Shown one piece after another: positions 1 to 64,000 of a stretch of 64,000 nt of DNA. The stretch comes from Litchfieldia sinesaloumensis. Lineage in GTDB: Bacteria > Bacillota > Bacilli > Bacillales > Bacillaceae_L. The notes under the pieces were generated by a model. The model ran no database searches, was not told where the DNA came from, and saw only the letters and a list, made by a program, of their open reading frames with translations. How positions within the stretch are numbered: position 1 is the stretch's first letter; every line of letters begins with the position of its first letter. The stretch is taken from contig NZ_LT732529.1 of assembly GCF_900156865.1 (NCBI RefSeq), forward strand, positions 1,267,784 through 1,331,783, in the 5' to 3' direction. Made by a program: the position numbers and the translations under genes.

Positions 1-1239
1 AAAGTGCAAGTCTCCTCTGGGGAGGTTCTTTTTATGCTCCAAGGTTTTTAGAATCATTTGCTTTAATTTTTTTTGATAAGGAGCAATGATAGCTTTGTTC
101 TTTTCGTACTGAATAACCTCAGCATCCGTTGGTTTTCGAGCTTTCTTAAAGACGGGATAAGCAAAACGATTTTCTTTTCCAAATTCGGATTCTGCAGATC
201 CTTCTTTGTCCGTATGGACTAATTCCATCGCTTCAAGCTTTGAATAATCGCTGTTTTTACTTTTTCGAGACGAACCTTGGGCAATTCCTAGCGCTTGGTC
301 ACCCTCTTCGCCTTCTCTCGCGCCCTCGCCCATTAGATTAGTTTTAGAGCCTTGTTCTAAATCAAATTGTAAAAAGCTTTTGGTAGGTGTGCTTGTTTCT
401 CGATGCCACGTCTCGAATTTTTCCTCATGGATGTCCTCGTCGCCTTTTTTTACATCATCAAGCTCATCGTTATTTTTCAGTTTATCTTTCCGTTTCAGGT
501 CATCAATTGTTAAGCCTTCCTCAAGCCGTTCATAATCCAGCTCAGGCAAATGAAAATACGTATTTAACATGTCTTCGTCAAGGACATCTTCTAAAACGTC
601 AACAATCTCTCGACAAAGAGAACCAATCTCTTTTGTTGATTTTGCGTCGAATACTTTTTCAATTTGTCTTCGAAGAAACGGAACCACAAGATCAATCTTT
701 TCCTGAATCGGAGGAATATCTTCAAGTGGTGATTGTGCTGTTAAAAGTATAAATAGCGCATTAAATAAAGCATCCGTTGGTACACTTTTGACCATATTTA
801 CATGGAGTTGGTCTTGATAGTACTTACGGTATATACGACGTCGCTCCGTAAACGATTTTCGAGTTCCTGGACGTTCTTTAGTGCAAAGCTCTTCGAGACG
901 AAAGTCTTCAAAAAGCATCAATAATTGCTTTGCAAACTTCGGTAGTTCAGAGCTTTTGCAGAATGTTAAATATCGGTCGATTTCTTTAAAATCCGTGTAT
1001 TTTATACTGCCAATTGTTCGTAAAAACACATCGCTAAGTAATCCGTTTCGTTTGTCATTCGCTGGTCGATTATCCCAAAAATGGCTAATGATGATTTTTT
1101 GTTGAATCGGGTCCAGGTATGACTTGTAGCCTAACTCAATTTCAAGTTCGGGATTTTTTGAGATTGTTTTGGCAAGGTCTGATAACTCCATGAACAAGAA
1201 GGAGTCTACCTTCTTATCATTAAATTGAATAAATCTCAT
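1..1239 (-). CDS. yojO: VWA-domain protein, NorD/YojO-like (partial, C-terminus outside window)
   Basis: The reading frame is open from an ATG at 1239 to the window edge, giving 413 codons. The protein begins MRFIQFNDKK and is rich in charged residues, with an acidic stretch around residues 240-290. No VWA domain is visible because that domain sits at the C-terminus in this family. The identification rests on the start lying 10 bp after the MoxR-type ATPase gene in the same direction, an arrangement typical of MoxR/VWA pairs such as B. subtilis yojN-yojO. Such pairs are thought to act as chaperones inserting metal cofactors or assembling complexes. The client here is unknown. Confidence 0.8.
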   Translation of the reverse strand, partial: MRFIQFNDKKVDSFLFMELSDLAKTISKNPELEIELGYKSYLDPIQQKIIISHFWDNRPANDKRNGLLSDVFLRTIGSIKYTDFKEIDRYLTFCKSSELPKFAKQLLMLFEDFRLEELCTKERPGTRKSFTERRRIYRKYYQDQLHVNMVKSVPTDALFNALFILLTAQSPLEDIPPIQEKIDLVVPFLRRQIEKVFDAKSTKEIGSLCREIVDVLEDVLDEDMLNTYFHLPELDYERLEEGLTIDDLKRKDKLKNNDELDDVKKGDEDIHEEKFETWHRETSTPTKSFLQFDLEQGSKTNLMGEGAREGEEGDQALGIAQGSSRKSKNSDYSKLEAMELVHTDKEGSAESEFGKENRFAYPVFKKARKPTDAEVIQYEKNKAIIAPYQKKLKQMILKTLEHKKNLPRGDLHF

Positions 1240-1249
1240 TGTTAAAACC

Positions 1250-2134
1250 TCACTCAAACAGTGTTTCTGCTATATTTTTAACCGCTGCTTTCTCCCGATC
1301 GTCCTCAAGTTTTTCAATAATGCCACGTTCGATTGCTCGTAGTGGCGGCATGTACATTGCCAAATCACATGTGTCAATTAATGCACGTATTGACGCAGCT
1401 TCTTCTGAAAGCATACCCCCACGCACCTGGGTAATTAAATCGGATGACAAGGATACAAATTTATTGATTAAATTCTCATCCTGTAATTGGGTTTGTGTAT
1501 GAAGAACTTCCCTCAGCGTTTCGCCTTGAATATAGGGAACATCAATAACGACAAAGCGGTTTTTAAGTGCTTCATTCAATGGAACAGTTCCTACATAGCC
1601 TTCATTGATAGCGGCAATAACACCAAAGCCATTTTCTGCACGAACGACTTCAGCTGTAAACGGATTTGTAATCATTTTCCGGTAATCAAGAACTCCATTT
1701 AAGATTGGAAGTGTTTCCGGCTTCGCCATATTAATTTCATCAATGTAAAGCAAGTAGCCTTTCTTCATTGCATTGATGACAGGGCCTGACACAAATTCAA
1801 TTTTCATTTTCCCATCATGTTCTTGGATCGTTTTATAGCCTAGTAAAGCTTCAGCATCCAGGTCGACTGAACAGTTGATGCTGTACATTGGTTGTGCAAA
1901 TAATTGGGAAATGGTTTCGGCAAGCTTTGTTTTTCCAGATCCAGTTGGACCTTTTAGTAGCACATTCTTTCCGATACTTAATGCAATGACCGCATCACGA
2001 ATAATATTGATATCAGAAGGAGTGTACCCTCCTTTACCGATTAATAACTCATCACCCGAAACGCGGCTCTTTCTATTTGAAATATCTGTTTGTATAGTAG
2101 CTGGTAAGTTTAAATCTTCAAGTTGAATTGTCAT
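1250..2134 (-). CDS. yojN: MoxR-family AAA+ ATPase (YojN-like)
   Basis: A 294-residue AAA+ protein. The Walker A motif GPTGSGKT lies near residue 62 and the Walker B motif YLLYIDEIN near residue 129, followed by a sensor-1 region ([10 protein letters not shown]) and an arginine-rich lid. Members of the MoxR/NorQ group work with a VWA partner to remodel or activate a client complex. The partner gene follows after 10 bp, so the two are almost certainly co-transcribed and yojN is first. The ATG start follows GAGAGGA at a rather long spacing of about 12 nt. The family assignment is firm; the physiological target is not known. Confidence 0.92.
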
Positions 2135-2251
2135 GAAGCATCAAATCCTCTCGTATATATCTAATATCCACCCGTATTTTACAGAAGTTTGAACGGCGTC
2201 GCAATGAATTCACCTTAATTTCATCTATTTGTGACTTTTTTGGTGAAGATA

Positions 2252-2260
2252 TGGTATGAT
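2252..2260 (+). promoter_or_regulatory. extended -10 promoter of putative antisense RNA
   Basis: TGGTATGAT is a perfect TGn-extended -10 element reading rightward, placing a transcript start near 2267. No good -35 hexamer is visible, as is usual for extended -10 promoters. The transcript would run towards the 3' end of the convergent toxin gene. Confidence 0.5.
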
Positions 2261-2266
2261 TATTGT

Positions 2267-2406
2267 AAATACTCGTAAAATACAAATAGACCGCAGATGT
2301 TGGCAGCATCTACGGTCTAGCAATAGATTGGTCCCACTAAGAGGATCAGCCTAAGATGAAATAGACCTCACCCGATTTTTAGCGGAAAAAGGGAGGTCTA
2401 TTTTTT
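2267..2406 (+). ncRNA. putative antisense RNA antitoxin (about 140 nt)
   Basis: This RNA is inferred from the extended -10 element at 2252-2260 and a rightward intrinsic terminator at 2360-2406. The terminator stem is AATAGACCTC/GAGGTCTATT, followed by seven T. It contains no credible ORF. It would overlap the last codons and the whole 3' untranslated region of the convergent 28-codon toxin gene. That is the layout of Bacillus type I systems such as TxpA/RatA, where an antisense RNA pairs with the 3' end of the toxin mRNA. Its existence is an inference from signals only. Confidence 0.5.
2287..2319 (-). terminator. terminator of the toxin mRNA
   Basis: A 13-bp stem (TAGACCGYAGATG and its complement) with a 7-nt loop is followed on the minus strand by the T-rich tract ATTTGTATTTT. 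It would end the toxin mRNA about 80-110 nt beyond the stop codon, leaving a long 3' untranslated region facing the antisense RNA. Confidence 0.6.
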
Positions 2407-2484
2407 ATTGTTGTCAAAAGATAAAATCGCAACAACAAGCGACGCGAACGAAAGCATAATCACTAGACTTTCATAAATCGTCAT
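2398..2484 (-). CDS. putative holin-like toxin (type I toxin-antitoxin), 28 aa
   Basis: The 28-codon gene encodes a peptide that starts MTIYESLVIMLSFASLVV, continues as one hydrophobic helix and ends FDNNKK. This matches the widespread Firmicutes putative holin-like toxin family: short N-terminus, a single transmembrane helix, then a charged tail. The ATG follows a strong GGGGGTGAT ribosome site. Peptides of this type are expected to insert in the membrane and depolarise the cell when overproduced. The stop codon lies inside the terminator of the convergent antisense RNA, so mRNA and RNA would pair at their 3' ends. It is too short for ordinary ORF calling. Confidence 0.8.
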   Translation of the reverse strand: MTIYESLVIMLSFASLVVAILSFDNNKK

Positions 2485-2550
2485 ATAGGCATCACCCCCT
2501 TTCTCTGGGAGCTTAGCCGACCACCCTTATGGACAACCTATTGCATATTA

Positions 2551-2556
2551 ATTATA
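2551..2556 (-). promoter_or_regulatory. -10 box of toxin gene promoter
   Basis: A perfect TATAAT reads leftward about 65 bp upstream of the toxin ATG. The -35 region (TGTGTT at 17 bp) is weak. The leader between promoter and start is G-rich and may fold, as is common for type I toxin mRNAs. Confidence 0.5.
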
Positions 2557-2598
2557 GCACATTTTACCATACGAACACACGTTTCATTTTGAGAAACA

Positions 2599-3837
2599 CT
2601 AAAATTGGTTCTTTATACTCATAAGTGCACCATCAAGATTGGCTTTAATAGCATCCTCTTTCTTATTGAGATGATCACCAATATACGATACAAGTTCATT
2701 ATCGAAAGCTAAACCACTTGCAAATTGACGTTTGATAAAACGCTCAGCCTCTTCAAACGATGAAAACTTTGCATCCATTGTTTTCTTATCATGGTGAATC
2801 ACCCATTTGTCCTCTTTCTTAAATACAAATGACTTTTCCCCTTTACGATTCACAAAAAGTGTTCCGTTTTCGTTTTCTTTTACGTTCAGCTGATTTTCAG
2901 GAGCGTCATGTCGAATTGCATATAATGGGAATGTGTTCTTTACAAAAAGCTCAAAAGCAGAATCGCCTATTGAACATCCAGATGCCTTTGGATGTCCCCC
3001 ACCACCATACCGTTTCGCAAATTCTGAGACATCTACATCATCGTGTATTGTACGAAGCCCGATTTTTTTTGTGCCCACATTCAGAATCGCAATTAAGTCC
3101 AGATGTGGATTTAGTTTTCCAAGCGCATTTCCTAGTTCAGAAATATATTGCTCCGCATGGACTACTCCAACACAATATTCTTCAACAAACGTTTGTACAA
3201 TCTGTCGATTCTTTGAATTAATGTAGCGCTCAATTTTTTTATCCTCAGTATCTAATAGGAATTCTTCGCCCTCTGTTAACTCAAAGGAATCACGATTTTT
3301 TTGAAGTCTATCAAGCATTTTAGCTTCGAATTCTTCAATCCCAATGATAAAAAATAAATCATTTAATCGCTTCGCACGGACTTGGTTTTCTGACTCCCAT
3401 TCCCACGTATCATAAAGTCTAACTAGCTCAATAAATTCTTCTAATCCTTTATGTTCGGCTATCAGATTTTTTTCCCGAAGAAACTCATAATATAGGGAAG
3501 TTGCACATGTTTTCTTACCTGAATCATATTCAGCTTGTACAAAACCCCAATCATATTTATTAAAATGCATCGCCGTTTTATGATGGTCAACCATCTGTAT
3601 GTAGTGCCCTGCTTTATGACGCTTTTCTAATGCTTTTTCATTTTTGTCATTAACAGCCAAATCAGTTATGTAGATCTTTGCTTGATTGTGTTCAGTATTT
3701 TCAATATATTTTTCTACACGCTCGTTTAAATTACGATAAGAGCAATAGGAAACATCAACTTCTTCACCAAAAGCAAGTTTGGCTACTAGTCCACATCCTA
3801 CTCCATCTAAATCACTATCTGAAAATAACTTTATCAA
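2599..3837 (-). CDS. nrnB: DHH-family nanoRNase/phosphodiesterase, NrnB-like
   Basis: A 412-residue DHH/DHHA1 protein. The N-terminus SDSDLDGVGC carries the first metal-binding aspartates, VDHHKT near residue 87 is the DHH motif, and YGGGGHPKASGC around residue 280 is the DHHA1 substrate-binding motif. In B. subtilis the closest counterpart by architecture is YngD (NrnB), which degrades short RNA oligomers. Some relatives cleave pAp or cyclic dinucleotides. The start is a TTG at 3837 preceded by AAAGGGGG. It appears to be a single-gene unit. The enzyme class is clear; the exact substrate is not. Confidence 0.85.
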   Translation of the reverse strand: MIKLFSDSDLDGVGCGLVAKLAFGEEVDVSYCSYRNLNERVEKYIENTEHNQAKIYITDLAVNDKNEKALEKRHKAGHYIQMVDHHKTAMHFNKYDWGFVQAEYDSGKKTCATSLYYEFLREKNLIAEHKGLEEFIELVRLYDTWEWESENQVRAKRLNDLFFIIGIEEFEAKMLDRLQKNRDSFELTEGEEFLLDTEDKKIERYINSKNRQIVQTFVEEYCVGVVHAEQYISELGNALGKLNPHLDLIAILNVGTKKIGLRTIHDDVDVSEFAKRYGGGGHPKASGCSIGDSAFELFVKNTFPLYAIRHDAPENQLNVKENENGTLFVNRKGEKSFVFKKEDKWVIHHDKKTMDAKFSSFEEAERFIKRQFASGLAFDNELVSYIGDHLNKKEDAIKANLDGALMSIKNQF

Positions 3838-4020
3838 GTCGAATTCCCCCTTTACTCCTAGTTTCGATTACAATTACGTTTTTCATACACATTTACTACT
3901 TTACACTAAAAAGGTAAAAAGAACGAGTCCCCAATTCTACTGATAAAATTTCGCATTCAACGTGGTCATTTTTGTGATATAATCCATTAATCTAAGATGG
4001 AAGGTAAAAGGAAAGATACT

Positions 4021-5385
4021 ATGAATCAAACATTTAATCTAAAAGAGAAAAATAAGTTATTTTTTCAAATTCTCTTCCCGATTCTCGTAACCCAAATCGG
4101 ATTAAATCTAATGAATTTTGTTGATACAATGATGTCAGGTCGTGCTGGCGCATATGATCTTGCTGGCGTTGCAATAGGTTCAAGTTTGTGGGTTCCGGTG
4201 TATACAGGCTTAACGGGAATCCTATTGGCAATTACACCGATTATTGCGCAATATGTTGGTGCAAAACAACGGGATAAGGTTCCGTATTCCGTCATGCAAG
4301 GAGTCTATATTTCAGTCGTTATTGCATTAGTTGTTACTGTAATTGGTGGATTTTTGTTAAATCCGATATTAGATTTAATGAAGCTTGAATCAGAGGTTCG
4401 TGAAATCGCAAAAGAATACTTAATCGGACTGTCATTTGGAATTGTGCCACTTTTTATTTATTCTGTATTGAGGTCATTCATTGATGCCCTTGGTCATACT
4501 CGTGTAACGATGATTATTACGCTGTCTTCACTACCGATAAATGTGATATTCAATTATCTATTGATTTTTGGAAAGTTTGGCTTTCCTGAACTGGGTGGTG
4601 CTGGGGCCGGCTATGCAACAGCCATTACGTACTGGCTCATTGTGGTATTATCCATTTGGATTATTTTAAGTAGGACACCGTTTTCGGAATATCGTGTTTT
4701 CGGCAAACTCTATTCAGTATCGTTTTCAAGCTGGGGCGAAATCTTAAAGCTCGGGTTACCAATTGGATTTGCGATCTTTTTTGAAACTAGTATTTTCTCT
4801 GCAGTGACGTTGCTAATGAGTGAATTTAGTACAATTACAATTGCTGCACACCAAGTAGCGATTAATTTTTCGACTTTACTCTATATGATACCATTAAGCA
4901 TTTCAATGGCACTTACAATCGTGGTTGGTTATGAGATTGGTGCAAAAAGGTTTAATGACGCTAAACAATACAGTTTACTCGGTATTTGTATTGCGGTGGT
5001 GATGGCACTAGTTTGTGCATCAATTATCATAGTTCTTCAAGAGCCAATCGCAAAAATGTATTCGACGGATACTGCTGTAATTGAATTGACAACGCAGTTT
5101 TTAATTTATGCCATCTTCTTCCAACTATCTGATGCAATTGCTGCACCTATCCAAGGGGCACTTCGTGGATATAAAGATGTGAATACCACTTTCGTAATGA
5201 CACTTATCTCTTATTGGGTAATTGGCTTGCCTGTCGGGTATGCACTAGCAAATTTGACGACTCTCGGAGCGTTTGGATATTGGATTGGATTAATTGTTGG
5301 TCTAGCAGCTGGCGCAATTACTTTATCGGGTCGATTGCTAAGCGTACAGAGAAAAACTGCAAGGTTGGATTTGGGTACGGAGTAA
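4021..5385 (+). CDS. yojI: MATE-family multidrug/Na+ antiporter, YojI-like
   Basis: A 454-residue, 12-helix transporter with two MatE repeats. The N-terminal motif NFVDTMMSG and the segment AGVAIGSSLWVPVYTG match Bacillus YojI/NorM-like proteins. It is expected to export cationic compounds across the membrane in exchange for Na+ or H+. An upstream in-frame ATG at 3997 exists, but the ATG at 4021 has the better spaced AAAGGAAAG ribosome site and is preferred. A strong terminator follows, so it is monocistronic. The neighbourhood (yojN/yojO, bshB2, yojF) supports the yojI assignment. Confidence 0.9.
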   Translation: MNQTFNLKEKNKLFFQILFPILVTQIGLNLMNFVDTMMSGRAGAYDLAGVAIGSSLWVPVYTGLTGILLAITPIIAQYVGAKQRDKVPYSVMQGVYISVVIALVVTVIGGFLLNPILDLMKLESEVREIAKEYLIGLSFGIVPLFIYSVLRSFIDALGHTRVTMIITLSSLPINVIFNYLLIFGKFGFPELGGAGAGYATAITYWLIVVLSIWIILSRTPFSEYRVFGKLYSVSFSSWGEILKLGLPIGFAIFFETSIFSAVTLLMSEFSTITIAAHQVAINFSTLLYMIPLSISMALTIVVGYEIGAKRFNDAKQYSLLGICIAVVMALVCASIIIVLQEPIAKMYSTDTAVIELTTQFLIYAIFFQLSDAIAAPIQGALRGYKDVNTTFVMTLISYWVIGLPVGYALANLTTLGAFGYWIGLIVGLAAGAITLSGRLLSVQRKTARLDLGTE

Positions 5386-5393
5386 ATGAAACG

Positions 5394-5427
5394 GGGATGG
5401 CCACTATTTGTGGGCATCCCTTTTTTG
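5394..5427 (+). terminator. rho-independent terminator after the MATE gene
   Basis: An 11-bp stem (GGGATGGCCAC/GTGGGCATCCC) with a 5-nt loop is followed by seven T. Confidence 0.9.
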
Positions 5428-5452
5428 TTTAAAATCAAACTGGTTATACTTA

Positions 5453-5558
5453 TTAGGAGCTAAACGATATAGCACGCCACCGTGAAACGATAAATGGTAT
5501 CCCGATTAGGAGCCAAATGATATAGTACGCCACCCCTAAATAGGTATACCGATCACCC
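5453..5558. repeat. two tandem 53-bp direct repeats
   Basis: The block TTAGGAGCYAAAYGATATAG followed by YACGCCACC occurs at 5453 and again at 5506. The second half of each unit is more diverged (GGTATCCCGAT versus GGTATACCGAT). There is no ORF. The period is close to that of the 52-bp array at 22997, but the sequence is different. Confidence 0.7.
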
Positions 5559-5568
5559 CAGTCAAGCG

Positions 5569-6402
5569 TTACTCCCCCATCAACTCATTCAGATAAGCTA
5601 TCTCATCCTGGTGGGAGAATCTACTCTCGTGGGGAGTTTCTAGTACAAATGGAATTTCACCAAATATAGAACTCGAGAGGAGCTCTTTAATTTGCTCTAC
5701 CTTAATTTCTCCGTACGGAATATTGGCGTGGCGGTCCTTCATTGATCTTGTTGGGTATGCAGAATTATTTAAGTGTACGGCTTTTAGATGTTCAAAATAC
5801 CCAAGCTCTATTCCTTTTGCTTCGACATCACTCCAATTATCACCGGTCCATACACCACTAGCGAACACATGACATGTATCGAGGCAAAAGCCTATTTTAT
5901 CAGGATAGTCTGTTAGTTGTCTGATTTGGACGAGCTCCTCAATTGTTGTTCCAGTCGGTCCGCTTTTTCCTGCATTATTTTCTAACAACGCCAATGCTTC
6001 TCCATCCCACCTCGATAGAACATCATTTAAGGTTTGTATCATTCGCTGATAGCCTTCGAGAGGATTTTCAGTGTTCTTTAAGACGCCAAAATGAACGACT
6101 ACGCCTATGGATCCGCACTCATTTGCGATCTCTAAATCATTTAGTAGAGAGTCTTGAACAAGCTGAATTTGTTTCTCATCTGCGACTAGGTTTGTTGGAT
6201 AAGGAGTGTGTGCGATTGTTAGTAAATCGTGTTCCTTGCAAAACTCTGCACATTCTATTGCATCACGTCTATCATATTTTTTTACAGATAAACTTCGAGG
6301 ATTCTTCGGAAAATATTGAAAAGAGCGTGCACCTATTTTCGTTGCGTGCCGTGCCGCACCTAAGTAGCCATCACGTATACTGATATGACTTCCAAATCTC
6401 AT
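5569..6402 (-). CDS. nfo: endonuclease IV (deoxyribonuclease IV) family AP endonuclease
   Basis: A 277-residue TIM-barrel AP endonuclease that cleaves DNA 5' to abasic sites in base excision repair. Zinc-ligand and fold motifs are all present in order: GSHISI at the N-terminus, AHTPYPTN, VVHFGVLKN, LLENNAGKSGPTGTT, GFCLDTCHVFASG, HLNNS, RHANIPYGEI and VLETPHE. The ATG at 6402 has AGGAGA seven bases upstream; a longer frame to 6447 lacks such a site. The length is slightly short of the usual 280-297. It is probably a single gene. Confidence 0.93.
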   Translation of the reverse strand: MRFGSHISIRDGYLGAARHATKIGARSFQYFPKNPRSLSVKKYDRRDAIECAEFCKEHDLLTIAHTPYPTNLVADEKQIQLVQDSLLNDLEIANECGSIGVVVHFGVLKNTENPLEGYQRMIQTLNDVLSRWDGEALALLENNAGKSGPTGTTIEELVQIRQLTDYPDKIGFCLDTCHVFASGVWTGDNWSDVEAKGIELGYFEHLKAVHLNNSAYPTRSMKDRHANIPYGEIKVEQIKELLSSSIFGEIPFVLETPHESRFSHQDEIAYLNELMGE

Positions 6403-6496
6403 ATATTCGTCTCCTAATTTACATATACACTTAGATTTTTCAAACAACGTAGGAAATATTCAGTTAGTGGGCATACTAGATTTTGAGGTGGGAAAA

Positions 6497-6625
6497 TTGG
6501 AAAAGTTTACATTCAAGGATGAAGTTGTTTTAAATAAGTCAATTGAAGAATTAGAAGAGGAAATGGGTTTGTATATTGTATCCCCAGAAAAGCTTAGTTC
6601 AATAGCAGAAGATGATGAACAATAA
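6497..6625 (+). CDS. small acidic hypothetical protein, 42 aa
   Basis: The reading frame starts with TTG at 6497 and has GAGGTGGG placed correctly upstream. It encodes MEKFTFKDEVVLNKSIEELE and continues to a DDEQ end. The peptide is acidic and helical, with no Cys and no membrane segment. It ends directly at a terminator hairpin, which supports it being a real transcript. The family is not recognised. Confidence 0.55.
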   Translation: MEKFTFKDEVVLNKSIEELEEEMGLYIVSPEKLSSIAEDDEQ

Positions 6626-6658
6626 ACAAAGAGCGAAATCCATGTTTCGCTCTTTGTT
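6625..6658. terminator. bidirectional terminator hairpin
   Basis: A 14-bp perfect stem (AACAAAGAGCGAAA and its complement) with a 6-nt loop lies between the rightward 42-codon gene and the leftward gene at 6673. It could serve both. Confidence 0.8.
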
Positions 6659-6672
6659 CTAAATGTATGAGT

Positions 6673-6957
6673 TTACACGTTTTTTACCTTTTCCATTTCT
6701 TCTAGGTAAATGTGCTGGAGACTTAGCTTCTCTTCAATCGGTAAGCTAGAGTCGAATATTCGTTTACATGCCAAAAAAAATTTTTCATATGGCGTTTTGC
6801 GGAGTCTCGGGTGGGTTAATTCATCAAGCAGATCTCTTCGAATAGTAAACCGAAGAATATCTTCACTACTTAAGTCCTTTTGCCAAAGTCTCCGATTATT
6901 CCAAAGAGACTGATAAGCTTTTAAGAGCTGATCAAAACCTACAGGATAATTCTCCAT
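6673..6957 (-). CDS. hypothetical protein, 94 aa
   Basis: A 94-residue soluble, charged, probably all-helical protein starting MENYPVGFDQLLKAYQSLW. No known domain was recognised. It lies 46 bp downstream of bshB2 in the same direction, so it may be the last gene of the yojF-bshB2 transcript, with the terminator at 6625-6658 behind it. No function can be proposed from sequence alone. Confidence 0.7.
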   Translation of the reverse strand: MENYPVGFDQLLKAYQSLWNNRRLWQKDLSSEDILRFTIRRDLLDELTHPRLRKTPYEKFFLACKRIFDSSLPIEEKLSLQHIYLEEMEKVKNV

Positions 6958-7003
6958 ATTTGTAAGAGCCCCTTTTGTCTAAGAGCCAAACGAGCTCCAA
7001 GTA

Positions 7004-7669
7004 TTAATCATCAAATTTATATGTCCAATAGACTTCTTTTCGTAGCCACTCAATCATTTCACTGTCATGACCTTCGACTTTTTGAAGTAAGTTCCCCATT
7101 AAACCTTCTGTTTGGGAGCGATGTGCTTTTAATGTTGCAATTTTCTTTTCGAGTACTTCACTTACGTCAAATTCAACATCGTGTTCACCGATTTTTTCGA
7201 CACGGTTATGGGTAATTGCCTTACAATAAACGACTGGTCGATTTTCTTTCGGAATGCGCTTAACAGCACGGATTGTAGCCTCTCCTGTCGCATCATGGTC
7301 TGGATGAACACCGTGACCTGGATAGAACGTAATGACAAGTGAAGGATTCACATCTTTAATGATTTCTTCGATGGTGTCTGCAATATCTTCTGGATCTAAG
7401 AATTCCAATGTTTTATCGCGGTAACCTAACATACGTAAATCAGAGATACCGCAGGCTTTACATGCATCTCTTAGCTCTTTTTTGCGTATTTCTGGCAAGG
7501 TCTCCCGGGTTGCGAAAAACGGATTACCAAGATTTCTACCCATTTCACCAAGTGTGAGGCAGGCATATGTAACTGGAACCCCTTTTTCTGTATTTAAACT
7601 AATTAAACCTGACACACCAAAAGCTTCGTCATCTGGGTGTGGAAGCACGATTAATATATGTCGTTCCAT
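7004..7669 (-). CDS. bshB2: bacillithiol biosynthesis deacetylase BshB2
   Basis: A 221-residue LmbE/PIG-L zinc deacetylase. The zinc site is visible as HPDDEAFG near the N-terminus and HPDHDATG near residue 125, and the start MERHILIVLPHPDDE is diagnostic. BshB2 removes the acetyl group from GlcNAc-malate during bacillithiol synthesis, or acts on bacillithiol S-conjugates as a paralogue of BshB1. The start at 7669 has AAAGGAG upstream; the longer frame to 7714 has not. It follows yojF by 44 bp, the same order as in B. subtilis (yojF-yojG). Confidence 0.93.
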   Translation of the reverse strand: MERHILIVLPHPDDEAFGVSGLISLNTEKGVPVTYACLTLGEMGRNLGNPFFATRETLPEIRKKELRDACKACGISDLRMLGYRDKTLEFLDPEDIADTIEEIIKDVNPSLVITFYPGHGVHPDHDATGEATIRAVKRIPKENRPVVYCKAITHNRVEKIGEHDVEFDVSEVLEKKIATLKAHRSQTEGLMGNLLQKVEGHDSEMIEWLRKEVYWTYKFDD

Positions 7670-7713
7670 TTTATTACTCCTTTGTTTAAGTGTCTCTAAG
7701 CGAACAAGTGACA

Positions 7714-8064
7714 CTAAATTTTAAATGGGGTTGTGCTAATCTGAAGGGCAACAGCCAGCTTTCCTTCTTCATCATGGCCAGCTAGTAATAAACGATCCTC
7801 TTCATCTAGTTCCCAATCTGTTAATCCCTCAGCATAAATCCAGCCGATATCCATCTTAAGACCTACACGATACGGGTCGTTACCAACAATTTTCCCTTCT
7901 GAATATGTAACAAGGGCATTTCGAATGAAAGCACCTGCAGATGTTTTGCGTGCGCCTGAATGAACAGCATATGCGCCATTTGTTGTTTCAAGGTGAATAT
8001 AAACGTTTTGATTTGCAAAACGGTTGATTAAATTTTGCACATCTTCTTTTTCAATCGGTTTCAA
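7714..8064 (-). CDS. yojF: YojF family protein (DUF1806)
   Basis: A 116-residue protein. The stretch NVYIHLETTNGAY near the N-terminus and GWIYAEGLTD near residue 85 are characteristic of the YojF/DUF1806 family. Its molecular function is unknown, but it is regularly encoded just before bshB2, as here. The best start is a TTG at 8064 with GGAGG seven bases upstream; an earlier TTG at 8079 has no ribosome site. It is probably the first gene of a yojF-bshB2-(6673) transcript. Confidence 0.88.
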   Translation of the reverse strand: MKPIEKEDVQNLINRFANQNVYIHLETTNGAYAVHSGARKTSAGAFIRNALVTYSEGKIVGNDPYRVGLKMDIGWIYAEGLTDWELDEEDRLLLAGHDEEGKLAVALQISTTPFKI

Positions 8065-8175
8065 ATGTGAATCCTCCAAACTCTAAAGTATCATATTTAA
8101 ATATTACCGATTTTATCGATAAAATTCCAATATTGCGTACTACAAATTGAAAATACAACTAAAAAGTGACGAATA

Positions 8176-8184
8176 TGGTATGAT
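8176..8184 (+). promoter_or_regulatory. extended -10 promoter
   Basis: TGGTATGAT precedes the rightward gene at 8233 by about 50 bp. The same nine bases occur at 2252-2260. Confidence 0.5.
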
Positions 8185-8232
8185 TTTCTATGTATTGGGT
8201 ATATTACCTATGTGAAGAAGGTGGTGAACAAA

Positions 8233-8469
8233 TTGGCTGCTAGAGAAAATATTGAATTAGTGAATAATATGGAATTCGGCATTACGTCTAAATTCGTTCC
8301 AAATTTATGTGAAGCAAAGACTTTAAAAGTTGTTGAGATAAATAATACATCTGTCCGTATTGAACTAGAGTCGAAGCAAAAAGGGGTTTTTCCACTCTCC
8401 CATTTTCAATACTTAATTCGTCATGGGGCCTTAGTCGTTTCCAAGGATGAAGGAGAAGAAACGGCCTAA
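8233..8469 (+). CDS. hypothetical protein, 78 aa
   Basis: The start is a TTG at 8233 with AAGGTGG upstream; the in-frame GTG at 8212 overlaps that ribosome site and is unlikely. The protein (MAARENIELVNNMEFG onwards) looks like a small beta-rich domain, with the segment KVVEINNTSVRIELESKQ resembling small KOW/SH3-like barrels. That resemblance is only an impression. It is a single gene with its own extended -10 promoter and terminator. Confidence 0.75.
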   Translation: MAARENIELVNNMEFGITSKFVPNLCEAKTLKVVEINNTSVRIELESKQKGVFPLSHFQYLIRHGALVVSKDEGEETA

Positions 8470-8476
8470 TAAAAAA

Positions 8477-8504
8477 ACAACCATCACGAGGATGGTTGTT
8501 TTTT
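8477..8504. terminator. bidirectional terminator between convergent genes
   Basis: A 9-bp stem ACAACCATC/GATGGTTGT is flanked by an A-tract on the left and a T-tract on the right. It sits between the 8233 gene and the convergent ptsH. Confidence 0.9.
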
Positions 8505-8510
8505 GTTGGA

Positions 8511-8777
8511 TTATTCCCCTAAGTTTTCTTCTTTTAATACAGATTCAAGACCTTCGATTGCTGCATCAGCATCGTTACCTTCAGCTTGAATTACGATTGA
8601 AGAACCTTTTGGTACGCCTAGAGACATTACGCCCATAATTGATTTAAGGTTGACTGACTTAGAATTGAAAGTAAGTGTAATTTCTGATTGGTATTGGCTT
8701 GCTTTATGTACTAACTTGGTAGCCGGTCTTGCGTGTAATCCAGCATCGCTTGTAATAGTAAATGTTTTTTCTGCCAT
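8511..8777 (-). CDS. ptsH: phosphocarrier protein HPr
   Basis: An 88-residue HPr. It accepts phosphate from enzyme I at His15, in GLHARPAT, and passes it to sugar-specific EIIA domains. Ser46, in [12 protein letters not shown], is the target of HPr kinase, and HPr(Ser-P) is the co-repressor of CcpA. Having His15 rather than Gln excludes Crh. The gene is monocistronic here, flanked by convergent terminators and followed by no ptsI, unlike the usual ptsHI operon of Bacillus. This HPr plausibly feeds catabolite repression of the sugar locus further along the window. Confidence 0.93.
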
Positions 8778-8849
8778 TAGTATCCCTCTTTCTATTATTC
8801 TTCTTCTATAGAATAGCCATTAATGCCCATGATAATCAAGTATATTTTT

Positions 8850-9659
8850 TTAGATTTGGCAATTTGGACAAAAAAAAGTTTTCCTCGATGACACATCTTT
8901 CTTAACAATAGTCGAACCACAACGTACACAGGGTTCACCTTCACGGTCATAGATTTTGCACTTTTCATCATAACCACCAGTTAATTGATCGTCCTTAAAA
9001 AGGGGCTGCTCCATATATCCACCGAACCGAAGCGCTTCTTGAAAAACATTTTGTATCGACTGATATAAGCGTTGAATTTCCTCGCCGCTAAGAGTATCAA
9101 ATGTTTGAGTTGGTAGAAGCTCTGCAGCAAAGCAGATTTCATCGGAATAACAATTTCCGATACCTGCGATGAAATGTTGATCGACTAGAGTTGTTTTGAG
9201 CATTCCCCTTTTGTTGTCGACTAATCTTTCAAACTCCTGAAGTGTAAAATTAGGTTGAAGTGGTTCAGGGCCTAAATCTGCTAATTCGGCTTCAACTTCC
9301 TGAGGGGTAAGCAGGTGGAGATAGCCTAATCGGAGACCGATAAAGCAAAGTCGATGCCCTCCAAAATTAAGAATTACTTGCTTTGTCCTTGATATAGTCG
9401 ACTCATCAGTCTCAATATACATTAGACCACCGAGCATAAGATGAAGTAACAATTGTTTTCCGCTAGCAAGTTCAAAGATAAGATGCTTTCCTCTACGTTG
9501 AATCTGAGTAATCTTATTTTCAATAAGCTCCTTTGTAAACTCGGAGACCGAGGTATTGATCGATTTTTCGCGGTTAACCTCGACGGACTTAATTGAGTAT
9601 CCTGCAATTTTTAATTGGAGTAGATTTTTATAGGTTTCCATTTCAGGTAGTTCCGGCAT
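8850..9659 (-). CDS. Fpg/Nei-family DNA glycosylase
   Basis: A 269-residue formamidopyrimidine-DNA glycosylase family protein. The catalytic N-terminus MPELPE, the helix-two-turn-helix region around GIGNCYSDEICF, and a C-terminal zinc finger (CKIYDREGEPCVRCG then FFCPNCQI) are all present. Its role is removal of oxidised or ring-opened bases in base excision repair. The start MPELPEMETYK differs from the canonical MPELPEVET of the polA-linked mutM, so this is probably a second Fpg-like paralogue; substrate specificity cannot be read from sequence. It is monocistronic. Confidence 0.9.
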   Translation of the reverse strand: MPELPEMETYKNLLQLKIAGYSIKSVEVNREKSINTSVSEFTKELIENKITQIQRRGKHLIFELASGKQLLLHLMLGGLMYIETDESTISRTKQVILNFGGHRLCFIGLRLGYLHLLTPQEVEAELADLGPEPLQPNFTLQEFERLVDNKRGMLKTTLVDQHFIAGIGNCYSDEICFAAELLPTQTFDTLSGEEIQRLYQSIQNVFQEALRFGGYMEQPLFKDDQLTGGYDEKCKIYDREGEPCVRCGSTIVKKDVSSRKTFFCPNCQI

Positions 9660-9726
9660 GATGAATCCTCCGCTAAATGTTTTCGTTTAGGATAAACATT
9701 TAGCGCACAAAACATGTATGTAAATA

Positions 9727-9750
9727 GCCACGAAGGATTTCCTCCGTGGC
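9727..9750 (-). terminator. hairpin after the 79-aa gene
   Basis: A 10-bp near-perfect stem (GCCACGAAGG/CCTCCGTGGC) with a 4-nt loop lies just past the stop codon of the gene at 9756. The following T-tract on the minus strand is poor, so termination may be weak. Confidence 0.45.
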
Positions 9751-9755
9751 CAGTG

Positions 9756-9995
9756 TTAATGTAATTTTTCAATTTCATTTTGTAGTTGTTTGGTTCGTTT
9801 TGCATTACCTTCTGCGAAATTCGCTAGTCGTTCTTTGAGGTCACCGTCATGATGAATTCGTTCAGCAGTAATCAAATATCGTCGCATTAACTCGGATTCG
9901 GCATTATAGGCTGTCTCGAGTATTTCTCTTAACGTAGTATCAGTGAGCATATCTTCACGATCTTGATCACGGTCATAATCCTTCTCATGATTCAT
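9756..9995 (-). CDS. hypothetical helical protein, 79 aa
   Basis: A 79-residue soluble, strongly charged protein starting MNHEKDYDRDQDREDMLTDT. After about 16 disordered acidic residues, the rest is predicted helical (LREILETAYNAESELMRRYL and on). The pattern is reminiscent of short ferritin-like or coat-associated helical proteins of spore formers, but no family is recognised. A good AAAGAGGTGATG ribosome site precedes the ATG. It appears to be monocistronic. Confidence 0.7.
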   Translation of the reverse strand: MNHEKDYDRDQDREDMLTDTTLREILETAYNAESELMRRYLITAERIHHDGDLKERLANFAEGNAKRTKQLQNEIEKLH

Positions 9996-10078
9996 AGTTC
10001 ATCACCTCTTTAAAAGTATCTTCTTTTTAGGGGTGTTTAAACTGTAAATATCAGTAAAATCTATTTTTCATGAACAAT

Positions 10079-10894
10079 TTATTTATATTCGTATACTTTT
10101 ATTTCAAGTTTGTCTTTATCTGATTTAAATCCGACAAGCTCTTCACCATCAAATAAAAATTTATCACCACTAAACTTTTTGATTTGAGTGGTTTCATTCG
10201 TAGCTAATTGATGAACATATGCTGATACTTTGCCTTTTTCTTTAATCGTATAAACAAGATATTCAAGCTCTGGATTTGCGTCAACCCAGTCAATCGAGGC
10301 ATCTTTAGATGGAAGGTCGACCTTAAGCAAGATCGTTTGAGAGTTGAATTCTGGTGTATTAAAGATGATCTGACCAATATGCTCTTCCCTACTTGTTTTA
10401 GCGTATAGCATACCCTCCATATAGCCATTTTTAAATTTAATATTGCTAATTTCTGCTGCATTCTCGAAGGACATTTCAGACAATTTTTGTTTTGTCGCGA
10501 TATTAATAAACTCAATAAAATTGCTGTCATCTTCTTTTTTTCCATATAAATATAATAAGTGCGCATCCGGATTGACCTCAACACCCTGATATCTTTTGAC
10601 AGAGCTTTTAGGCACTTGAAAATCAGCCCATGGCTTTAAATTATCAATAGTTGCTTGTTGATGGTCACCAATATAAAGCTTTCTCTCTCCTTCTTCCTCA
10701 AGTAATGCAAGAACTTGATTCCCATAAAATGTGATTCCTTCCATCTTAAAACCATTTACAATTAACTCACCTTTAAGTTCTTCATCCGTGTTCGTGTACT
10801 GTTCTGTTGGTGTGAAAAATTTCGAACTATAAAAAACAGCAAACAATACAATTGCGAACGTCACGCCATATCTTGCAATTCGACTCATCATCAT
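10079..10894 (-). CDS. membrane-anchored hypothetical protein, 271 aa
   Basis: One N-terminal transmembrane segment (residues about 8-24, YGVTFAIVLFAVFYSS) is followed by an extracytoplasmic beta-rich domain with repeated short strands of WD/propeller-like character (for example ITFYGNQVLALLEEEGERKL). There is no lipobox. It lies 60 bp downstream of deoD in the same direction and may share its transcript. The family is not recognised and no catalytic motif is visible. Confidence 0.7.
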   Translation of the reverse strand: MMMSRIARYGVTFAIVLFAVFYSSKFFTPTEQYTNTDEELKGELIVNGFKMEGITFYGNQVLALLEEEGERKLYIGDHQQATIDNLKPWADFQVPKSSVKRYQGVEVNPDAHLLYLYGKKEDDSNFIEFINIATKQKLSEMSFENAAEISNIKFKNGYMEGMLYAKTSREEHIGQIIFNTPEFNSQTILLKVDLPSKDASIDWVDANPELEYLVYTIKEKGKVSAYVHQLATNETTQIKKFSGDKFLFDGEELVGFKSDKDKLEIKVYEYK

Positions 10895-10954
10895 TAATCA
10901 CCCTAATAAAAGAGGAAAAAATCTCGAAAACCGAAATCTTTTCCCCCTTTTGCT

Positions 10955-11659
10955 TTACTCTTTTAATGCTGCTTCTAATGCAACCTCAATCATCTCATTA
11001 AATGTTGTTTGACGTTCTTCAGCTGTTGTTTCTTCCCCAGTTAAAATATGATCACTTACCGTTAAAACGGATAATGCATTGCGACCAAATTTAGCTGCCA
11101 GTGTATAGAGAGCAGTTGTCTCCATTTCCACTGCAAGTATTCCATACTGTGCCCATTTCTCTAATTCGGCATTTTCATTGTAAAACACATCACTTGTAAA
11201 TACATTACCTACTTTTAATTTAAGACCTTTTTCAGTTCCAGCATCGTATGCTTTTCGAAGTAAATCAAAAGATGCAGTCGGTGCGAAGTCGACAGTACCA
11301 AAGTTAATGCGATTCATTTGGGAGTTTGTTGATGATGTCATCGCTAAGATAACATCACGAACCTTAACATCCTTTTGAATAGCACCACATGTACCAACGC
11401 GTATTAAGTTTTGGACACCATACTCATTCATTAATTCATGTATGTAGATTGAAATGGAAGGAACCCCCATTCCTGTACCTTGTACAGAAACACGCTTTCC
11501 TTTATATGTACCAGTAAATCCAAGCATTCCACGAACTTCATTATAGCAAGTTACATTTTCAAAAAAGTTTTCAGCAATATATTTTGCACGTAATGGGTCT
11601 CCTGGAAGTAATATTGTTTCAGCGATATCCCCTTGTTTGGCACCAATATGTGTACTCAT
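10955..11659 (-). CDS. deoD: purine-nucleoside phosphorylase, DeoD type
   Basis: A 234-residue PNP_UDP_1 family enzyme. It phosphorolyses purine (deoxy)nucleosides to base and (deoxy)ribose-1-phosphate in the cytosol. Visible motifs are [14 protein letters not shown] (phosphate binding), RVGTCGAIQ, and the active-site region [14 protein letters not shown] and VSDHI with the catalytic Asp. Its length matches the hexameric bacterial DeoD enzymes. The gene order near spo0M, yozD and kamA agrees with the B. subtilis deoD-yod region. Confidence 0.96.
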
Positions 11660-11790
11660 TTATGATCCTCCTATGTAGTAAATTACACCAATTTTATGTT
11701 ACCACAATTATATTCTACTTAAAATCGTTCATTAACGCAAAAATATGGGGAAAGCTAAGTCTGTAACATTTCTAAGGGAGGTGTTCGTCC

Positions 11791-11925
11791 ATGGCTAAAG
11801 AAAAGATGAGTAAAAAATTAAGACAAGCTGTTGACTATGCAAATGCAACTAACACAACAAAAGGTGTTGGAAACCCACCAAATACATCGAAAACTGAAAA
11901 AGATGGCTTTATGCAGCCTAAATAA
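11791..11925 (+). CDS. small basic hydrophilic protein, 44 aa
   Basis: The ATG follows AAGGGAGGTG at ideal spacing. The peptide starts MAKEKMSKKLRQAVDYANAT and ends GFMQPK. It is Lys/Asn/Thr rich and has no hydrophobic segment, a composition seen in minor small acid-soluble spore proteins and other short spore peptides. The exact family is not recognised. It is followed after 15 bp by a second small gene, then a terminator, so the two form a mini-operon. Confidence 0.72.
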   Translation: MAKEKMSKKLRQAVDYANATNTTKGVGNPPNTSKTEKDGFMQPK

Positions 11926-11940
11926 GAGGAGTGAATAAAA

Positions 11941-12087
11941 ATGGGTAAGAAAAATCGTAATCGTATAAATGCACCTAAAAAAAATAACCATACACCACCA
12001 GAAGCAATTGAAGCAGAACAAATCGCGCATGGAAAAGAATTCTCTGCAGCCGGTGGCCGTAAAAACGGACCCGGGCATAATGAATAA
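11941..12087 (+). CDS. small basic hydrophilic protein, 48 aa
   Basis: The ATG follows AAGAGGAGTG. The peptide begins MGKKNRNRINAPKKNNHTPP and ends GRKNGPGHNE. It is very basic at the N-terminus, lacks Cys and hydrophobic segments, and is probably disordered. It is the second gene of the two-gene unit starting at 11791. A spore or core-protein role is a guess from composition and context; no named family is recognised. Confidence 0.72.
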   Translation: MGKKNRNRINAPKKNNHTPPEAIEAEQIAHGKEFSAAGGRKNGPGHNE

Positions 12088-12094
12088 AGAAACG

Positions 12095-12125
12095 AAGGGG
12101 CGTCCTATAACAGGACACCCCTTTT
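12095..12125. terminator. terminator between convergent small-protein operon and spo0M
   Basis: An AAGGGGCGTCCT / AGGACACCCCTT hairpin with a 5-nt loop lies between the rightward small genes and the leftward spo0M stop. Confidence 0.85.
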
Positions 12126-12128
12126 CAA

Positions 12129-12899
12129 TCAGCTATAACGGCCAATGATTTGATTTATTTTAGATTTTATATTCGGTAGATCATCAGTAGTAATCGTGAA
12201 ATTAACAAAGGATTCATCCATGTCTAATGCCTCTGCTAAGAAACTACTTAATCCTCGGGCACGTCTATCCACTTGCATCATGACTTCCATGCGATTTGTA
12301 GATTGCGGAAAGAACATGACCTCAACCTCGTCTAATCGTCCACGATACTCCCCACTCGTTGGCACAAACTCAAATTCCTGAACAAACGGTAATCGTTTTC
12401 TTAGTCGATATGGCGCAGCCTCACATTCAACTTTACGAAGGCTGAATCCTAAATCATATATCGCATTTAATACACCTGCAGCTAATGGCGATGGTGCTAC
12501 TGAGATATAATCTTTATCCGATGGATCCACAGCATTTTTAATATCTAAGCCAGTTTGAATCCACACTCTTGTTTTCCCAAGGGTAGCCGGTGTATCAATT
12601 GGTAAAACAAATGAAAACGGAATTTCTCGTTTTTCGTTGTTTCCAATCGTAAAGCGTTCTACAATTTTAACTTTTTCAATCGTTACTTGTCTGCTCACTT
12701 TTCTGTCGTTCACTTCTTTTAAATAATTCGTAACCAAGGAAAGATAGATTTCATCAATTTGCTGTTCTGTATTTCCACCAATTATCTCGACAACGCCAGA
12801 TACTTGTTCTCCTGCTTTTAACTTATCTGTTGTAAGCTTTGTATCCACTCTTGCACTGCCAATTCCAATACTCGAAAAAATTTTATTGAATAAAGACAT
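12129..12899 (-). CDS. spo0M: sporulation-control protein Spo0M
   Basis: A 256-residue arrestin-like protein of the Spo0M family, starting MSLFNKIFSSIGIGSARVDT. The N-terminal two-thirds is an arrestin-type beta sandwich (segment GEQVSGVVEIIGGNTEQQID), and the C-terminal part is mixed alpha/beta. In B. subtilis it affects early sporulation and cell division. The ATG at 12899 has GGGGGAA upstream; the 33-codon N-terminal extension in the open frame overlaps the yozD terminator and is not credible. It is monocistronic. Confidence 0.92.
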   Translation of the reverse strand: MSLFNKIFSSIGIGSARVDTKLTTDKLKAGEQVSGVVEIIGGNTEQQIDEIYLSLVTNYLKEVNDRKVSRQVTIEKVKIVERFTIGNNEKREIPFSFVLPIDTPATLGKTRVWIQTGLDIKNAVDPSDKDYISVAPSPLAAGVLNAIYDLGFSLRKVECEAAPYRLRKRLPFVQEFEFVPTSGEYRGRLDEVEVMFFPQSTNRMEVMMQVDRRARGLSSFLAEALDMDESFVNFTITTDDLPNIKSKINQIIGRYS

Positions 12900-12968
12900 C
12901 GTAAAATTCCCCCTAAAGGTTGATATAGAAATATACGAGTTAGGGTACAAAAAGTTTCTTTTTTTACG

Positions 12969-12994
12969 AAAAAAACGACGGGGGTTTCCCGTCG
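12969..12994 (-). terminator. terminator of yozD
   Basis: A CGACGGG/CCCGTCG stem with a 5-nt loop is followed on the minus strand by seven T. It sits about 10 bp after the yozD stop. Confidence 0.85.
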
Positions 12995-13004
12995 CCATAT
13001 GTAC

Positions 13005-13175
13005 CTATTCGTTCTCTTCGTCGATGACGCATTTATAGAGTAAGTATTCGAATGTGATATCCGCTAGTTCCTCTAGCTCTTCCTCACCTGGGGCAAATCC
13101 CCTTTGGACAAGTTCGTTATAGAAAAACTCAGCAATTTCCTCCGTATCGATAACAACCTCAATTTCCTTCAGCAT
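13005..13175 (-). CDS. yozD: YozD family protein, 56 aa
   Basis: A 56-residue protein encoded from an ATG at 13175 with GGGGGCG upstream. The sequence MLKEIEVVIDTEEIAEFFYN followed by an acidic helix and DITFEYLLYKC is characteristic of Bacillus YozD, whose function is unknown. It is strongly acidic and likely two short strands plus helices. It is a single gene with its own terminator, and its position near spo0M and the yodN/yozE/kamA block matches B. subtilis. Confidence 0.88.
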   Translation of the reverse strand: MLKEIEVVIDTEEIAEFFYNELVQRGFAPGEEELEELADITFEYLLYKCVIDEENE

Positions 13176-13317
13176 GATCGCCCCCTTTACTTAAGTTTTA
13201 TGTTCATAGAACTCCACCTATGTCAATTTCATATGTATTTAATTTTTTGGTCATGAAATGAAAAGTTCATACATAGGATGGTTATAAATAGTGGACAAGC
13301 CTAATGGAGGGGTTCTC

Positions 13318-13515
13318 ATGACGAAGCAAGCCGTAATTGTAAAATTTCCAGTAAAAGAACAAGTTAATCAGACAAACAAAATCCTCGAGTTTGTTGATGG
13401 AGACGGGTTTGACAAAGTATTAGGAAAAGTAACAAAAGGATTATTTTCTGCTATTTTGTTTTTTGGGATCCCATATTTCATTTATGTGTTAATCCAAGCT
13501 CTATTCATTGGTTAG
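13318..13515 (+). CDS. small single-pass membrane protein, 65 aa
   Basis: The ATG at 13318 is preceded by GGAGGGG; the earlier in-frame start at 13291 is not. The N-terminal 40 residues are soluble (MTKQAVIVKFPVKEQV), and the C-terminal 22 form one transmembrane helix (FSAILFFGIPYFIYVLIQALF). It ends tail-to-tail with the convergent gene, overlapping its last four bases (13512-13515). The family is not recognised. Confidence 0.72.
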   Translation: MTKQAVIVKFPVKEQVNQTNKILEFVDGDGFDKVLGKVTKGLFSAILFFGIPYFIYVLIQALFIG

Positions 13516-14204
13516 TCGTTACCTTTCCTAGACTCAAGTTTTTGTAAGTTTTTCATTGCTAAATCCATCACTTCTTTATATTTAGGGTCCTGGAACATTT
13601 CGTACAGGATCTTATAGTCGTTGTACACATCAAGTAAGCCATCTATAATTTCTTGTTTTTCTTTTTTGACACGCATTTGATCTTTCTCGGATTTACGATA
13701 GATATCCATATTTTCATACATCCCCACGTTTTTGTTTTTCTTATTGACAAAATACTTCAACGAATATTTTTGAAGGAATGTTTCGGCTTGATCAAAATCT
13801 GCAAGTAGAGTGAGCTCATCTTCTCCCGCTTCGAGCCACTCACCGTCTGTCACTCGCGCTAGTTCGTAAATCACATCCTCCCATGCACCCTCTTTATATC
13901 TCCATATTTCCGTGTGTATGCCGACAATTTTAAATACATCATTGTCATATCCTTGCACAAAGACAAGGTCCCCGAAATAATACTTATATTCAATATCTAT
14001 TCGTTCAACTTCCATCGGCTTTGCTTTGTACTCGGCAAGCAAAGTTAGTGCGGATTCTGAGTAAAATACCTCGCCTTTATTTACTTTATATAGGTAATTT
14101 CCGTCGAGTTGGCGGATATCCGATATTGACCCTACTGTTCCATATAACGTAACGACAACGATATCACCAATCTTGTATTTGGGCTTCTTCCGTTTACCAT
14201 CCAT
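13512..14204 (-). CDS. hypothetical protein, syntenic with B. subtilis yodN
   Basis: A 230-residue soluble protein. The N-terminal half contains two SH3/KOW-like modules (KYKIGDIVVVTLYGTVGSIS near residue 8, and YYFGDLVFVQGYDNDVFKIV near residue 73). The C-terminal half is a charged helical region ending in a coiled-coil-like tail. The ATG at 14204 has AGAGGGATG upstream. It lies between yozD and yozE as yodN does in B. subtilis; that placement, not a known domain, is the basis for the comparison. Confidence 0.72.
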   Translation of the reverse strand: MDGKRKKPKYKIGDIVVVTLYGTVGSISDIRQLDGNYLYKVNKGEVFYSESALTLLAEYKAKPMEVERIDIEYKYYFGDLVFVQGYDNDVFKIVGIHTEIWRYKEGAWEDVIYELARVTDGEWLEAGEDELTLLADFDQAETFLQKYSLKYFVNKKNKNVGMYENMDIYRKSEKDQMRVKKEKQEIIDGLLDVYNDYKILYEMFQDPKYKEVMDLAMKNLQKLESRKGND

Positions 14205-14392
14205 ATTGTCATCCCTCTGCTTTGCTGTCGATTTAAAGGGTGTGAAATAGTATATGCAAGTCTTTTGCAAAACGGCATTGGTTTAAGGCGTGTGAAGAAA
14301 GAAAAATTGAGGAGTGCCGAGCCTAAAGTTTATGGGGGTAGAGTGTTCGATTTAAAGGTCTATTTTGATTTTGAAGAGTGGAGTTTTTATGT

Positions 14393-14449
14393 TAGTGGCA
14401 GTAAATCGTTCTAGTGACAGTATTTTCGAATTAGCGACAGTATTTCTAC
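14393..14449. repeat. three degenerate 19-20 bp tandem repeats
   Basis: The units TAGTGGCAGTAAATCG, TAGTGACAGTATTTTCG and TAGCGACAGTATTTCTA start at 14393, 14412 and 14432. They could be a repeated protein-binding site or simple slippage. Confidence 0.55.
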
Positions 14450-14472
14450 CTATTACTAGTCAAAGTGTAAAA

Positions 14473-14501
14473 TACCACCGAGAATTTGCGTCTCGGTGGT
14501 A
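14473..14501 (-). terminator. terminator of yozE
   Basis: An 11-bp perfect stem TACCACCGAGA/TCTCGGTGGTA with a 7-nt loop lies just past the yozE stop. The minus-strand tail is ATTTTACACTTT. Confidence 0.8.
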
Positions 14502-14508
14502 AAAAAAG

Positions 14509-14727
14509 CTAGGCTTCGTTTTCGTATAGCTCCCAAGCTTTGTCAAAAATACTCATGCTTTTTAAATAATGCCCGTTAAGTTCCAAATATGAACTTAATT
14601 CGTCATAGTCTTTCGAGTAAATTGGAAAGCTGTGATCCAAATACATATCATTCGCTAATTGACTGATCTCATCCTTCGCTTTAGCTGCACGAAACTTCAC
14701 AATATAATGATAAAATGACTTCCCCAA
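14509..14727 (-). CDS. yozE: YozE family SAM-like protein
   Basis: A 72-residue protein with the YozE signature: SFYHYIVKFR at the N-terminus, the DHSFPIYSKDYDELSSYLEL core and FDKAWELYE at the end. YozE_SAM-like domains are small helical bundles of unknown function, common in Bacillus. The start is taken as TTG at 14727, about ten bases after AGGAT; a GTG at 14736 sits on top of that site. It lies between the yodN-like gene and the kam locus as in B. subtilis. Confidence 0.85.
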   Translation of the reverse strand: MGKSFYHYIVKFRAAKAKDEISQLANDMYLDHSFPIYSKDYDELSSYLELNGHYLKSMSIFDKAWELYENEA

Positions 14728-14804
14728 AACAACCACATCCTAGTCTTATGAAGCGTTTTTAGGTCATTTTATCACGTAATGAGGACATGTCAAATGGAAA
14801 ATAG

Positions 14805-15077
14805 TTAGAATCGGAAGTAGTTTTGCTTTAAAAAACGAGGAATCTCCATGAGTTTCTTGTACTCAATTGTTTTTAGCAGTTTTTTTGTATCAATTAACAA
14901 AAGCTGATCCTCAATTTCATTAATGATTTGCTCTTCTTGATATTCCATCCCGCATTCTTCACACTTGATGCTGGGTGTATCTATTATTTCAATTGCGCGT
15001 GTTCCATCTGGCAACTCCCAAAATACACTGTTCCTTGCTTCATGCGCTTTATCAGAATCACACCACATACAATTCAA
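14805..15077 (-). CDS. yokU: YokU family protein with zinc-ribbon-like cysteines
   Basis: A 90-residue protein with two CxxC pairs: MNCMWCDSDKA at the N-terminus and KCEECGMEYQ near residue 37. These probably bind one zinc ion. YokU-type proteins are regularly encoded beside kamA in Bacillus. The TTG start has GGGGAGGT seven bases upstream. It begins 15 bp after the kamA stop and is probably co-transcribed with it from the sigma-54 promoter. The molecular role is unknown. Confidence 0.85.
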   Translation of the reverse strand: MNCMWCDSDKAHEARNSVFWELPDGTRAIEIIDTPSIKCEECGMEYQEEQIINEIEDQLLLIDTKKLLKTIEYKKLMEIPRFLKQNYFRF

Positions 15078-15092
15078 CCTTAATACCTCCCC

Positions 15093-16505
15093 TCAATTTG
15101 GTTTATCGTCTTCGTTCTTACCTTGCATTTTTTTCAAAGTCGATTGAAACTTTTTCTCTTTTAGTTCATCACGTTTATCTCGTTTGTCTTTCAATGTGCT
15201 GTGAGTTGGATCTTCATTGTACTTCTTTCTACGTGAAATACGGTTAATCCCCTCTGGTACTAGGTTGAAGCCATCACCAAGTAGGCCAGCAATACCCGCT
15301 GTTGATTTTTTATCATCAAGAGAGCCAACATGCTCTGTAAAGTAAGCATCCGCACGACCAGGTATATAGTTCTCTGGCTCTGGGTAGGTCGTAATCACAC
15401 CTTCAAAGTTACGCAACACCACTTTTTCCGGACTTTGTGAAATCAGATAATTCGGCTGAACGGCAATTTTTCCGCCTCCACCAGGAGCGTCGACGACAAA
15501 AGTTGGAACAGCATAGCCCGATGTATGACCTCGCAATCCTTCGATAATCTCTAACCCTTTTGAAACTGGCGCTCTAAAATGGCCGATACCCTCTGATAAA
15601 TCACATTGATATATATAATAAGGACGTACTCTGATTTTGACTAAATCATGCATGAGCTTTTTCATGATTTCAACGCTGTCATTAATACCTGCTAAAATAA
15701 CAGATTGGTTCCCTACAGGAACACCACTATTGACAAGCATTTCACACGCTTCTTTCGCTTCTTCAGTGATTTCTATCGACGTGTTGAAATGAGTGTTTAA
15801 CCAGACGGGATGATACTTCTTTAAAATAGTACAGAGATTTTCCGTAATCCGCTGTGGAAATACAACTGGCGCTCTTGTTCCAATACGGATGATTTCTACA
15901 TGCGGGATGGCACGTAAATTTTTCAAAATATACTCAAGGATGTTGTCGTTGATGAGCAACCCATCACCTCCAGAAATTAAAACATCACGTACTTCTGGAG
16001 TATTCGCGATATAATTGATTGCTGCATCAAGTTGTTTCTTCGGTACACCCATTCCAATTTGTCCGGAAAATCGTCTCCTTGTACAATAGCGACAATACAT
16101 CGAGCATTGGTTTGTAACTAAAAAAAGAACGCGATCAGGATAACGGTGGGTTAACCCTGGCACTGGTGAATCCTCATCCTCTTCAAGTGGATCCTCAAGA
16201 TCATACTTTGTTTTATAAATTTCTTTACCAATTGGTACCGATTGCATCCGAATCGGGCAACGTGGATCATCTGGATTCATTAACGACGCATAGTAAGGCG
16301 TTATATTTAAAGGGATTGTCTTTGTTGAAATTAAGACACCGTCTTCTTCCTCTGGGGTTAGGTTGATTACCTTACGCAAATCATCAATAGTCCGAATGGT
16401 ATTGGTTAACTGCCAAATCCAATCATTCCATTGTTCTTCTGTGACATCTTTCCATAATTCGATATCCTTCCAATGACGCTTAGGTTTATATAAGTTCATC
16501 TGCAT
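15093..16505 (-). CDS. kamA: L-lysine 2,3-aminomutase
   Basis: A 470-residue radical-SAM enzyme converting L-lysine to L-beta-lysine with a [4Fe-4S] cluster, S-adenosylmethionine and PLP. The cluster motif C134-x3-C138-x2-C141 is clear (CSMYCRYC), SGGD lies at 178-181, and the PLP lysine is K346 in APGGGGKIAV. The C-terminal 60 residues are highly charged. The product would feed the acetyltransferase, deacylase and aminotransferase genes encoded upstream. A -24/-12 promoter precedes it, so control by the neighbouring sigma-54 activator is expected. In B. thuringiensis the kam locus is known to use sigma-54 and KamR. Confidence 0.95.
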   Translation of the reverse strand: MQMNLYKPKRHWKDIELWKDVTEEQWNDWIWQLTNTIRTIDDLRKVINLTPEEEDGVLISTKTIPLNITPYYASLMNPDDPRCPIRMQSVPIGKEIYKTKYDLEDPLEEDEDSPVPGLTHRYPDRVLFLVTNQCSMYCRYCTRRRFSGQIGMGVPKKQLDAAINYIANTPEVRDVLISGGDGLLINDNILEYILKNLRAIPHVEIIRIGTRAPVVFPQRITENLCTILKKYHPVWLNTHFNTSIEITEEAKEACEMLVNSGVPVGNQSVILAGINDSVEIMKKLMHDLVKIRVRPYYIYQCDLSEGIGHFRAPVSKGLEIIEGLRGHTSGYAVPTFVVDAPGGGGKIAVQPNYLISQSPEKVVLRNFEGVITTYPEPENYIPGRADAYFTEHVGSLDDKKSTAGIAGLLGDGFNLVPEGINRISRRKKYNEDPTHSTLKDKRDKRDELKEKKFQSTLKKMQGKNEDDKPN

Positions 16506-16532
16506 AATAAATCTCCTCCCTACTTAATTAAC

Positions 16533-16550
16533 ATGCAAGTCGCATGCCAA
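16533..16550 (-). promoter_or_regulatory. sigma-54 (-24/-12) promoter of kamA-yokU
   Basis: Reading leftward, TTGGCATGCGACTTGCAT matches the consensus TGGCAY-N5-TTGCW at every key position, with the GG and GC dinucleotides correctly spaced. It lies about 30-45 bp upstream of the kamA start, between kamA and the sigma-54 activator gene. Confidence 0.9.
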
Positions 16551-16588
16551 CATTTCAATAGAGAGGAGATTTTAGCAAAAATGGGCTA

Positions 16589-17956
16589 TTATTTTATTTT
16601 TTGTAGTTTATATTGTAGAGTTTGACGTGGTATTTCTAGGAGTTTTGCTGCTTGATTGATATTTCCACCTGATTGCTTCAATGCAGTCATAATTAAGGCA
16701 TTTTCAGTCTCCTGTACGACTTGGCGTAATGGCCTTAATCTATTGGTTGATGTTGCCTTATTCTCATTTAAGTGTTGGGGAAGTAAGTCCTTTGTAAGGG
16801 AATCTCCTTCTGCCATAATCATCGCATGCTCAATAATATGCTTTAACTCACGTACATTCCCTGGCCAGTGGTAGCTAGAAAACAAGTGTAATACCTCATC
16901 ATCCACCGTTGAGACATTTTTTTGAAAGCTGCGATTATAGACAGCTACCAAGTGTTCCACTAAATATGGAATGTCATCAATCCGGTCACGCAATGGTGGG
17001 ATTGCCAACGAAAAAACATTCAATCGATAATATAAATCGGGCCTTAGTTCGCCGTCTTTCACACAATCTGATGGATATTTATTTAAAGCCACAATCACGC
17101 GAACATCAACCTGAAGTGCCTTTGCACTGCCGATTCTTCGGACCATGCCATCCTCAAGCACACGTAACAATCTGGATTGAAGTTCAAGCGGCATCGAATT
17201 AATCTCGTCTAAAAAAAGAGTTCCCCCATGTGCAATTTCAAATAAACCAGCACGATCAACGGCACCTGTGTAGCTTCCTTTTACCGTTCCAAATAAAATA
17301 CTTTCTAATAAACTTTCCGGTAGTGCCCCACAGTTTTGGGCAATAAAAGGTGCCTTACGGCGTTGCGATGCATTATGAATTGCTTGAACGAGCAACTCCT
17401 TTCCTGTTCCAGTTTCTCCGTATACTAGAACAGTTGACGATGAACTCGCCACCTTCTTCGCCTGCTGTTTAACAGCCTTGAAGCGCTCATTTTTCGTCAG
17501 GATGTCATGGAAGGTGTATTTAGCACCGTAAATTTCGTGAGGTTTTTTCGACACACTGCGCACCTTAGATTGTAGGTCCATCAGTTTAGTTGATAAATCT
17601 TTTATCTTTGAATAATCTTTTCCGATCTCAACCGCACCAATGAAAGTTCCATTTATCGTTATCGGAAGTGTCGTATTCACCGTATCAATAAGCATTCCCC
17701 ATTTATTTTTATAGGTTTGGGGAAGATGGTAAATCGGCTGTCTTGTGCGTATGACCTTTAAAAGTGTACTTGAATCCTCATTCAAAGAGGGAAAAACCTC
17801 GAGAAGGTGCTTTCCAAGGACCTCCTCTCTTCTTAGTCCATCATGCTCTGCTGCAACCTGATTATAGAAGATGGTGATGCCTTCTTTGTTTACAACATGT
17901 ATGGCTTCATCAATACTGTCTAAAATGGCAATAACTAATTCTTCACCGATTTGCAC
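16589..17956 (-). CDS. kamR: sigma-54-dependent activator, PAS-AAA-Fis (KamR-like)
   Basis: A 455-residue RocR/KamR-type enhancer-binding protein. It has a PAS domain at about 8-115, a linker, the AAA+ domain with Walker A GETGTGK (180-186) and Walker B GGTLFLDEI (244-252), the sigma-54 contact loop GSYTGA (227-232; GAFTGA in most members), an arginine finger region, and a Fis-type helix-turn-helix at 431-452. The GTG start follows GGAGGTG. A terminator-like hairpin separates it from yodP, so its own transcription may differ. The expected target is the -24/-12 promoter just downstream. Confidence 0.93.
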   Translation of the reverse strand: MQIGEELVIAILDSIDEAIHVVNKEGITIFYNQVAAEHDGLRREEVLGKHLLEVFPSLNEDSSTLLKVIRTRQPIYHLPQTYKNKWGMLIDTVNTTLPITINGTFIGAVEIGKDYSKIKDLSTKLMDLQSKVRSVSKKPHEIYGAKYTFHDILTKNERFKAVKQQAKKVASSSSTVLVYGETGTGKELLVQAIHNASQRRKAPFIAQNCGALPESLLESILFGTVKGSYTGAVDRAGLFEIAHGGTLFLDEINSMPLELQSRLLRVLEDGMVRRIGSAKALQVDVRVIVALNKYPSDCVKDGELRPDLYYRLNVFSLAIPPLRDRIDDIPYLVEHLVAVYNRSFQKNVSTVDDEVLHLFSSYHWPGNVRELKHIIEHAMIMAEGDSLTKDLLPQHLNENKATSTNRLRPLRQVVQETENALIMTALKQSGGNINQAAKLLEIPRQTLQYKLQKIK

Positions 17957-17980
17957 CTATCTCCACCTCCCAATCATGAT

Positions 17981-18004
17981 AAAAATTCGGCGGTTGCTGC
18001 CGAA
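17981..18004 (-). terminator. terminator/attenuator between yodP and kamR
   Basis: A TTCGGC/GCCGAA stem with a 7-nt loop is followed on the minus strand by five T, directly behind the yodP stop and before the kamR ribosome site. It would lower read-through from the yodT-yodP operon into kamR. Confidence 0.6.
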
Positions 18005-18007
18005 AAT

Positions 18008-18868
18008 TCAGCACCTTGATAAATCCTTCATCCATACATTCATATCTTCAATCTTATCAAAAATATAGCAATTGTTTGTCAGTCTGCCAGAATACGAGTA
18101 TCCTAACTGATAAAAGCTTTTGTTCATTCCATATGAGAGCGCCCTTGCAATTGAAAAAGCACAATAGATGCCATTTGTAACAAGCTCTTTTTCGAGCTCA
18201 ATCAGAAGCTTTTTCATTAAGCCATGCTTTCGGTATGCATCTAAAGTTGCACAATCGGTCAACTCCGCATGAAAAAATGTATAATCTATGTCTGCTGAAG
18301 CGCTACTGACAATCACATCATCATCAACAGCAACATAAAATATCGTCGAATCCAGCATCACTTTCTTGATATAATCGGGATCATTCAATGGAGTTGGATA
18401 AATTTGAAACACGGAATCATATAGAGTTGCAAGCTGCTGTGCATCCTCTGGTGTTGCTTTTCGAATTAAAAATGTGGTGTCAGTTGGTTGACTGTCTTGT
18501 GGACCCTTAAAAATGTCACTGATAATTTTATCTTCTTCCATCCATTTTTCACTATTTCTTCTTTCGTTTGTAAAATATTTCGTGACAAAATAAGCATCAC
18601 TACCATTAAAGTATTTCTCAATCATCGCTTCAATCATGTAACCACGGGCCATGAAATGGACAAGATCTTCATATTTCGCCATGCAAATTATTTTTTCGAA
18701 TGAGTGTTGTACGGCAATCTCGTTTACTTTATCTAGCAATGAAAATAGATTTCCTCGGTATGCTAGCATTCTTAATCGTAGGTTGAAATAATCGACAACG
18801 ATGGTTGCTTGATATGTAGCTGCTTGTAATTGTATTTGTTCACTGTATGGTTGTTTTGGCAACATCAC
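18008..18868 (-). CDS. ablB: beta-lysine N6-acetyltransferase (AblB/YodP)
   Basis: A 286-residue GNAT enzyme. The C-terminal half (from about residue 130, TFLIRKATPEDAQQLATLYD) is the acetyltransferase fold, with the CoA-binding region around CATLDAYRKHGLMKKLL. It transfers acetyl to the epsilon-amine of L-beta-lysine. In archaea the AblA/AblB pair makes the osmolyte N-epsilon-acetyl-beta-lysine; in Bacillus the same pair sits in a catabolic-looking operon as here. It overlaps the yodQ stop by 4 bp, indicating translational coupling. Confidence 0.92.
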   Translation of the reverse strand: MMLPKQPYSEQIQLQAATYQATIVVDYFNLRLRMLAYRGNLFSLLDKVNEIAVQHSFEKIICMAKYEDLVHFMARGYMIEAMIEKYFNGSDAYFVTKYFTNERRNSEKWMEEDKIISDIFKGPQDSQPTDTTFLIRKATPEDAQQLATLYDSVFQIYPTPLNDPDYIKKVMLDSTIFYVAVDDDVIVSSASADIDYTFFHAELTDCATLDAYRKHGLMKKLLIELEKELVTNGIYCAFSIARALSYGMNKSFYQLGYSYSGRLTNNCYIFDKIEDMNVWMKDLSRC

Positions 18869-20145
18869 TCCTCCTCATCTTCTGACACTTCACACCATGT
18901 TAAAATCGTTTCGGCAATAATTTCCGCCGCTTCAAATAGTTTATCAAGCTCTACATATTCATTCGGATAATGAGCAACCTCGGTTGTACCAGGTCCAAAT
19001 ACAATGGTTGGAATATTGCCAACTGCTGTTAACAGTCCACCATCCGTCCCCCAAGGTGATGCCTCAATCACCGGTTCTTTCCCTTTCACCTTTTTAAAGC
19101 TATCTTTTAAAATATTCATAAGTTCATGGTCTGGATCAATTGTTCCAGGTACCCAGCGTGCCCCAAACCATTCTAATCCAACAGGATGTTCCTCAAACCA
19201 TGGATCCTTCTCAGGCAATTTATTAAGCCATTGTTGCATTTCAGATTTTGCGTGCTCGATGGTTTCATCCGGAGCGACACCCATTCTTCCTTCTATCGTA
19301 ACAACGTCTGGAACAGATGAAGGCCATGTTCCACCGTTGATTTTTCCAATATTTATTGGTACCGGGATTGGGGTGTTTTTATAGAGTGGATCATTAATTG
19401 CACCGTTGCGAATCATTTCGAGCTTTAACAGATGTTCGATGACGATCATGCTTTTTTCAATTGCACTCACACCTTCATATCTTGTACCACCATGTGCAAT
19501 CCGACCGTAAATCTCAATTTTGAACCACATTGAACCTTGCTGTTTTGGGAAAATTTTCATACCTGTCGGCTCTGGAATAATCGCCCCGTCTGCTTTATAG
19601 CCTTTTAGAATTGTAGCGAGGGTTCCTGCCCCACCACTTTCTTCTTCTATGACACTTTGAAAAATAATGTCTCCTTTTAACTTAATACCAGTTTCCTTAA
19701 TGGCCTGTATCGCCATAATCAGTGCGACATTCCCACCCTTCATATCGGTGGAGCCTCGTCCATATAACCTTCCATTCTTTATTTCAGCAGAGTACGGGTC
19801 CATTTCCCACTGTGTTATATCTCCTTCTGGAACGACATCAATATGACCATTTAAAAGAAGTGATTTTCCTCCCCCTGTACCCTTTAGAACAGCAACTACA
19901 TTAGGACTGTCTGTGAAATTCGTTCGTGGTGAAACGAAATAAGGATGCTTAAGGAGCTCGGTTCCATTTGGTTCCCAAATATCAATTACCATTCCGAGTT
20001 GTCGACACTTTTCAATGACTATCGCTTGTGAAGATCGTTCGTTGCCCTGAAGGCTGGGTTCTTGGACAAGTTTTTTCAGTAGTCGAATGCCCTTATTTTT
20101 GTTTGCTTCTATCCAGCTTTTTATTTTCGTCGTATTATCACTCAC
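18865..20145 (-). CDS. yodQ: M20-family deacylase YodQ
   Basis: A 426-residue ArgE/DapE/ACY1-type metallohydrolase. Zinc-site motifs are NGHIDVVPEG, GRGSTDMKGG and the catalytic EEESGGAG. Further on are GRIAHGGT and a C-terminal His in TTEVAHYPNE. It likely removes an acyl group from an acetylated beta-lysine derivative in the kam pathway, which is an inference from operon context. It overlaps yodP by 4 bp and follows yodR by 20 bp. Confidence 0.92.
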   Translation of the reverse strand: MSDNTTKIKSWIEANKNKGIRLLKKLVQEPSLQGNERSSQAIVIEKCRQLGMVIDIWEPNGTELLKHPYFVSPRTNFTDSPNVVAVLKGTGGGKSLLLNGHIDVVPEGDITQWEMDPYSAEIKNGRLYGRGSTDMKGGNVALIMAIQAIKETGIKLKGDIIFQSVIEEESGGAGTLATILKGYKADGAIIPEPTGMKIFPKQQGSMWFKIEIYGRIAHGGTRYEGVSAIEKSMIVIEHLLKLEMIRNGAINDPLYKNTPIPVPINIGKINGGTWPSSVPDVVTIEGRMGVAPDETIEHAKSEMQQWLNKLPEKDPWFEEHPVGLEWFGARWVPGTIDPDHELMNILKDSFKKVKGKEPVIEASPWGTDGGLLTAVGNIPTIVFGPGTTEVAHYPNEYVELDKLFEAAEIIAETILTWCEVSEDEEE

Positions 20146-20165
20146 ACACTTCCCCTCCCTTAAAG

Positions 20166-20828
20166 TTAAGATAGTTGAGTAATCGTTTTATCCCATTTCA
20201 ATTCAGCGCTTGTATTAGTAAGGATATCTTCCACTGTAAAGGGACTCATGACTTCTAACAGGTGAAGCCCATCCTCCATCACCTTAATGACTGCCATATC
20301 CGTAATAATGAGATCCACACAGTTTTTTGAAGTTAACGGTAGTGTGCATTCTTTTACAATTTTGGAGTTTCCATGTTTGTCGAGATGATTCATCAACACA
20401 ATTACCTTTTTTGCTTTTTGCGCAAGCTCCATCGCGCCACCCATGCCAGGGACGCGTTTACCAGGAACAATCCAGTTGGCAAGGTCACCTTTTTCACTCA
20501 CTTGAAGGGAGCCAAGTATTGTTATATCGATATATCCGCGGCGAATCATTCCGAAAGCTATTGAACTATCAAAATAGGACGAACCTGAAACCGTTGTTAC
20601 AGGATAGCCAGCTGCATTGCAAAGATTTTCGTCCTCTTTTCCTTTTCCTGGGCTTGGTCCGATTCCGATAATTCCGTTTTCTGCATGAATCATTACATTT
20701 ATCCCATCTGGAAGGTGATTTGGAACAAGGGATGGGATGCCAATACCCAGGTTCACAATCATCCCATCATTGATTTCCTGTGCAGCACGTCTCGCAATTC
20801 GATTGCGTATATCTATTCCCATACCCAT
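20166..20828 (-). CDS. yodR: CoA-transferase subunit B (YodR)
   Basis: A roughly 220-residue beta subunit of a family I CoA-transferase. The motif ENGIIGIGPSP contains the catalytic glutamate, and ANWIVPGKRVPGMGGAMELA is the conserved core. With YodS it would activate a carboxylic acid intermediate using acetyl-CoA, acetoacetyl-CoA or similar. The ATG at 20828 is best placed behind AAAGGGGTG; a TTG at 20834 is very close to that site. It overlaps the end of yodS by 16 bp, so translation is coupled. Confidence 0.93.
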   Translation of the reverse strand: MGMGIDIRNRIARRAAQEINDGMIVNLGIGIPSLVPNHLPDGINVMIHAENGIIGIGPSPGKGKEDENLCNAAGYPVTTVSGSSYFDSSIAFGMIRRGYIDITILGSLQVSEKGDLANWIVPGKRVPGMGGAMELAQKAKKVIVLMNHLDKHGNSKIVKECTLPLTSKNCVDLIITDMAVIKVMEDGLHLLEVMSPFTVEDILTNTSAELKWDKTITQLS

Positions 20829-21508
20829 TTCCAATTCACCCCTTTAGTCTTAACGATCATGTCAACATAAACCCCCGGTGTAATTATTTCTTCTGGGTCA
20901 AGCTCTCCTAAAGGTACAATCTCTTCTACTTCGGCAATCGTAAATTTCCCTGCCATTGCAACTAGTGGGTTCATGTTTCGCGCGCTCTTGTCATAGACAA
21001 GGTTTCCAAATGGGTCTGCTTTTTTAGCGAAAATAATCGATATTTCTGCTGTTAATGGTTTTTCTAAAAGATATTTAGTTCCATCCACTTCAATAATTTC
21101 TTTTCCATTCGCTACAATATCATTATCAATTCCTACATCGACTAAAATACCACCTAGGCCAACGCCACCTGCGCGTATACGTTCAGCAAGTGTTCCTTGT
21201 GGGGAAAATTCAATTTCCATTTTTCCTTCTGTCATCAACTGTCCTGCTACGGGGTTAGAACCAATATGGGACACGATACATTTTTTTGCATGACCACGAC
21301 TTACGAGTTTTCCGATTCCAATGTTCGGAAAACCTGTATCATTTCCTATTAAGGTTAAATCTTTTACATTTTTCGCTATTAATCCATCAATTAGAGTTGG
21401 GGGACTTCCTATCCCACCGAATCCCCCAAACATGATCGTTGTGCCATCATTAATCCGTAAGAGTGCCTCGTCTAGAGTTGAAATTTTATGATAACGATTT
21501 TCTATCAA
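20813..21508 (-). CDS. yodS: CoA-transferase subunit A (YodS)
   Basis: A 231-residue alpha subunit of a family I CoA-transferase. MFGGFGGIGSPPTLIDGLI is the CoA-binding glycine-rich motif near the N-terminus, and SPQGTLAERIRAGG is the second conserved block. The start is a TTG at 21508 with GGAGGTG seven bases upstream; a seven-codon longer frame exists without a ribosome site. It starts 17 bp after the yodT stop. It pairs with yodR in the kam catabolic operon. Confidence 0.93.
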   Translation of the reverse strand: MIENRYHKISTLDEALLRINDGTTIMFGGFGGIGSPPTLIDGLIAKNVKDLTLIGNDTGFPNIGIGKLVSRGHAKKCIVSHIGSNPVAGQLMTEGKMEIEFSPQGTLAERIRAGGVGLGGILVDVGIDNDIVANGKEIIEVDGTKYLLEKPLTAEISIIFAKKADPFGNLVYDKSARNMNPLVAMAGKFTIAEVEEIVPLGELDPEEIITPGVYVDMIVKTKGVNWKWVWE

Positions 21509-21525
21509 TCTATTACACCTCCACA

Positions 21526-22881
21526 TCAAGCAGTAATAATACCTTTATTTCTCAGCACTGTTTCAACTTCTGTTAATGTTTGGTCTAGAAGAACAATAAC
21601 TTCATCAATTTGCTGAGGTGTGATGGTTAATGGAGGAGCTACTAAAATCGCGTCTCCTCCTACTCCTTCAATTCCTGCTGCAGCCGGATAGAGTAAGAGA
21701 CCATTTTTTTGCGCCTGACTCACAACAAGTGAGGTTAGGTCAATTTCCTTTCTAAAAGGAAACTTTGTGAACCTATCGGATATAAATTCGACCCCACACA
21801 TCATCCCTTTTCCACGAACATCTCCTATGATGGTGTGTCCTTTTTGCAATTCTTGTAATTTAGTAAGAAGATAGTTTCCGTTTTTCTCAGATTTTTCAAC
21901 GAGATTATGAGTTTCAATATAATCAACGACCGCCAACGCAATTGCTGCCGATTGAGGGTTTGCACTATATGTGTGTCCACTCATAATTAGTTTAGACCCT
22001 TGTTGAATAGGTTCCATGACCTTTTCGCTGACAAGTGTCGCGGCTATTGGAGTATATCCAGCACTCATCCCTTTTCCAAGGGCAATGATATCAGCTTGTG
22101 TATCCCAATGTTCAAGGCCAAACATTTTGCCCGTTCGCCCCAAACCCGTCATCACTTCATCCGCGATAAATAAAATTTGATACTTTTCACAGATTTTTTT
22201 AATAACCTGGTAATAGCCCGGTGGCGGGACAATCGCACCACCTGCTGCACCGATAATGGGCTCAGCGATAAAGGCCGCAATATGTTCTGCCCCTATCCGG
22301 TTGATCGCTTGTTCGAGCTCTGTAGCACACATATGTTTACAGTTAGGATAAGAGGCGTTAAACGGACATCGGTAACAATACGGCGGTTGAATGGTTGGGT
22401 AGTCCTCTAATAATTGAACAAATCGCGCTCTTCGCCCTGTATGACCAGACATTGAGAGTGCACCAATTGTGATCCCATGATAGCTCATCCAGCGCGACAG
22501 AATTTTATTTTTACCTTTAATCCCTTTTTCTTGCCAATGTTGAATGGCGATTTTCATAGCGGTTTCTGTTGCTTCAGAGCCGCTATTCACAAAAAAAGAC
22601 CAGTATTCACCGCCTTTTGCTAGGTCACTTAGTTTTTTTGCTAATTTCTCAGCAGGCTCACTTGTGAATTGCGACCTGTATACAAACGAAATTTTATGAG
22701 CTTGTTTCTCTATGGTTTGAACGATTTCTTTTACGCCATGCCCAATGCTTGCGGTAATTGCTCCAGAGGAGCCATCGATGTACTTTTTTCCGTCGGTATC
22801 ATATAAATAGATTCCATCCCCATGGCTGATCATTGGATAGTCCTTATCCAATAAAGGTTTAATTAAGCGGGTTTCGTCCAA
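21526..22881 (-). CDS. yodT: class III PLP aminotransferase YodT
   Basis: A 451-residue aminotransferase of the omega-aminotransferase group. Visible are NSGSEATETAMKIA (cofactor phosphate), the PLP-contacting DEVMTGLGRTG and the Schiff-base lysine in LGKGMSAGY. A cysteine-rich insert (YCYRCPFNASYPNCKHMC) is typical of this subgroup. It would transaminate a beta-lysine-derived amine in the kam pathway. The start is TTG at 22881 behind GAGGAGGGGG; the open frame extends 55 codons further without a ribosome site. It is the first gene of the yodT-S-R-Q-P operon. No promoter is recognised in its upstream repeat array. Confidence 0.93.
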   Translation of the reverse strand: MDETRLIKPLLDKDYPMISHGDGIYLYDTDGKKYIDGSSGAITASIGHGVKEIVQTIEKQAHKISFVYRSQFTSEPAEKLAKKLSDLAKGGEYWSFFVNSGSEATETAMKIAIQHWQEKGIKGKNKILSRWMSYHGITIGALSMSGHTGRRARFVQLLEDYPTIQPPYCYRCPFNASYPNCKHMCATELEQAINRIGAEHIAAFIAEPIIGAAGGAIVPPPGYYQVIKKICEKYQILFIADEVMTGLGRTGKMFGLEHWDTQADIIALGKGMSAGYTPIAATLVSEKVMEPIQQGSKLIMSGHTYSANPQSAAIALAVVDYIETHNLVEKSEKNGNYLLTKLQELQKGHTIIGDVRGKGMMCGVEFISDRFTKFPFRKEIDLTSLVVSQAQKNGLLLYPAAAGIEGVGGDAILVAPPLTITPQQIDEVIVLLDQTLTEVETVLRNKGIITA

Positions 22882-22996
22882 TGCGAACCCCCTCCTCGCC
22901 AAATTGGTAGTAAGGATGCTTTCTAAGGCAATCCAGATCTGAGGTATATGTGTGTGTGTTCGGTTTAAAAGTGACACTGAAAATAGGCTTATGTTT

Positions 22997-23620
22997 GTTA
23001 CATGAAGGACCGAACAAAGCGGGATTTGCTTCGTTTGGTTCTTCATAGCGCTGATGAAGGACTGAAACAGTCGGAATCAGCTTCATATAGGTCTTCATAG
23101 CATGGGTGAAAACCTGAAGCAGGTGGAATCGGCTTCGTACAGGTCTTCATAGCAGTGATGAAGGCCCGAACGAATTGGAAACTGCTTCATATGGGTCTTC
23201 ATAGTACCGATGAAGGCCCGAACCAATTGGAAACTGCTTCGTATGGGTCTTCATAGCAGTGATGAAGGTCCGAAACAGTTGGAAATTGCTTCATATGGGT
23301 CTTCATAGTACCGATGAAGACCTGAAACAGTTGGAATCGGCTTCGTACAGGTCTTCATAGTACCGATGAAGACCTGAAACAGTTGGAATCGGCTTCGTAC
23401 AGGTCTTCATAGTACCGATGAAGACCTGAAACAGTTGGAATTGGCTTCGTACAGGTCTTCATAGCGCCGATGAAGACCCGAAACAGTTGGAAACTTCTTC
23501 GTACAGGTCTTCATAGCGCCGATGAAGACCTGAAACAGTTGGAAACTTCTTCGTACAGGTCTTCATAGCGCCGATGAAGACCTGAAACAATTTAAATCTG
23601 CTTCGTATGGGTCTTCATAG
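22997..23620. repeat. 52-bp tandem palindromic repeat, 12 units (subfamily 1)
   Basis: Twelve head-to-tail 52-bp units with no spacers. Each unit can fold on itself: CGATGAAGACCTG near the start pairs with CAGGTCTTCATAG at the end around a 23-nt loop containing CAGTTGGAA and GCTTCGTA. Units 7 and 8 (from 23309 and 23361) are identical, and the outer units are more diverged. Arm changes are often paired or give G-U pairs (GAAGACCY with RGGTCTTC, GAAGGCCC with GGGTCTTC), which points to selection for the hairpin. The array lies directly upstream of yodT. Confidence 0.92.
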
Positions 23621-23631
23621 TGCTGAAGTGC

Positions 23632-23787
23632 CGATGAAAAGGAAAACTCCTTAAACTCCTCGCCTGAATCCCCTTCATAAGCATGATGAAGAGGAAAACT
23701 CTTTAAACACCTCGCCCGAATCCCTTTCATAGTCGTGTTGAAGAGGAAAACCGCTTAGAATCTTTGCCTAATTCCTCTTCATTCCCC
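23632..23787. repeat. 52-bp tandem palindromic repeat, 3 units (subfamily 2)
   Basis: Three further 52-bp units start at 23632, 23684 and 23736. They keep the period and hairpin layout of the first block, but the arm sequences differ (GATGAAGAGGAAAAC with an approximate CCTCTTCAT partner). The loops contain AACTC...CCTCGCC. They are separated from subfamily 1 by 11 bp. Confidence 0.85.
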
Positions 23788-23938
23788 GAAAAGAGTAAAA
23801 TAATGTACACCGTAACGACATGAACTTTATGCCTGTAAAAAATCTAGAAATAATTTAAAAATGTAAATTCTTCAAACTTAAAAATGCCTACTATTACATC
23901 ATATGTATGTAAAGAATAATATTTTCGTTATTCGTAGG

Positions 23939-24850
23939 TTATTTTTCATCTAAGAGGCTTTTGTGAATCCAAATGGCTGCCTGCATTCCATCTCCCATCG
24001 CAATCGTGGTTTGTTCAGAATGCACTGCAATATCTCCTGCCGCCCATACATGTTCAACATTCGTCCTCTTTGTCCGAGGATCTACAATGATATGTTTGTT
24101 TTCTGTTCGTTCAATCCCAAGTTGTGTGGCCAGCTCTGAACGTACTTCGTTTCCACCAAAGCCTAGAAATCCCCGATCCCCATCGATAATTTCTCCAGTT
24201 TTTAATCGTACACCTTTAAAATCTTCGGAATCCTCTCTAAGTAAGACCTCTTCTACATCATCCTGAATATAAGTAATTCCCTTCTGTTTTAACTTTTCCA
24301 TCGTTTCACTATCAAGCTGTTTCCAATCATGATTGATAAGCGTTATATTTTTTGTAAAATAAGAAAGTGTCAATGCCATATTAGCTCCAGGCATACTTGA
24401 ACCAATAACAATCACATGTTTGTCAACAACTTCGTAACCATCACAATCAGGACATACATAAATGGTTAAGCCGAGGCATTTATAAATATTTTTAATAGCG
24501 GGGATATTGTCCTTCACACCTGTAGCAAGTAGTAAACGTTTTGCAGTAAATGTGTCCCCACCACGACAATACAATGTAAATCTAATTTCCGCTTTTTCAA
24601 CCTTAATCACTTCATTTTGAATAAAAGAAACTCCATAACGTTCGGCATGTTGTTTTCCTAACTCTCGTAAGGTTTGTCCACTCACACCATCAGGCCAGCC
24701 TAGAATATTGTGATAGCATCTGCATATTGTGGATCGACCGTCATTTGAATCAATCACACCTATCTTGTGTTTGTAGCGCCCAAGTTGAATGGCTGCTTGT
24801 AAACCAGCAATTCCTCCTCCGATGATAATGACTTCAAATTGATTACTCAT
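23939..24850 (-). CDS. thioredoxin-reductase-like FAD/NAD(P) oxidoreductase
   Basis: A 303-residue flavoprotein of the TrxB fold. The FAD motif GGGIAGLQAAIQLGR is at the N-terminus, the NAD(P) motif VIGSSMPGANMAL lies near residue 150, and AAGDIAVHSEQT is the second FAD motif. The redox site reads CPDCDG, where authentic TrxB proteins have CATCDG or a similar motif. It may reduce a small thiol protein or a dithiol other than thioredoxin. The length and domain order are those of low-molecular-weight TrxB. It is monocistronic. Confidence 0.88.
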   Translation of the reverse strand: MSNQFEVIIIGGGIAGLQAAIQLGRYKHKIGVIDSNDGRSTICRCYHNILGWPDGVSGQTLRELGKQHAERYGVSFIQNEVIKVEKAEIRFTLYCRGGDTFTAKRLLLATGVKDNIPAIKNIYKCLGLTIYVCPDCDGYEVVDKHVIVIGSSMPGANMALTLSYFTKNITLINHDWKQLDSETMEKLKQKGITYIQDDVEEVLLREDSEDFKGVRLKTGEIIDGDRGFLGFGGNEVRSELATQLGIERTENKHIIVDPRTKRTNVEHVWAAGDIAVHSEQTTIAMGDGMQAAIWIHKSLLDEK

Positions 24851-24952
24851 ACATTCACCTCATTAAAGACATATACTTTATAGGATTTGTTTTTTAGGAT
24901 GAGTTCTATTCAGAATTAGCATAAGTTAACATAATAAAAATTACGATAAACA

Positions 24953-24993
24953 AAAGGGGCTCCCTTCACACGAATTGTGAAAGAACCCCTTTG
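24953..24993 (-). terminator. terminator after the YjcZ-type gene
   Basis: A long imperfect hairpin (AAAGGGGCTCCCTTCACAC pairing with GTGAAAGAACCCCTTT) is followed by T-rich sequence on the minus strand. Confidence 0.8.
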
Positions 24994-25007
24994 CTTTGTA
25001 TTATTAT

Positions 25008-25136
25008 TTATCGAATGTAAGAAGCACCAACAATGATTAATAAGATAAACAGCACAACGATTAATACAAAGCTGTTGTTATATCCAAATCCACCGCCATA
25101 CCCATATCCGCAATGATCCTGATATCCGTAATGCAT
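25008..25136 (-). CDS. YjcZ family sporulation protein, 42 aa
   Basis: The 42-codon gene encodes a Gly/Tyr-rich N-terminus ([20 protein letters not shown]) followed by one transmembrane helix ([19 protein letters not shown]). This is the standard build of the YjcZ family of short Bacillus spore-associated peptides. The ATG has AAAGGGAGATG upstream and a terminator follows. Expression during sporulation is expected from the family; no sporulation sigma promoter was assigned. Confidence 0.9.
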
Positions 25137-25347
25137 AGTGTCATCTCCCTTTCTTTTTCATTACACTGTTAAGATATGAGCCTATGGGTTGTACTGTATG
25201 TGCTCTTGCCTATTTTTTGAGTTTTTTTATTTTCCCTTTACTTATTATAGAAATATAGTATCGCAGACTAATAATTTGATTGAATTTTTATACATATTCA
25301 TTTATAATAATTCAATATAAACGTATAAAATGAAAGCAGGGTTAAGT

Positions 25348-26514
25348 ATGAAAGCAGAAATACTGGCAGCAATTGAAGATTATAAAGAACGCTTTTACGA
25401 AATTAGTACATATATAGGAGCAAATCCAGAGCTAGGTCATGAGGAGTTCAAAGCTTGTAAAATATTAACGGATGAGCTTAAAAACCACAATTTTAATGTT
25501 GAAATTGGAACAGCTGGGCTTCCCACAGCATTTGAAGCTACGTTTGACAGCGGAAAACCTGGTGCAACGATTGGAATCATGTCAGAGTATGATGCTCTAC
25601 CGGAGTTGGGACATGCGTGCGGACATAATTTAATTGGAACCATGGGGATTGCAGCTGGAATTGGATTATCGAAAGTTCTTTCTTCTACTGGTGGAAAAGT
25701 AGTCGTTTATGGTACACCCGCCGAGGAAACAAAAGGTGGAAAAGTTACCATGGCGGAGCAAGGCATCTTTGACCACCTTGATGTAGCGATGATGGTCCAT
25801 CCGCTTAGCCAATATGAAAAAAGTGGTAAATCGCTTGCGATGGACGCGATTCAATTTGAATTCTTTGGTCGAGCGGCACATGCAGCGGCATCTCCACATG
25901 AAGGAATCAACGCTCTTGATGCCGTTATTCAAACATTTAATAGTATCAATGCTTTAAGACAACATATTACACCAGATGCACGTATTCACGGGATTATTTC
26001 TGAAGGTGGAAAAGCCGCCAACATTGTTCCCGATTTCGCAGTAGCTCAATTTTATGTCCGTGCTGCTTCTCGTTCTTACTTGAACGAGCTCTTGGAGAAG
26101 GTGAAAAAATGTGCACAAGGCGCTGCCCTACAGACAGGTGCAACGATGGAGTGGTCTTTTTATGAATTCTCCTATGATGATATGATCACAAATGAGTCTT
26201 TATCGAATGCTTTTAATGATACATTAATTGAACTGGGTGTTAATTCGGAAGACATCAATGAACGTTCAGAAGGAACGGGTTCACTTGATATGGGAAATGT
26301 TAGCCAGGTGGTCCCTTCTATTCATCCCTATGTAAAAATATGTGATGAGCCATTTGCATGTCATACTCATGGTTTTCGTGAAGCTGCACTGAGTGATCAA
26401 GGAAAAGAAGCTATGATCTTGGGTGCTAAAACAATGGCATTAACAGGTTATAAAATCCTAACAGATTCCCAATTACTAGAAAAGATTAAAGAGGAATTTG
26501 CTGCAAATAAATAA
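25348..26514 (+). CDS. M20D-family amidohydrolase (AbgB-like)
   Basis: A 388-residue zinc metallopeptidase-like amidohydrolase. HACGHN near residue 90 is the metal motif of the M20D group, and GTPAEETKGGK contains the catalytic glutamates. AAHAAASPHEG lies in the dimerisation domain, with CHTHGF near the C-terminus as the last metal ligand. Relatives cleave N-acyl amino acids or p-aminobenzoyl-glutamate. The start at 25348 has AGCAGGG upstream and is preferred to 25330. It is a single gene with its own terminator. The substrate is not known. Confidence 0.9.
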   Translation: MKAEILAAIEDYKERFYEISTYIGANPELGHEEFKACKILTDELKNHNFNVEIGTAGLPTAFEATFDSGKPGATIGIMSEYDALPELGHACGHNLIGTMGIAAGIGLSKVLSSTGGKVVVYGTPAEETKGGKVTMAEQGIFDHLDVAMMVHPLSQYEKSGKSLAMDAIQFEFFGRAAHAAASPHEGINALDAVIQTFNSINALRQHITPDARIHGIISEGGKAANIVPDFAVAQFYVRAASRSYLNELLEKVKKCAQGAALQTGATMEWSFYEFSYDDMITNESLSNAFNDTLIELGVNSEDINERSEGTGSLDMGNVSQVVPSIHPYVKICDEPFACHTHGFREAALSDQGKEAMILGAKTMALTGYKILTDSQLLEKIKEEFAANK

Positions 26515-26524
26515 GATATGCTAG

Positions 26525-26566
26525 AGACGGTTTAACTCAAATGGATGAGCAAACCGTCTATTTTTG
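26525..26566 (+). terminator. terminator after the amidohydrolase
   Basis: A 9-bp stem AGACGGTTT/AAACCGTCT with additional ACTCA/TGAGC pairing inside is followed by T-rich sequence. Confidence 0.85.
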
Positions 26567-26731
26567 TGTTCATAGCTACTCTATCTTCTATCCTATTTTT
26601 TCCATTTATATAACAAAGGACATGTGTAACCAAGCTGTAATATAACTGTAATACTATTCTATTTATTTTTTTCATAGAAATGAGTCATAGAGAGTTACCC
26701 AGAACTTAAATTGACTAGGAGGACTATTACG

Positions 26732-27430
26732 ATGAAAAAAATACTATTTGGAATAGCGATTTTTATAGCATCTCTATTTTTTGCGGATTCGGCGTTTGCT
26801 TATACAGTTCAAAAAGGTGACACTATGTCAGAAATAGCTCGAAAGCACAGTATGTCATTACAGGAACTAGCAGGTATTAACCCACAAATAGATGATTTAG
26901 ACCTGATTATCGTCGGTCAAGAAATAAATACAGAAATGAATCATAATGCCCCAAAACTTACTGAAGGATTGAATGTAGTTAAGCAAGAAAAGGTCGAGGT
27001 TGCAAGTGTAGAAACTGTAAAAGAAGAGAAAGTTGTTACTGAGGTTAAAAGTGCTTCAACAAATCATCAATTATCAGATGCTGACTTTGACTTGTTAGCA
27101 AGAATTGTACGAGCTGAGGCTCAAACAGAACCATTTGAAGGAAAAGTAGCAGTTGCAGCTGTTGTGTTAAATCGAGTAGAAAGCCCTAAATTCCCTGATA
27201 CGATTCGAGGCGTTATCTATCAACGTGGCCAATTTCAACCTGTAATGAATGGTCAAATCAATAAAGCGGCGGATGAAGAGTCTAAAAAAGCGGTGAGTGC
27301 CGCACTTACCGATATGAGAGAAATTGCGAAAGATGCATTGTTCTTTTATAATCCAACTATTGCCACAAGTCGATGGTTAGATTCAAGAGCCACTGCCGTA
27401 CAAATAGGCCGACATGTGTTTAAATATTAA
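26732..27430 (+). CDS. secreted LysM + SleB/CwlJ-type cell wall hydrolase
   Basis: A 232-residue exported protein. A signal peptide covers residues 1-23 (ending DSAFAY), one LysM peptidoglycan-binding domain runs from about 24-67 (YTVQKGDTMSEIARKHSMSL), then a Lys/Val/Glu-rich linker. The C-terminal Hydrolase_2 domain is the SleB/CwlJ fold (ARIVRAEAQTEPFEGKVAVA with the likely catalytic Glu). It resembles B. subtilis YkvT and spore cortex-lytic enzymes and probably remodels cortex or cell wall. AGGAGG precedes the ATG at 26732. It appears monocistronic. Confidence 0.92.
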   Translation: MKKILFGIAIFIASLFFADSAFAYTVQKGDTMSEIARKHSMSLQELAGINPQIDDLDLIIVGQEINTEMNHNAPKLTEGLNVVKQEKVEVASVETVKEEKVVTEVKSASTNHQLSDADFDLLARIVRAEAQTEPFEGKVAVAAVVLNRVESPKFPDTIRGVIYQRGQFQPVMNGQINKAADEESKKAVSAALTDMREIAKDALFFYNPTIATSRWLDSRATAVQIGRHVFKY

Positions 27431-27511
27431 AAGATAATGCGAGGCTTCACTAACTTTGAAAATAATAGAGGTAACTAATCACTTATGATTGGTACCTGTG
27501 AAAAATATAAT

Positions 27512-27551
27512 AAATGCCTGAGCCCTTAAAAATATGGGTTCAGGCATTTTT
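27512..27551. terminator. bidirectional terminator
   Basis: A 14-bp stem (AAATGCCTGAGCCC/GGGTTCAGGCATTT) with T-rich tails on both sides lies between the SleB-like gene and convergent fetB. Confidence 0.9.
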
Positions 27552-27563
27552 GATTTTTGGTTC

Positions 27564-28316
27564 TTACCTTATCTTAAAAAACTGCATACGTTGGTTGAAT
27601 AGTGTTGGATAGGATAAGAATCCAAGCATGATGCTAGTAACGGCTGCAGTTGTTAAAAGTAAAAAGAGTACGAGTAATTGGAATTGAACAGCTTGAACTG
27701 GACTAGCACCGGCAATGATTTGACCACTCATCATGCCTGGGAGTTGAACAAGACCGATTGTCTTTTGACTCTCAATCGTAGGAATCATACTTGCCTTGAT
27801 TGACGTAATTAACTGCGTATGAATCGCTTGTTTTGGTGTCCCTCCTAAAGAAAGGATGAGCTCGGTCTGATCTTGATGTGTATCAACCTCAGCTGTAAAT
27901 CGATTTAAAAATAAAATCGAAAGCACCATGGAATTACCAACAACCATCCCACTGATTGGAATGATATACTGCGCTGTTGCTGGTATAATCTGAAATCCAA
28001 GTAAGATTGCTTGGGTGAGCACTTCCATAAAAATCAATGTTAATGCGATTTTCCATGTGATGCCTTCGATTGCCTTCCCTTTTTTCCTTGCATTTAATGT
28101 AGCTGCAATTATCATTACCGCAACCATTAGAAATATATAAATAAGACTTTCCGCATCAAATACAAATTTTAATATATAGCCTACTGCAAATAACTGAATG
28201 ATGGATCGAACGACCGCAATGGTTGTGTCCTTTTCCAGACCAAGTTTAAATGTTTTAGATAAAAAAATAGGTATCAAAACAAAAATAAGTGCAATGGCTA
28301 GCGCAAATGTACTCAT
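27564..28316 (-). CDS. fetB: ABC permease FetB (UPF0014)
   Basis: A 250-residue integral membrane protein with about seven helices, of the UPF0014/FetB family. The conserved block SGMVVGNSMVLSILFLNRF and the motif PGMMSGQIIAGASPVQAVQFQ are present. In E. coli, FetAB exports iron and protects against peroxide stress; the B. subtilis counterparts are YjkA/YjkB. The start overlaps the fetA stop by 4 bp, so the two are translationally coupled. A terminator follows. Confidence 0.92.
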   Translation of the reverse strand: MSTFALAIALIFVLIPIFLSKTFKLGLEKDTTIAVVRSIIQLFAVGYILKFVFDAESLIYIFLMVAVMIIAATLNARKKGKAIEGITWKIALTLIFMEVLTQAILLGFQIIPATAQYIIPISGMVVGNSMVLSILFLNRFTAEVDTHQDQTELILSLGGTPKQAIHTQLITSIKASMIPTIESQKTIGLVQLPGMMSGQIIAGASPVQAVQFQLLVLFLLLTTAAVTSIMLGFLSYPTLFNQRMQFFKIR

Positions 28317-29041
28317 TCCATCTCCCCCTTCACAAAATGTTTGACTCGTTCATGAGTAGGAGATTTCAATAATGTACTTTTTCCTGTTTCAACTAATTCC
28401 CCTTCCATCATCACCCACACTAGATGACTGATATCAATTGCTTGTTGTAGGTTATGGGTTATCCAGACGATTGTCACCTTGTATTTCTGGTTTATTTTAA
28501 CGATAAGCTCTTCGATTTCGTGCATTGAAACACGATCAAGTGCAGACGTGATTTCGTCCAGTAACATGATTTTGGGATGGTTAACCAGTGTACGAGCAAT
28601 GGATACCTTTTGACGTTGACCACCTGATAAATCACGAACATCTCTATTCATATATTCCTCTTCTAAACCAACATCTTCTAATAAATCCAGTGCTGTCTTT
28701 TCTTCTAGTTTTTTCCCTTGAAGTGTCATAGGTAAAGCTAAATTTTGAAAGACAGTTCCGTTTACCATTGGTGCGTTTTGTAAACCAATTCCAACCGCAC
28801 GTCGTAATTCAACAGGCTCGTATGTATTGATGTTTTTGTCTTTTACATAAATCTCACCGGAACTAGGTGATAATAGGCCGTTACATAGTTTCAGCAGTGT
28901 TGATTTACCAGCTCCTGATGGTCCAACTAATGACGTAATTGTTCCTTCATAAAAAGAACCTGTTATATTTTTTAGAATATGTTTGTCATCCGCACGAAAA
29001 TGAACTCGGTTAAAATGAATGGCTGGACTTAGAGTTTGCAT
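28313..29041 (-). CDS. fetA: ABC transporter ATPase FetA
   Basis: A 242-residue ABC ATPase. Walker A is GPSGAGKST, the signature is LSGGQRQKVSIARTL, and Walker B is IMLLDEITSALD followed by the H-loop ITHNLQQ. It energises FetB. The ATG at 29041 has AAAGGAAGTG upstream; the longer frame to 29080 does not have a ribosome site. It is the first gene of a two-gene operon. Iron export is inferred from the family and is not visible in the sequence. Confidence 0.92.
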   Translation of the reverse strand: MQTLSPAIHFNRVHFRADDKHILKNITGSFYEGTITSLVGPSGAGKSTLLKLCNGLLSPSSGEIYVKDKNINTYEPVELRRAVGIGLQNAPMVNGTVFQNLALPMTLQGKKLEEKTALDLLEDVGLEEEYMNRDVRDLSGGQRQKVSIARTLVNHPKIMLLDEITSALDRVSMHEIEELIVKINQKYKVTIVWITHNLQQAIDISHLVWVMMEGELVETGKSTLLKSPTHERVKHFVKGEME

Positions 29042-29238
29042 ATCTTCACTTCCTTTAACGCGATACCTACAATTTACCATAACAATTCTGTTCGTAAATA
29101 CAATTTGATTTGCTTTTGTATATTATGTACTGATTTTACGATAGTCATTTTAAAATTTTTTAGGTAGGAAAATTCGCTTGTAGCTAGAGGATAGGTAGCT
29201 ACACAGCTGATGAAGGAAATTGAAGGTTTAAGAAAAAT

Positions 29239-29265
29239 GGAGGTTGTAATAAAATCACAACCTCC
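29239..29265 (-). terminator. terminator of the 185-aa gene
   Basis: A 9-bp perfect stem GGAGGTTGT/ACAACCTCC with a 9-nt loop is followed on the minus strand by ATTTTTCTT. Confidence 0.85.
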
Positions 29266-29271
29266 GTTAGA

Positions 29272-29829
29272 TTATCCTTGGACAACAATCCCGTTAAGTT
29301 CTTCATGATAAATCCATGCATTTTGTTCGGGTGTCGTCGCTCCGATCCAGACAAACAGTGGGTCTGGTCCGTGAGAGCCATTGAAAGTCACGACAAGGTG
29401 CTTATAGGCTTTAAGAGTTTTCTCCTCTTCTTCTCGAAAGAAGGAAAGCTGCGGATTGTATAATCGATTCCCTTCTGTGTATTCATTCCGGTATTCACTG
29501 TATTCAGGTAAATCTTCCGGGCGTTTTACTTGGCTAAACGTCACGACAATTTTTCGGGTTTCAAAAAAGAGTGATACGTATTCATAGGATAGCCCTGCAG
29601 TACGTATTTCAGGCGTTACATTCAATTCTGGATGTTGATTCGCTAATGAGTAGACGGAGTCGAAAACATAAGAGGCACGTTGTCTGGAGATGAAGTTTCT
29701 TTCGGTAACAAGGTTTGGCTTTCCGTCTCTATCACTATAAAAACGCTCTAACCCTTCTCTTATCCCTTTAATAATTAATTGTCGTTCAGCACTACTTAAA
29801 TAAAATTCGTGATTTGAATCTAGCAACAT
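29272..29829 (-). CDS. hypothetical protein, 185 aa
   Basis: A 185-residue soluble protein starting MLLDSNHEFYLSSAERQLII. A helical N-terminal third (with RQRASYVFDSVYSLANQHP) is followed by a beta-rich C-terminal part rich in Tyr, Phe and Trp. No catalytic motif or named family is recognised. GGGAGG precedes the ATG at good spacing. It has its own terminator and no co-directional neighbour close by. Confidence 0.72.
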   Translation of the reverse strand: MLLDSNHEFYLSSAERQLIIKGIREGLERFYSDRDGKPNLVTERNFISRQRASYVFDSVYSLANQHPELNVTPEIRTAGLSYEYVSLFFETRKIVVTFSQVKRPEDLPEYSEYRNEYTEGNRLYNPQLSFFREEEEKTLKAYKHLVVTFNGSHGPDPLFVWIGATTPEQNAWIYHEELNGIVVQG

Positions 29830-29927
29830 TCGAACCTCCCTATTAATACGTTTTCATTATTATACCTTCAAGGGGTTGTCGAAAAGTGTTAGATTGTGGA
29901 TGGAGTCTATTTAAGATCTATTAAAAA

Positions 29928-29958
29928 GAGTAAGCTTATAGACTTTTTAAGCTTACTC
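29928..29958 (-). terminator. terminator closing the minus-strand glycan operon
   Basis: A 10-bp perfect stem GAGTAAGCTT/AAGCTTACTC with an 11-nt loop is followed on the minus strand by TTTTTAAT. It marks the end of the transcript carrying genes 35014 to 30001. Confidence 0.88.
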
Positions 29959-30000
29959 ACTCTTTCTTTTCTATATTTAGTTCCATCTAAATTACAAGAT

Positions 30001-31566
30001 TCACACTTTTTCCTTCCATGTATGTAGGAGATCCTCTAGTTTTTCACACAGATAAAAAACAAAATAGGATAATAGGCTGTTTGGATCCTCAATATCAGAT
30101 ATGGAATTGACTTTATAGGGTTCGAGCTCTCTTTTCCAATGGGTTAAGTCATTCATAATCACACTTATTTCTTCATGATTCACTATATTTTCAGGATCAA
30201 TCACTCGATGTGGAAACAGTGGCACATTCCACTTCGAGACTTCCGAAAGGACAGATTCCAATTTGTCAAACATATCCTTCACACTCGTCTGCTGTTCGTC
30301 AAAGATTGAATAAAAGTCATCTTCAACTTCCTGGTAATCATCGCCCCAAGTCAACCGCGCAAAATAATAACTGTTCATTAATTGTAACGATTTCCATGGA
30401 AAATGAAGTCCCAATGTACTCTCAGCTTCTTTTGGAATAAAAGGCACAATTAGATTAACCATTGAATTGATTCCTAACGTAGAGTACACGTTAATGTCCT
30501 CATGAATTCTGTGAAATAAAGGAGGAAATAAATCACCTAACATATAATGATCACTATAATATTCAAAAATGGTAATTTCCTGCTGATTTTTTTTTGTTAT
30601 TTGACACCATGTTTGTAAAGCCTTAAAAGCTCTTTCTTCATTCTCAAACGATTGCTGATAGTTCCTTCCCCAATACGCAAATAACGTATTTACCTTATTA
30701 GAGCCACTTAATCCACATTTAAGTTCTAACATATCCCACGATAAGCCTGCATTGTAGGCGATATGCTCTACTTCTATAGCGGGTATCTTACATTTTAAGA
30801 GATCAGTGAATTCAATATAACGAGCTAAAAAATCGTGGTCATCATTTATAGCAACATCAGCTGGCCATAAGGATAAGCGTTTAATGGATGGTGTTTTTTC
30901 ACTATAGCTTTTTATTTTATCAATTAGTGTAAACTTCCAGCTATCATCTGAAAAATCAATCTGTCTTTTTTCAGAAACAGTGGGATCCATTAATAAATAA
31001 TGCATGCTATGTCCGCCAATTGTAATCGACAGGCCTCGTTTCTCTATCTCATCTTCTACTACATGCCTTACTTTATCCCAAAGCATAAATGTAAAAAATA
31101 GTTCATTTATATAATGCTTCGCAGCCCAATCGATAAGTTGTATTAAAAAAGGAATATCATCGTAATTTTCAATTACGAGCCCTCTTCTTACCATTTTTCC
31201 GCTATAGAATTTAGTAGGTATAAGACTAAAAACCTTGTGTTCTATTTTTTCGTTTGATAAAAAATGAACCCATCTGTACCCAAACATTTTTTTACAAATA
31301 TGATATACGCCATAAAGAACCGACCTATCATTGGTGCCAATAACGTATATTTCGCGTTCCTTTTGTACGAAATGAAAACCATCAACAGAAGAATCATTGC
31401 TCAAGTAAGTCTGTTCGACTAAGCCTTTATCTATAAACTCTTGACCTAAGCCCAAAAAAAAAGAATATGGTAAAGGATCTTGAACATGTTGTGTATACTT
31501 TAGCAACTCATTTTTAGCAAATTCGGTTACTGACCTATTATTAAGGGTTATACATCTGACCGACAT
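30001..31566 (-). CDS. DUF4838-like carbohydrate-active protein
   Basis: A 521-residue protein with no signal peptide. The N-terminal 110 residues look like the alpha-glucuronidase/GH20b-type N-terminal domain (YVIGTNDRSVLYGVYHICKK then GYRWV). The remainder resembles the DUF4838 TIM-barrel-like region found in polysaccharide utilisation loci (VRRGLVIENYDD, LFFTFMLWDKV, WPADVAIND, LFAYWGRNY). The fold suggests a glycoside hydrolase, but the catalytic pair was not identified. It is the last gene of the operon, 15 bp after the six-hairpin gene. It would act in the cytoplasm. Confidence 0.72.
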   Translation of the reverse strand: MSVRCITLNNRSVTEFAKNELLKYTQHVQDPLPYSFFLGLGQEFIDKGLVEQTYLSNDSSVDGFHFVQKEREIYVIGTNDRSVLYGVYHICKKMFGYRWVHFLSNEKIEHKVFSLIPTKFYSGKMVRRGLVIENYDDIPFLIQLIDWAAKHYINELFFTFMLWDKVRHVVEDEIEKRGLSITIGGHSMHYLLMDPTVSEKRQIDFSDDSWKFTLIDKIKSYSEKTPSIKRLSLWPADVAINDDHDFLARYIEFTDLLKCKIPAIEVEHIAYNAGLSWDMLELKCGLSGSNKVNTLFAYWGRNYQQSFENEERAFKALQTWCQITKKNQQEITIFEYYSDHYMLGDLFPPLFHRIHEDINVYSTLGINSMVNLIVPFIPKEAESTLGLHFPWKSLQLMNSYYFARLTWGDDYQEVEDDFYSIFDEQQTSVKDMFDKLESVLSEVSKWNVPLFPHRVIDPENIVNHEEISVIMNDLTHWKRELEPYKVNSISDIEDPNSLLSYFVFYLCEKLEDLLHTWKEKV

Positions 31567-31581
31567 TTGGTCACCTCCTTA

Positions 31582-33435
31582 TTAGTCTAATAAAGATTGA
31601 TTTAATTCTTTCAAGATAAATCCTGAAAGTATAATGGCATTCGTCCAGCCACTTTCAATGACATATGCTCCCCAACCAGTGTCACCGTTATTTCCAAAGT
31701 ATTCCCTGCTATCCAAATGGAAGGAACGCATCCAGCCTCCATCAAATTCCTGTTTATGCGACGAAATTTGGATAGACGTTAAAAATGGTATCAATTTATC
31801 AATCATCTCTTTTAAAACCGGGTCACTCGTTGCCTTCCAAGCTTCCCATGCATTCATGAGTAAAAAGTTATTGGTATATAATTGGTCAGCAATACCCTCC
31901 CCATTCATACGGAATACACCTGTATCTTCGGTCCCATAGCGCCCCGGATCCGGATTATCACTTTCCTCAATAGCACCTAACTCATGTTGCTTGTCTGCAA
32001 GGTAGAAAACGACTTCATATAAACCGTTCAGGATACGATCATCTTTTGTGACAGCATACGTTTGGGCTAAAGCTAGTAAAAATCGACTGTACCCTGCCGT
32101 CTTGCTATACATGAATGTTAGCTCATTTTTATTCTCAAGCATGTACAATGTCCCTTTTTTAGCAGTCTGTAAAAAACGTTCATCTTTCGAAACATGATAG
32201 GCGTGTATAAAAGCAGCATGAACGATGGATTCAAAGTGGGGATTCATACTGGCTAAGGTAGACGTTTGAAAATAACCATTTCCTTTGTCAAGTAGTTCTT
32301 GTTCACGAATGCACTCTGGCCGTAATCCATTTAGATTTTGCGTGTTTAGTAGAGCATACGCTGTTAACAAGCCTCTTTTTTTATACTCTTCGTTACCTGT
32401 TTTGCGATATAAGTATAATAACACCAGCGCAACCCAGCTATTGTCATCGGAGAATATTTGGTCCGGCTTGCTTTTTGGACTTTGAAACCATTTCCAAAAG
32501 CCGTATGTAACGGAAGTTGGGTCAGTATCTTGATAACCCGCTTCAAACAAATAGGTGAGTAAATTGCTAGACCTCTCCCACCACGTTTGATCCTTTGAAT
32601 ATTCTCCATACAAGTAAAATAGCAATGCACTATGAGCATGACAATCTGGCCGATAATCCCTACTAATATCACTTCGAATCGAATGGACATTTTCATAAAT
32701 TCCTAGCGTTCCATCATCCTTTGGAAGAATCCCTGAATGCAAAAACCAATTCATGCCGTGTTCAATTGTCTTTTTGCTATCATTTTCCATTGAAGGTTTA
32801 ATTACCTGAGGAAGGAATTGGATGGGCAACTCATAGTCTTGTTGGAGCCATTCAATAACGTTATTCCAAAGCCAATTCGGTCGTAATGTCCAGTTCTGAT
32901 CATTCCCTAAAAAGGAGAACGTGGAATAAACGGCCGTTCCTTTACCGTATTTCTTCACGACAATACCAGGATATTTCCCTTTTTCTTCTGTTCTATGAGT
33001 TTCTTTAAAAAGGCCAACATCCAATAACCTCTTTGTATCAAAGGTAAAACCCGTTATAAACGGCCCCTGCCATTCGAGTACCTGCCCTATTTTACAAAAG
33101 GGATTATCCGTTGATATGACTGCTTTTTCGAGACGACGGTTAGTAACTGCAAAGTCTTGCTTGAAACCGAATAGACGTGAGGATGGAAAGTCTTCACAAT
33201 TAAGTAGTTCTCCATACAATGTCCCACCCTGTTCAACAAAGACCCAGAGTTTTTCGAGCAATTCGTAGTCTAACTTCATCGGTACCCCATTGTTGTTACC
33301 ATTTATGAAAATGGAGTGATACTGGAGGAGATCTTCATCTAGTAGTTGAGTTGGATCAGAAAAATAATGTGTATAGTTCACAAGTCTTTTCATGTTCTTA
33401 CTTTTGTCTACGACAGCAATCATTGCTATTTTCAC
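31582..33435 (-). CDS. six-hairpin (alpha/alpha barrel) glycosidase-like protein with GATase-like N-terminus
   Basis: A 617-residue cytoplasmic protein. Residues 1-195 resemble a class I glutamine-amidotransferase/beta-galactosidase-trimerisation fold (FVEQGGTLYGELLN, KYGKGTAVYSTFSFLG). Residues 215-617 show the repeating helix pairs of (alpha/alpha)6 barrels (HAHSALLFYLYGEYSKD, DDNSWVALVLLYLYRKTG, GYSRFLLALAQTYAVTKD). Aromatic and acidic clusters suit carbohydrate binding. The likely role is as a glycosidase or lyase on an imported oligosaccharide. It follows the FAD oxidoreductase gene by 1 bp. Confidence 0.7.
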   Translation of the reverse strand: MKIAMIAVVDKSKNMKRLVNYTHYFSDPTQLLDEDLLQYHSIFINGNNNGVPMKLDYELLEKLWVFVEQGGTLYGELLNCEDFPSSRLFGFKQDFAVTNRRLEKAVISTDNPFCKIGQVLEWQGPFITGFTFDTKRLLDVGLFKETHRTEEKGKYPGIVVKKYGKGTAVYSTFSFLGNDQNWTLRPNWLWNNVIEWLQQDYELPIQFLPQVIKPSMENDSKKTIEHGMNWFLHSGILPKDDGTLGIYENVHSIRSDISRDYRPDCHAHSALLFYLYGEYSKDQTWWERSSNLLTYLFEAGYQDTDPTSVTYGFWKWFQSPKSKPDQIFSDDNSWVALVLLYLYRKTGNEEYKKRGLLTAYALLNTQNLNGLRPECIREQELLDKGNGYFQTSTLASMNPHFESIVHAAFIHAYHVSKDERFLQTAKKGTLYMLENKNELTFMYSKTAGYSRFLLALAQTYAVTKDDRILNGLYEVVFYLADKQHELGAIEESDNPDPGRYGTEDTGVFRMNGEGIADQLYTNNFLLMNAWEAWKATSDPVLKEMIDKLIPFLTSIQISSHKQEFDGGWMRSFHLDSREYFGNNGDTGWGAYVIESGWTNAIILSGFILKELNQSLLD

Positions 33436-33436
33436 C

Positions 33437-35014
33437 TCATACCTTGTGAATTTTCGGCCACTCTAGTTCAATTCCGGCTAACACTAATTGTGCTTGAAAA
33501 TCTTTTAGATGTTGTTCATTGTTTCTCACCTCATGTGGAACAAGACCATGGTCGATGCAATAAGATGCTAAATGTCCCGCTGCTTCCCCGATGTTCCATT
33601 CAACAGGGTGAAGGCGATAGCATCCATTTGTTATATGTGTAGTCCCGATATTTTTGCTAGCCGGCAAAAGGTTTTGAACTCGTATGGGTATCAAGCTACC
33701 AAGTGGAATTTGAAAAGGATGAGCCGAAAAATCGATATACGTGTTCATTCCTGTACTAGGATGAAGGTCGAGACGATAACAACCAATTCCTATACTATCT
33801 TTAAAATAGGTGGCACTCTCTTTTCCTTCTATTTCTCCGCTTATATGTTGTTCTTTCACGGTGAATTCTGCTTTAATTCTTCGTGATTCACGGATATATG
33901 GGTACATAGCCAATCCATCTTCTGTTCCCAAAACGTCCTTTCGCAACCGAATCCCTGGATAACCGAATCCCCCATCTGGACGAGGTGCTTCCGTCTGCAT
34001 CCAATAAAGAAGTGATAAACTTAATTGTTTAGCATTATATAAATGCTTCGCTTTGTCTTCCTCTGAAACATCTATAATTGGACCTAGCCAGTAATCGTTT
34101 TGTGGCCAATTCACTATAGTAATATCACTTTGATATGTACCCTTTTCAAAATTACTGCTATCTACGATTCTTCGATAATTCCATAATGAAAACGTGTCTG
34201 GTTCGTAAAAAAAGGAATATTTAACTGGCTCCAAGGTATGGGGGACCAGTCCCCACCAGCTTAACTGCTTTGCTGGCCAAAAGTCAGCTTGATAGTTTTT
34301 CCAAAAGTCATATTGAGCTGGCTTTTCAATTTTATGGTCTTCTCCGTCAATATAATCAATGGCAAAACAATAGGTAAAAGCCTGCATATTAAATGGCTCT
34401 TCCTCTTTAGCTGCATGGTCTTCACCTGTTTCTGCTTGTGATTCAGCACCGGTCACATATTCTACATTTGCAAGAGGTAACACATCTCCAACTTCTGTTG
34501 CGTCTAAAAAATACTTTCCTATTAATATATAAGTTAAATCTGTATTATAGTGCTGAACAGTAACAGACCGCACTTGATCATCATCTGTTTCCGCATTCAC
34601 AATTTTGTGTTCTAATAACAATGTAAGTTTCCCATTTGAAAGATAAGGAGCTAACATATCGTATAGTACACGTAATGCTACTCTTGGTTCATGACTAATG
34701 GTACTCACTATTGCATGCCCCGGATTAAATTGATTATTGAACCTTTGCGTTGTCGTTACTGGATAATTGGTTGTATAGTATTCTCGTATTTTGTTTCGGA
34801 ATGTTCGATAGTTTCTTGTTGCACCAAAGCTTTCAATCCAAGGGTGTTCATCTGGCGGTACACCTTGGCTCGTAATTTGACCACCAATCCATTTTGTTTC
34901 TTCGGTCATCAAGACCGTTTTTCCAGTCTGTAGGGCAGAAAGTGCAGCAGCACATCCTCCTAGACCTCCACCTATAATCACCAAATCTGCATGTAATTCT
35001 TGAGAAACTGTCAA
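33437..35014 (-). CDS. FAD-dependent oxidoreductase (FAD_oxidored family)
   Basis: A 525-residue flavoprotein of the PF12831 type, with the dinucleotide motif VIIGGGLGGCAAALSAL at residues 12-28 and the conserved WIGGQITSQG. A C-terminal FAD-contacting block reads GTTHITNGCYRLHPVEWNIGEAAG. There is no signal peptide. Such proteins occur in glycan loci and are thought to oxidise sugar or polyol hydroxyls, but a reaction cannot be fixed from sequence. The TTG start has GGGGTG upstream. A hairpin separates it from the preceding gene, so a local promoter is possible. A second member is at 51633. Confidence 0.82.
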   Translation of the reverse strand: MTVSQELHADLVIIGGGLGGCAAALSALQTGKTVLMTEETKWIGGQITSQGVPPDEHPWIESFGATRNYRTFRNKIREYYTTNYPVTTTQRFNNQFNPGHAIVSTISHEPRVALRVLYDMLAPYLSNGKLTLLLEHKIVNAETDDDQVRSVTVQHYNTDLTYILIGKYFLDATEVGDVLPLANVEYVTGAESQAETGEDHAAKEEEPFNMQAFTYCFAIDYIDGEDHKIEKPAQYDFWKNYQADFWPAKQLSWWGLVPHTLEPVKYSFFYEPDTFSLWNYRRIVDSSNFEKGTYQSDITIVNWPQNDYWLGPIIDVSEEDKAKHLYNAKQLSLSLLYWMQTEAPRPDGGFGYPGIRLRKDVLGTEDGLAMYPYIRESRRIKAEFTVKEQHISGEIEGKESATYFKDSIGIGCYRLDLHPSTGMNTYIDFSAHPFQIPLGSLIPIRVQNLLPASKNIGTTHITNGCYRLHPVEWNIGEAAGHLASYCIDHGLVPHEVRNNEQHLKDFQAQLVLAGIELEWPKIHKV

Positions 35015-35113
35015 TGTTTCACCCCGCTACTAGTGTGTTCTTTCTTCTCTATCAAAAACACGTACTACTATAAAACACTACTCTCACCATTTCTGGTTGA
35101 TTCTTTATAATTA

Positions 35114-35138
35114 GCTCCCACCGATACGATGTGGGAGC
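35114..35138 (-). terminator. internal hairpin in the glycan cluster
   Basis: A perfect 8-bp GCTCCCAC/GTGGGAGC stem lies between the Gfo/Idh gene at 35163 and the FAD gene at 35014. The minus-strand tail (TAATTATAAAG) lacks a T-tract, so this may be a partial terminator or an mRNA-stability element. Confidence 0.5.
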
Positions 35139-35162
35139 ATATTTTACTGTTATACATTCTTT

Positions 35163-36137
35163 TTATTTCAATTTTACAGGTGCTTTATTCCCAAAGGATT
35201 GATAGGCTGCTAAAGCTACTTCGACTGCTTTCAAGCCTGCGTGCCCGGTTGCAAGCGGTGATCTTCCTTCTCTTATACTTGCTACAAAATCCTCAATCAA
35301 CCCTGCGTCCATATCGTCTCCCCAGCCAATCCATTTGACACCGTCTTGATTGGAATATAAATCGATTTTCTGTGAAAAAGCATCAATTTTTAACGTTCCT
35401 TTTGATCCGATTATTTCCATGGTTACATCGCCCCATGTTGGATAATAATCATTTCTTGACCAACTACAATCCAACGTAGCAATCATTCCATTTGTAAATT
35501 CCATGCTGAGAATACCGCTATCATCAATTGGATGATCAATATATAGATTGCCAATTTCTGCATAGACTTCTTTCACTTCGGCTCCTGTAAACCATCTCAT
35601 AATATCGACAACATGGACCGTGTGATCAAGAACGGCTCCCCCACCGGATTTCTCTTTATCAATAAACCAGCCTCCTGGATTGGTACCACGATTTGTACCT
35701 TTTATCGCTAAAATATCTCCTAAGATACCTTGCTCCAACAATTTTTTCGCTTGTTGAACAGGTGTGTTAAATCGAACAGGAAACGCGGTTCCTAATAAAA
35801 CTCGATTCTGTTCACAAACACGGATCATTTCTTCCATATCTTGTAGATTAGTAGCTAATGGTTTCTCGCAAAGTACATGCTTCCCAGCATTGGCTGCGGC
35901 AACCACATGCTGATGATGAAGAGTGTTTTCAGATGTGACAATGACGGCATCTATATCAGAATCAAGCAACTCGTGATAGTTTTTATAAAAAGTTGTTTCA
36001 AAAAGCTGGGCATATTTCTGACCTCGATCTTCATTATCATCAGCAATTCCAGCTAACGTAACACCTTTCATCTTCTTTAGAACAGACGCATAGCTAGTGG
36101 CATGCATATGGGCGAAACTAATAATTCCAATTTTCAT
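35163..36137 (-). CDS. Gfo/Idh/MocA oxidoreductase 1
   Basis: A 324-residue NAD(P)-dependent sugar oxidoreductase. The N-terminal Rossmann fold starts MKIGIISFAHMHATSYASVL, and the catalytic EKP motif (CEKPLATNL) lies near residue 92. The C-terminal alpha/beta domain contains SGGGAVLDHTVHVVDIMRWF with the conserved His/Asp pair. The family reduces or oxidises hydroxyls of sugars, inositols and amino sugars, or uses NAD as a recycling cofactor. It starts 1 bp after the second Gfo/Idh gene, so the two are coupled. Confidence 0.9.
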   Translation of the reverse strand: MKIGIISFAHMHATSYASVLKKMKGVTLAGIADDNEDRGQKYAQLFETTFYKNYHELLDSDIDAVIVTSENTLHHQHVVAAANAGKHVLCEKPLATNLQDMEEMIRVCEQNRVLLGTAFPVRFNTPVQQAKKLLEQGILGDILAIKGTNRGTNPGGWFIDKEKSGGGAVLDHTVHVVDIMRWFTGAEVKEVYAEIGNLYIDHPIDDSGILSMEFTNGMIATLDCSWSRNDYYPTWGDVTMEIIGSKGTLKIDAFSQKIDLYSNQDGVKWIGWGDDMDAGLIEDFVASIREGRSPLATGHAGLKAVEVALAAYQSFGNKAPVKLK

Positions 36138-36138
36138 A

Positions 36139-37143
36139 TTAGTTCTCCCCCTCTTGATTTAGATATACAGGTACCCCTGTTTTTAACGATTGAAGAGCTG
36201 CGACTGATATTTCTAGAGCTTTATATGCATCTTCAGCTGTGACAGTTGGTGTTTCATTTGTCTTTAAACAAGTTAAAAAGTGTTCCAGCTCGATAAAATA
36301 AGGTGAATTCTTCAATGGGCTCTGAGGTATCGCAACACCAGCCTTTGTTTCATTACTTTGTTTTAGCGAAAGTAAAACAGGCTCTTCTTTTAAGCTATCA
36401 TATTCAATAATTCCATTTTTTCCGGCAAATTCATACTGAGTAGAAAATCTCTCATGTGCCCATGAACCTTCAACATGTGCAATGACACCTGATTTGAAAA
36501 CCAATGTCACGATTGCATAATCGAGATGATCCATATTTTTTTCTGCTAGACCTTTTGCATAGACTCGCTCAACTTCCCCAAACGTCCAACGAAGAAAATC
36601 AAAATCATGAATAATTAAATCAAGAATCACTCCACCGCTTTTCTCGTGATCTGCATACCAATTGTTCCAGCCAGGAGGAAAATTCCCTCCACGTCTCGTT
36701 CGAACAACCCCAATATCACCGATTGCTCCATTCGTAACAAGCTGTTTTGCTTCTGAATATTGAGGAAAAAAACGTACAACATGGCCAACATATAACTTCA
36801 CATTTTTGTCATTACAATAGTCAATCATTTCTCTCGCATCTTGAAGTGTGTAGGCTAAAGGTTTTTCACAAATGACATCAATGCCATAATCTGCAGCTTT
36901 CATTACATACTCCATATGGAGGAAGGTAGGAACACAAATATCAATGACGTCGATACGTTCCAGTCCGTTAACTGCCTCTTCTAGACTTGGAAATATTTTT
37001 GTATCACAATCTCCTATTATTTTCTTTGCTTGCTCTGTTCGTATATCTACAATACCGACTACATGAACATCTTCCATTTGATAATAGGAGGTAGCATGTT
37101 CCATACCCATCGTTCCCGCACCAATCAATAACACATTTTGCAT
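36139..37143 (-). CDS. Gfo/Idh/MocA oxidoreductase 2
   Basis: A 334-residue member of the same family. The nucleotide-binding motif is LLIGAGTMGMEHATSYY, the catalytic motif is CEKPLAYTL, and GGVILDLIIHDFDFLRWTFG is the C-terminal substrate-binding signature. It overlaps none of its neighbours and is followed after 1 bp by another Gfo/Idh gene, suggesting two related oxidation steps or a heteromer. The gap to the upstream GH20 gene is 124 bp, large enough for an extra promoter, though none was recognised. Confidence 0.9.
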   Translation of the reverse strand: MQNVLLIGAGTMGMEHATSYYQMEDVHVVGIVDIRTEQAKKIIGDCDTKIFPSLEEAVNGLERIDVIDICVPTFLHMEYVMKAADYGIDVICEKPLAYTLQDAREMIDYCNDKNVKLYVGHVVRFFPQYSEAKQLVTNGAIGDIGVVRTRRGGNFPPGWNNWYADHEKSGGVILDLIIHDFDFLRWTFGEVERVYAKGLAEKNMDHLDYAIVTLVFKSGVIAHVEGSWAHERFSTQYEFAGKNGIIEYDSLKEEPVLLSLKQSNETKAGVAIPQSPLKNSPYFIELEHFLTCLKTNETPTVTAEDAYKALEISVAALQSLKTGVPVYLNQEGEN

Positions 37144-37267
37144 ATGATCAATCCTCTATTCTTTAATTTTTCTTGAACTGTATGTTCTGGTAACGGAAAG
37201 GAGTTACTCCTCTCCCGTGCTCCCTAATATCTCTTTTTGATAACCCTAGGCTATTACACTCATTAAG

Positions 37268-39151
37268 TCACATGTGAAAATTTCCTGCTGTTGCAATTCG
37301 ATGGTAGAAATGATTACCAAGAGTTCCTTCAGGAATACCGTTTGGACCATCATGAACTAATCTCTTTTCTTCCAATTCCTCCAGTCGGTCAATACTACCA
37401 TCGAGCCACTGTTGAATTCGCAATTGGATTGTTTCGAATCGAGCAATAAGTCCTCCGTAACGGAATTCAATTATCTCCCATCCAAAAGGTTTGTTTAATG
37501 AGAACCATATCTCTCGATGTTTGCAATGTAGGACGGAAATTTCTTTGGCCAATTCTTTGAATTCTTCTAGTAAAGTTGCCATATTTCCTTTATCTTGTTG
37601 GTCATAGGCAGCCTTCAGTTGGATTCCTATCTCTGCTTTTACACTTAAAACGCGAGCAAGCTGTTCATAAAACTCAAATACTTGAGATGCGTGAGGATTT
37701 CGTTCCTTCGCGGCCTGTAATTGAGGAACTAGCTCTTGGTAATGATTATTCATATTTAGTCCACGGATGTTTTCATCAAATAGTCCTATTAACGGATCCT
37801 GCCATAATAAAAACTTTGATGCGTTTGAAGACTTAAGATTATTTTTCATCACCCCAGGCGTCTCGTCTAATTGATTGAGAATAAGAAAATCATCTAAATG
37901 ATTGCCGGTACAGAAATGAAAACGTTGGGATAAGTGTTCCTTTGTGACTGTTTCATGGTAGGTATGCTCCGCATAAAGCTGAATGACAGGTAGTGCTGTC
38001 GTAAGTGGTGTTTCTGCACCATTGTCACCCCATAATGTGGTAAAGACTTCCGGTAAGCCGTCTTTTTTACACGCAGCTAAAGCAGCCTCTGTTGTCTCAA
38101 ATGCTCTTCCGTAATTTGGTGAAATTCCATTCCATGTCCATGCTCCACCAGCAAAAAGGGTGTCTTTACCAAGCTCCTTATGCTTTTGAATATAAGATCT
38201 ATAAAATTCCTCATCATCATGATAATAGTCCCAATAGACAAGTTGAATATTTTCAGGGATTGATTCAATTGCTTCTTTTGGAATAACTAAATTCTCATCA
38301 TAGTATTCACCGTGTTTTGAACCGAGTCGGAAATACATATCGCTCCAAATCATAGGTTTCAATCCATAACGCTCTGCAATCGAAACGACTTGATCTAAGT
38401 GGCGATTCATAATGTCAAATCGGTTCTCATAGCCATTCAAATCCAAATACCGTCCTAGGCCAAGTTGATGTGCTTCATCCATTCCAATATGAATGCGGTT
38501 TGATTTGAAAGGTTTTGAAGCAGCCTTTATCATATTTTCAATAAATTCGTATGTTTTTGATTCTCCAACTAGTAAAATATCAGCTGTATCACGTATGTCT
38601 TTTGCGTAGCCCCATTTTAATGCCATTGATAGATGGGCAAGCGTTTGAATACATGGAATCATTTCGATACCAAATGTGTCCGCATATGCATCACATACCT
38701 TTAGTTCGGCTTCTGTATACCTCCCACGCATATACCCAAAATACGGATAATCAGGTACTTCGTATGTATCTTCGGTGTAAAGCATAACCACATTTAATCC
38801 CATTACCGCCATTTTTCTTAACAGAACTTTAACTTCCTCTACTTTAAGTACGGCATTTCTTGAAACATCAAGCATCACGCCACTTGTTTGAAATTGGGGT
38901 TGTTCCGTTACGTCAAATTCACCACTTTTGGTATAATTCTCTACCCAAACACCTATAGCACGATAGAAATGGATTTTTTCTTCATAGAAGATCTCACCTT
39001 TTCCGTCTTTATTACTCACTTGAATAGGACCAACTCTCTGCGTAACATTTATGGAATATCCCTCTTTATGTAATTGAATGTTCAAATCATCAGTTAAAAG
39101 CTGCAATCCCTCTATAATCGAGTTTGTATCACCCAGTAAATTAATTCTCAT
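37268..39151 (-). CDS. GH20-type beta-N-acetylhexosaminidase (cytoplasmic)
   Basis: A 627-residue protein without a signal peptide. The GH20 signature IHIGMDEAH places the catalytic Asp225-Glu226 pair where substrate-assisted hexosaminidases have it. Upstream are the barrel strand motifs GVMLDVSRNAVLKVEEV and LNVVMLYTEDTYEVPDYPYFGYMRGRY (split here: LYTEDTYEV then YMRGRY). The C-terminal 200 residues are helical. It should remove terminal GlcNAc or GalNAc from imported oligosaccharides, supplying the substrate for NagA after phosphorylation. It follows nagA by 54 bp. Confidence 0.88.
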   Translation of the reverse strand: MRINLLGDTNSIIEGLQLLTDDLNIQLHKEGYSINVTQRVGPIQVSNKDGKGEIFYEEKIHFYRAIGVWVENYTKSGEFDVTEQPQFQTSGVMLDVSRNAVLKVEEVKVLLRKMAVMGLNVVMLYTEDTYEVPDYPYFGYMRGRYTEAELKVCDAYADTFGIEMIPCIQTLAHLSMALKWGYAKDIRDTADILLVGESKTYEFIENMIKAASKPFKSNRIHIGMDEAHQLGLGRYLDLNGYENRFDIMNRHLDQVVSIAERYGLKPMIWSDMYFRLGSKHGEYYDENLVIPKEAIESIPENIQLVYWDYYHDDEEFYRSYIQKHKELGKDTLFAGGAWTWNGISPNYGRAFETTEAALAACKKDGLPEVFTTLWGDNGAETPLTTALPVIQLYAEHTYHETVTKEHLSQRFHFCTGNHLDDFLILNQLDETPGVMKNNLKSSNASKFLLWQDPLIGLFDENIRGLNMNNHYQELVPQLQAAKERNPHASQVFEFYEQLARVLSVKAEIGIQLKAAYDQQDKGNMATLLEEFKELAKEISVLHCKHREIWFSLNKPFGWEIIEFRYGGLIARFETIQLRIQQWLDGSIDRLEELEEKRLVHDGPNGIPEGTLGNHFYHRIATAGNFHM

Positions 39152-39205
39152 ATTGCACCTCCATAATTACTATATTCATATTTTTTAAGATAAACCTTAG
39201 TAGTT

Positions 39206-40363
39206 TCAACGGTATACAAATTCACCTTTTATAATGGTGCTTTTCACTTCTAGATCACGCGATAAGATAACTATATCCGCATCATATCCATTAGCAATTC
39301 GCCCCTTGCGATCACTGACACCAGATACGATAGATGGATTAAAAGAAGCCATATATACAGCCTCCTCAATCGGTATTCCACACCTATTAACAAGAAATTG
39401 CACGGCTTTATCTAAAGTTAAAGAGCTTCCAGCAAGACTACCATTCTCCAACATTACTTTTCCATCTTGTTTGTAGACTGTTTTTCCACCAATTTGATGA
39501 CAACCATCTTGTAATTGGTTCGTCCCGGTGCAATCGGATACCAAGGTTATGTTATCCGTACCTTTAATCTGGTGCAGCCATTCAATCATTTTGGGATGGA
39601 CATGAAAGCCATCTGCTATAACCTCACAATGCAATGCGTCTATGTCGAGTGCAGCAAAAGCTGCGGTTAATGTCCGATGAGAAATTGGTGCCATTCCATT
39701 AAAGCAATGTGTCACTCTTGAAAGACCGTATCTCATTGCTTCCTCGATTTCTTCATAGTTCGCTCCTGTATGTCCAGCTGATATCATAATCTTTCTATTA
39801 TGTAAAAATGAAATTATTTCTTTCGTATTTGGTAGCTCGGGTGCTAATGTGATAATACGAACGAGATTTTCATCCAAATGAAGCACCGATTGTACGTCTT
39901 TCATCGTTGGATTTAGGATGAATTCCGATTGTTGTGCGCCTTTATACTGCTTACTAATCCAAGGTCCTTCTAAGTGAACGCCAACTAGTTGGGCCCCAGG
40001 ATGTTTCTCTAGCGCGACCTCTTTACTTAACAAAAGGAAGGTTTTAATATCCTCTAATGGAGCAGCCCTTGATGTTGACAAATAACTTGTCACACCAAAT
40101 TGAGGGAGCCCATTTTGAATATGATAAAAACCTTCCTTCTTACAGTCCATAAAATCTGCACCATTCAGACCGTGAATATGAGTATCAATAAAACCAGGAC
40201 AGATCCACCCCTCTATTTGGTAGAAGGGCAGATCCTTTAATTTCTTTTTAGATTTGTCACCAACGAAAATGATCTTTCCGTCTTTGATTTCCACAAGCGT
40301 ATTTTCAAAGATTTTCTTGTCCGTAACAACATTTCCATTTACGTAAAAGTGGTTACACATCAT
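39206..40363 (-). CDS. nagA: N-acetylglucosamine-6-phosphate deacetylase
   Basis: A 385-residue amidohydrolase. Metal and catalytic motifs are complete: DTHIHGLNGAD near residue 62, HLEGPWIS around 130, AGHTGANYEE around 195, THCFNGMAP, and the catalytic Asp in LVSDCTG. It removes acetate from GlcNAc-6-P (or GalNAc-6-P). No nagB deaminase, sugar kinase or PTS gene is present in the window, so the source and fate of the phosphorylated sugar must lie elsewhere. AAAGGAAATGG precedes the ATG. Confidence 0.92.
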   Translation of the reverse strand: MMCNHFYVNGNVVTDKKIFENTLVEIKDGKIIFVGDKSKKKLKDLPFYQIEGWICPGFIDTHIHGLNGADFMDCKKEGFYHIQNGLPQFGVTSYLSTSRAAPLEDIKTFLLLSKEVALEKHPGAQLVGVHLEGPWISKQYKGAQQSEFILNPTMKDVQSVLHLDENLVRIITLAPELPNTKEIISFLHNRKIMISAGHTGANYEEIEEAMRYGLSRVTHCFNGMAPISHRTLTAAFAALDIDALHCEVIADGFHVHPKMIEWLHQIKGTDNITLVSDCTGTNQLQDGCHQIGGKTVYKQDGKVMLENGSLAGSSLTLDKAVQFLVNRCGIPIEEAVYMASFNPSIVSGVSDRKGRIANGYDADIVILSRDLEVKSTIIKGEFVYR

Positions 40364-40402
40364 AGACTTCCATTTCCTTTCCGTTTGTTACCTAACTTTC
40401 TT

Positions 40403-41407
40403 CTATATAAAAGAAATTAATTTTGTAAGTGTTGTAGATTCCTTATTTAGTAATTTTTCAAATTCCTGTGGAGCATCCTCGAATTCTACAACGTCTGTTA
40501 AAAAGGGAGAAACGTCAATTCGCTTTTCCTTAACAAGACGAATATATTCTTCTAGATTCCTGCCTTCTGTCCATCGTACATATTCATAAGGGTAATCAAT
40601 GGCTTCTTTTTCATAGACACTGTCATATCTACCAGGCCCACCGGCTCGAGAAATAAGAAGCTGTGCCTCTTTCCCAAACATGAGATTTCTAGGAAAATCA
40701 GGTTCAATATCACCCACAATGACCGCTTTTCCCTTGTTGCGAATCCAGTTCAAGCATTCATGAGTAAGCGGAGATCGTTTTCCTCCTACACACAAAAGAA
40801 CAGCATCGGCACCACGAGATTTTGTTTCAATCCTAATTGCCTCTTCCATGGCTTCAACAGTGGCAAATGATTTAATGTTGTCTTCCTTCATCATATTTAC
40901 TCGACCTTCGTGAAGGTCAAATGCAATCACATTATAGGAAGCAGCATTGGCAATTTTTGTAATTAATTGTCCGAGAACTCCAAGGCCGACAATAACCACG
41001 GTTTCACCAAATTGAAGGTTAGCTATGCGAAGGGCGTGAATCGCTATTGCCCCTAGTCCACCAAGAGCAGCCTCTTTTGGAGCAACGGATTCTGGAACCT
41101 TAGCAAAAAGTGTTTTTGGTACTCGCAAATATTCATCATGATGTACGTATGGTGCACCATAACAAGCAACCAAATCACCTTTTTCGACATCAGTGATATC
41201 AGTAGAGACCTCAATCACTTCACCCATTGCACTGTAACCTAGATGAAATTGCTTATTCTCACTCTGTGACAGCATGGAAAGTTCTGTTCCAGGTGAAATA
41301 ACTGAATATAATGTTTTGACGAGAACATATGATGCTCTTCCCTCTAGGCTTGGCATTTCATCTTCAATGATTTCAACTTTCTTGTTGTGCGCAACTAATC
41401 TTTTCAT
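40403..41407 (-). CDS. MDR-family zinc-type alcohol dehydrogenase-like protein
   Basis: A 334-residue medium-chain dehydrogenase. The N-terminal GroES-like domain has SVISPGTELSML and GYSAMGEVIEV, and the Rossmann motif is VVIVGLGVLGQLITKIA near residue 138. The usual catalytic zinc Cys/His ligands are not evident: the region aligning with the classic GHE site reads GYSAMGE. It may therefore be a zinc-free or variant member, as in threonine- and bchC-like groups. The likely role is oxidation of a sugar or polyol intermediate within the operon. Confidence 0.85.
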   Translation of the reverse strand: MKRLVAHNKKVEIIEDEMPSLEGRASYVLVKTLYSVISPGTELSMLSQSENKQFHLGYSAMGEVIEVSTDITDVEKGDLVACYGAPYVHHDEYLRVPKTLFAKVPESVAPKEAALGGLGAIAIHALRIANLQFGETVVIVGLGVLGQLITKIANAASYNVIAFDLHEGRVNMMKEDNIKSFATVEAMEEAIRIETKSRGADAVLLCVGGKRSPLTHECLNWIRNKGKAVIVGDIEPDFPRNLMFGKEAQLLISRAGGPGRYDSVYEKEAIDYPYEYVRWTEGRNLEEYIRLVKEKRIDVSPFLTDVVEFEDAPQEFEKLLNKESTTLTKLISFI

Positions 41408-41428
41408 TTGAAATCCTTCTTCCGTCGA

Positions 41429-42484
41429 TTATTTCGCAAACCACTTTGATAAATTTGCTTTTACAAACTCATCATCATGTAGATGTGGATAGCTCGCATA
41501 AATCCGATCTAATTCATCTGACTGGCCCGAACTAAGCACTTCGCGATCAACTAAACACCAATTTCCTTGTAACAATCCTTGTCTTGCTAAAATTTCATTA
41601 ATTCCAGCTATACTTCCTTTAAAACCGTTACGAGAATCGAATATTGCTGCATTTGCATCAGTTATTTGTTGTCCAAGTGTTAATAGCCCATTTGGAATCG
41701 ATTTCTGACCTCTCACCATTTTTATTTCCTTAAATGTATCTACAACCGTCTTTGTCCAAACAGACCAATGTCCAAGTAAACCACCAACAATTTGCTTTTC
41801 AACTTTCTGATCACCGACCGTAAATTCAAAGGTTGTTACTAAATCATTAATGATGTTATCGTCATTCCCTGTGTAAAGAGCGATTTCCTCATTACGAGGT
41901 GAATGGCAAACGGCACGAACAACGTCAATCGAACAATAACGATCAAAAGGAGCAGTCTTTATCGCATGAACATTTGGAATCGAAGCAAATCGTTCCCAAA
42001 ACTCATATGTAAAAATCCGTCCCCCAACTGCTGGCTGTAAATAGAAACCGAAGACCGGTATAATTTCAGCAACTTTTTCAGTGCGCTCTAATAATTCATC
42101 TTCAGATAAGTGATTCAAACCACCCATACTCAGTAGTCCTAAATCATAGCCTACCTTTTTACTAAATGTTGCTTCCTTAATGGCCTGTTCAGTAGGTCCA
42201 CAAATGCCAGCGACTTTAATAAAATCATCTGGAACATTGGCGCGCTTTGTTTCCTCAATGGCGATGGATAACACTTGTTCATATAGGTTAAACTCAGGAT
42301 CACGAATTTCAAATTGAGTGGTATGAACTCCTACTGCAATCCCACCTACACCAGCATCAATATAGTAACGAGTAAGTGCTCGTTGACCAGCTTCATCAAG
42401 CTGTCTGTTTTCAGTTAACGCTAAAGGATGGGCTGGTATGACTGTTCCTTCATGAAGTTTTCTCTTAACAGCCTCTTTTAGCAT
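41429..42484 (-). CDS. DapA/N-acetylneuraminate lyase superfamily protein
   Basis: A 351-residue class I aldolase-type TIM barrel. K176 in HAIKTAPFD is the expected Schiff-base lysine, and FGFYLQPAVGG supplies the tyrosine (Y148) usually found in the YNxP motif. Only part of the DHDPS signature is kept, so this is an aldolase or lyase on a sugar-acid or keto-sugar intermediate and not a lysine-biosynthesis enzyme. Its ATG overlaps the stop of the upstream epimerase gene (TAATG), showing tight coupling. Confidence 0.85.
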   Translation of the reverse strand: MLKEAVKRKLHEGTVIPAHPLALTENRQLDEAGQRALTRYYIDAGVGGIAVGVHTTQFEIRDPEFNLYEQVLSIAIEETKRANVPDDFIKVAGICGPTEQAIKEATFSKKVGYDLGLLSMGGLNHLSEDELLERTEKVAEIIPVFGFYLQPAVGGRIFTYEFWERFASIPNVHAIKTAPFDRYCSIDVVRAVCHSPRNEEIALYTGNDDNIINDLVTTFEFTVGDQKVEKQIVGGLLGHWSVWTKTVVDTFKEIKMVRGQKSIPNGLLTLGQQITDANAAIFDSRNGFKGSIAGINEILARQGLLQGNWCLVDREVLSSGQSDELDRIYASYPHLHDDEFVKANLSKWFAK

Positions 42485-43500
42485 TAAAATGCACCTTCTC
42501 TTTCTTGGAAATGTGTTGGTTTATTGATTGTCTGTCCATCACTCACAACCCAATGAGCAATCATATCAATCATTTGTTGAACCGTTACTTTTGGATAGCC
42601 AAACAGTTTATGAGCATGCGAAGCATTATTTAATAACGCAGTCGGGTCTTCGCTGTTCACAAACACAGGTTCTTTGTCCATTCGCTTTCCAAACTCTTTT
42701 GCGAGCCATCTAACTGACAATGTTTCAGGTCCTGTAACATTGATGATTTTCGGTGGATAATTAGTATGTAACAAGGAACGAATTGCATATTCGTTTGCAT
42801 CCCCCTGCCAGATTACATTGACATTCCCCATCGTTAAATCAATTGGATTTCCTTTGTGTACAGATTTCGCAATCTCGAGTAAAACTCCATAGCGGAGGTC
42901 AATCGCATAATTTAATCGAAAATGAACGATTGGTGTTTGATTTTTATGAGAAAAATAAGTAAGTACTCGTTCTCTACCTAAGCAGGATTGTGCATACTCA
43001 CCAATTGGATTAGGTGGTACATCCTCAGTACAGCCATTACTTAATACAGAAGTCAGTGGATATACATTTCCGGTTGAAAAAGATACAATTCGTGAGTCTT
43101 TAAACTTTTCTGCGATGCGACCTGGTAAATAAGCGTTCATAGCCCATGTACGATGTTCATTTCCGACGGTTCCAAATTTTGTACCAGCCATAAAGATAAT
43201 GTTCTTCACATTTGGAAGGTTTTGAAGGTCATTTTCATTTAAAAAGTCCGCTTTGATTGTATCAATTCCACATGCTTCTAATTCATCTATTAAACTCTCA
43301 TCTGAGAATCTTGCAACACCAATTACTTTTTTAGTTTGACCCGACTGATCAACAGCCCTCTTCGCTAATTTCGCTAAAGTAGGTCCCATCTTGCCACTTA
43401 CACCTAAAATCATAATATCTCCATCAAGCTTTTGGAGATCCTTTATTAATTCTGTGCTAGGTGTTGACATAAAATCCTCTAATTCTGCAATCGTTTCCAT
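42484..43500 (-). CDS. NAD-dependent epimerase/dehydratase family protein
   Basis: A 338-residue extended SDR. The nucleotide-binding motif is ILGVSGKMGPTLAKLAKRAV near residue 32, and the segment SFSTGNVYPLTS followed by GEYAQS gives the Ser/Tyr active site. The usual YxxxK lysine is not in place (YAQSCLG), so activity may be altered. GAGGATT precedes the ATG. It is the first gene of the long leftward operon and starts 72-77 bp from the predicted -10, whose -35 overlaps operator site A. The function in sugar catabolism is unknown. Confidence 0.83.
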   Translation of the reverse strand: METIAELEDFMSTPSTELIKDLQKLDGDIMILGVSGKMGPTLAKLAKRAVDQSGQTKKVIGVARFSDESLIDELEACGIDTIKADFLNENDLQNLPNVKNIIFMAGTKFGTVGNEHRTWAMNAYLPGRIAEKFKDSRIVSFSTGNVYPLTSVLSNGCTEDVPPNPIGEYAQSCLGRERVLTYFSHKNQTPIVHFRLNYAIDLRYGVLLEIAKSVHKGNPIDLTMGNVNVIWQGDANEYAIRSLLHTNYPPKIINVTGPETLSVRWLAKEFGKRMDKEPVFVNSEDPTALLNNASHAHKLFGYPKVTVQQMIDMIAHWVVSDGQTINKPTHFQEREGAF

Positions 43501-43571
43501 CTGAATCCTCCTAGTACCGTAGTATAGTTGTTTCTACAACATAAAACATTTGATAATTCTGAATTACCTTT

Positions 43572-43600
43572 ATTTTATCGATGACATTTTTAAAAGACAA
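43572..43600 (-). promoter_or_regulatory. promoter of the leftward catabolic operon
   Basis: Reading leftward, TTGTCT (43600-43595) and TAAAAT (43577-43572) are separated by 17 bp. The -35 box lies inside the left half of operator site A. The same geometry is seen at the transporter operon promoter. Confidence 0.65.
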
Positions 43601-43620
43601 GTCACTTAATGGTCTTTTAA
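43590..43620. promoter_or_regulatory. operator site A (31-bp inverted repeat)
   Basis: A TTAAAAGAC half-site and a GTCTTTTAA half-site are arranged as GAC-N13-GTC. It overlaps the -35 of the leftward operon promoter. It belongs to a set of four sites with identical spacing (43590, 43680, 49424, 50710). Confidence 0.7.
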
Positions 43621-43637
43621 TAATCACGTAAAATTTA

Positions 43638-43666
43638 TTGACATTTCTAAAAATTGCTTTTACTCT
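43638..43666 (+). promoter_or_regulatory. promoter of the GGDEF-like regulator gene
   Basis: TTGACA (43638-43643) and TACTCT (43661-43666) are 17 bp apart. Transcription would start near 43673, just before operator site B. Confidence 0.6.
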
Positions 43667-43679
43667 AGTAGTAAGATTA

Positions 43680-43710
43680 TTTAAAGACATTTCTTTAATA
43701 TGTCTTTAAA
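43680..43710. promoter_or_regulatory. operator site B (31-bp inverted repeat), autoregulatory
   Basis: TTTAAAGACAT and ATGTCTTTAAA form the most perfect palindrome of the set (GAC-N13-GTC). It lies between the predicted transcription start and the regulator's ATG, a position suited to autorepression. Confidence 0.72.
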
Positions 43711-43724
43711 CTGGAGATGAAATA

Positions 43725-45080
43725 ATGAAAACTAGTCAATTATCAGAACAGGATACCGAAATTATTATTGGTATTGTTAGTCCTGAAGCACTTGAAAAAG
43801 AAATAATGAAAGCGCTTGAAGCATTCCCGAATTTTCAGCCAGTTTTTCTACATACGACCCCTTCTTCTATTGATATAGAGGTTATGACTACCTTGATCAG
43901 TAAAGTGGAAGTTCTTTTGTTTATGGAATTTCCGACATATTTAAAAGCTAAACAACTTATCAATTTTTCGATTCCAGCTCACTATGTCCCCATAATGGGA
44001 ACTGGGCTTTATCGGTCTTTATTCCTTATTAAAAATCAATACGATAGTAAACATTTCTCTATTGATACGGTTGAAGAAAAATATATTCGCCGGATCCTTT
44101 ATGAATTAGACGAATCGAACTATGAATGTACATCATACCCTAATTATAGTCAGCCTGATTGTTTCGAGGATATTGTCCAGTTTCACCAAGACAACTATAA
44201 TAAGCTAGGCTCTTTCGCTATAACCGGTGTTCAGGAAATTGCACGAAGGCTTTCGGAATTGTCTATACCTTTTGAATGGGTTACACCCACCTATCAAGAT
44301 CTAATTGTTTCTCTTGAACGTGCATTACTCGCAACGGAAGCTCGTAAACATAAAGAATCTCAAATTGTTTTTGGGATCATTGATATTGACAAGTTTGATA
44401 AAGCTACAGAAAAATACACAACAGAACATGAAGTACAATTATTTAAACTTAAATTCCAACAAATAATGTTAAATTACACAAAGCTCCTTGATGGTCATTT
44501 GATTAATTCAGGAGGAGAAGAATTTTCATTTATCACCACACGTGGCATATTCGAAAGAGAAACACGCGGTTATAAATTCATTCCTTTATTAAATTCAGTT
44601 AAAACCGAGCTAGGTGTATCCATTAGTATCGGTGTTGGTTTTGGTCTCTCAGCTGCAGAAGCTGGAAACCACGCAAGACTTGCACTCCGCCAATCAAAGG
44701 AATTAGGAGGCAATGTTTGCTACATCGTTCGTGAAGACCAGAGTGTAATCGGGCCAGTGGATATGATAACTGATACTCAATATGAAAAATATGATTTATC
44801 GATAACAGATGCTGAACTTCTCCATAAGGCAGAAAAGGCAGGAATGTCTGCTGCCTATATGACAAAGCTTATGGCAAGAGTAGCACGCCATAAGAAATTT
44901 GATTATACAGCCCAAGAGTTAGCAGATACTTTAAACATTACAACAAGAAGTGCCCATCGAATACTTTTAAAATGGATGGATGCTAATTTAGTAGATATTG
45001 TCGGCGAAGAAAAAATCACCTACAAAGGAAGACCAAGGCGAATATATAGACTAAGCTTCATCATAGATGAAAACGAATAA
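43725..45080 (+). CDS. transcriptional regulator with degenerate GGDEF-like domain and C-terminal winged helix
   Basis: A 451-residue cytoplasmic protein with three parts. Residues 10-105 look like a small alpha/beta sensor domain (PrpR_N-like by impression). Residues 205-340 read as a GGDEF-type fold: FGIIDIDKF carries the metal-site aspartates (220-222), SGGEEFSF keeps a GGEEF loop (263-267), and VSISIGVGFG is the late conserved strand. The guanine-contacting N and the GH of the usual FK-x-ND-x2-GH block are replaced (FDKATEKYTTEH), so cyclase activity is doubtful and ligand sensing more likely. Residues 392-445 form a winged helix-turn-helix. It is divergent from the catabolic operon, with palindromes in between. 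Confidence 0.8.
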   Translation: MKTSQLSEQDTEIIIGIVSPEALEKEIMKALEAFPNFQPVFLHTTPSSIDIEVMTTLISKVEVLLFMEFPTYLKAKQLINFSIPAHYVPIMGTGLYRSLFLIKNQYDSKHFSIDTVEEKYIRRILYELDESNYECTSYPNYSQPDCFEDIVQFHQDNYNKLGSFAITGVQEIARRLSELSIPFEWVTPTYQDLIVSLERALLATEARKHKESQIVFGIIDIDKFDKATEKYTTEHEVQLFKLKFQQIMLNYTKLLDGHLINSGGEEFSFITTRGIFERETRGYKFIPLLNSVKTELGVSISIGVGFGLSAAEAGNHARLALRQSKELGGNVCYIVREDQSVIGPVDMITDTQYEKYDLSITDAELLHKAEKAGMSAAYMTKLMARVARHKKFDYTAQELADTLNITTRSAHRILLKWMDANLVDIVGEEKITYKGRPRRIYRLSFIIDENE

Positions 45081-45100
45081 TCAATATCAAGAATAAAATG

Positions 45101-45123
45101 GCGGGTAAACGAAATTTACCCGC
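45101..45123. terminator. bidirectional terminator
   Basis: A perfect 9-bp stem GCGGGTAAA/TTTACCCGC with a 5-nt loop sits between the regulator and the convergent transporter operon. Confidence 0.85.
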
Positions 45124-45144
45124 TTATACTTTAGATTCGAAACC

Positions 45145-46044
45145 TTATACATAGACCCGTTCCCCTGTATCCCTACTTTTATTAGCTGCTTCGATAAATT
45201 GGATAATTTCTACTGTTTCATGTAGTGGAACACCAGAACTTCCGCCCTCAAAGAAAAGCATAATTTCTTCTAATAAACTAGCATAGAACGGTTTTGTGTG
45301 ATTCGAAATCGAGACAAGGTGATTCCCTTTTTCAAAATGAATAGTCGCTCCAAATTCACCATTCCCTCTCCTATTCCCTCTTGCCGTACCGATTCTGCCA
45401 TCCTGCCATTGTGAAACAATTAAGTCAGAATCATTAGTGGATATTGAAGTAACATGTTGCGCCCCTTTACCTAAAATAGTAAAAAGCATCTCAATCGTAT
45501 GTATCCCATACCAAAAATAGCCTGGTTGCGTGTTGACCATCTCCATCGGTCCAAAGCAGTCTACTCCAATGATTGCTCCTTTATCGTGAATTGAAAGAGC
45601 TTGTTTTACTTCTTCTGCAAAACGTAAAGCAGAGGAGCTCATAATTGGAGTACCGTATTTTTCAGATAGGTTTACCATTTGAATTGCCTCTGAAGAAGAA
45701 AGCGCAAATGGTTTGTCGACAAATATAGGTTTTCGATACTCCACGAGTTTACTAACTTGTTCAAGATGAACACGTCCGTCTACAGACTCTAAGAGAATCG
45801 CGTCACTTTGCTCTGCTACTTCATCAATCGTATGAACTAGTTGAACACCATATTGTTGTACTTCTTTCGTTATCCCCCCTATCCGAGAATAACTTAACTC
45901 AAAATCAGATGATCCGACCGGATATGCTACAGTTACCTCTCCCCCTTTTATATAAAAAGGGTTGGTCGGATCGTTTAACAATTTTGTAAAAGCAGATGCA
46001 TGGGATGTATCTAAGCCGATTATTCCAATCTTCAAATCCCTCAT
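45145..46044 (-). CDS. Gfo/Idh/MocA oxidoreductase 3
   Basis: A 299-residue member of the family, starting MRDLKIGIIGLDTSHASAFT. The catalytic region reads FVDKPFALSS (EKP is replaced by DKP near residue 110), and the C-terminal domain is short. It is the last gene of the ABC importer operon, 32 bp after the second permease, which suggests it handles the imported sugar directly. The family is certain; the D-for-E change at the catalytic motif is notable but occurs in some members. Confidence 0.87.
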   Translation of the reverse strand: MRDLKIGIIGLDTSHASAFTKLLNDPTNPFYIKGGEVTVAYPVGSSDFELSYSRIGGITKEVQQYGVQLVHTIDEVAEQSDAILLESVDGRVHLEQVSKLVEYRKPIFVDKPFALSSSEAIQMVNLSEKYGTPIMSSSALRFAEEVKQALSIHDKGAIIGVDCFGPMEMVNTQPGYFWYGIHTIEMLFTILGKGAQHVTSISTNDSDLIVSQWQDGRIGTARGNRRGNGEFGATIHFEKGNHLVSISNHTKPFYASLLEEIMLFFEGGSSGVPLHETVEIIQFIEAANKSRDTGERVYV

Positions 46045-46076
46045 ATCTTAGCTCCTCAATAAAAATTTTTATTCGA

Positions 46077-46883
46077 TTATTTAAGTCCCGATAGTTGGAT
46101 ACCTTCTGTAAAATACTTCTGGAAGAACAAGAAGATAAGAAACGTTGGGATAAATGAAATCGTTGACCCTGCCATTTCAATTCCAAAGTTCCCTTCTTTA
46201 CTTAAGGTTGAGGCTAATCCAACTGTGATTGGATACATTTTTTCATTTGTCATATAAATAAGGGGTTGGAATAAATCGTTCCAGTTACTTACGAATGCGA
46301 ACGTTCCAACTGTAGCAATGGACGGAAACGCCAAAGGCATATAAATTTTTCGGAACACATGAAAATCATTGGCTCCGTCCATCCTTGCTGCCTCATCTAA
46401 TTCCATAGGAATACCCTGCATAAATTGACGTACTAAAAACACACCCATAATGGCCCATAGTTCTGGAACAATCAATGCTTGATATTCATTAATCCAACCG
46501 AACTTTGAGAACATGATAAATTTCGGTATGATTAATAATTGTGACGGTATCATGATAACGGCCATGAATGTCCAGAAAACAAATTCCCTTCCAACGAATT
46601 GTTTTCTAGCAAAAATATAACCTAATAATCCAGCAAAAAACATTTGTGAAAAAACAGGAATAACAGTTACGATAATAGAGTTCATAATCCATCGTAAGAA
46701 GTTGTCATTCCGGAATAGATACGTGAAGTTATTGATAGACGGATCACTTGGAATCCAAAATAATGGATCCATTGCCGCAAAAGTTGTTTCTTTAAAAGAA
46801 CTTAATACCATAATTAAAAATGGAAGGAGAAAGCAAAATCCTAAGAAAATCGTGACAATGTATTTTAGTAGTTTAGTAAGCAA
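46077..46883 (-). CDS. carbohydrate ABC permease, MalG/CUT1 type
   Basis: A 268-residue inner-membrane permease with six helices. The EAA loop that contacts the ATPase is ELDEAARMDGANDFHVFRKI (residues about 168-187). The TTG start has GGGAG about ten bases upstream. It follows the first permease by 30 bp. No ATPase gene is in the operon, so a shared MsmX-type ATPase encoded elsewhere is probably used, as is common for Bacillus CUT1 importers. Confidence 0.93.
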   Translation of the reverse strand: MLTKLLKYIVTIFLGFCFLLPFLIMVLSSFKETTFAAMDPLFWIPSDPSINNFTYLFRNDNFLRWIMNSIIVTVIPVFSQMFFAGLLGYIFARKQFVGREFVFWTFMAVIMIPSQLLIIPKFIMFSKFGWINEYQALIVPELWAIMGVFLVRQFMQGIPMELDEAARMDGANDFHVFRKIYMPLAFPSIATVGTFAFVSNWNDLFQPLIYMTNEKMYPITVGLASTLSKEGNFGIEMAGSTISFIPTFLIFLFFQKYFTEGIQLSGLK

Positions 46884-46913
46884 GTATGTTCATCTCCCTT
46901 CAACTCTCGAGCT

Positions 46914-47870
46914 TTAATAGATCCCTTGATCTTTACCAAAATATTTTCTTTGAATAAGCGATATCAGTAAAATTATCGCGAATAATACGTAGGATAAAAC
47001 AGCTGCATAGCTGAAATTCAAATTCGTAAATCCGATTTGATAAAGATAAAACACAATAGTACTTGTCGAGAAGTTTGGTCCTCCATTTGTTAATAAGAAT
47101 GCCGAGTCAAAAATTTGAAACGAACCAATTGTCGTAATGATTAACACATAGAAATGGATTGGTTTTAATAATGGGAATGTAATCAACCAAAATGATTTTA
47201 AAGGTGAAGCACCATCGATTTTCGCCGCTTCGTACATGTCTTTTGGGATGGACTGTAGTCCTGCAAAATAATAAATCATCGTACTACCTGATACTTTGAA
47301 AATACTCAACCCAGCCAATACAATAAGTGCTTGGGAAGCATCAGATAAGAATAATTGTGAGTCTATACCAACAAAGCTTAATAAATAGTTGATAAAACCT
47401 GATTCCGTTCCTGAAAACAGCCATTCCCAGATTCCTGCTACAACAACAAACGATGTAACAACTGGTAGGAAAAAGATTCCTTTAAAAATTTTCGTAAAAC
47501 GAATTCCTGATTTTATGACAAGCGCTAAAATCAAACCAAGTGCCATTGTAGGAAGAATATAATAGAAGGAAAATAATACAGTGTTCCAAATTGATTTTAT
47601 AGCAATATCATCTTGAAATAATTGCTTCCAGTTTCGTAATCCAACAAACTCAGATGTACCGATGATTCGGAAATTGAGAAACGTTAATATGAAACTATAA
47701 ATAAATGGAATGACTTGAAATATTAAAAAATGAATCAGAACTGGAGTAAGTACAATATAAACAATAGCATTTCTTCTTAACTCAGCTTTAATCCTATTTT
47801 TTAAAGGAGGCTTGACCTTTTTGACAGTGTTTAGGGGTACTTTGTTATGAGTTTCTACGACCTTTTCCAA
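46914..47870 (-). CDS. carbohydrate ABC permease, MalF/CUT1 type
   Basis: A 318-residue permease with a 30-residue basic cytoplasmic N-terminus, six helices and the EAA loop MYEAAKIDGASPLKSFWLI near residue 220. It forms the heterodimeric channel with the MalG-type protein. It lies 99 bp after the binding-protein gene, with a hairpin in the gap that probably lowers its expression relative to the binding protein. Confidence 0.93.
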   Translation of the reverse strand: MEKVVETHNKVPLNTVKKVKPPLKNRIKAELRRNAIVYIVLTPVLIHFLIFQVIPFIYSFILTFLNFRIIGTSEFVGLRNWKQLFQDDIAIKSIWNTVLFSFYYILPTMALGLILALVIKSGIRFTKIFKGIFFLPVVTSFVVVAGIWEWLFSGTESGFINYLLSFVGIDSQLFLSDASQALIVLAGLSIFKVSGSTMIYYFAGLQSIPKDMYEAAKIDGASPLKSFWLITFPLLKPIHFYVLIITTIGSFQIFDSAFLLTNGGPNFSTSTIVFYLYQIGFTNLNFSYAAVLSYVLFAIILLISLIQRKYFGKDQGIY

Positions 47871-47916
47871 GCTATCACCTTATTTCGTAAGTAATAAATA
47901 AAAACTTTAATAAACA

Positions 47917-47948
47917 GAGAGTCTTATTCACGAAGGAATAAAACTCTC
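47917..47948 (-). terminator. intercistronic hairpin in the ABC importer operon
   Basis: A 13-bp imperfect stem (GAGAGTCTTATTC/GAATAAAACTCTC) lies between the binding-protein gene and the first permease. Such hairpins commonly protect the upstream message or partly stop transcription, giving excess binding protein. Confidence 0.6.
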
Positions 47949-47969
47949 TTAATATAAGAAGCTATTCGT

Positions 47970-49232
47970 TTACGGCTTTGCTAACTCAGCTTCAATTGCT
48001 TCAGCTGCTGCATCTGCTGCTTCTTGAGGAGTTTTATCTCCTGCCATCATTGTTTGTATTTCAGCTTGAATAAATGGCATGATTGCACGACCTTTTGGAT
48101 GAATAACACCTGGTAATGCAAATTGAGTATATGTTGCAAGTTGGCTCATATATTTGTTCGAATCAAAAATGTCTTTCGCCTCTTCTTGAGTAGGGATATA
48201 CTGAGTTACTGTATTAAAGATACGTTGGTTTTCTGCATTCGTAACAGCTTTTACAAATTCTGCTGCTGCTTCTGGGTTATCACTATTAGATGGGACCACG
48301 AACATACCTGTTGTTCCGTATGTTAGCTGTTTTTCACCAGTTAAAGGTGCTCCAATCGCAAAATCAAATGTACCCTCTTTTTCTAGTTGTGTAACACTAA
48401 TTCCAGATCCAAGAACTGCCAACATTTTTCCACCAAACCAGATTTCATCTTGGGTAGTTGAGGTAATTGAATCTTCAGGGATATATCCCTTTTGATACAT
48501 GTTATTCACGTATTCAAACGCTTTTACACTCTCTGGGCTATTAATTAATACTTTGTTGTCTTCTGTAACAACATCACCACCAGCTTGCCAAATCCAAGGA
48601 TAGATTGTTCCGTTCATGGAACCGCCACCTAGATATGATAATGCATAGAAGTCTTTTTCTTTCGCTTTTGCTGCCCATGCATCGAATTCTTCCCAAGTTG
48701 TGGGAAGGTTTGCTGGATCTTCTCCGATTTCTTTCACTACATCTAAATTATAGAAAAACGTATAAGCTTCTTGAAGAATTGGTAGTCCGTATTTTTTATC
48801 CTTCCAAGTTGTAGAAACTAATGAGGACTCTACGAATCCATCAAGATCACCATCTTTTAAGTATGGATCTAATTCTAGTAGCATGCCTACATCTGCATAT
48901 TGTGGCATTTGGTCAGGAATTGCATAGAATACATCCGGTCCGTTGTTAGCCGCTAAAGCAGTTAGAACTTTTTGGTCACGATTCGCCCACGGAATTGTTT
49001 CGATATTTACCTCTACATCTGGAAACTCTTCATTGTAATTTGCAGTGATTTCTTTCCACATTTCCTCTTCTTTCTTAGCATCACCTGTATAAGGATGTAC
49101 CCACACAGTGATTTCACCATCAACTTTTCCATCTTCTTTCTTAGGATCTGTGCTTGAGTCATTACTACAAGCAGATAAAAGTAAGCTACCTGAAAGCAAA
49201 AGTGCCATGAACGAAAAACGTTTCTTTTTCAT
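47970..49232 (-). CDS. sugar-binding lipoprotein of ABC importer
   Basis: A 420-residue extracellular solute-binding protein, family 1. A signal peptide ends in the lipobox LSAC (Cys22), followed by a Ser/Asp/Lys linker. The fold signature GEITVWVHPYTG near residue 40 and YGLPILQEAYTFFYNLDVV near residue 150 fit oligosaccharide-binding proteins. It captures the substrate outside the membrane for the two permeases. A strong AGGGGG ribosome site precedes the ATG. Its promoter carries operator site C. Confidence 0.94.
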   Translation of the reverse strand: MKKKRFSFMALLLSGSLLLSACSNDSSTDPKKEDGKVDGEITVWVHPYTGDAKKEEEMWKEITANYNEEFPDVEVNIETIPWANRDQKVLTALAANNGPDVFYAIPDQMPQYADVGMLLELDPYLKDGDLDGFVESSLVSTTWKDKKYGLPILQEAYTFFYNLDVVKEIGEDPANLPTTWEEFDAWAAKAKEKDFYALSYLGGGSMNGTIYPWIWQAGGDVVTEDNKVLINSPESVKAFEYVNNMYQKGYIPEDSITSTTQDEIWFGGKMLAVLGSGISVTQLEKEGTFDFAIGAPLTGEKQLTYGTTGMFVVPSNSDNPEAAAEFVKAVTNAENQRIFNTVTQYIPTQEEAKDIFDSNKYMSQLATYTQFALPGVIHPKGRAIMPFIQAEIQTMMAGDKTPQEAADAAAEAIEAELAKP

Positions 49233-49405
49233 CTACGAATTACCCCCTATTAAGTTCAAAAATAAAATCTTACAGACTAACAAATAACCTCATATTCTTT
49301 TTATCCATCCCCCCTTTTATTATTTAACTGAAAATACTAATAATTGAAAGCCTATACATTTGTTGTTAAAAAATTTTCTGCAATTTCTAACACTTTACTT
49401 CTCTT

Positions 49406-49434
49406 ATTCTAGTTCCTCTGTATTATTGTGACAA
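49406..49434 (-). promoter_or_regulatory. promoter of the sugar ABC importer operon
   Basis: Reading leftward, TTGTCA (49434-49429) and TAGAAT (49411-49406) are separated by 17 bp. The -35 overlaps operator site C exactly as the -35 of the catabolic operon overlaps site A. The leader to the ATG is about 170 nt. Confidence 0.7.
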
Positions 49435-49454
49435 GTCTATAAAGTGTCTTTAAT
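49424..49454. promoter_or_regulatory. operator site C
   Basis: This site has GAC-N13-GTC spacing with the core GTGACAAGTCTATAAAGTGT followed by CTTTAAT. It differs at one position from site D over 28 bp, although the flanks are unrelated. That argues for a constrained protein-binding site. Confidence 0.72.
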
Positions 49455-49501
49455 AATATATGGTATTTAATTTAGTACCTATACAAAATGAAGAGTAGTG
49501 A

Positions 49502-50572
49502 TTACACATAGTTCAAACCCTGTGGAAACGGAAACGGAATTGGAAAAATAGAATTCCCTGTATTATTTCCTTTTACGATTAGTTCTTCCAGTTCAGCATT
49601 ACTGATAAGTACGGACTCATTCTTATATATAATCTTTCTCGTGTGTTCGTCTACCTTCGAAATCTGTAGCTTCTCATTAAAATATGGTGTAAGTTGTTGC
49701 AATAATAAATCGAGATTCATAATTTTCATGGTACCCGGAAACAGTTGTTCTTTCTTCTCAAGAACGATACCAAGCTTTTGGACCATGTCTTTTTCATAGT
49801 TTGGTAAATTGAATAATAACGTTTGTATCCCATAAGTAAATGCTTCTGCGATCAAACTTTGAATGGCTTCGGGGTCTCCTCCCCATTCAATAATTCGTGA
49901 GTCGACGTTTTCTTGTTCATGATAAGGTACCGCGAAGACTAAAAATGCTTTCACTTTATTATTTTCTTCTGCTAGGAGAACTTTGTGCTTCATTTTAAAA
50001 ATACTCGCAAATCCGGCAGATGCATTAAGTTGTGCGATTTCATATATGCTTTGTTCATAACGGATTGAGCGACCACGACTAAGTTTTCTCATAGTAAACA
50101 AGTCGGTAGGTTGTAGTTCGCGAACCGTATAAGTCTTTTCAGGTTTCAACTCACCTTGATGAATTGTATATTGATTCATCTTCCCATAAAATGTACATCC
50201 TTGTTTCAAGTAAAGTGGTAAATCACCAGAAACAAAGAGGACGGATGCACCAGACTTGTTAGCATGATCAAAAATCATTTGTAAAAGTCTGTTAGCGAAC
50301 CCTTTCTTTCGGTAAGCCGGATCCGTACAAACCGCACCAATGGAATAAGCTTGAACCTCAGCATCTTCAATATGTAGTACAGAGGGAACTAACCCAATAA
50401 AAGAAACTAATTTTCCATCTACAAATGCACCGTATGATTGATGGAGTGCTGACGAGAAAACCTGTGGAAAGGCAATCCCCATGGATACATGACCTTCTTT
50501 ACGAAAAACTTTATCTGCTAATTCAATTGCCTGTTTAAGGTCATTTTCTTCTAGTAGTCTGTATTCGACCAT
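49502..50572 (-). CDS. GNAT acetyltransferase, Eis-like
   Basis: A 356-residue protein. Residues 1-150 are a GNAT domain (LVPSVLHIEDAEVQAYSIGA, then CTDPAYRKKGFANRLLQ as the acetyl-CoA loop). The remainder suggests a second degenerate GNAT-like and an SCP2-like C-terminal part, as in Eis-type enzymes. The start at 50572 has GAGGTG upstream; the open frame extends 32 codons further without a ribosome site. It lies between two operator sites but points away from yesL and may not belong to the regulon. The acetyl acceptor is unknown. Confidence 0.8.
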   Translation of the reverse strand: MVEYRLLEENDLKQAIELADKVFRKEGHVSMGIAFPQVFSSALHQSYGAFVDGKLVSFIGLVPSVLHIEDAEVQAYSIGAVCTDPAYRKKGFANRLLQMIFDHANKSGASVLFVSGDLPLYLKQGCTFYGKMNQYTIHQGELKPEKTYTVRELQPTDLFTMRKLSRGRSIRYEQSIYEIAQLNASAGFASIFKMKHKVLLAEENNKVKAFLVFAVPYHEQENVDSRIIEWGGDPEAIQSLIAEAFTYGIQTLLFNLPNYEKDMVQKLGIVLEKKEQLFPGTMKIMNLDLLLQQLTPYFNEKLQISKVDEHTRKIIYKNESVLISNAELEELIVKGNNTGNSIFPIPFPFPQGLNYV

Positions 50573-50709
50573 TCGTTTCACCTCAACTTCTTTTTTCTTT
50601 TTATAAACTTCATATTTCGTACTGTGAAAAATGTAATCGCTAACACTTTGAATCGTGTTATAATACAATTAAACTTTCTGAACTTACTTTCTATTTTATT
50701 CGAATTTTA

Positions 50710-50740
50710 TAAAGTGACAAGTCTATTAAGTGTCTTTAAT
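50710..50740. promoter_or_regulatory. operator site D
   Basis: The 31-bp GAC-N13-GTC element (core GTGACAAGTCTATTAAGTGT) is 40 bp upstream of the yesL-type start codon. It is nearly identical to site C. Confidence 0.72.
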
Positions 50741-50780
50741 TATGCATTACAATTTTAAAAAACGTATCGAGGTGTATCTA

Positions 50781-51401
50781 TTGAGTGGTTGGGAAAAGTT
50801 TAATAGCTATGCAATATGGATGTTGAAAGTGGCATATGTGAATTTACTGTGGATTGGCTTTACGATCGCAGGTTTAGGAGTATTTGGACTATTTCCGGCG
50901 ACTGGTGCAATGTTTGTGATTGTACAAAAATGGCTCCGTGACGAACCAGTCGATCGTATCTTTCATTCCTTTTGGAAAACCTTTCGAAAAGAGTTTATCT
51001 CACTTAATAAATTTGGACTGTTTTTTATCCTAATTGGTTATGTACTTGTCTATGATTTTCTGTTTGTTTATCAGAATGTGGACAAGCTAAAATTGCTGTT
51101 TCCTGTTCTCCTATTTTTAGCAATTTGTTATTTGGTAGCGTTACTCTATTTCTTCCCTGTCTACACGCAATTTGAGATGAAGTTCTTTCAATATATAAAA
51201 CAATCATTTTTAATTGGGGCTAGCTCTTTGTTGGAGACCATACTCATGTTAACAGCTTGTATGCTTCTTGGGATTATCATCAACTTAATCCCTGGGATCA
51301 TCCCGTTGTTTACTGGAAGTGTACTTGCTGTAGCTATTACATACTGTAGCAATAGATCCATTGTAAAAATTAAAAACAAAAAAAAGAGCATGGTCTTCTA
51401 A
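50781..51401 (+). CDS. yesL: YesL-type membrane protein (DUF624)
   Basis: A 206-residue integral membrane protein with four to five helices. The N-terminal block GWEKFNSYAIWMLKVAYVN and the motif GLFPATGAMFVIVQKWL are typical of YesL/DUF624 proteins, which are nearly always encoded with CUT1 sugar importers and polysaccharide catabolic genes. Their role is not established. The start is TTG at 50781 with GAGGTG upstream; the longer frame from 50730 would run through operator site D. It has its own terminator. Confidence 0.87.
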   Translation: MSGWEKFNSYAIWMLKVAYVNLLWIGFTIAGLGVFGLFPATGAMFVIVQKWLRDEPVDRIFHSFWKTFRKEFISLNKFGLFFILIGYVLVYDFLFVYQNVDKLKLLFPVLLFLAICYLVALLYFFPVYTQFEMKFFQYIKQSFLIGASSLLETILMLTACMLLGIIINLIPGIIPLFTGSVLAVAITYCSNRSIVKIKNKKKSMVF

Positions 51402-51410
51402 ATTAGATTT

Positions 51411-51440
51411 GTCCTTCAACCGATTTGAAGGACTTCTTTT
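51411..51440 (+). terminator. terminator after yesL
   Basis: A 9-bp stem GTCCTTCAA/TTGAAGGAC with a short loop is followed by TTCTTTT. Confidence 0.88.
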
Positions 51441-51532
51441 GTTATTAGCTATTCCAGTGCCTCCTCCTCTATTTACCTCTAACACCTCCTGACCCTAGCA
51501 CTCTTAACTTTCTTCATCAATTTTCTCCCTAC

Positions 51533-51562
51533 TAATTAAAGACCGTTAAAAGTCTTGATTAT
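51533..51562. promoter_or_regulatory. operator-like site E (shortened spacing)
   Basis: TAATTAAAGAC and GTCTTGATTA are separated by 8 bp instead of 13. It lies 70-100 bp upstream of the second FAD oxidoreductase gene. The half-sites match those of sites A-D, but the centre spacing is about half a helical turn shorter. Confidence 0.45.
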
Positions 51563-51632
51563 TCCTACTATTCTTTTACACTTTATATAAGTTTAATGGA
51601 TTATTAGTGTATCACCTAAGGAGGATCACAAA

Positions 51633-53228
51633 ATGGACTTCAGTAAACTTTATTATTATTCGCCTACTCCCAAAGCAAATGAACCAAAGGTTTTTACAAG
51701 AGATTTAATCGTGTATGGAGCAACTCCTGCTGGAATAACCGCAGCCATACAGGCAAAGCGAATGGGTCTTTCAGTCATTATTGCTGAATTTGGTAGACAT
51801 ATTGGTGGGATTACAGCAAGTGGATTGGGAGCCTCAGATGTTGGTGCAAAAGAAGCAATTGGTGGGTTATCTAGACAATTTTTTCAGGAACTAGGAAACT
51901 ATTACAATAAGGAAGAACAATGGACTTTCGAACCTAAGGCTGCTTCCTATGTATTTGAAAAGATGCTAAACGAATATAAAATAGAAATTGTCTTTAATCA
52001 ACACGTTGTAGACGTAAAAACAGAGAATAAAAGTATTAAAGAATTACAAATGGAAGATGGCACGATTTATAGAGGTGCTTTTTTTATCGATTCAAGCTAC
52101 GAAGGTGACGTCATGGCAAAAGCCGGTGTTACCTATACTGTGGGACGAGAATCAAATTCGACCTATAAAGAGACATATAATGGTGTGCAATTTGGTCATC
52201 CTCATCATCAATTTGAAAAATGGATTGATCCGTATGTAGTTGAAGGTGACCCTTCAAGTGGGGTATTACCCGGTATCACTGAAACATCTAATGAAACTTT
52301 GGGTTATCAAGGACAAGGTGACAAGCGAATTCAAGCCTATAATTTTCGTATTTGTCTAACCAAAAATAAGGATAATCGTGTACCATTTCCGAAGCCTCCC
52401 TTCTATAACCGCGATCGCTATGCATTGTTACTACGATACATTCATGCGGGAGTCTGGGATGTGATGAATCTACATACATTATTACCCAACGGAAAAACGG
52501 ACTTAAATAACTATGGAGGATTCTCTACGGATAATATTGGGATGAATTATGAATGGGCTGATGGTGATTACGAGACTCGTGAACGTATTTTCCAAGACCA
52601 TTTTACATATAATCTTGGCTTACTCTACTTTTTAGCCAATGATGAACACGTTCCAAATACGATTCGGGACGAGGTATCTCAATGGGGATTAGCTCGAGAT
52701 GAATTTAAAGAAACTGGACATTGGCCACATCAACTCTATATTCGAGAAGCGAGAAGAATGATAGCTGATTATGTGATGACAGATCACAATTGTTTAGGAG
52801 ATCGTAAAGTGGAAGACTCAATTGGTTTAGCATCCTATCAAATGGATTCCCATCATGTTAGACGATTGATTATTGATGGTCGTGTCTACAATGAAGGTGA
52901 TGTTGAAATACCAATTTCGCCGTATCCAATCTCTTATCGTTCCATCCGTCCCAAAGCTGAAGAATGCACCAATTTACTCGTCCCTGTTTGTTTATCAAGT
53001 TCACATATTGCTTATGGTTCAATACGAATGGAGCCTGTATTCATGATAGTTGGCCAATCAGCTGGAGCTGCCGCTGCTTTAGCACTTAGGAATAAAACAA
53101 CCGTACAAGCCGTATCTTATGAGCAGCTAAAAGAAGAATTACTCTCTTACGGTCAAGTACTCGAATGGGACGATTCCATTGAAGATGACCCCGTGTTACG
53201 AATGAAAGAAACATTTGGGAATAAATAA
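51633..53228 (+). CDS. FAD-dependent oxidoreductase 2 (FAD_oxidored family)
   Basis: A 531-residue flavoprotein. After about 23 residues comes the FAD motif VYGATPAGITAAIQAKR, in which GATPAG is the usual variant in this family, then GRHIGGITASGLGASDVG. The C-terminal FAD-contacting region reads CLSSSHIAYGSIRMEPVFMIVGQSAGAAA (split here: CLSSSHIAYGS then GQSAGAAA). There is no signal peptide. It is related in family, though not closely, to the protein at 33437. AAGGAGGATC precedes the ATG. It is followed after 33 bp by the cytoplasmic propeller gene, so the two act together. Confidence 0.85.
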   Translation: MDFSKLYYYSPTPKANEPKVFTRDLIVYGATPAGITAAIQAKRMGLSVIIAEFGRHIGGITASGLGASDVGAKEAIGGLSRQFFQELGNYYNKEEQWTFEPKAASYVFEKMLNEYKIEIVFNQHVVDVKTENKSIKELQMEDGTIYRGAFFIDSSYEGDVMAKAGVTYTVGRESNSTYKETYNGVQFGHPHHQFEKWIDPYVVEGDPSSGVLPGITETSNETLGYQGQGDKRIQAYNFRICLTKNKDNRVPFPKPPFYNRDRYALLLRYIHAGVWDVMNLHTLLPNGKTDLNNYGGFSTDNIGMNYEWADGDYETRERIFQDHFTYNLGLLYFLANDEHVPNTIRDEVSQWGLARDEFKETGHWPHQLYIREARRMIADYVMTDHNCLGDRKVEDSIGLASYQMDSHHVRRLIIDGRVYNEGDVEIPISPYPISYRSIRPKAEECTNLLVPVCLSSSHIAYGSIRMEPVFMIVGQSAGAAAALALRNKTTVQAVSYEQLKEELLSYGQVLEWDDSIEDDPVLRMKETFGNK

Positions 53229-53261
53229 AGAGAATAAATTCGAATGCAGGAGGTACATAGT

Positions 53262-55268
53262 TTGAAAGAAAAATTCTATGAAGATGATAAGTTATCAAAG
53301 AAAGAATCAAATAGCTTACAATTTCCGAATGTATACGGCAGTGCTATTAATTATGGTCCTGCTGCATTAGATGCTAAATCTCAAGGAGTTGCGATTGGAG
53401 ATGGTGAACTCTACTATGCAACAAATGGTTTACCATCGACGTTTTATGCTGCTGATGCTATAACAGGTGAAAAACTATTTTCCGAAGATTTACCTGGAAG
53501 TGATGTTGTTTGGGCAATGATTATAGGTACAGATGGTAATGTCTATTTTTCAGGTACCTATAATGGAATTTTATATAGATATGTAGTGAACGAAAAACGT
53601 ATTGAAAATCTTGGGGAAAATCCGTCAGATAATTGGGTTTGGCAGCTAAAGTCATCACACGATGGCAAAATCTACGGAGCAACCTATCCACGTTCAAAAG
53701 TATTTGAATACGATATTGAAACAGCGCAATTTAAAGATTTAGGCACATTTTACGAGGGACAACAATATGCACGGGGACTTGGGATTACAGAAGATAGTTT
53801 ATATGTTGGAATAGGTACGTCAGCTTATTTAATGAAGATGGACCTTGCAACAGGGAATAGAACAGAAATTCAATTACCAATCACTGGTGAATCCATCTCA
53901 ATTTCGAATATTTGGGAATACGGTAATCATATCTTTGTTGCCTATGGAACTTCACTGCTCACAATTAACAAAACAACAGGCGAAGAAATGAATACAATGA
54001 ATTTGCATGATGAGCACAACTTTGATGGGCTTATATCACCACCCTCCCCTTATGATGAAAATATACTTTATTACATTAATAGAAATACTCAGCAACTATG
54101 GACCTATGATATGACAACACATACAACTACGAAAGTAGAACCGACAGTTCAACTCCCTCCTTCTCCATCAAAAGCAATGCGTTGGATTAAGGATGACAGC
54201 GGCAAAGACGTGTTAGCCATTTTACATCATAAAATCGAATTTTCGATTTATGACCCTTCTACAAATACTGTAAAAGTTAATTATCCCGAAGTAGAAATGC
54301 AAGGACTTTTAATGCAAAGTTTAGAAATTGGTGAAGATCAAAAAATTTATATGGGTGGCTATCAAGGTTCCTTTGGGATCTTTGATACAACTATTGATCA
54401 GTACGTCCTTCAGGAACGTGACCCACACCAAATTGAAGGGATAGGTTTTCTGAATGGAGAAGTTTATCTAGGGACATATGGAGGAGCTAGAATCTATAAA
54501 TATAATCCTAACCAACCGTATAACTTCTCGGGTGGTAAAAGCGGCGAAAATCCTGAGTTGGTGCAAGAAATTGAGGATGCTCAAAGCAGACCTTTCACAT
54601 TTACTTCAGGTGAAAACAAGCTCTTTATTGGAACCATTTCTGATTATGGTGAATTAGGTGGAGCACTTACTGTCTTTGATGCTACTACGAATAAATGGAA
54701 TACAATACGAAATATCGTAGAAAATCAAAGTATCATTGGATTAGCCTATCATAACGGAAAAGTATTTGGTGGTTCAACGATTGCTGGTGGTCTAGGTATA
54801 GACCCAACTGAACCAAAGGCAAAAATGTTTGAATATGATGTAATAACGGGCAACCATGAAGCTTTCGCCCTTGGAGTAGATGAATTTGAAAAGCCAGAAA
54901 TGATTGGTGAGTTATCTGTTGGCCCCGATGGAAACATCTGGGGAGTTGCATGGGGATTTGATAAGGTGGATTCCTGTTACTCTGTGATTTTCGCCATGAA
55001 TCCAGATAATCGGAAAATCGTGAAAACTACACAATTATACAAAGGCATTGACCGCGGAAGCAAATGGAGACCTTTCTTTATTCGATGGGATAACAATGGA
55101 TATTTATACACAACTGCTGCTCGAAGATTAACTGTTATTGATCCAGAAACAATGAAAAGTAAGCAATTGGTTACAGGCATTGTTGATTTAATGGATGTAG
55201 ATAAGGAAGGAAATATATATTATTCCTCCGATCATAATCTTTATAAGCTACCTGTAAACAAACAATAG
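53262..55268 (+). CDS. cytoplasmic beta-propeller protein
   Basis: A 668-residue protein made of repeated propeller blades ([53 protein letters not shown] and others) with no signal peptide. The start is TTG at 53262, with AGGAGGTAC upstream. It is a full-length relative of the propeller part of the secreted protein at 55413-58829; for example both contain [10 protein letters not shown] and [18 protein letters not shown]. Propellers of this kind occur in polysaccharide lyases and sugar isomerases, but no catalytic set was identified. It is probably an enzyme on an imported oligosaccharide. Confidence 0.78.
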   Translation: MKEKFYEDDKLSKKESNSLQFPNVYGSAINYGPAALDAKSQGVAIGDGELYYATNGLPSTFYAADAITGEKLFSEDLPGSDVVWAMIIGTDGNVYFSGTYNGILYRYVVNEKRIENLGENPSDNWVWQLKSSHDGKIYGATYPRSKVFEYDIETAQFKDLGTFYEGQQYARGLGITEDSLYVGIGTSAYLMKMDLATGNRTEIQLPITGESISISNIWEYGNHIFVAYGTSLLTINKTTGEEMNTMNLHDEHNFDGLISPPSPYDENILYYINRNTQQLWTYDMTTHTTTKVEPTVQLPPSPSKAMRWIKDDSGKDVLAILHHKIEFSIYDPSTNTVKVNYPEVEMQGLLMQSLEIGEDQKIYMGGYQGSFGIFDTTIDQYVLQERDPHQIEGIGFLNGEVYLGTYGGARIYKYNPNQPYNFSGGKSGENPELVQEIEDAQSRPFTFTSGENKLFIGTISDYGELGGALTVFDATTNKWNTIRNIVENQSIIGLAYHNGKVFGGSTIAGGLGIDPTEPKAKMFEYDVITGNHEAFALGVDEFEKPEMIGELSVGPDGNIWGVAWGFDKVDSCYSVIFAMNPDNRKIVKTTQLYKGIDRGSKWRPFFIRWDNNGYLYTTAARRLTVIDPETMKSKQLVTGIVDLMDVDKEGNIYYSSDHNLYKLPVNKQ

Positions 55269-55353
55269 TGCATCTAGAGGGATTTCGTCTTAACCCAATA
55301 AATAGCAACAGCAATTGCGAACAAGCGTATGGCTATTAATAAAGTCAAGCAAT

Positions 55354-55385
55354 AAGGTCTTCTTTTTCATACAGAAGACCTTTTT
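55354..55385 (+). terminator. terminator of the FAD oxidoreductase-propeller operon
   Basis: A 10-bp stem AAGGTCTTCT/AGAAGACCTT is followed by TTTTT. Confidence 0.9.
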
Positions 55386-55412
55386 GTCAACTTTAAAACA
55401 TACTTTTAATAT

Positions 55413-58400
55413 CTAGTCTTGAATACTAGGTTTGTTTGGTTTACCTGGTTTCCCAGGTTTGTCAGGTTTACCCGGCTTATCTGGTTTTCCAGGTTTGTCA
55501 GGTTTACCCGGCTTATCTGGTTTTCCGGGTTTATCTGGTTTACCCGGTTTGTCAGGCTTTCCAGGCTTACCTGGTTTCCCAGGTTCATCTGGGTTAGTAG
55601 GCTCATCCACCCAATTTATTGTATACACCAATGTTGATTTTCCATCTGTTCCGGTGACAGTAATTTCTGTTACGTTGGTTGAATGTGTGATTTCAAAAGT
55701 TGCACCAGCTTGAGTAGTTTCCACCACAATATTTTCTGTCTGGTTAGCATGTACTGTATAGTGCAAGTCCCCAGGCTGGAATTCAACAAGAGTTTTTCCA
55801 TCAATTGAAATGGATTTTAAGGTTGCATCCGTTTCAGCAACTGGAATTTTATATAGCATACTTTCATGTGCATAATAGATGCTACCATCTACCCCTACTG
55901 TCATACTGTTCATGAAATCTTCTACAAGCACCTTGTAATTAAGTGTTTCTGGGTCAATGGCAACTAGACTACGAGATAACGTTGTATAGAGCATGCCATC
56001 TGGACCCCATTGAAGACGATATGGGAACCATTTACTGCTGTTGTATAAACTTGGTCGAATCATTCTACTGTCAACAACTTCATAGGTTTCTGGATTCATT
56101 TTAAAAATAGTTCCTTCAACAGCACCCCATAAGTAACCATCTGGCCCGATTGATAAATCACCAATCATGCGTGGTGTAACGTCAATTCCCGGAATCTCCG
56201 GTGTGAATTCCGCAATCTTTTCACCTTTTTCAACATCCCATACGAAAATTTTAGCTTCCGTCGCTTTCGGGTCGACTCCTAAACCACCCCATACCGAAGT
56301 ACCACCGAAAACTTTTCCATCATGATAAGCTAAACTAATTATACTTTGGTCTTGAACAACATTTCGTTGTTGGAACCATTCGCCTGAATTCTCATCATAA
56401 ATGGCTAGAGCACCACCTAGGACGCCATAATCAGGGATTGTTCCAACAAATAATTTGTTATCCCCTGACGTAATCGCGAAAGGACGATCTTGTTCATCTT
56501 GGATATCATATTCAAGCTGTGGATTGCTATTTAAATCTACAGGCTGGGTTGGGTCATAACTGTACATAATCGCACCAACATATGTGCCAAAATACACTTT
56601 ATCATTCAAGAAGCCAATCCCCTCTGGTTGAGCAAAGGATGAAATATTGACTTCGATTTCATTCGTGACCGGATTATAAACACTCATACCACGCTGATAG
56701 CCGCCCATGTATAGCTTGCCATCTGGACCAGTCTCCAGTGACTGGATTGCTACAGCTGTTGCAGCAAGGTCTAACAAGATAAAGTTCATTTCATTTGTTT
56801 CTGGATTGTATAGCATATACTCACCATATTGCGTCACCATTGTCAATACAGTTTCACCAGTCGATAACGTAATCCACGACATATCCTTCACGCGTGGCGT
56901 ATCTGGTAATAGTGGAACGTCAAGTAATGTTTCCTCATTTGTACTAAGGTCATATTTGTAAAATTGAGTACCATTTTTATAGTAAATGAAGTTTGGATTG
57001 GTTGGGTCTGGTTCAGAAATCATATTACTAAAAGCAAAGGATCCTTCGATTTCCATTGTCTCTGGATTAACAACAATCATATTGATTGTCGAAACCGCAA
57101 CAAGAAGCTTACCATTTACCATCCAGATATCTTGAATAAATCCACTTTCTCCTGAATGTCCTTCGATTAGCAGCTCTTCTTTTTCACCTGTATGTCGGTT
57201 AATTTTATACAGATACTTCGTTGTTCCCATTCCAACATATATAAAATCACCATTAACCGCTAGACCTCGTGCATATTCTTGGTCTGATACTTTACCAAAA
57301 TCCTTAAATGCACCAGTGTTGATATCATATTCAAATACACTACCACTAGGATATGTTGCACCATAGATTTTTCCATCTTCTGTTGCTTCTAAATCCCACA
57401 CCCAGGCATCCGATGGATTTGTTCCGAGTTCTTGAACCTCTTTTAACTCTGGAACATATCGGTATAATTTGCCGTCAGATGTACTAGCAAAATACACATT
57501 CTTATCTGAACCAATCGTAATTGCCCAGACAGCCTCTGTATTTGCAATCACCTTAGAAAACTTTAACTCTCCCGTTTCAGCATCCAAGACAGAGAAGGTT
57601 CCAGGAGCACCATTTGAATGATAATATACTTCATTTTCACCTAGACTGTTTTCTTGGATTGCACCTGCTTGTCCTAATTGAACATGAACCATCTCTCCTA
57701 GATTGATAGGATCTGCATATTCACGATCAAATTGGGAATCATCTGTTACCTTTTCAAATGTTACATCGTCAAAATAGACCTCTGTAAAGCTAATACCACC
57801 TGAATAGAATGCTAATCTTGCATAGGCTGCATTCTCAGGTACAACACTGAATACTTTTAGGTCAGTCCAATCATTTTTTGGTAGGTTCCCATTTAGTTCT
57901 CTATGTTGTGTAATACTATTATCGTCAGCATCAAAATAGCGAATTTCGGTTACCACATTATGAGTCTGACTGACAACATTTGAATGCACTGTCAATAAAT
58001 ATGAAGCACCCGCTTCAACTGCAATTTTATCACTAATAGCACTTACACCCGCCTTATCAGTTGTATCATGTAAGTGAAGACTATGTCCTCCAGTAAGCGC
58101 TCGATCTGTACTTACTGAGATACCTGGTCCATCAAATTCAGATGACCAACCAGGGATAATCCCATCTGTGACCGCTTCTTCAAAGCTAGGATTCTTTACT
58201 TCTGTTTGGATATCATCAACCGGAGGCTCTTCAATGGCAGTTCCTTCGATTATTACATCATCAAAATATGCTTCTGTAATTGACGGGTGGCCGGAGTTGA
58301 AGCGAAGTTCGACTTGTGTTGCTCCCTCTGGAAGCTCAAAAGGAACTTGAATTTCGGTCCATTTATCCTTACCCAACATAGCAGCATTAAAATTAATAAA

Positions 58401-58829
58401 AGTAGCATTGCCAACTTTTTGTCCATCACCGTTATAAAAATGAATCTCATATCCTATCGAATGAGATTGGCTAACAACATACACATACGCTTTCGCCACA
58501 TATGAGATACCTGTGCTAACAGCTATTTTTTCACTTGTTACCTGCAAATTCCCACCTGAACTATTACTATTTTCATCTTTCAAATGTAAACTTCTATTTC
58601 CTGTACGAGCTTTTTCATCACTAATACCCATACTTGTCGATGGGTTATTGGTAACAAGGCTCCACCTAGGATTATCAAACTCTTCAAAACTACCGTTAGG
58701 TACATCGACAAGTACCGTATCAGCTGAAACAGGTAGTGATTTAAAAGTTGTAAAAGGAGCGACTAGACCAAATAGTAGAGTAAAACAAAATGTAAGCATG
58801 ATCGTTTTTTTCGAATTTCTAGATTTCAA
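55413..58829 (-). CDS. secreted multidomain protein: two CBM-like modules, beta-propeller, Ig-like domain, PGKPDK tail
   Basis: A 1138-residue exported protein. A signal peptide ends near LPVSADT (residue about 36). Two carbohydrate-binding-like jelly rolls follow, at about 40-195 ([16 protein letters not shown]) and 208-365 (NPSFEEAV, then WTDLKVF). A propeller spans about 370-1000, a cadherin-like beta-sandwich about 1005-1085, and the C-terminus is a PGKP/DKP repeat tail ending KPSIQD with no LPXTG. The start is TTG at 58829 behind GGGAGG; a 35-codon longer frame lacks a ribosome site and a signal. It probably binds and attacks an external polysaccharide. Confidence 0.82.
55431..55595. repeat. 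18-bp coding repeat encoding the PGKPDK tail
   Basis: Short in-frame tandem repeats (about 18 bp, encoding PGKPDK) make up the last coding part of the secreted protein. Several copies are nearly identical at DNA level, so copy number is likely to vary between strains. Confidence 0.85.
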
Positions 58830-58890
58830 ACAACAAACCTCCCTTAAATTATGTAAAAGTAAAATGTTTACGAACCCCCCTTCCTTTTCG

Positions 58891-58904
58891 AGGAAGCGTT
58901 TACA
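58891..58904. promoter_or_regulatory. cre-like site (CcpA)
   Basis: AGGAAGCGTTTACA matches the cre consensus TGNAARCGNWWWCA at all positions but the first. It lies 62 bp upstream of the TTG start of the secreted propeller gene, a position suited to roadblock or promoter repression by CcpA-HPr(Ser-P). Confidence 0.5.
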
Positions 58905-59106
58905 GAATTTTTGAAGAGGATCAAAAAATTCCATACTTATAAACTTCCTTATTATGATTCTACTTAAGTAAATACATCATACATATAGGTCTTTCTTCCG
59001 ATACTCTGTCATAAATAGGACTTTAAATAAACAGTAGAACGAAGATAAATTTTAAAAAGATTAAATACTTTCCACGAATTAATACTTTGATTCTGTCTAT
59101 CCATAG

Positions 59107-59131
59107 AAAAAAGGCTGCACGAATGCAACCT
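59107..59131 (-). terminator. terminator of the MMPL-operon
   Basis: An 8-bp stem (AGGTTGCA/TGCAGCCT with one G-U pair) closed by a stable TTCG loop is followed on the minus strand by six T. Confidence 0.9.
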
Positions 59132-59183
59132 CTCTTTACTAATTTGGGACAAGTATTCTTTCCCACTATTACGGCTTTTCCAC

Positions 59184-60977
59184 TTACTTAAACAAATCGA
59201 GTAGCTTTGCAAAAAATCCTTTGTCTTCCTTACTTTCGGTTTTTTCTGCTGTTTCTGGCTCTTCTATTTGAATACTTTCGGTCTTAATCACAAATTGCAC
59301 AAGATTTACATGTTCATTTTGGTCAGAGGCAAACGAGATTGCTTCAAAATCGGACTTATCAAATTCTGAAATCATTTTGTCTACTTCTTCTTTCATTTGC
59401 TCTGGTAAATCCTTAGTGGATTCATATAATTCACCTGTACCATCATGAAGTTCACTAACACCATTATCTAGTTCACTTGTACCGTTAGACAATTTTACAA
59501 TCCCATTATGCATGTCACGATAAGACTCAGATAATTGGACAACTCCACCTGTATAGTCAACCAATCCAGAGTGGAATGTTTTGTAGTTGGTGGATAATTC
59601 TGCTAGACCCTTTTGTAATTGGGTAAAAGAGCTTGCAGCATCTGAGGTTTCTAGTTGAGTAGAAACTTCAGTTGCCATTGTATCTAGATTCTCTGCTACT
59701 TTGGTTAGTCCGTTGCTGAGATCACTAAGTGCAGTGTCGATAGCTGTAAACATTGGTTCAACTTTTGAATAGGTTCCTTTTACCGTTTGTGCAGCTGAAT
59801 AATTATCGAGTAATTTTTTTACGACTTCTTGATTTGCATCGCTAGCTTCTAAGTCTGAAATTTCATCCTGGGTGAGCCCTGCTCCAGGAATAGCAGCAAT
59901 TGCTTGTTTTAATGCCCCAAAGGAAGTGGCATAGTTGGTTTTCAATGTACCTAATCCTGTCGCAGTTTCTCTTAGTTCAGTTGAGATTTGCTTTAATCCA
60001 TTGACTAACTCTTCAAAACCACCTAGATTCATGTCCTCAGAACCTTCACCTAGTGAATGACTAATCTGGGCAAGAACTTCATCAATGGTTTTAGATCCAT
60101 TCACAATATCAGAAGACGCCACACTAATATCAGACATTCCTTTGTTAAATTGAGCAGATCCTTTACTAAGATCATGAACACCATTATTTAGCTCAGATAC
60201 GCCACTCTTTAACTCACCTACCCCGTTGTGTAACTGAGAAATTGCATCTGTTAAAGAAGCCATATCACCAGTCATATCATCTATGTCTGGTGCTTCAATT
60301 GACATGGAGGATGGTACAGCCGTAATGTTAATTCCGTCAAGCTCAAAACCGACTACATCCGCCTTGAGTACAAGTTCCTCCTCAGTTTCAGGCATGACGG
60401 TATACGTCACTTGTTTGTTCTTGCCAGCGTTAGCAAGCATCCCTTTTCCAGCATCAATATTGCTGTAAATGGCTGGATCTAGTGTCAATGAAACCTGTAA
60501 TAAGTAGTTTGTAAAGAACACTGGATTGATGTCTGTATTTGCAGAAGTAGTAATCTTTATTTGTACATTCCCGTCTTTTCCAGCAAGCTCCAACGGGTTT
60601 ATTTTTTGGCCGTCTAACAAATACGTAACAGAAATATCCCAAGGTAATGCCTTGTCTTTGAGTGACCCTTGATAATAAAATTTCCCTTCAGGTGCTTCAA
60701 TCTCAACTTGATTGTCTTTCGTACCTATCTCAGATAAGTCCGTTAAATTTTTCAACGTTGAGTATGAACCATAGTCCGTAATTTTACCTGCTTGTTCAAT
60801 ATCCAATGTGTTAACCACATAAATTTCTTGTTGTGTCCCTGCAGCATTCAATGTCGCATAGACGACCTCATCTTTTGATGAGATTTTCCCCTCATTTGTA
60901 GCCGCATTAGCAAGAAATGACGGCAATATTAGAGTGCTTGCAAGTAAGAGCAGTAGAACCTTTTGTAGTCTCTTCAT
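59184..60977 (-). CDS. secreted heptad-repeat protein of the YhgE/Pip type, partner of MMPL transporter
   Basis: A 597-residue exported protein. A signal peptide covers residues 1-26 (LLLLLASTLILPSFLANA), then a beta-rich N-terminal region to about 210. A long helical region from about 230 to 545 carries many LxxG heptads (LHNGVGELKSGVSELNNGVH, LSNGTSELDNGVSELHDGTG), the pattern seen in YhgE/Pip proteins. It has a short Lys-rich tail and no membrane anchor. The ATG at 60977 is well spaced behind GGAGAAATG; an ATG at 60983 overlaps the MMPL stop. It probably works with the transporter at the cell surface. Confidence 0.82.
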   Translation of the reverse strand: MKRLQKVLLLLLASTLILPSFLANAATNEGKISSKDEVVYATLNAAGTQQEIYVVNTLDIEQAGKITDYGSYSTLKNLTDLSEIGTKDNQVEIEAPEGKFYYQGSLKDKALPWDISVTYLLDGQKINPLELAGKDGNVQIKITTSANTDINPVFFTNYLLQVSLTLDPAIYSNIDAGKGMLANAGKNKQVTYTVMPETEEELVLKADVVGFELDGINITAVPSSMSIEAPDIDDMTGDMASLTDAISQLHNGVGELKSGVSELNNGVHDLSKGSAQFNKGMSDISVASSDIVNGSKTIDEVLAQISHSLGEGSEDMNLGGFEELVNGLKQISTELRETATGLGTLKTNYATSFGALKQAIAAIPGAGLTQDEISDLEASDANQEVVKKLLDNYSAAQTVKGTYSKVEPMFTAIDTALSDLSNGLTKVAENLDTMATEVSTQLETSDAASSFTQLQKGLAELSTNYKTFHSGLVDYTGGVVQLSESYRDMHNGIVKLSNGTSELDNGVSELHDGTGELYESTKDLPEQMKEEVDKMISEFDKSDFEAISFASDQNEHVNLVQFVIKTESIQIEEPETAEKTESKEDKGFFAKLLDLFK

Positions 60978-60979
60978 CC

Positions 60980-62980
60980 TCATTTCTCCTTATAATAATT
61001 TGCTTTCCATGTTGTTTTTTCGATTAGTTTATCAAAGACCAATAGCATTGCAGGTAGGAAGAATACCACCATGATAAACGCAAGCAATGCCCCTCTTCCT
61101 AATAAAAGCCCAATTGACGACACAATCGGATTTGAAGAGGTAAAGGCTAAGATAAAACCGACACTTGATAAAATTGCTGCCGATACACCAATTGAGAAAA
61201 TTTTCTCATTGAGCGTTTTCTTGATTGCTTTAAGAGCTGACATTTGTTTGCGATTACCTGTGTAATCCTCAGTCAATAGAATCGCATAATCGACTGTTGC
61301 CGCAAGCTGTACCGTAGAGATAATTAAATAACCAACATACACTAACGACGAATCCGTAAAATATGGAACCGAGAGATTAATCCAAACTGCTGTCTGGATC
61401 GTTAGCAGCAGTACAATTGGATACGAAATGGATTTGAATGTGACAATTAGGACAAGCGCAATGGTCAGCACCGTTAATAGATTGACCAATGCATTATCCT
61501 TTTGGACGGTATTTTTAATATCGTATAATGTCACGCTCTCCCCTAGAGTAAGTGCCTCTTCACCATAATAGTCCTTAGCGGTTTGTTGGATTTTTTCAAT
61601 TAAATGAAATGCCTCGTCACCTTCGTTTTTGGTTGTAGTATTAATAATAATTCGACTATAATCTTCAGAATAAAATTGTTTTGTAATCGATTCGTCCAGA
61701 TATTCTGGTGGTATCGCGCTACTGACCGTGTTTACATAGGCAAGTACACTTGACACCTGATCAATTTTTTCAATGTCCTGGACAATCGCTTCTTCCTTTG
61801 CAATATCCCCATTCGGTACAAGTAAAACCATTGGCGTATAAGCACCAAACTGTTCCTGGATTTCCAGTTTGTCACTACCTGCCCTCATCGATTCAGGTTG
61901 ATCACCCAGTCCATAAATAAAATTTGTCTCACTCTGCGCCAAAAATGCAGGTACAATGATTAAAAGTACAAGAAGTAAAACTGGGAATCTCGTTTTCACA
62001 ACAAGACTGCCGACTCTCTTGAAGTTCGGAATTATCGGTCTGTGCTGTGTTTTATCAATCCACTTATAAAATAAAAGGGTAAGTGCTGGTAAAAACACCA
62101 TAACACTAATGAAGCTAAGTAAAATTCCCTTAACAAGGTTGATTCCTAGGTCTGAACCGATTTCGAAATTCATTAGTGACAAAGCCATAAACCCGAAAAA
62201 GGTAGTTGACGCACTAGCTGTAATGGCTGGGAACGACTTTTTCATCGCGAGCTGCATCGCTTCCTTTGGATCAGCTACAGTTTTTCGGTAGTCTGTAAAA
62301 CTATGAAGCAAAAAGATCGCGTAGTCGAGTGAAACCGCAAGCTGTAAAATCGGTGCAACCGATTGGGTAACAAACGATACTTCTCCTAGAAAAATATTTG
62401 TACCAAGGTTAATAAGTACGGATACTCCAATTGCAGTTAAGAAAAAGACTGGCTCAATCCATGAGTTTGTCGATAAGATTAAGATGATGATAATAATCGG
62501 TACCAACAACAAACCTGCATATAGTGATTCTTGGCCGGCCATTTTTTGAGAGGTTGCAGTATCAAGTGCCTCTCCCGCCATTGCATGATCTTCACCAATG
62601 ACTTCATATATCGCATCAGTGACCGCAACTTCGTCTCCTTTACGAACCGTTAAAGAAAAGAGCGCATCATTTTCTTTATAATAAGACTCGACAGTTTCTT
62701 GATCAGCCACTTCGATAGGTGTCTTAATATCGATAGCATCATCTAACCAAGTTACATCGGAAACACCATCAATTCCAGAAAGCTTCTTTTTAAAATCAAG
62801 TGCTTCCTGTATCGTTACATCATGAATCATGACTCTCGTATTAGGAACAGCCCCATCAAATTCTTCTTCCATAATCTCCATTGCTTTTACCGAGGGAGCA
62901 TCCTCAGGCAAATAGTCAACCATATCATAGTTAACGGCAACTCCAAACTGAACGATCGTTGCGACAATGGTGAGAACCAT
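60980..62980 (-). CDS. MMPL/RND-family transporter
   Basis: At least 666 residues, with the two-fold MMPL architecture: a helix, an extracytoplasmic loop, then five helices, repeated. Motifs are SLDYAIFLLHSFTDYR and ATVDYAILLTEDYTGNR in the equivalent positions of the two halves, each with the proton-relay Asp. It exports lipids or hydrophobic drugs using the proton gradient. The ATG at 62980 would cut the first helix short. The frame continues upstream to a TGA at 63043 through KIEIAARIIKHKKSVVITF with no ATG, GTG or TTG, so a rare start near 63028-63040 is possible. Confidence 0.9.
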   Translation of the reverse strand: MVLTIVATIVQFGVAVNYDMVDYLPEDAPSVKAMEIMEEEFDGAVPNTRVMIHDVTIQEALDFKKKLSGIDGVSDVTWLDDAIDIKTPIEVADQETVESYYKENDALFSLTVRKGDEVAVTDAIYEVIGEDHAMAGEALDTATSQKMAGQESLYAGLLLVPIIIIILILSTNSWIEPVFFLTAIGVSVLINLGTNIFLGEVSFVTQSVAPILQLAVSLDYAIFLLHSFTDYRKTVADPKEAMQLAMKKSFPAITASASTTFFGFMALSLMNFEIGSDLGINLVKGILLSFISVMVFLPALTLLFYKWIDKTQHRPIIPNFKRVGSLVVKTRFPVLLLVLLIIVPAFLAQSETNFIYGLGDQPESMRAGSDKLEIQEQFGAYTPMVLLVPNGDIAKEEAIVQDIEKIDQVSSVLAYVNTVSSAIPPEYLDESITKQFYSEDYSRIIINTTTKNEGDEAFHLIEKIQQTAKDYYGEEALTLGESVTLYDIKNTVQKDNALVNLLTVLTIALVLIVTFKSISYPIVLLLTIQTAVWINLSVPYFTDSSLVYVGYLIISTVQLAATVDYAILLTEDYTGNRKQMSALKAIKKTLNEKIFSIGVSAAILSSVGFILAFTSSNPIVSSIGLLLGRGALLAFIMVVFFLPAMLLVFDKLIEKTTWKANYYKEK

Positions 62981-63077
62981 GAACGTAATAACGACAGATT
63001 TTTTATGTTTTATTATTCGTGCTGCAATTTCTATTTTGATTCACCCTCTCTTGCATAAGCGACAATTCCACTATAAT

Positions 63078-63106
63078 ATTATATCGACACGGTGTTGGCC
63101 AATCAA
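63078..63106 (-). promoter_or_regulatory. promoter of the MMPL operon
   Basis: Reading leftward, TTGATT (63106-63101) and a perfect TATAAT (63083-63078) are separated by 17 bp. Confidence 0.75.
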
Positions 63107-63108
63107 CA
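63093..63108. promoter_or_regulatory. putative TetR operator over the MMPL promoter
   Basis: The inverted repeat TGTTGGCCAATCAACA, with the inner palindrome TTGGCCAA, covers the -35 box and part of the spacer of the MMPL promoter. Binding by the divergent TetR protein would block transcription. Confidence 0.55.
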
Positions 63109-63134
63109 AACAGTTTAGTAAAATGAGTAGGTTC

Positions 63135-63161
63135 TCCAACACAACCAACTAATATGTTGGA
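63135..63161. promoter_or_regulatory. second putative TetR operator near the tetR start
   Basis: TCCAACACA and TATGTTGGA form an inverted repeat that shares the CCAACA/TGTTGG core with the site at 63093. It lies about 28 bp before the tetR start codon, suggesting autoregulation. Confidence 0.5.
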
Positions 63162-63188
63162 TATCTTTTCGAAAAGGAGGATGTGCAT

Positions 63189-63755
63189 TTGAATACTTCC
63201 AAAATGGACAGACGAAAACAATATACACGCATGGTACTCAAGGAGAGCATTATTTCCCTGCTTAAGGTGAAATCGATTTCCGCTATAACGGTAAAGGAGA
63301 TTTGTGAGGAAGCTGATATCAATCGCTCCACATTCTATGCCCATTACTCCGACCAATTTGATCTTCTGGATAAAGTAGAAGAAGAAATCATACAGGATAT
63401 GATTAAATACCTCAATCAATATAATTTTGACAAAGAAGACGAAACCTTACAAATGACTGAAAAATTGCTGGAATACATCGTCACAAACAAAGACGTATGC
63501 CATACATTATTGAACGAAAATGTAGACACCGCCTTTCAACAAAAGGTAATGGATATCGTGCATCGATACCTTATGAAAAATTGGGCCGGTGGCTCTCTCG
63601 ATGAGAATGTTTCAGAGTATTTTAGTACCTTTATTATAAGCGGAAGCATTTATGTCATAAAAAGGTGGTTGAAAAATGGAATGGATAAGCCACCAAGAGA
63701 ATTGGCAGAGCTCGTCAATAACATCATCAATAAGGGATTAGCTGCCGTGAAGTGA
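63189..63755 (+). CDS. TetR-family transcriptional regulator
   Basis: A 188-residue TetR-type repressor. The N-terminal helix-turn-helix is ISAITVKEICEEADINRSTFY followed by AHYSDQFDLLDK (written here in two parts); the ligand domain is helical and of the TetR_C type seen in YfiR/DhaS-like proteins. The start is TTG at 63189, eight bases after AGGAGG; a GTG at 63183 is too close to that site. It is divergent from the MMPL operon and probably represses it, relieved by a hydrophobic ligand. Confidence 0.9.
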   Translation: MNTSKMDRRKQYTRMVLKESIISLLKVKSISAITVKEICEEADINRSTFYAHYSDQFDLLDKVEEEIIQDMIKYLNQYNFDKEDETLQMTEKLLEYIVTNKDVCHTLLNENVDTAFQQKVMDIVHRYLMKNWAGGSLDENVSEYFSTFIISGSIYVIKRWLKNGMDKPPRELAELVNNIINKGLAAVK

Positions 63756-63800
63756 ATAGAGGGTTTAATAAAAGTGGCTGGATGATTCGGTCACTCTTTA

Positions 63801-63833
63801 CATAAAAAAACAGGACCACTTCATGGGTCCTGT
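63801..63833 (-). terminator. terminator of the SET-domain gene
   Basis: An 8-bp stem ACAGGACC/GGTCCTGT with an 8-nt loop is followed on the minus strand by a T-tract (63804-63810). Confidence 0.9.
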
Positions 63834-63845
63834 CTCTACATACGA

Positions 63846-64000
63846 TTATTCACTTTCCTGCTCTTGGTCTTGGTCAAACCAAAGCTTTTCTTTGTCATCA
63901 ACATCACCATTGTAATTAATAAGAATTTCATCCCCTGCTTTTATGTCTGTGTAGGCATAGAATTCAAATGTGTGATTGTCGAAGTTAATTTCGTAAAAAG
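63846..64000 (-). CDS. SET-domain-containing protein (partial, N-terminus outside window)
   Basis: Only the last 50 codons are inside the window. The visible sequence FYEINFDNHTFEFYAYTDIK followed by AGDEILINYNGD is the C-terminal part of a SET domain, including the conserved GDEIL-NY core that contacts S-adenosylmethionine and shapes the active site. An acidic tail (DQDQEQESE) ends the protein. SET methyltransferases modify protein lysines; small stand-alone versions occur in some Bacillus. A terminator follows the stop. Confidence 0.75.
   Translation of the reverse strand, partial: FYEINFDNHTFEFYAYTDIKAGDEILINYNGDVDDKEKLWFDQDQEQESE

Follow-up and report, generated by a model that had tools for sequence, protein, structure and literature searches.

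Regulators of the PhoB/OmpR type activate transcription from 11-bp tandem repeats adjoining the −35 element, CRP/FNR-type regulators include class II activators, and CdaR/PucR-type regulators carry a GGDEF-like domain. The locus described here lies in 64,000 nucleotides of Litchfieldia sinesaloumensis DNA (the window, i.e., the whole stretch that was analysed) and includes a gene for a 451-aa one-component regulator of an unnamed family (43725–45080, plus strand), which probably activates a limited group of genes for sugar use and uptake, and holds its own gene in check, by way of a short repeated DNA signal placed at an almost constant distance from the promoters concerned. The explanation that accounts best for the locus as a whole, and that is considered fairly probable, is that the 43725–45080 protein would act as an activator at operators A, C, D, and E and as a self-repressor at operator B. 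A system of this type (local regulator, autoregulation, class II activation) is ordinary; a literature search covering titles and the openings of abstracts in open PubMed Central found nothing on this particular regulator or operator.

The genes under the sites include a catabolic operon and an importer operon. The catabolic operon begins with an epimerase-family gene (42484–43500, minus strand) and continues, to 33437, with DHDPS-like, zinc dehydrogenase, NagA, GH20C, two Gfo/Idh, and FAD oxidoreductase genes. The importer operon begins with a solute-binding protein gene (47970–49232, minus strand); two permease genes, identified by eye, and one Gfo/Idh gene extend it to 45145. A GNAT acetyltransferase gene (49502–50572, minus strand) is read from the ATG at 50572, the start in the list of open reading frames being the TTG at 50668; a yesL-like gene (DUF624; 50781–51401, plus strand) starts from the TTG at 50781; and a FAD-dependent oxidoreductase gene (51633–53228, plus strand), the proposed target of operator E, is followed by 53244–55268.

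Four sites with the geometry GAC-N13-GTC had been described in an earlier note on this DNA, and all four are present in the sequence and conserved in relatives: A (43591–43619), B (43681–43709), C (49425–49453), and D (50711–50739), each 29 bp long and given on the minus strand. The four are real, but the regulon drawn from them was one short, a fifth site, E (51536–51564, plus strand), having been overlooked. The count of one difference in 28 positions between C and D was close, as 26 of 29 positions agree, with one difference within the 27 bp that run from GTGACA to TTTAAT. With up to three mismatches, the palindrome as first written has three matches in the window (A, B, and C, but not D), whereas shuffles averaged 0.43 and 1 of 100 reached three; genome-wide, the loose form AAGACA-N11-TGTCTT with three mismatches was useless (2985 matches per strand vs. 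2780 for the reversed control) and was set aside. A matrix built only from relatives' sites (6 distinct A and 10 distinct B) scored 39.0 at A, 36.2 at B, 26.7 at D, and 21.8 at C, all higher than anything in 60 Markov-1 random windows (best 18.0, mean 10.0). The A and B sites of the relatives had been collected with the GAC-N13-GTC pattern, which means that the spacing at those sites cannot count as independent evidence; the matrix located C and D. In a search of the whole genome with a sequence-only model, R1, built from 33 site sequences that included the window's own (the C row of the window being 4 bp short in the site alignment, A2), A–D were returned at E-values of 1.7e-8 to 1.3e-6 and the next best candidate at 0.40, with 150 of 5016 first-look candidates fully scored.

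The motif is present upstream of the orthologous operons in relatives and is not frequent at unrelated loci in this genome. The relatives' matrix recovered A, B, and C in 16/16 orthologous loci and D in 15/16, with regulators 79–93% identical, and operator A was also recovered in L038; at L049 the score of D, 15.6, does not reach that of the best random window (18.0). An exact pattern of the A/C/D/E type, TWAAAGWCNNNWWWNWGWCTTG, which does not cover B and was chosen after A, C, D, and E had been seen, has four matches in the 4.56-Mb genome, these being A, C, D, and E only, and none in the reversed control. In 17 genomes of the family, all 34 matches fall in the eight that hold a regulator ortholog and none in the nine that do not. 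Among 199 genomes of the order (taken, from shared identifiers, as belonging to the 397 order genomes), the pattern occurs in 12 of 15 with a close ortholog vs. 2 of 184 others (Fisher 7e-15, kinship ignored), where a close ortholog is one with an E-value below 1e-100, a threshold set after both lists had been seen. The exact pattern had no match in the other 3 of the 15, nor in G091, whose ortholog has a split frame and an E-value of 1.9e-99. Of nine order-wide matches that were examined, four fall within a reading frame or span its end, and none of these four has a −10 better than 3 of 6; matches in the family and order sets beyond those examined are placed solely by how far they lie from the regulator. 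The relatives are not independent of one another. The sites, their conservation, their restriction to the locus within this genome, their co-occurrence with the regulator gene, and their register to the −10 element (see below) are computed properties of these sequences. The regulator family extends further: of 397 genomes sampled across the order, 151 contain a match at an E-value of 0.001 or less, distant members included.

The overlap of the −35 element with the site that had been noticed at A and C is confirmed, and it extends to D. The promoter of the catabolic operon has its −35 element (TTGTCT, 43595–43600, minus strand) inside operator A and its −10 element (TAAAAT, 43572–43577, minus strand) at a spacer of 17, with a 5-of-6 match at spacer 17–18 in 18/18 sequences. 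At the importer operon, TTGTCA (49429–49434, minus strand) lies inside operator C and TAGAAT (49406–49411, minus strand) follows at a spacer of 17; TTGTCA (50715–50720, minus strand) lies inside operator D, followed by TAAAAT (50693–50698, minus strand) at a spacer of 16. At E, TTGATT (51555–51560, plus strand) is followed by TACACT (51577–51582, plus strand; 4 of 6), also at a spacer of 16. In almost every sequence, a −10 element follows the −35 element of A, C, D, and E at 16–18 bp, so that the site falls near −40, the position typical of class II activation. The estimated centre at A, C, and D is −39 to −42 (assuming a start a few nucleotides after the −10), and the layout at E is alike apart from a weaker −10. 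A 5-of-6 −10 at spacer 16–18 was found in 16/17 sequences at C and 13/16 at D, compared with 18/18 at A, and on the other side of the site, as a control, in 1/18 at A, 6/17 at C, and 0/16 at D. With a looser cut-off of 4 of 6, the control side often has a match as well (A 9/18, C 12/17, D 5/16), and the minus strand at site B, where no promoter is proposed, gives 16/18 at 4 of 6 and 0/18 at 5 of 6; on its own, therefore, the 4-of-6 −10 of E carries little weight.

The earlier note had left activation or repression open at the enzyme and transport promoters; the fixed register to the −10 element favours activation. Overlap with the −35 element would also be expected of a repressor, however, and at sites where TTGTC belongs to the operator and the −35 alike, the constant spacing is in part a consequence of the site. 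The core promoters at C and D are fairly good, D in L049 and L050 is without a good −10, and an extra site in G005 has no clear −10, all of which weigh against an activator. The same protein might instead be a pure repressor, blocking RNA polymerase beyond the transcription start at B, and on the −35 element at the other four sites, until an inducer frees it. All of the sites would then obstruct transcription, B would fit the same mode, and the near-consensus core promoters at C and D would be explained. A repressor could work without a shared orientation and 16–18 bp register, yet both are found at four promoters here and recur at additional targets in relatives; E keeps TTG and the register although the inverted unit at position 22 is missing; and the −35 hexamers at A and E are weak beside that of the regulator's own promoter, TTGACA-17-TAATCT or TACTCT. 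Pure repression is accordingly judged unlikely.

The GAC-N13-GTC geometry does occur at A–D, but the element that the sites have in common is better read, in the direction of the promoter, as a direct repeat, TTAAAGAC-N3-TTAAAGAC, with an 11-bp period, followed by the TTG of the −35 element. The two units, 11 bp apart, are TAAAAGAC and a weak TAAGTGAC at A, TTAAAGAC and TTATAGAC at C, TTAAAGAC and TAATAGAC at D, and TTAAAGAC and TAAAAGTC at E, where TTGATT follows. The inverted arm that makes the site palindromic, a third unit, is strong only at A and B. A simple palindrome bound by one symmetric dimer, as first described, would account for the GAC and GTC that are invariant in 33 aligned site sequences (the A and B sites of relatives having first been picked with that spacing), for the 11/14 mirrored pairs that match at A and likewise at B, and for L046, in which site B is reversed in place, as a symmetric site would tolerate. 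At C and D only 6/14 mirrored pairs match, and the inverted unit at position 22 is poor (4.06 of 8 at C, 4.44 at D); at E there is no inverted unit at that position, the best inverted match having moved to position 17 (6.0 of 8). Matches of the second direct unit reach 6.86 of 8 at B, 6.82 at C, 5.94 at D, 5.83 at E, and 7.0 in ten distant A sites, and GTC doubles as the −35 core at A, C, and D. Among close relatives, the A sites have a weak second unit, averaging 5.31 of 8 against 5.06 for the next best offset, a point in favour of the palindrome; this and the shifted inverted match at E raised the weight given to the palindrome and lowered that of the best explanation. As the whole operator, the simple palindrome is doubtful. 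It is equally tentative that one protein uses a two-state operator code, in which a tandem pair next to the −35 element would give activation and an added inverted third unit a tighter complex for autorepression at B (and at A, which looks onto the regulator gene as well as the catabolic operon); on this view, a nucleotide may be sensed directly by the GGDEF/GTP-cyclohydrolase-like domain and coupled to a sugar signal in the N-terminal part.

Operator D had been assigned to yesL; the divergent acetyltransferase gene on the minus strand fits better. D might regulate yesL, alone or together with the acetyltransferase gene, since it lies between the start codon of yesL and a proposed extended −10 (TGTTATAAT, 50656–50664, plus strand) upstream of D, where a bound protein could hinder yesL. 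A 5-of-6 −10 at spacer 16–18, however, is found toward yesL in 0/16 sequences and toward the acetyltransferase gene in 13/16. In L054 the gap has neither the acetyltransferase gene nor D, yet yesL keeps TGnTATAAT, a sequence like the extended −10; and in G008, whose gap also lacks the acetyltransferase gene, the −10 of the single site points to the binding-protein gene. D is retained in L049 and L050, where its minus-strand −10 is poor. A role of D at yesL is therefore rated improbable.

The regulator's own promoter has a consensus −35 element (TTGACA, 43638–43643, plus strand) in 17/17 sequences and a −10 element (TACTCT, 43661–43666, plus strand; TAATCT in 15/17 sequences) at a spacer of 17. 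That B follows this promoter, as had been noted, is borne out: B, with its strong inverted third unit, begins 14 bp past the −10 and ends just before the ribosome-binding site, and this position between promoter and ribosome-binding site suggests that B is a candidate autorepression site. The appearance of the sites thus supports the local regulon with autoregulation at B that had been proposed. That B is instead an RNA hairpin in the regulator leader, transcribed and with arms that could pair beside GGAG to hide the ribosome-binding site, is very improbable, given that like sequences at A, C, D, and E lie upstream of the proposed start points and that the middle of B is conserved too.

Operator E precedes the FAD oxidoreductase gene and recurs in 15/15 testable relatives, i.e., loci holding the yesL–FAD2 gap; L050 was left out because no FAD oxidoreductase gene follows yesL at its locus. 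A 4-of-6 −10 at spacer 16 accompanies E in 14 relatives and, by hand count, in L052. Pattern matches in relatives also lie upstream of second binding-protein genes, whose products are 62–64% identical to that of the window, and upstream of large proteins related to 55413–58934; others precede the epimerase–DHDPS operons of orthologs about 43–44% identical. Upstream of the window's own 55413–58934 gene, a sixth-class site has a degenerate form without the TTG of a −35 element and was not counted.

The regulator has a GGDEF/GTP-cyclohydrolase-III-like domain at about residues 215–339 and a winged helix-turn-helix at about 378–445; the N-terminal part, about 1–205, has no assignment. Residues 219–339 weakly match PF24898 (GdpP-type degenerate GGDEF) at 24.4 bits, below the curated cut-off of 30, so membership in that domain family is not supported (best E-value among 15 orthologs, 3e-6), and residues 284–324 weakly match PF05165 (GTP cyclohydrolase III) at 15.9 bits, below the cut-off of 21.3. 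The best solved-structure match of the family profile is GTP cyclohydrolase III (E-value 6.4e-4; PDB 2qv6). An AlphaFold2 model of the regulator is poor (mean pLDDT 55.8, pTM 0.37), so its Foldseek matches to GGDEF, cyclase, and GTP-cyclohydrolase structures give weak support. GGEEF or GGDEF is found in 15 close sequences and is changed or lost in several rows of a 23-sequence alignment; an active diguanylate cyclase is not supported, as the GG[DE]EF signature is not conserved across the family. A protein alignment, A1, was made with L044 and L045 left out. The order of strands and helices had suggested PrpR_N (PF06506) for the N-terminal half, which profile tests did not support: the PrpR_N profile had no match at the regulator at E-values up to 1 in nine genomes of the genus, and hhalign against three PrpR_N sequences gave a probability of 0.4%.

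In the proposed mechanism, the regulator would bind repeated TTAAAGAC-like units, two of which, 11 bp apart, would end at the −35 element at A, C, D, and E, the targets being the catabolic operon, the importer operon, the acetyltransferase gene, and the FAD oxidoreductase gene, respectively. Bound to a 29-bp site centred near −40, it would activate transcription as a class II activator, probably upon sensing a product of the imported glycoside; at B, with its inverted third unit, it would bind downstream of its own strong promoter and repress itself. Binding by the 43725–45080 protein, activation, autorepression, and the ligand are what we infer from the sequence features described above. An unnamed regulator family thereby gains a predicted operator, a target list, and a proposed mode of action, and the motif is specific enough to locate the regulon in other genomes. 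The domain composition suggests that a GGDEF-like fold was recruited into a local transcription factor; if the tentative two-state reading, nucleotide sensing included, were true, the regulator would belong to a novel class, widespread across the order, that controls carbon-source use by sensing a nucleotide.

Among known systems, CdaR/PucR-type regulators resemble this protein in having a GGDEF-like domain joined to a C-terminal helix-turn-helix, but no PucR, GGDEF_2, or HTH_30 model is among those reported for the regulator or its orthologs. The helix-turn-helix is weakly like HTH_Crp_2 (19.9 bits vs. a cut-off of 27) and the site centre near −41 is that of CRP/FNR-type activation; membership in CRP/FNR is nevertheless not supported, as HTH_Crp_2 falls below its cut-off and no cyclic-nucleotide-binding model is among those reported for the window protein or its orthologs. 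With the PhoB/OmpR type the locus shares a class II position, direct units that are spaced by one helical turn and end at or replace the −35 element, and a DNA-binding domain that is winged-helix-like, whereas no receiver-domain model is among those reported for the regulator or its orthologs, the helix-turn-helix resembles other families, and A and B carry an inverted third unit; because neither a receiver domain nor Trans_reg_C was reported, membership in OmpR/PhoB is likewise not supported, and the likeness is one of operator layout only.

Conservation gives strong evidence for the operators, and the palindrome alone modest evidence. Operators A (43591-43619, ahead of the catabolic operon), B (43681-43709, at the regulator's own gene), C (49425-49453, ahead of the importer operon) and D (50711-50739, between the acetyltransferase gene and yesL) all lie where the earlier note had placed them. 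A palindrome search with 3 mismatches allowed matched A, B and C, where shuffles averaged 0.43 matches; as 1 of 100 shuffles also reached three, this is modest evidence. A weight matrix built solely from A and B sites of relatives (6 + 10 distinct sequences, initially picked by their GAC-N13-GTC spacing) scored 39.0 at A, 36.2 at B, 26.7 at D and 21.8 at C; its maximum over 60 Markov-1 random windows was 18.0. At the 16 related loci found by search, whose regulators are 79-93% identical, the matrix recovered A, B and C in all 16 and D in 15 (the weakest being D of locus L049, 15.6), in the same intergenic gaps as in the window, so that the motif does stand upstream of the orthologous operons; several of the loci are almost identical (L043-L045 belong to a single species), and the 16 are therefore not independent observations. 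The genome G008 (regulator 65% identical) has operator A, a B-like operator longer by one base, and a single site between its binding-protein and yesL genes. Where the ortholog is about 57-69% identical (L093-L104), an A-like site with a score of at least 29.6 adjoins the regulator gene; the gene that this site faces encodes an epimerase in L093-L103 and, in L104, a Gfo/Idh protein. In the flanks of more distant orthologs, the matrix gave a partial match in L105 (14.8), a shifted match in L106 and L107 (10.0), and no site in L108-L115 (scores of at most 6.3).

Read in the promoter direction, the 29-bp site carries two TTAAAGAC-like units one 11-bp period apart, at positions 1 and 12. Out of 8 positions, the first and second unit match on average 7.25 and 5.31 at A, 7.21 and 6.86 at B, 8.0 and 6.82 at C, 8.0 and 5.94 at D, 7.4 and 7.0 at ten distant A sites, and 7.83 and 5.83 at six sites of a fifth class, E (background, 2.4-2.6). 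The second unit is thus found in every site class, though at A of close relatives it scores barely more than the runner-up offset (5.06). At position 22, the inverted unit averages 6.88 at A, 7.29 at B and 7.0 at distant A sites, against 4.06 at C and 4.44 at D, and at E the best inverted match has moved to position 17 (6.0 of 8). The first unit is therefore common to all sites and the inverted unit a feature of A and B: the fixed GAC-N13-GTC geometry described earlier is present in all four sites, but its inverted half is weak at C and D. In Bacillus timonensis MM10403188 (L046:7958-7986), operator B is reversed in orientation with its position unchanged, as if the quasi-palindrome had inverted.

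The motif is not frequent at unrelated loci. A sequence-only operator model, R1, trained on 33 site sequences, the window's own among them, found four sites in the whole 4.56-Mb genome (nearest named record Fredinandcohnia onubensis, regulator 93% identical) at E 1.7e-8 to 1.3e-6, the next best being 0.40, when full scoring was applied to 150 of the several thousand candidates in each genome; among candidates so scored, all 8 genus genomes with an ortholog have sites below 1e-3, and the best E in 9 family genomes without one was 0.046. The exact pattern TWAAAGWCNNNWWWNWGWCTTG, which was chosen after A, C, D and E were known and does not cover B, has four matches in this genome, one at each of those sites (reversed control, 0); allowing one mismatch raises the count to 7 (controls, 3), and the three additional matches lie outside the window. 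Over 17 family genomes, its 34 matches all fall within the 8 ortholog-bearing genomes; the control has 2. Among 199 genomes of the order, 25 matches fall in 14 genomes: 12 of the 15 with a close ortholog (E below 1e-100) versus 2 of 184 others (Fisher p 7e-15, ignoring kinship), to which G091, a genome with a split frame and an ortholog at E 1.9e-99, would add one more miss. Nine of these 25 matches were read; five lie upstream of genes, each with a 4-5 of 6 match to the -10 at spacer 17-18 (three epimerase-DHDPS operons, a large protein in G069 and a gene pair in G196), and the other four lie in or across a reading-frame end, with no -10 above 3 of 6.

The overlap with the -35 reported earlier for A and C holds: A, C and D each contain a TTGTC-type -35, for which the GTC of the palindrome doubles as core, and a -10 comes 16-18 bp further on. 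At that spacing, 5 of 6 matches to TATAAT occur in 18/18 sequences at A, 16/17 at C and 13/16 at D, against 1/18, 6/17 and 0/16 on the other side; at 4 of 6 the counts are 18/18, 17/17 and 14/16 against 9/18, 12/17 and 5/16. The minus side of B, where no promoter is proposed, gives 16/18 at 4 of 6 and 0/18 at 5 of 6, so that only the stricter cut-off separates well. For D in L049 and L050 no good -10 was found (best, 3 of 6). With the start taken a few nt past the -10, sites A, C and D are centred between about -39 and -42. The regulator's promoter reads TTGACA-17-TAATCT in 15 of 17 sequences, with TACTCT as the -10 in the other 2; B begins 13-16 bp past this -10 and ends immediately before the ribosome-binding site, downstream of the promoter as previously noted.

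The regulator is probably a class II activator at A, C, D and E that would repress its own gene from B, downstream of the TTGACA promoter. The earlier note had left activation and repression both open at the enzyme and transport promoters; the main rival, a pure repressor, would keep the second and appears unlikely, since several features together fit an activator with self-repression: four promoters here, and further ones in relatives, share the site's orientation and almost its exact register, the -35 hexamers at A and E are weak, and the regulator's promoter has TTGACA with B downstream.

The gene served by D had been taken to be yesL, an assignment that the -10 register does not favour: the -35 and -10 of D are directed at the acetyltransferase gene on the minus strand. 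Two genomes offer a natural experiment. L054 has neither the acetyltransferase gene nor D between yesL and the binding-protein gene, and keeps C and, ahead of yesL, a TGnTATAAT; in G008 the same gap lacks the acetyltransferase gene, and the -10 of its one site is directed at the binding-protein gene. As a roadblock, D could yet impede yesL. The promoters proposed for yesL and for the acetyltransferase gene (50656-50698) point towards each other, their -10 boxes separated by 28 bp, and their transcripts may therefore interfere.

Operator E (51536-51564, + strand) has both tandem units followed by TTGATT and TACACT at spacer 16, upstream of an FAD-dependent oxidoreductase gene starting at 51633. 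It is the first-listed tandem match in the gap between yesL and this gene in 14 of the 15 relatives holding the gap (in L053 as a tie), and all 14 have a 4-of-6 TA[ACG]ACT at spacer 16; in the fifteenth, L052, it is present as a lower match, and both L052 and L053 have a poor first unit. Because R1 gave E an E-value of just 1.46 (150 of several thousand candidates scored in full) and a 4-of-6 -10 is weak alone, this site rests on the tandem reading and its conservation.

Further sites lie outside the training loci. In genome G005 an additional match precedes a second binding-protein gene (product 62% identical to the window's), but its -10 is ambiguous, the candidates being TACCAT at a hand-counted spacing of 17 and CATAAT at 20. 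A sixth site class, TTAAAGACNNTTTTCAGACTTGTC, for which a hand count puts TACAAT at spacer 17, occurs in G005, G006, G009 and G012, in three of them upstream of a large protein about 30% identical to that encoded at 55413-58934 and in G012 upstream of a binding protein 63.5% identical; the window itself has a degenerate form only. The 55413-58934 product has 1173 aa and a long GKPDKP-type repeat at its end; visual comparison suggests kinship with the 674-aa product of 53244-55268. With orthologs about 43-44% identical, the matrix found no site in short flanks; the tandem pattern finds sites ahead of the first gene of the operon. At L144:1496-1517 and 767-1447, in G196, a tandem site whose spacer-17 -10 is TACAAT precedes the gene pair, presumably for L-serine dehydratase, beside a regulator 48.7% identical (L107).

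Catabolite control may be layered over the regulator. A cre-like box, differing from the consensus by no more than 1 mismatch and lying no further than 160 nt downstream of the site, follows C in 12/17 sequences, D in 4/16 and A in 5/17, versus 2.8% of 600 random stretches; in the window the sole qualifying box, TGTAATCGCTAACA (50632-50645), lies downstream of D, and there is none downstream of C. The content of the catabolic operon (GH20C, NagA and several dehydrogenases) points to an N-acetylhexosamine-containing glycoside as its putative substrate. Two large proteins by the operon's end (31582-33435 and 30001-31566) had no Pfam match at E 0.001.

In the regulator, residues 219-339 match a GdpP-type GGDEF model (24.4 bits; cut-off 30), residues 284-324 a GTP cyclohydrolase III model (15.9; cut-off 21.3) and residues 378-432 HTH_Crp_2 (19.9; cut-off 27), all below cut-off and all matched by 15/15 orthologs (E up to 10); the N-terminal part lies outside all three matches and has no assignment. 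No Pfam model matched the window's protein at or above its cut-off, and no NCBIfam model came near one. A 23-sequence family profile matches GTP cyclohydrolase III (2qv6) at E 6.4e-4. Across that alignment R408, R412, I413 and the GRP at 435-437, parts of the helix and wing, are invariant; the GGDEF signature is not conserved, a pattern that suggests a non-catalytic, possibly nucleotide-binding domain. Distant family members, 23-24% identical, lie at L091:9092-10414 and L092:7261-8589; as their neighbours are presumably AbgT-type transporters and M20 peptidases, the family is perhaps not confined to sugars. Among the titles and abstract openings that literature searches listed, none concerned this regulator. 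A local regulator with autoregulation is ordinary in kind; the three-unit operator and the GGDEF-like one-component architecture set this one apart.
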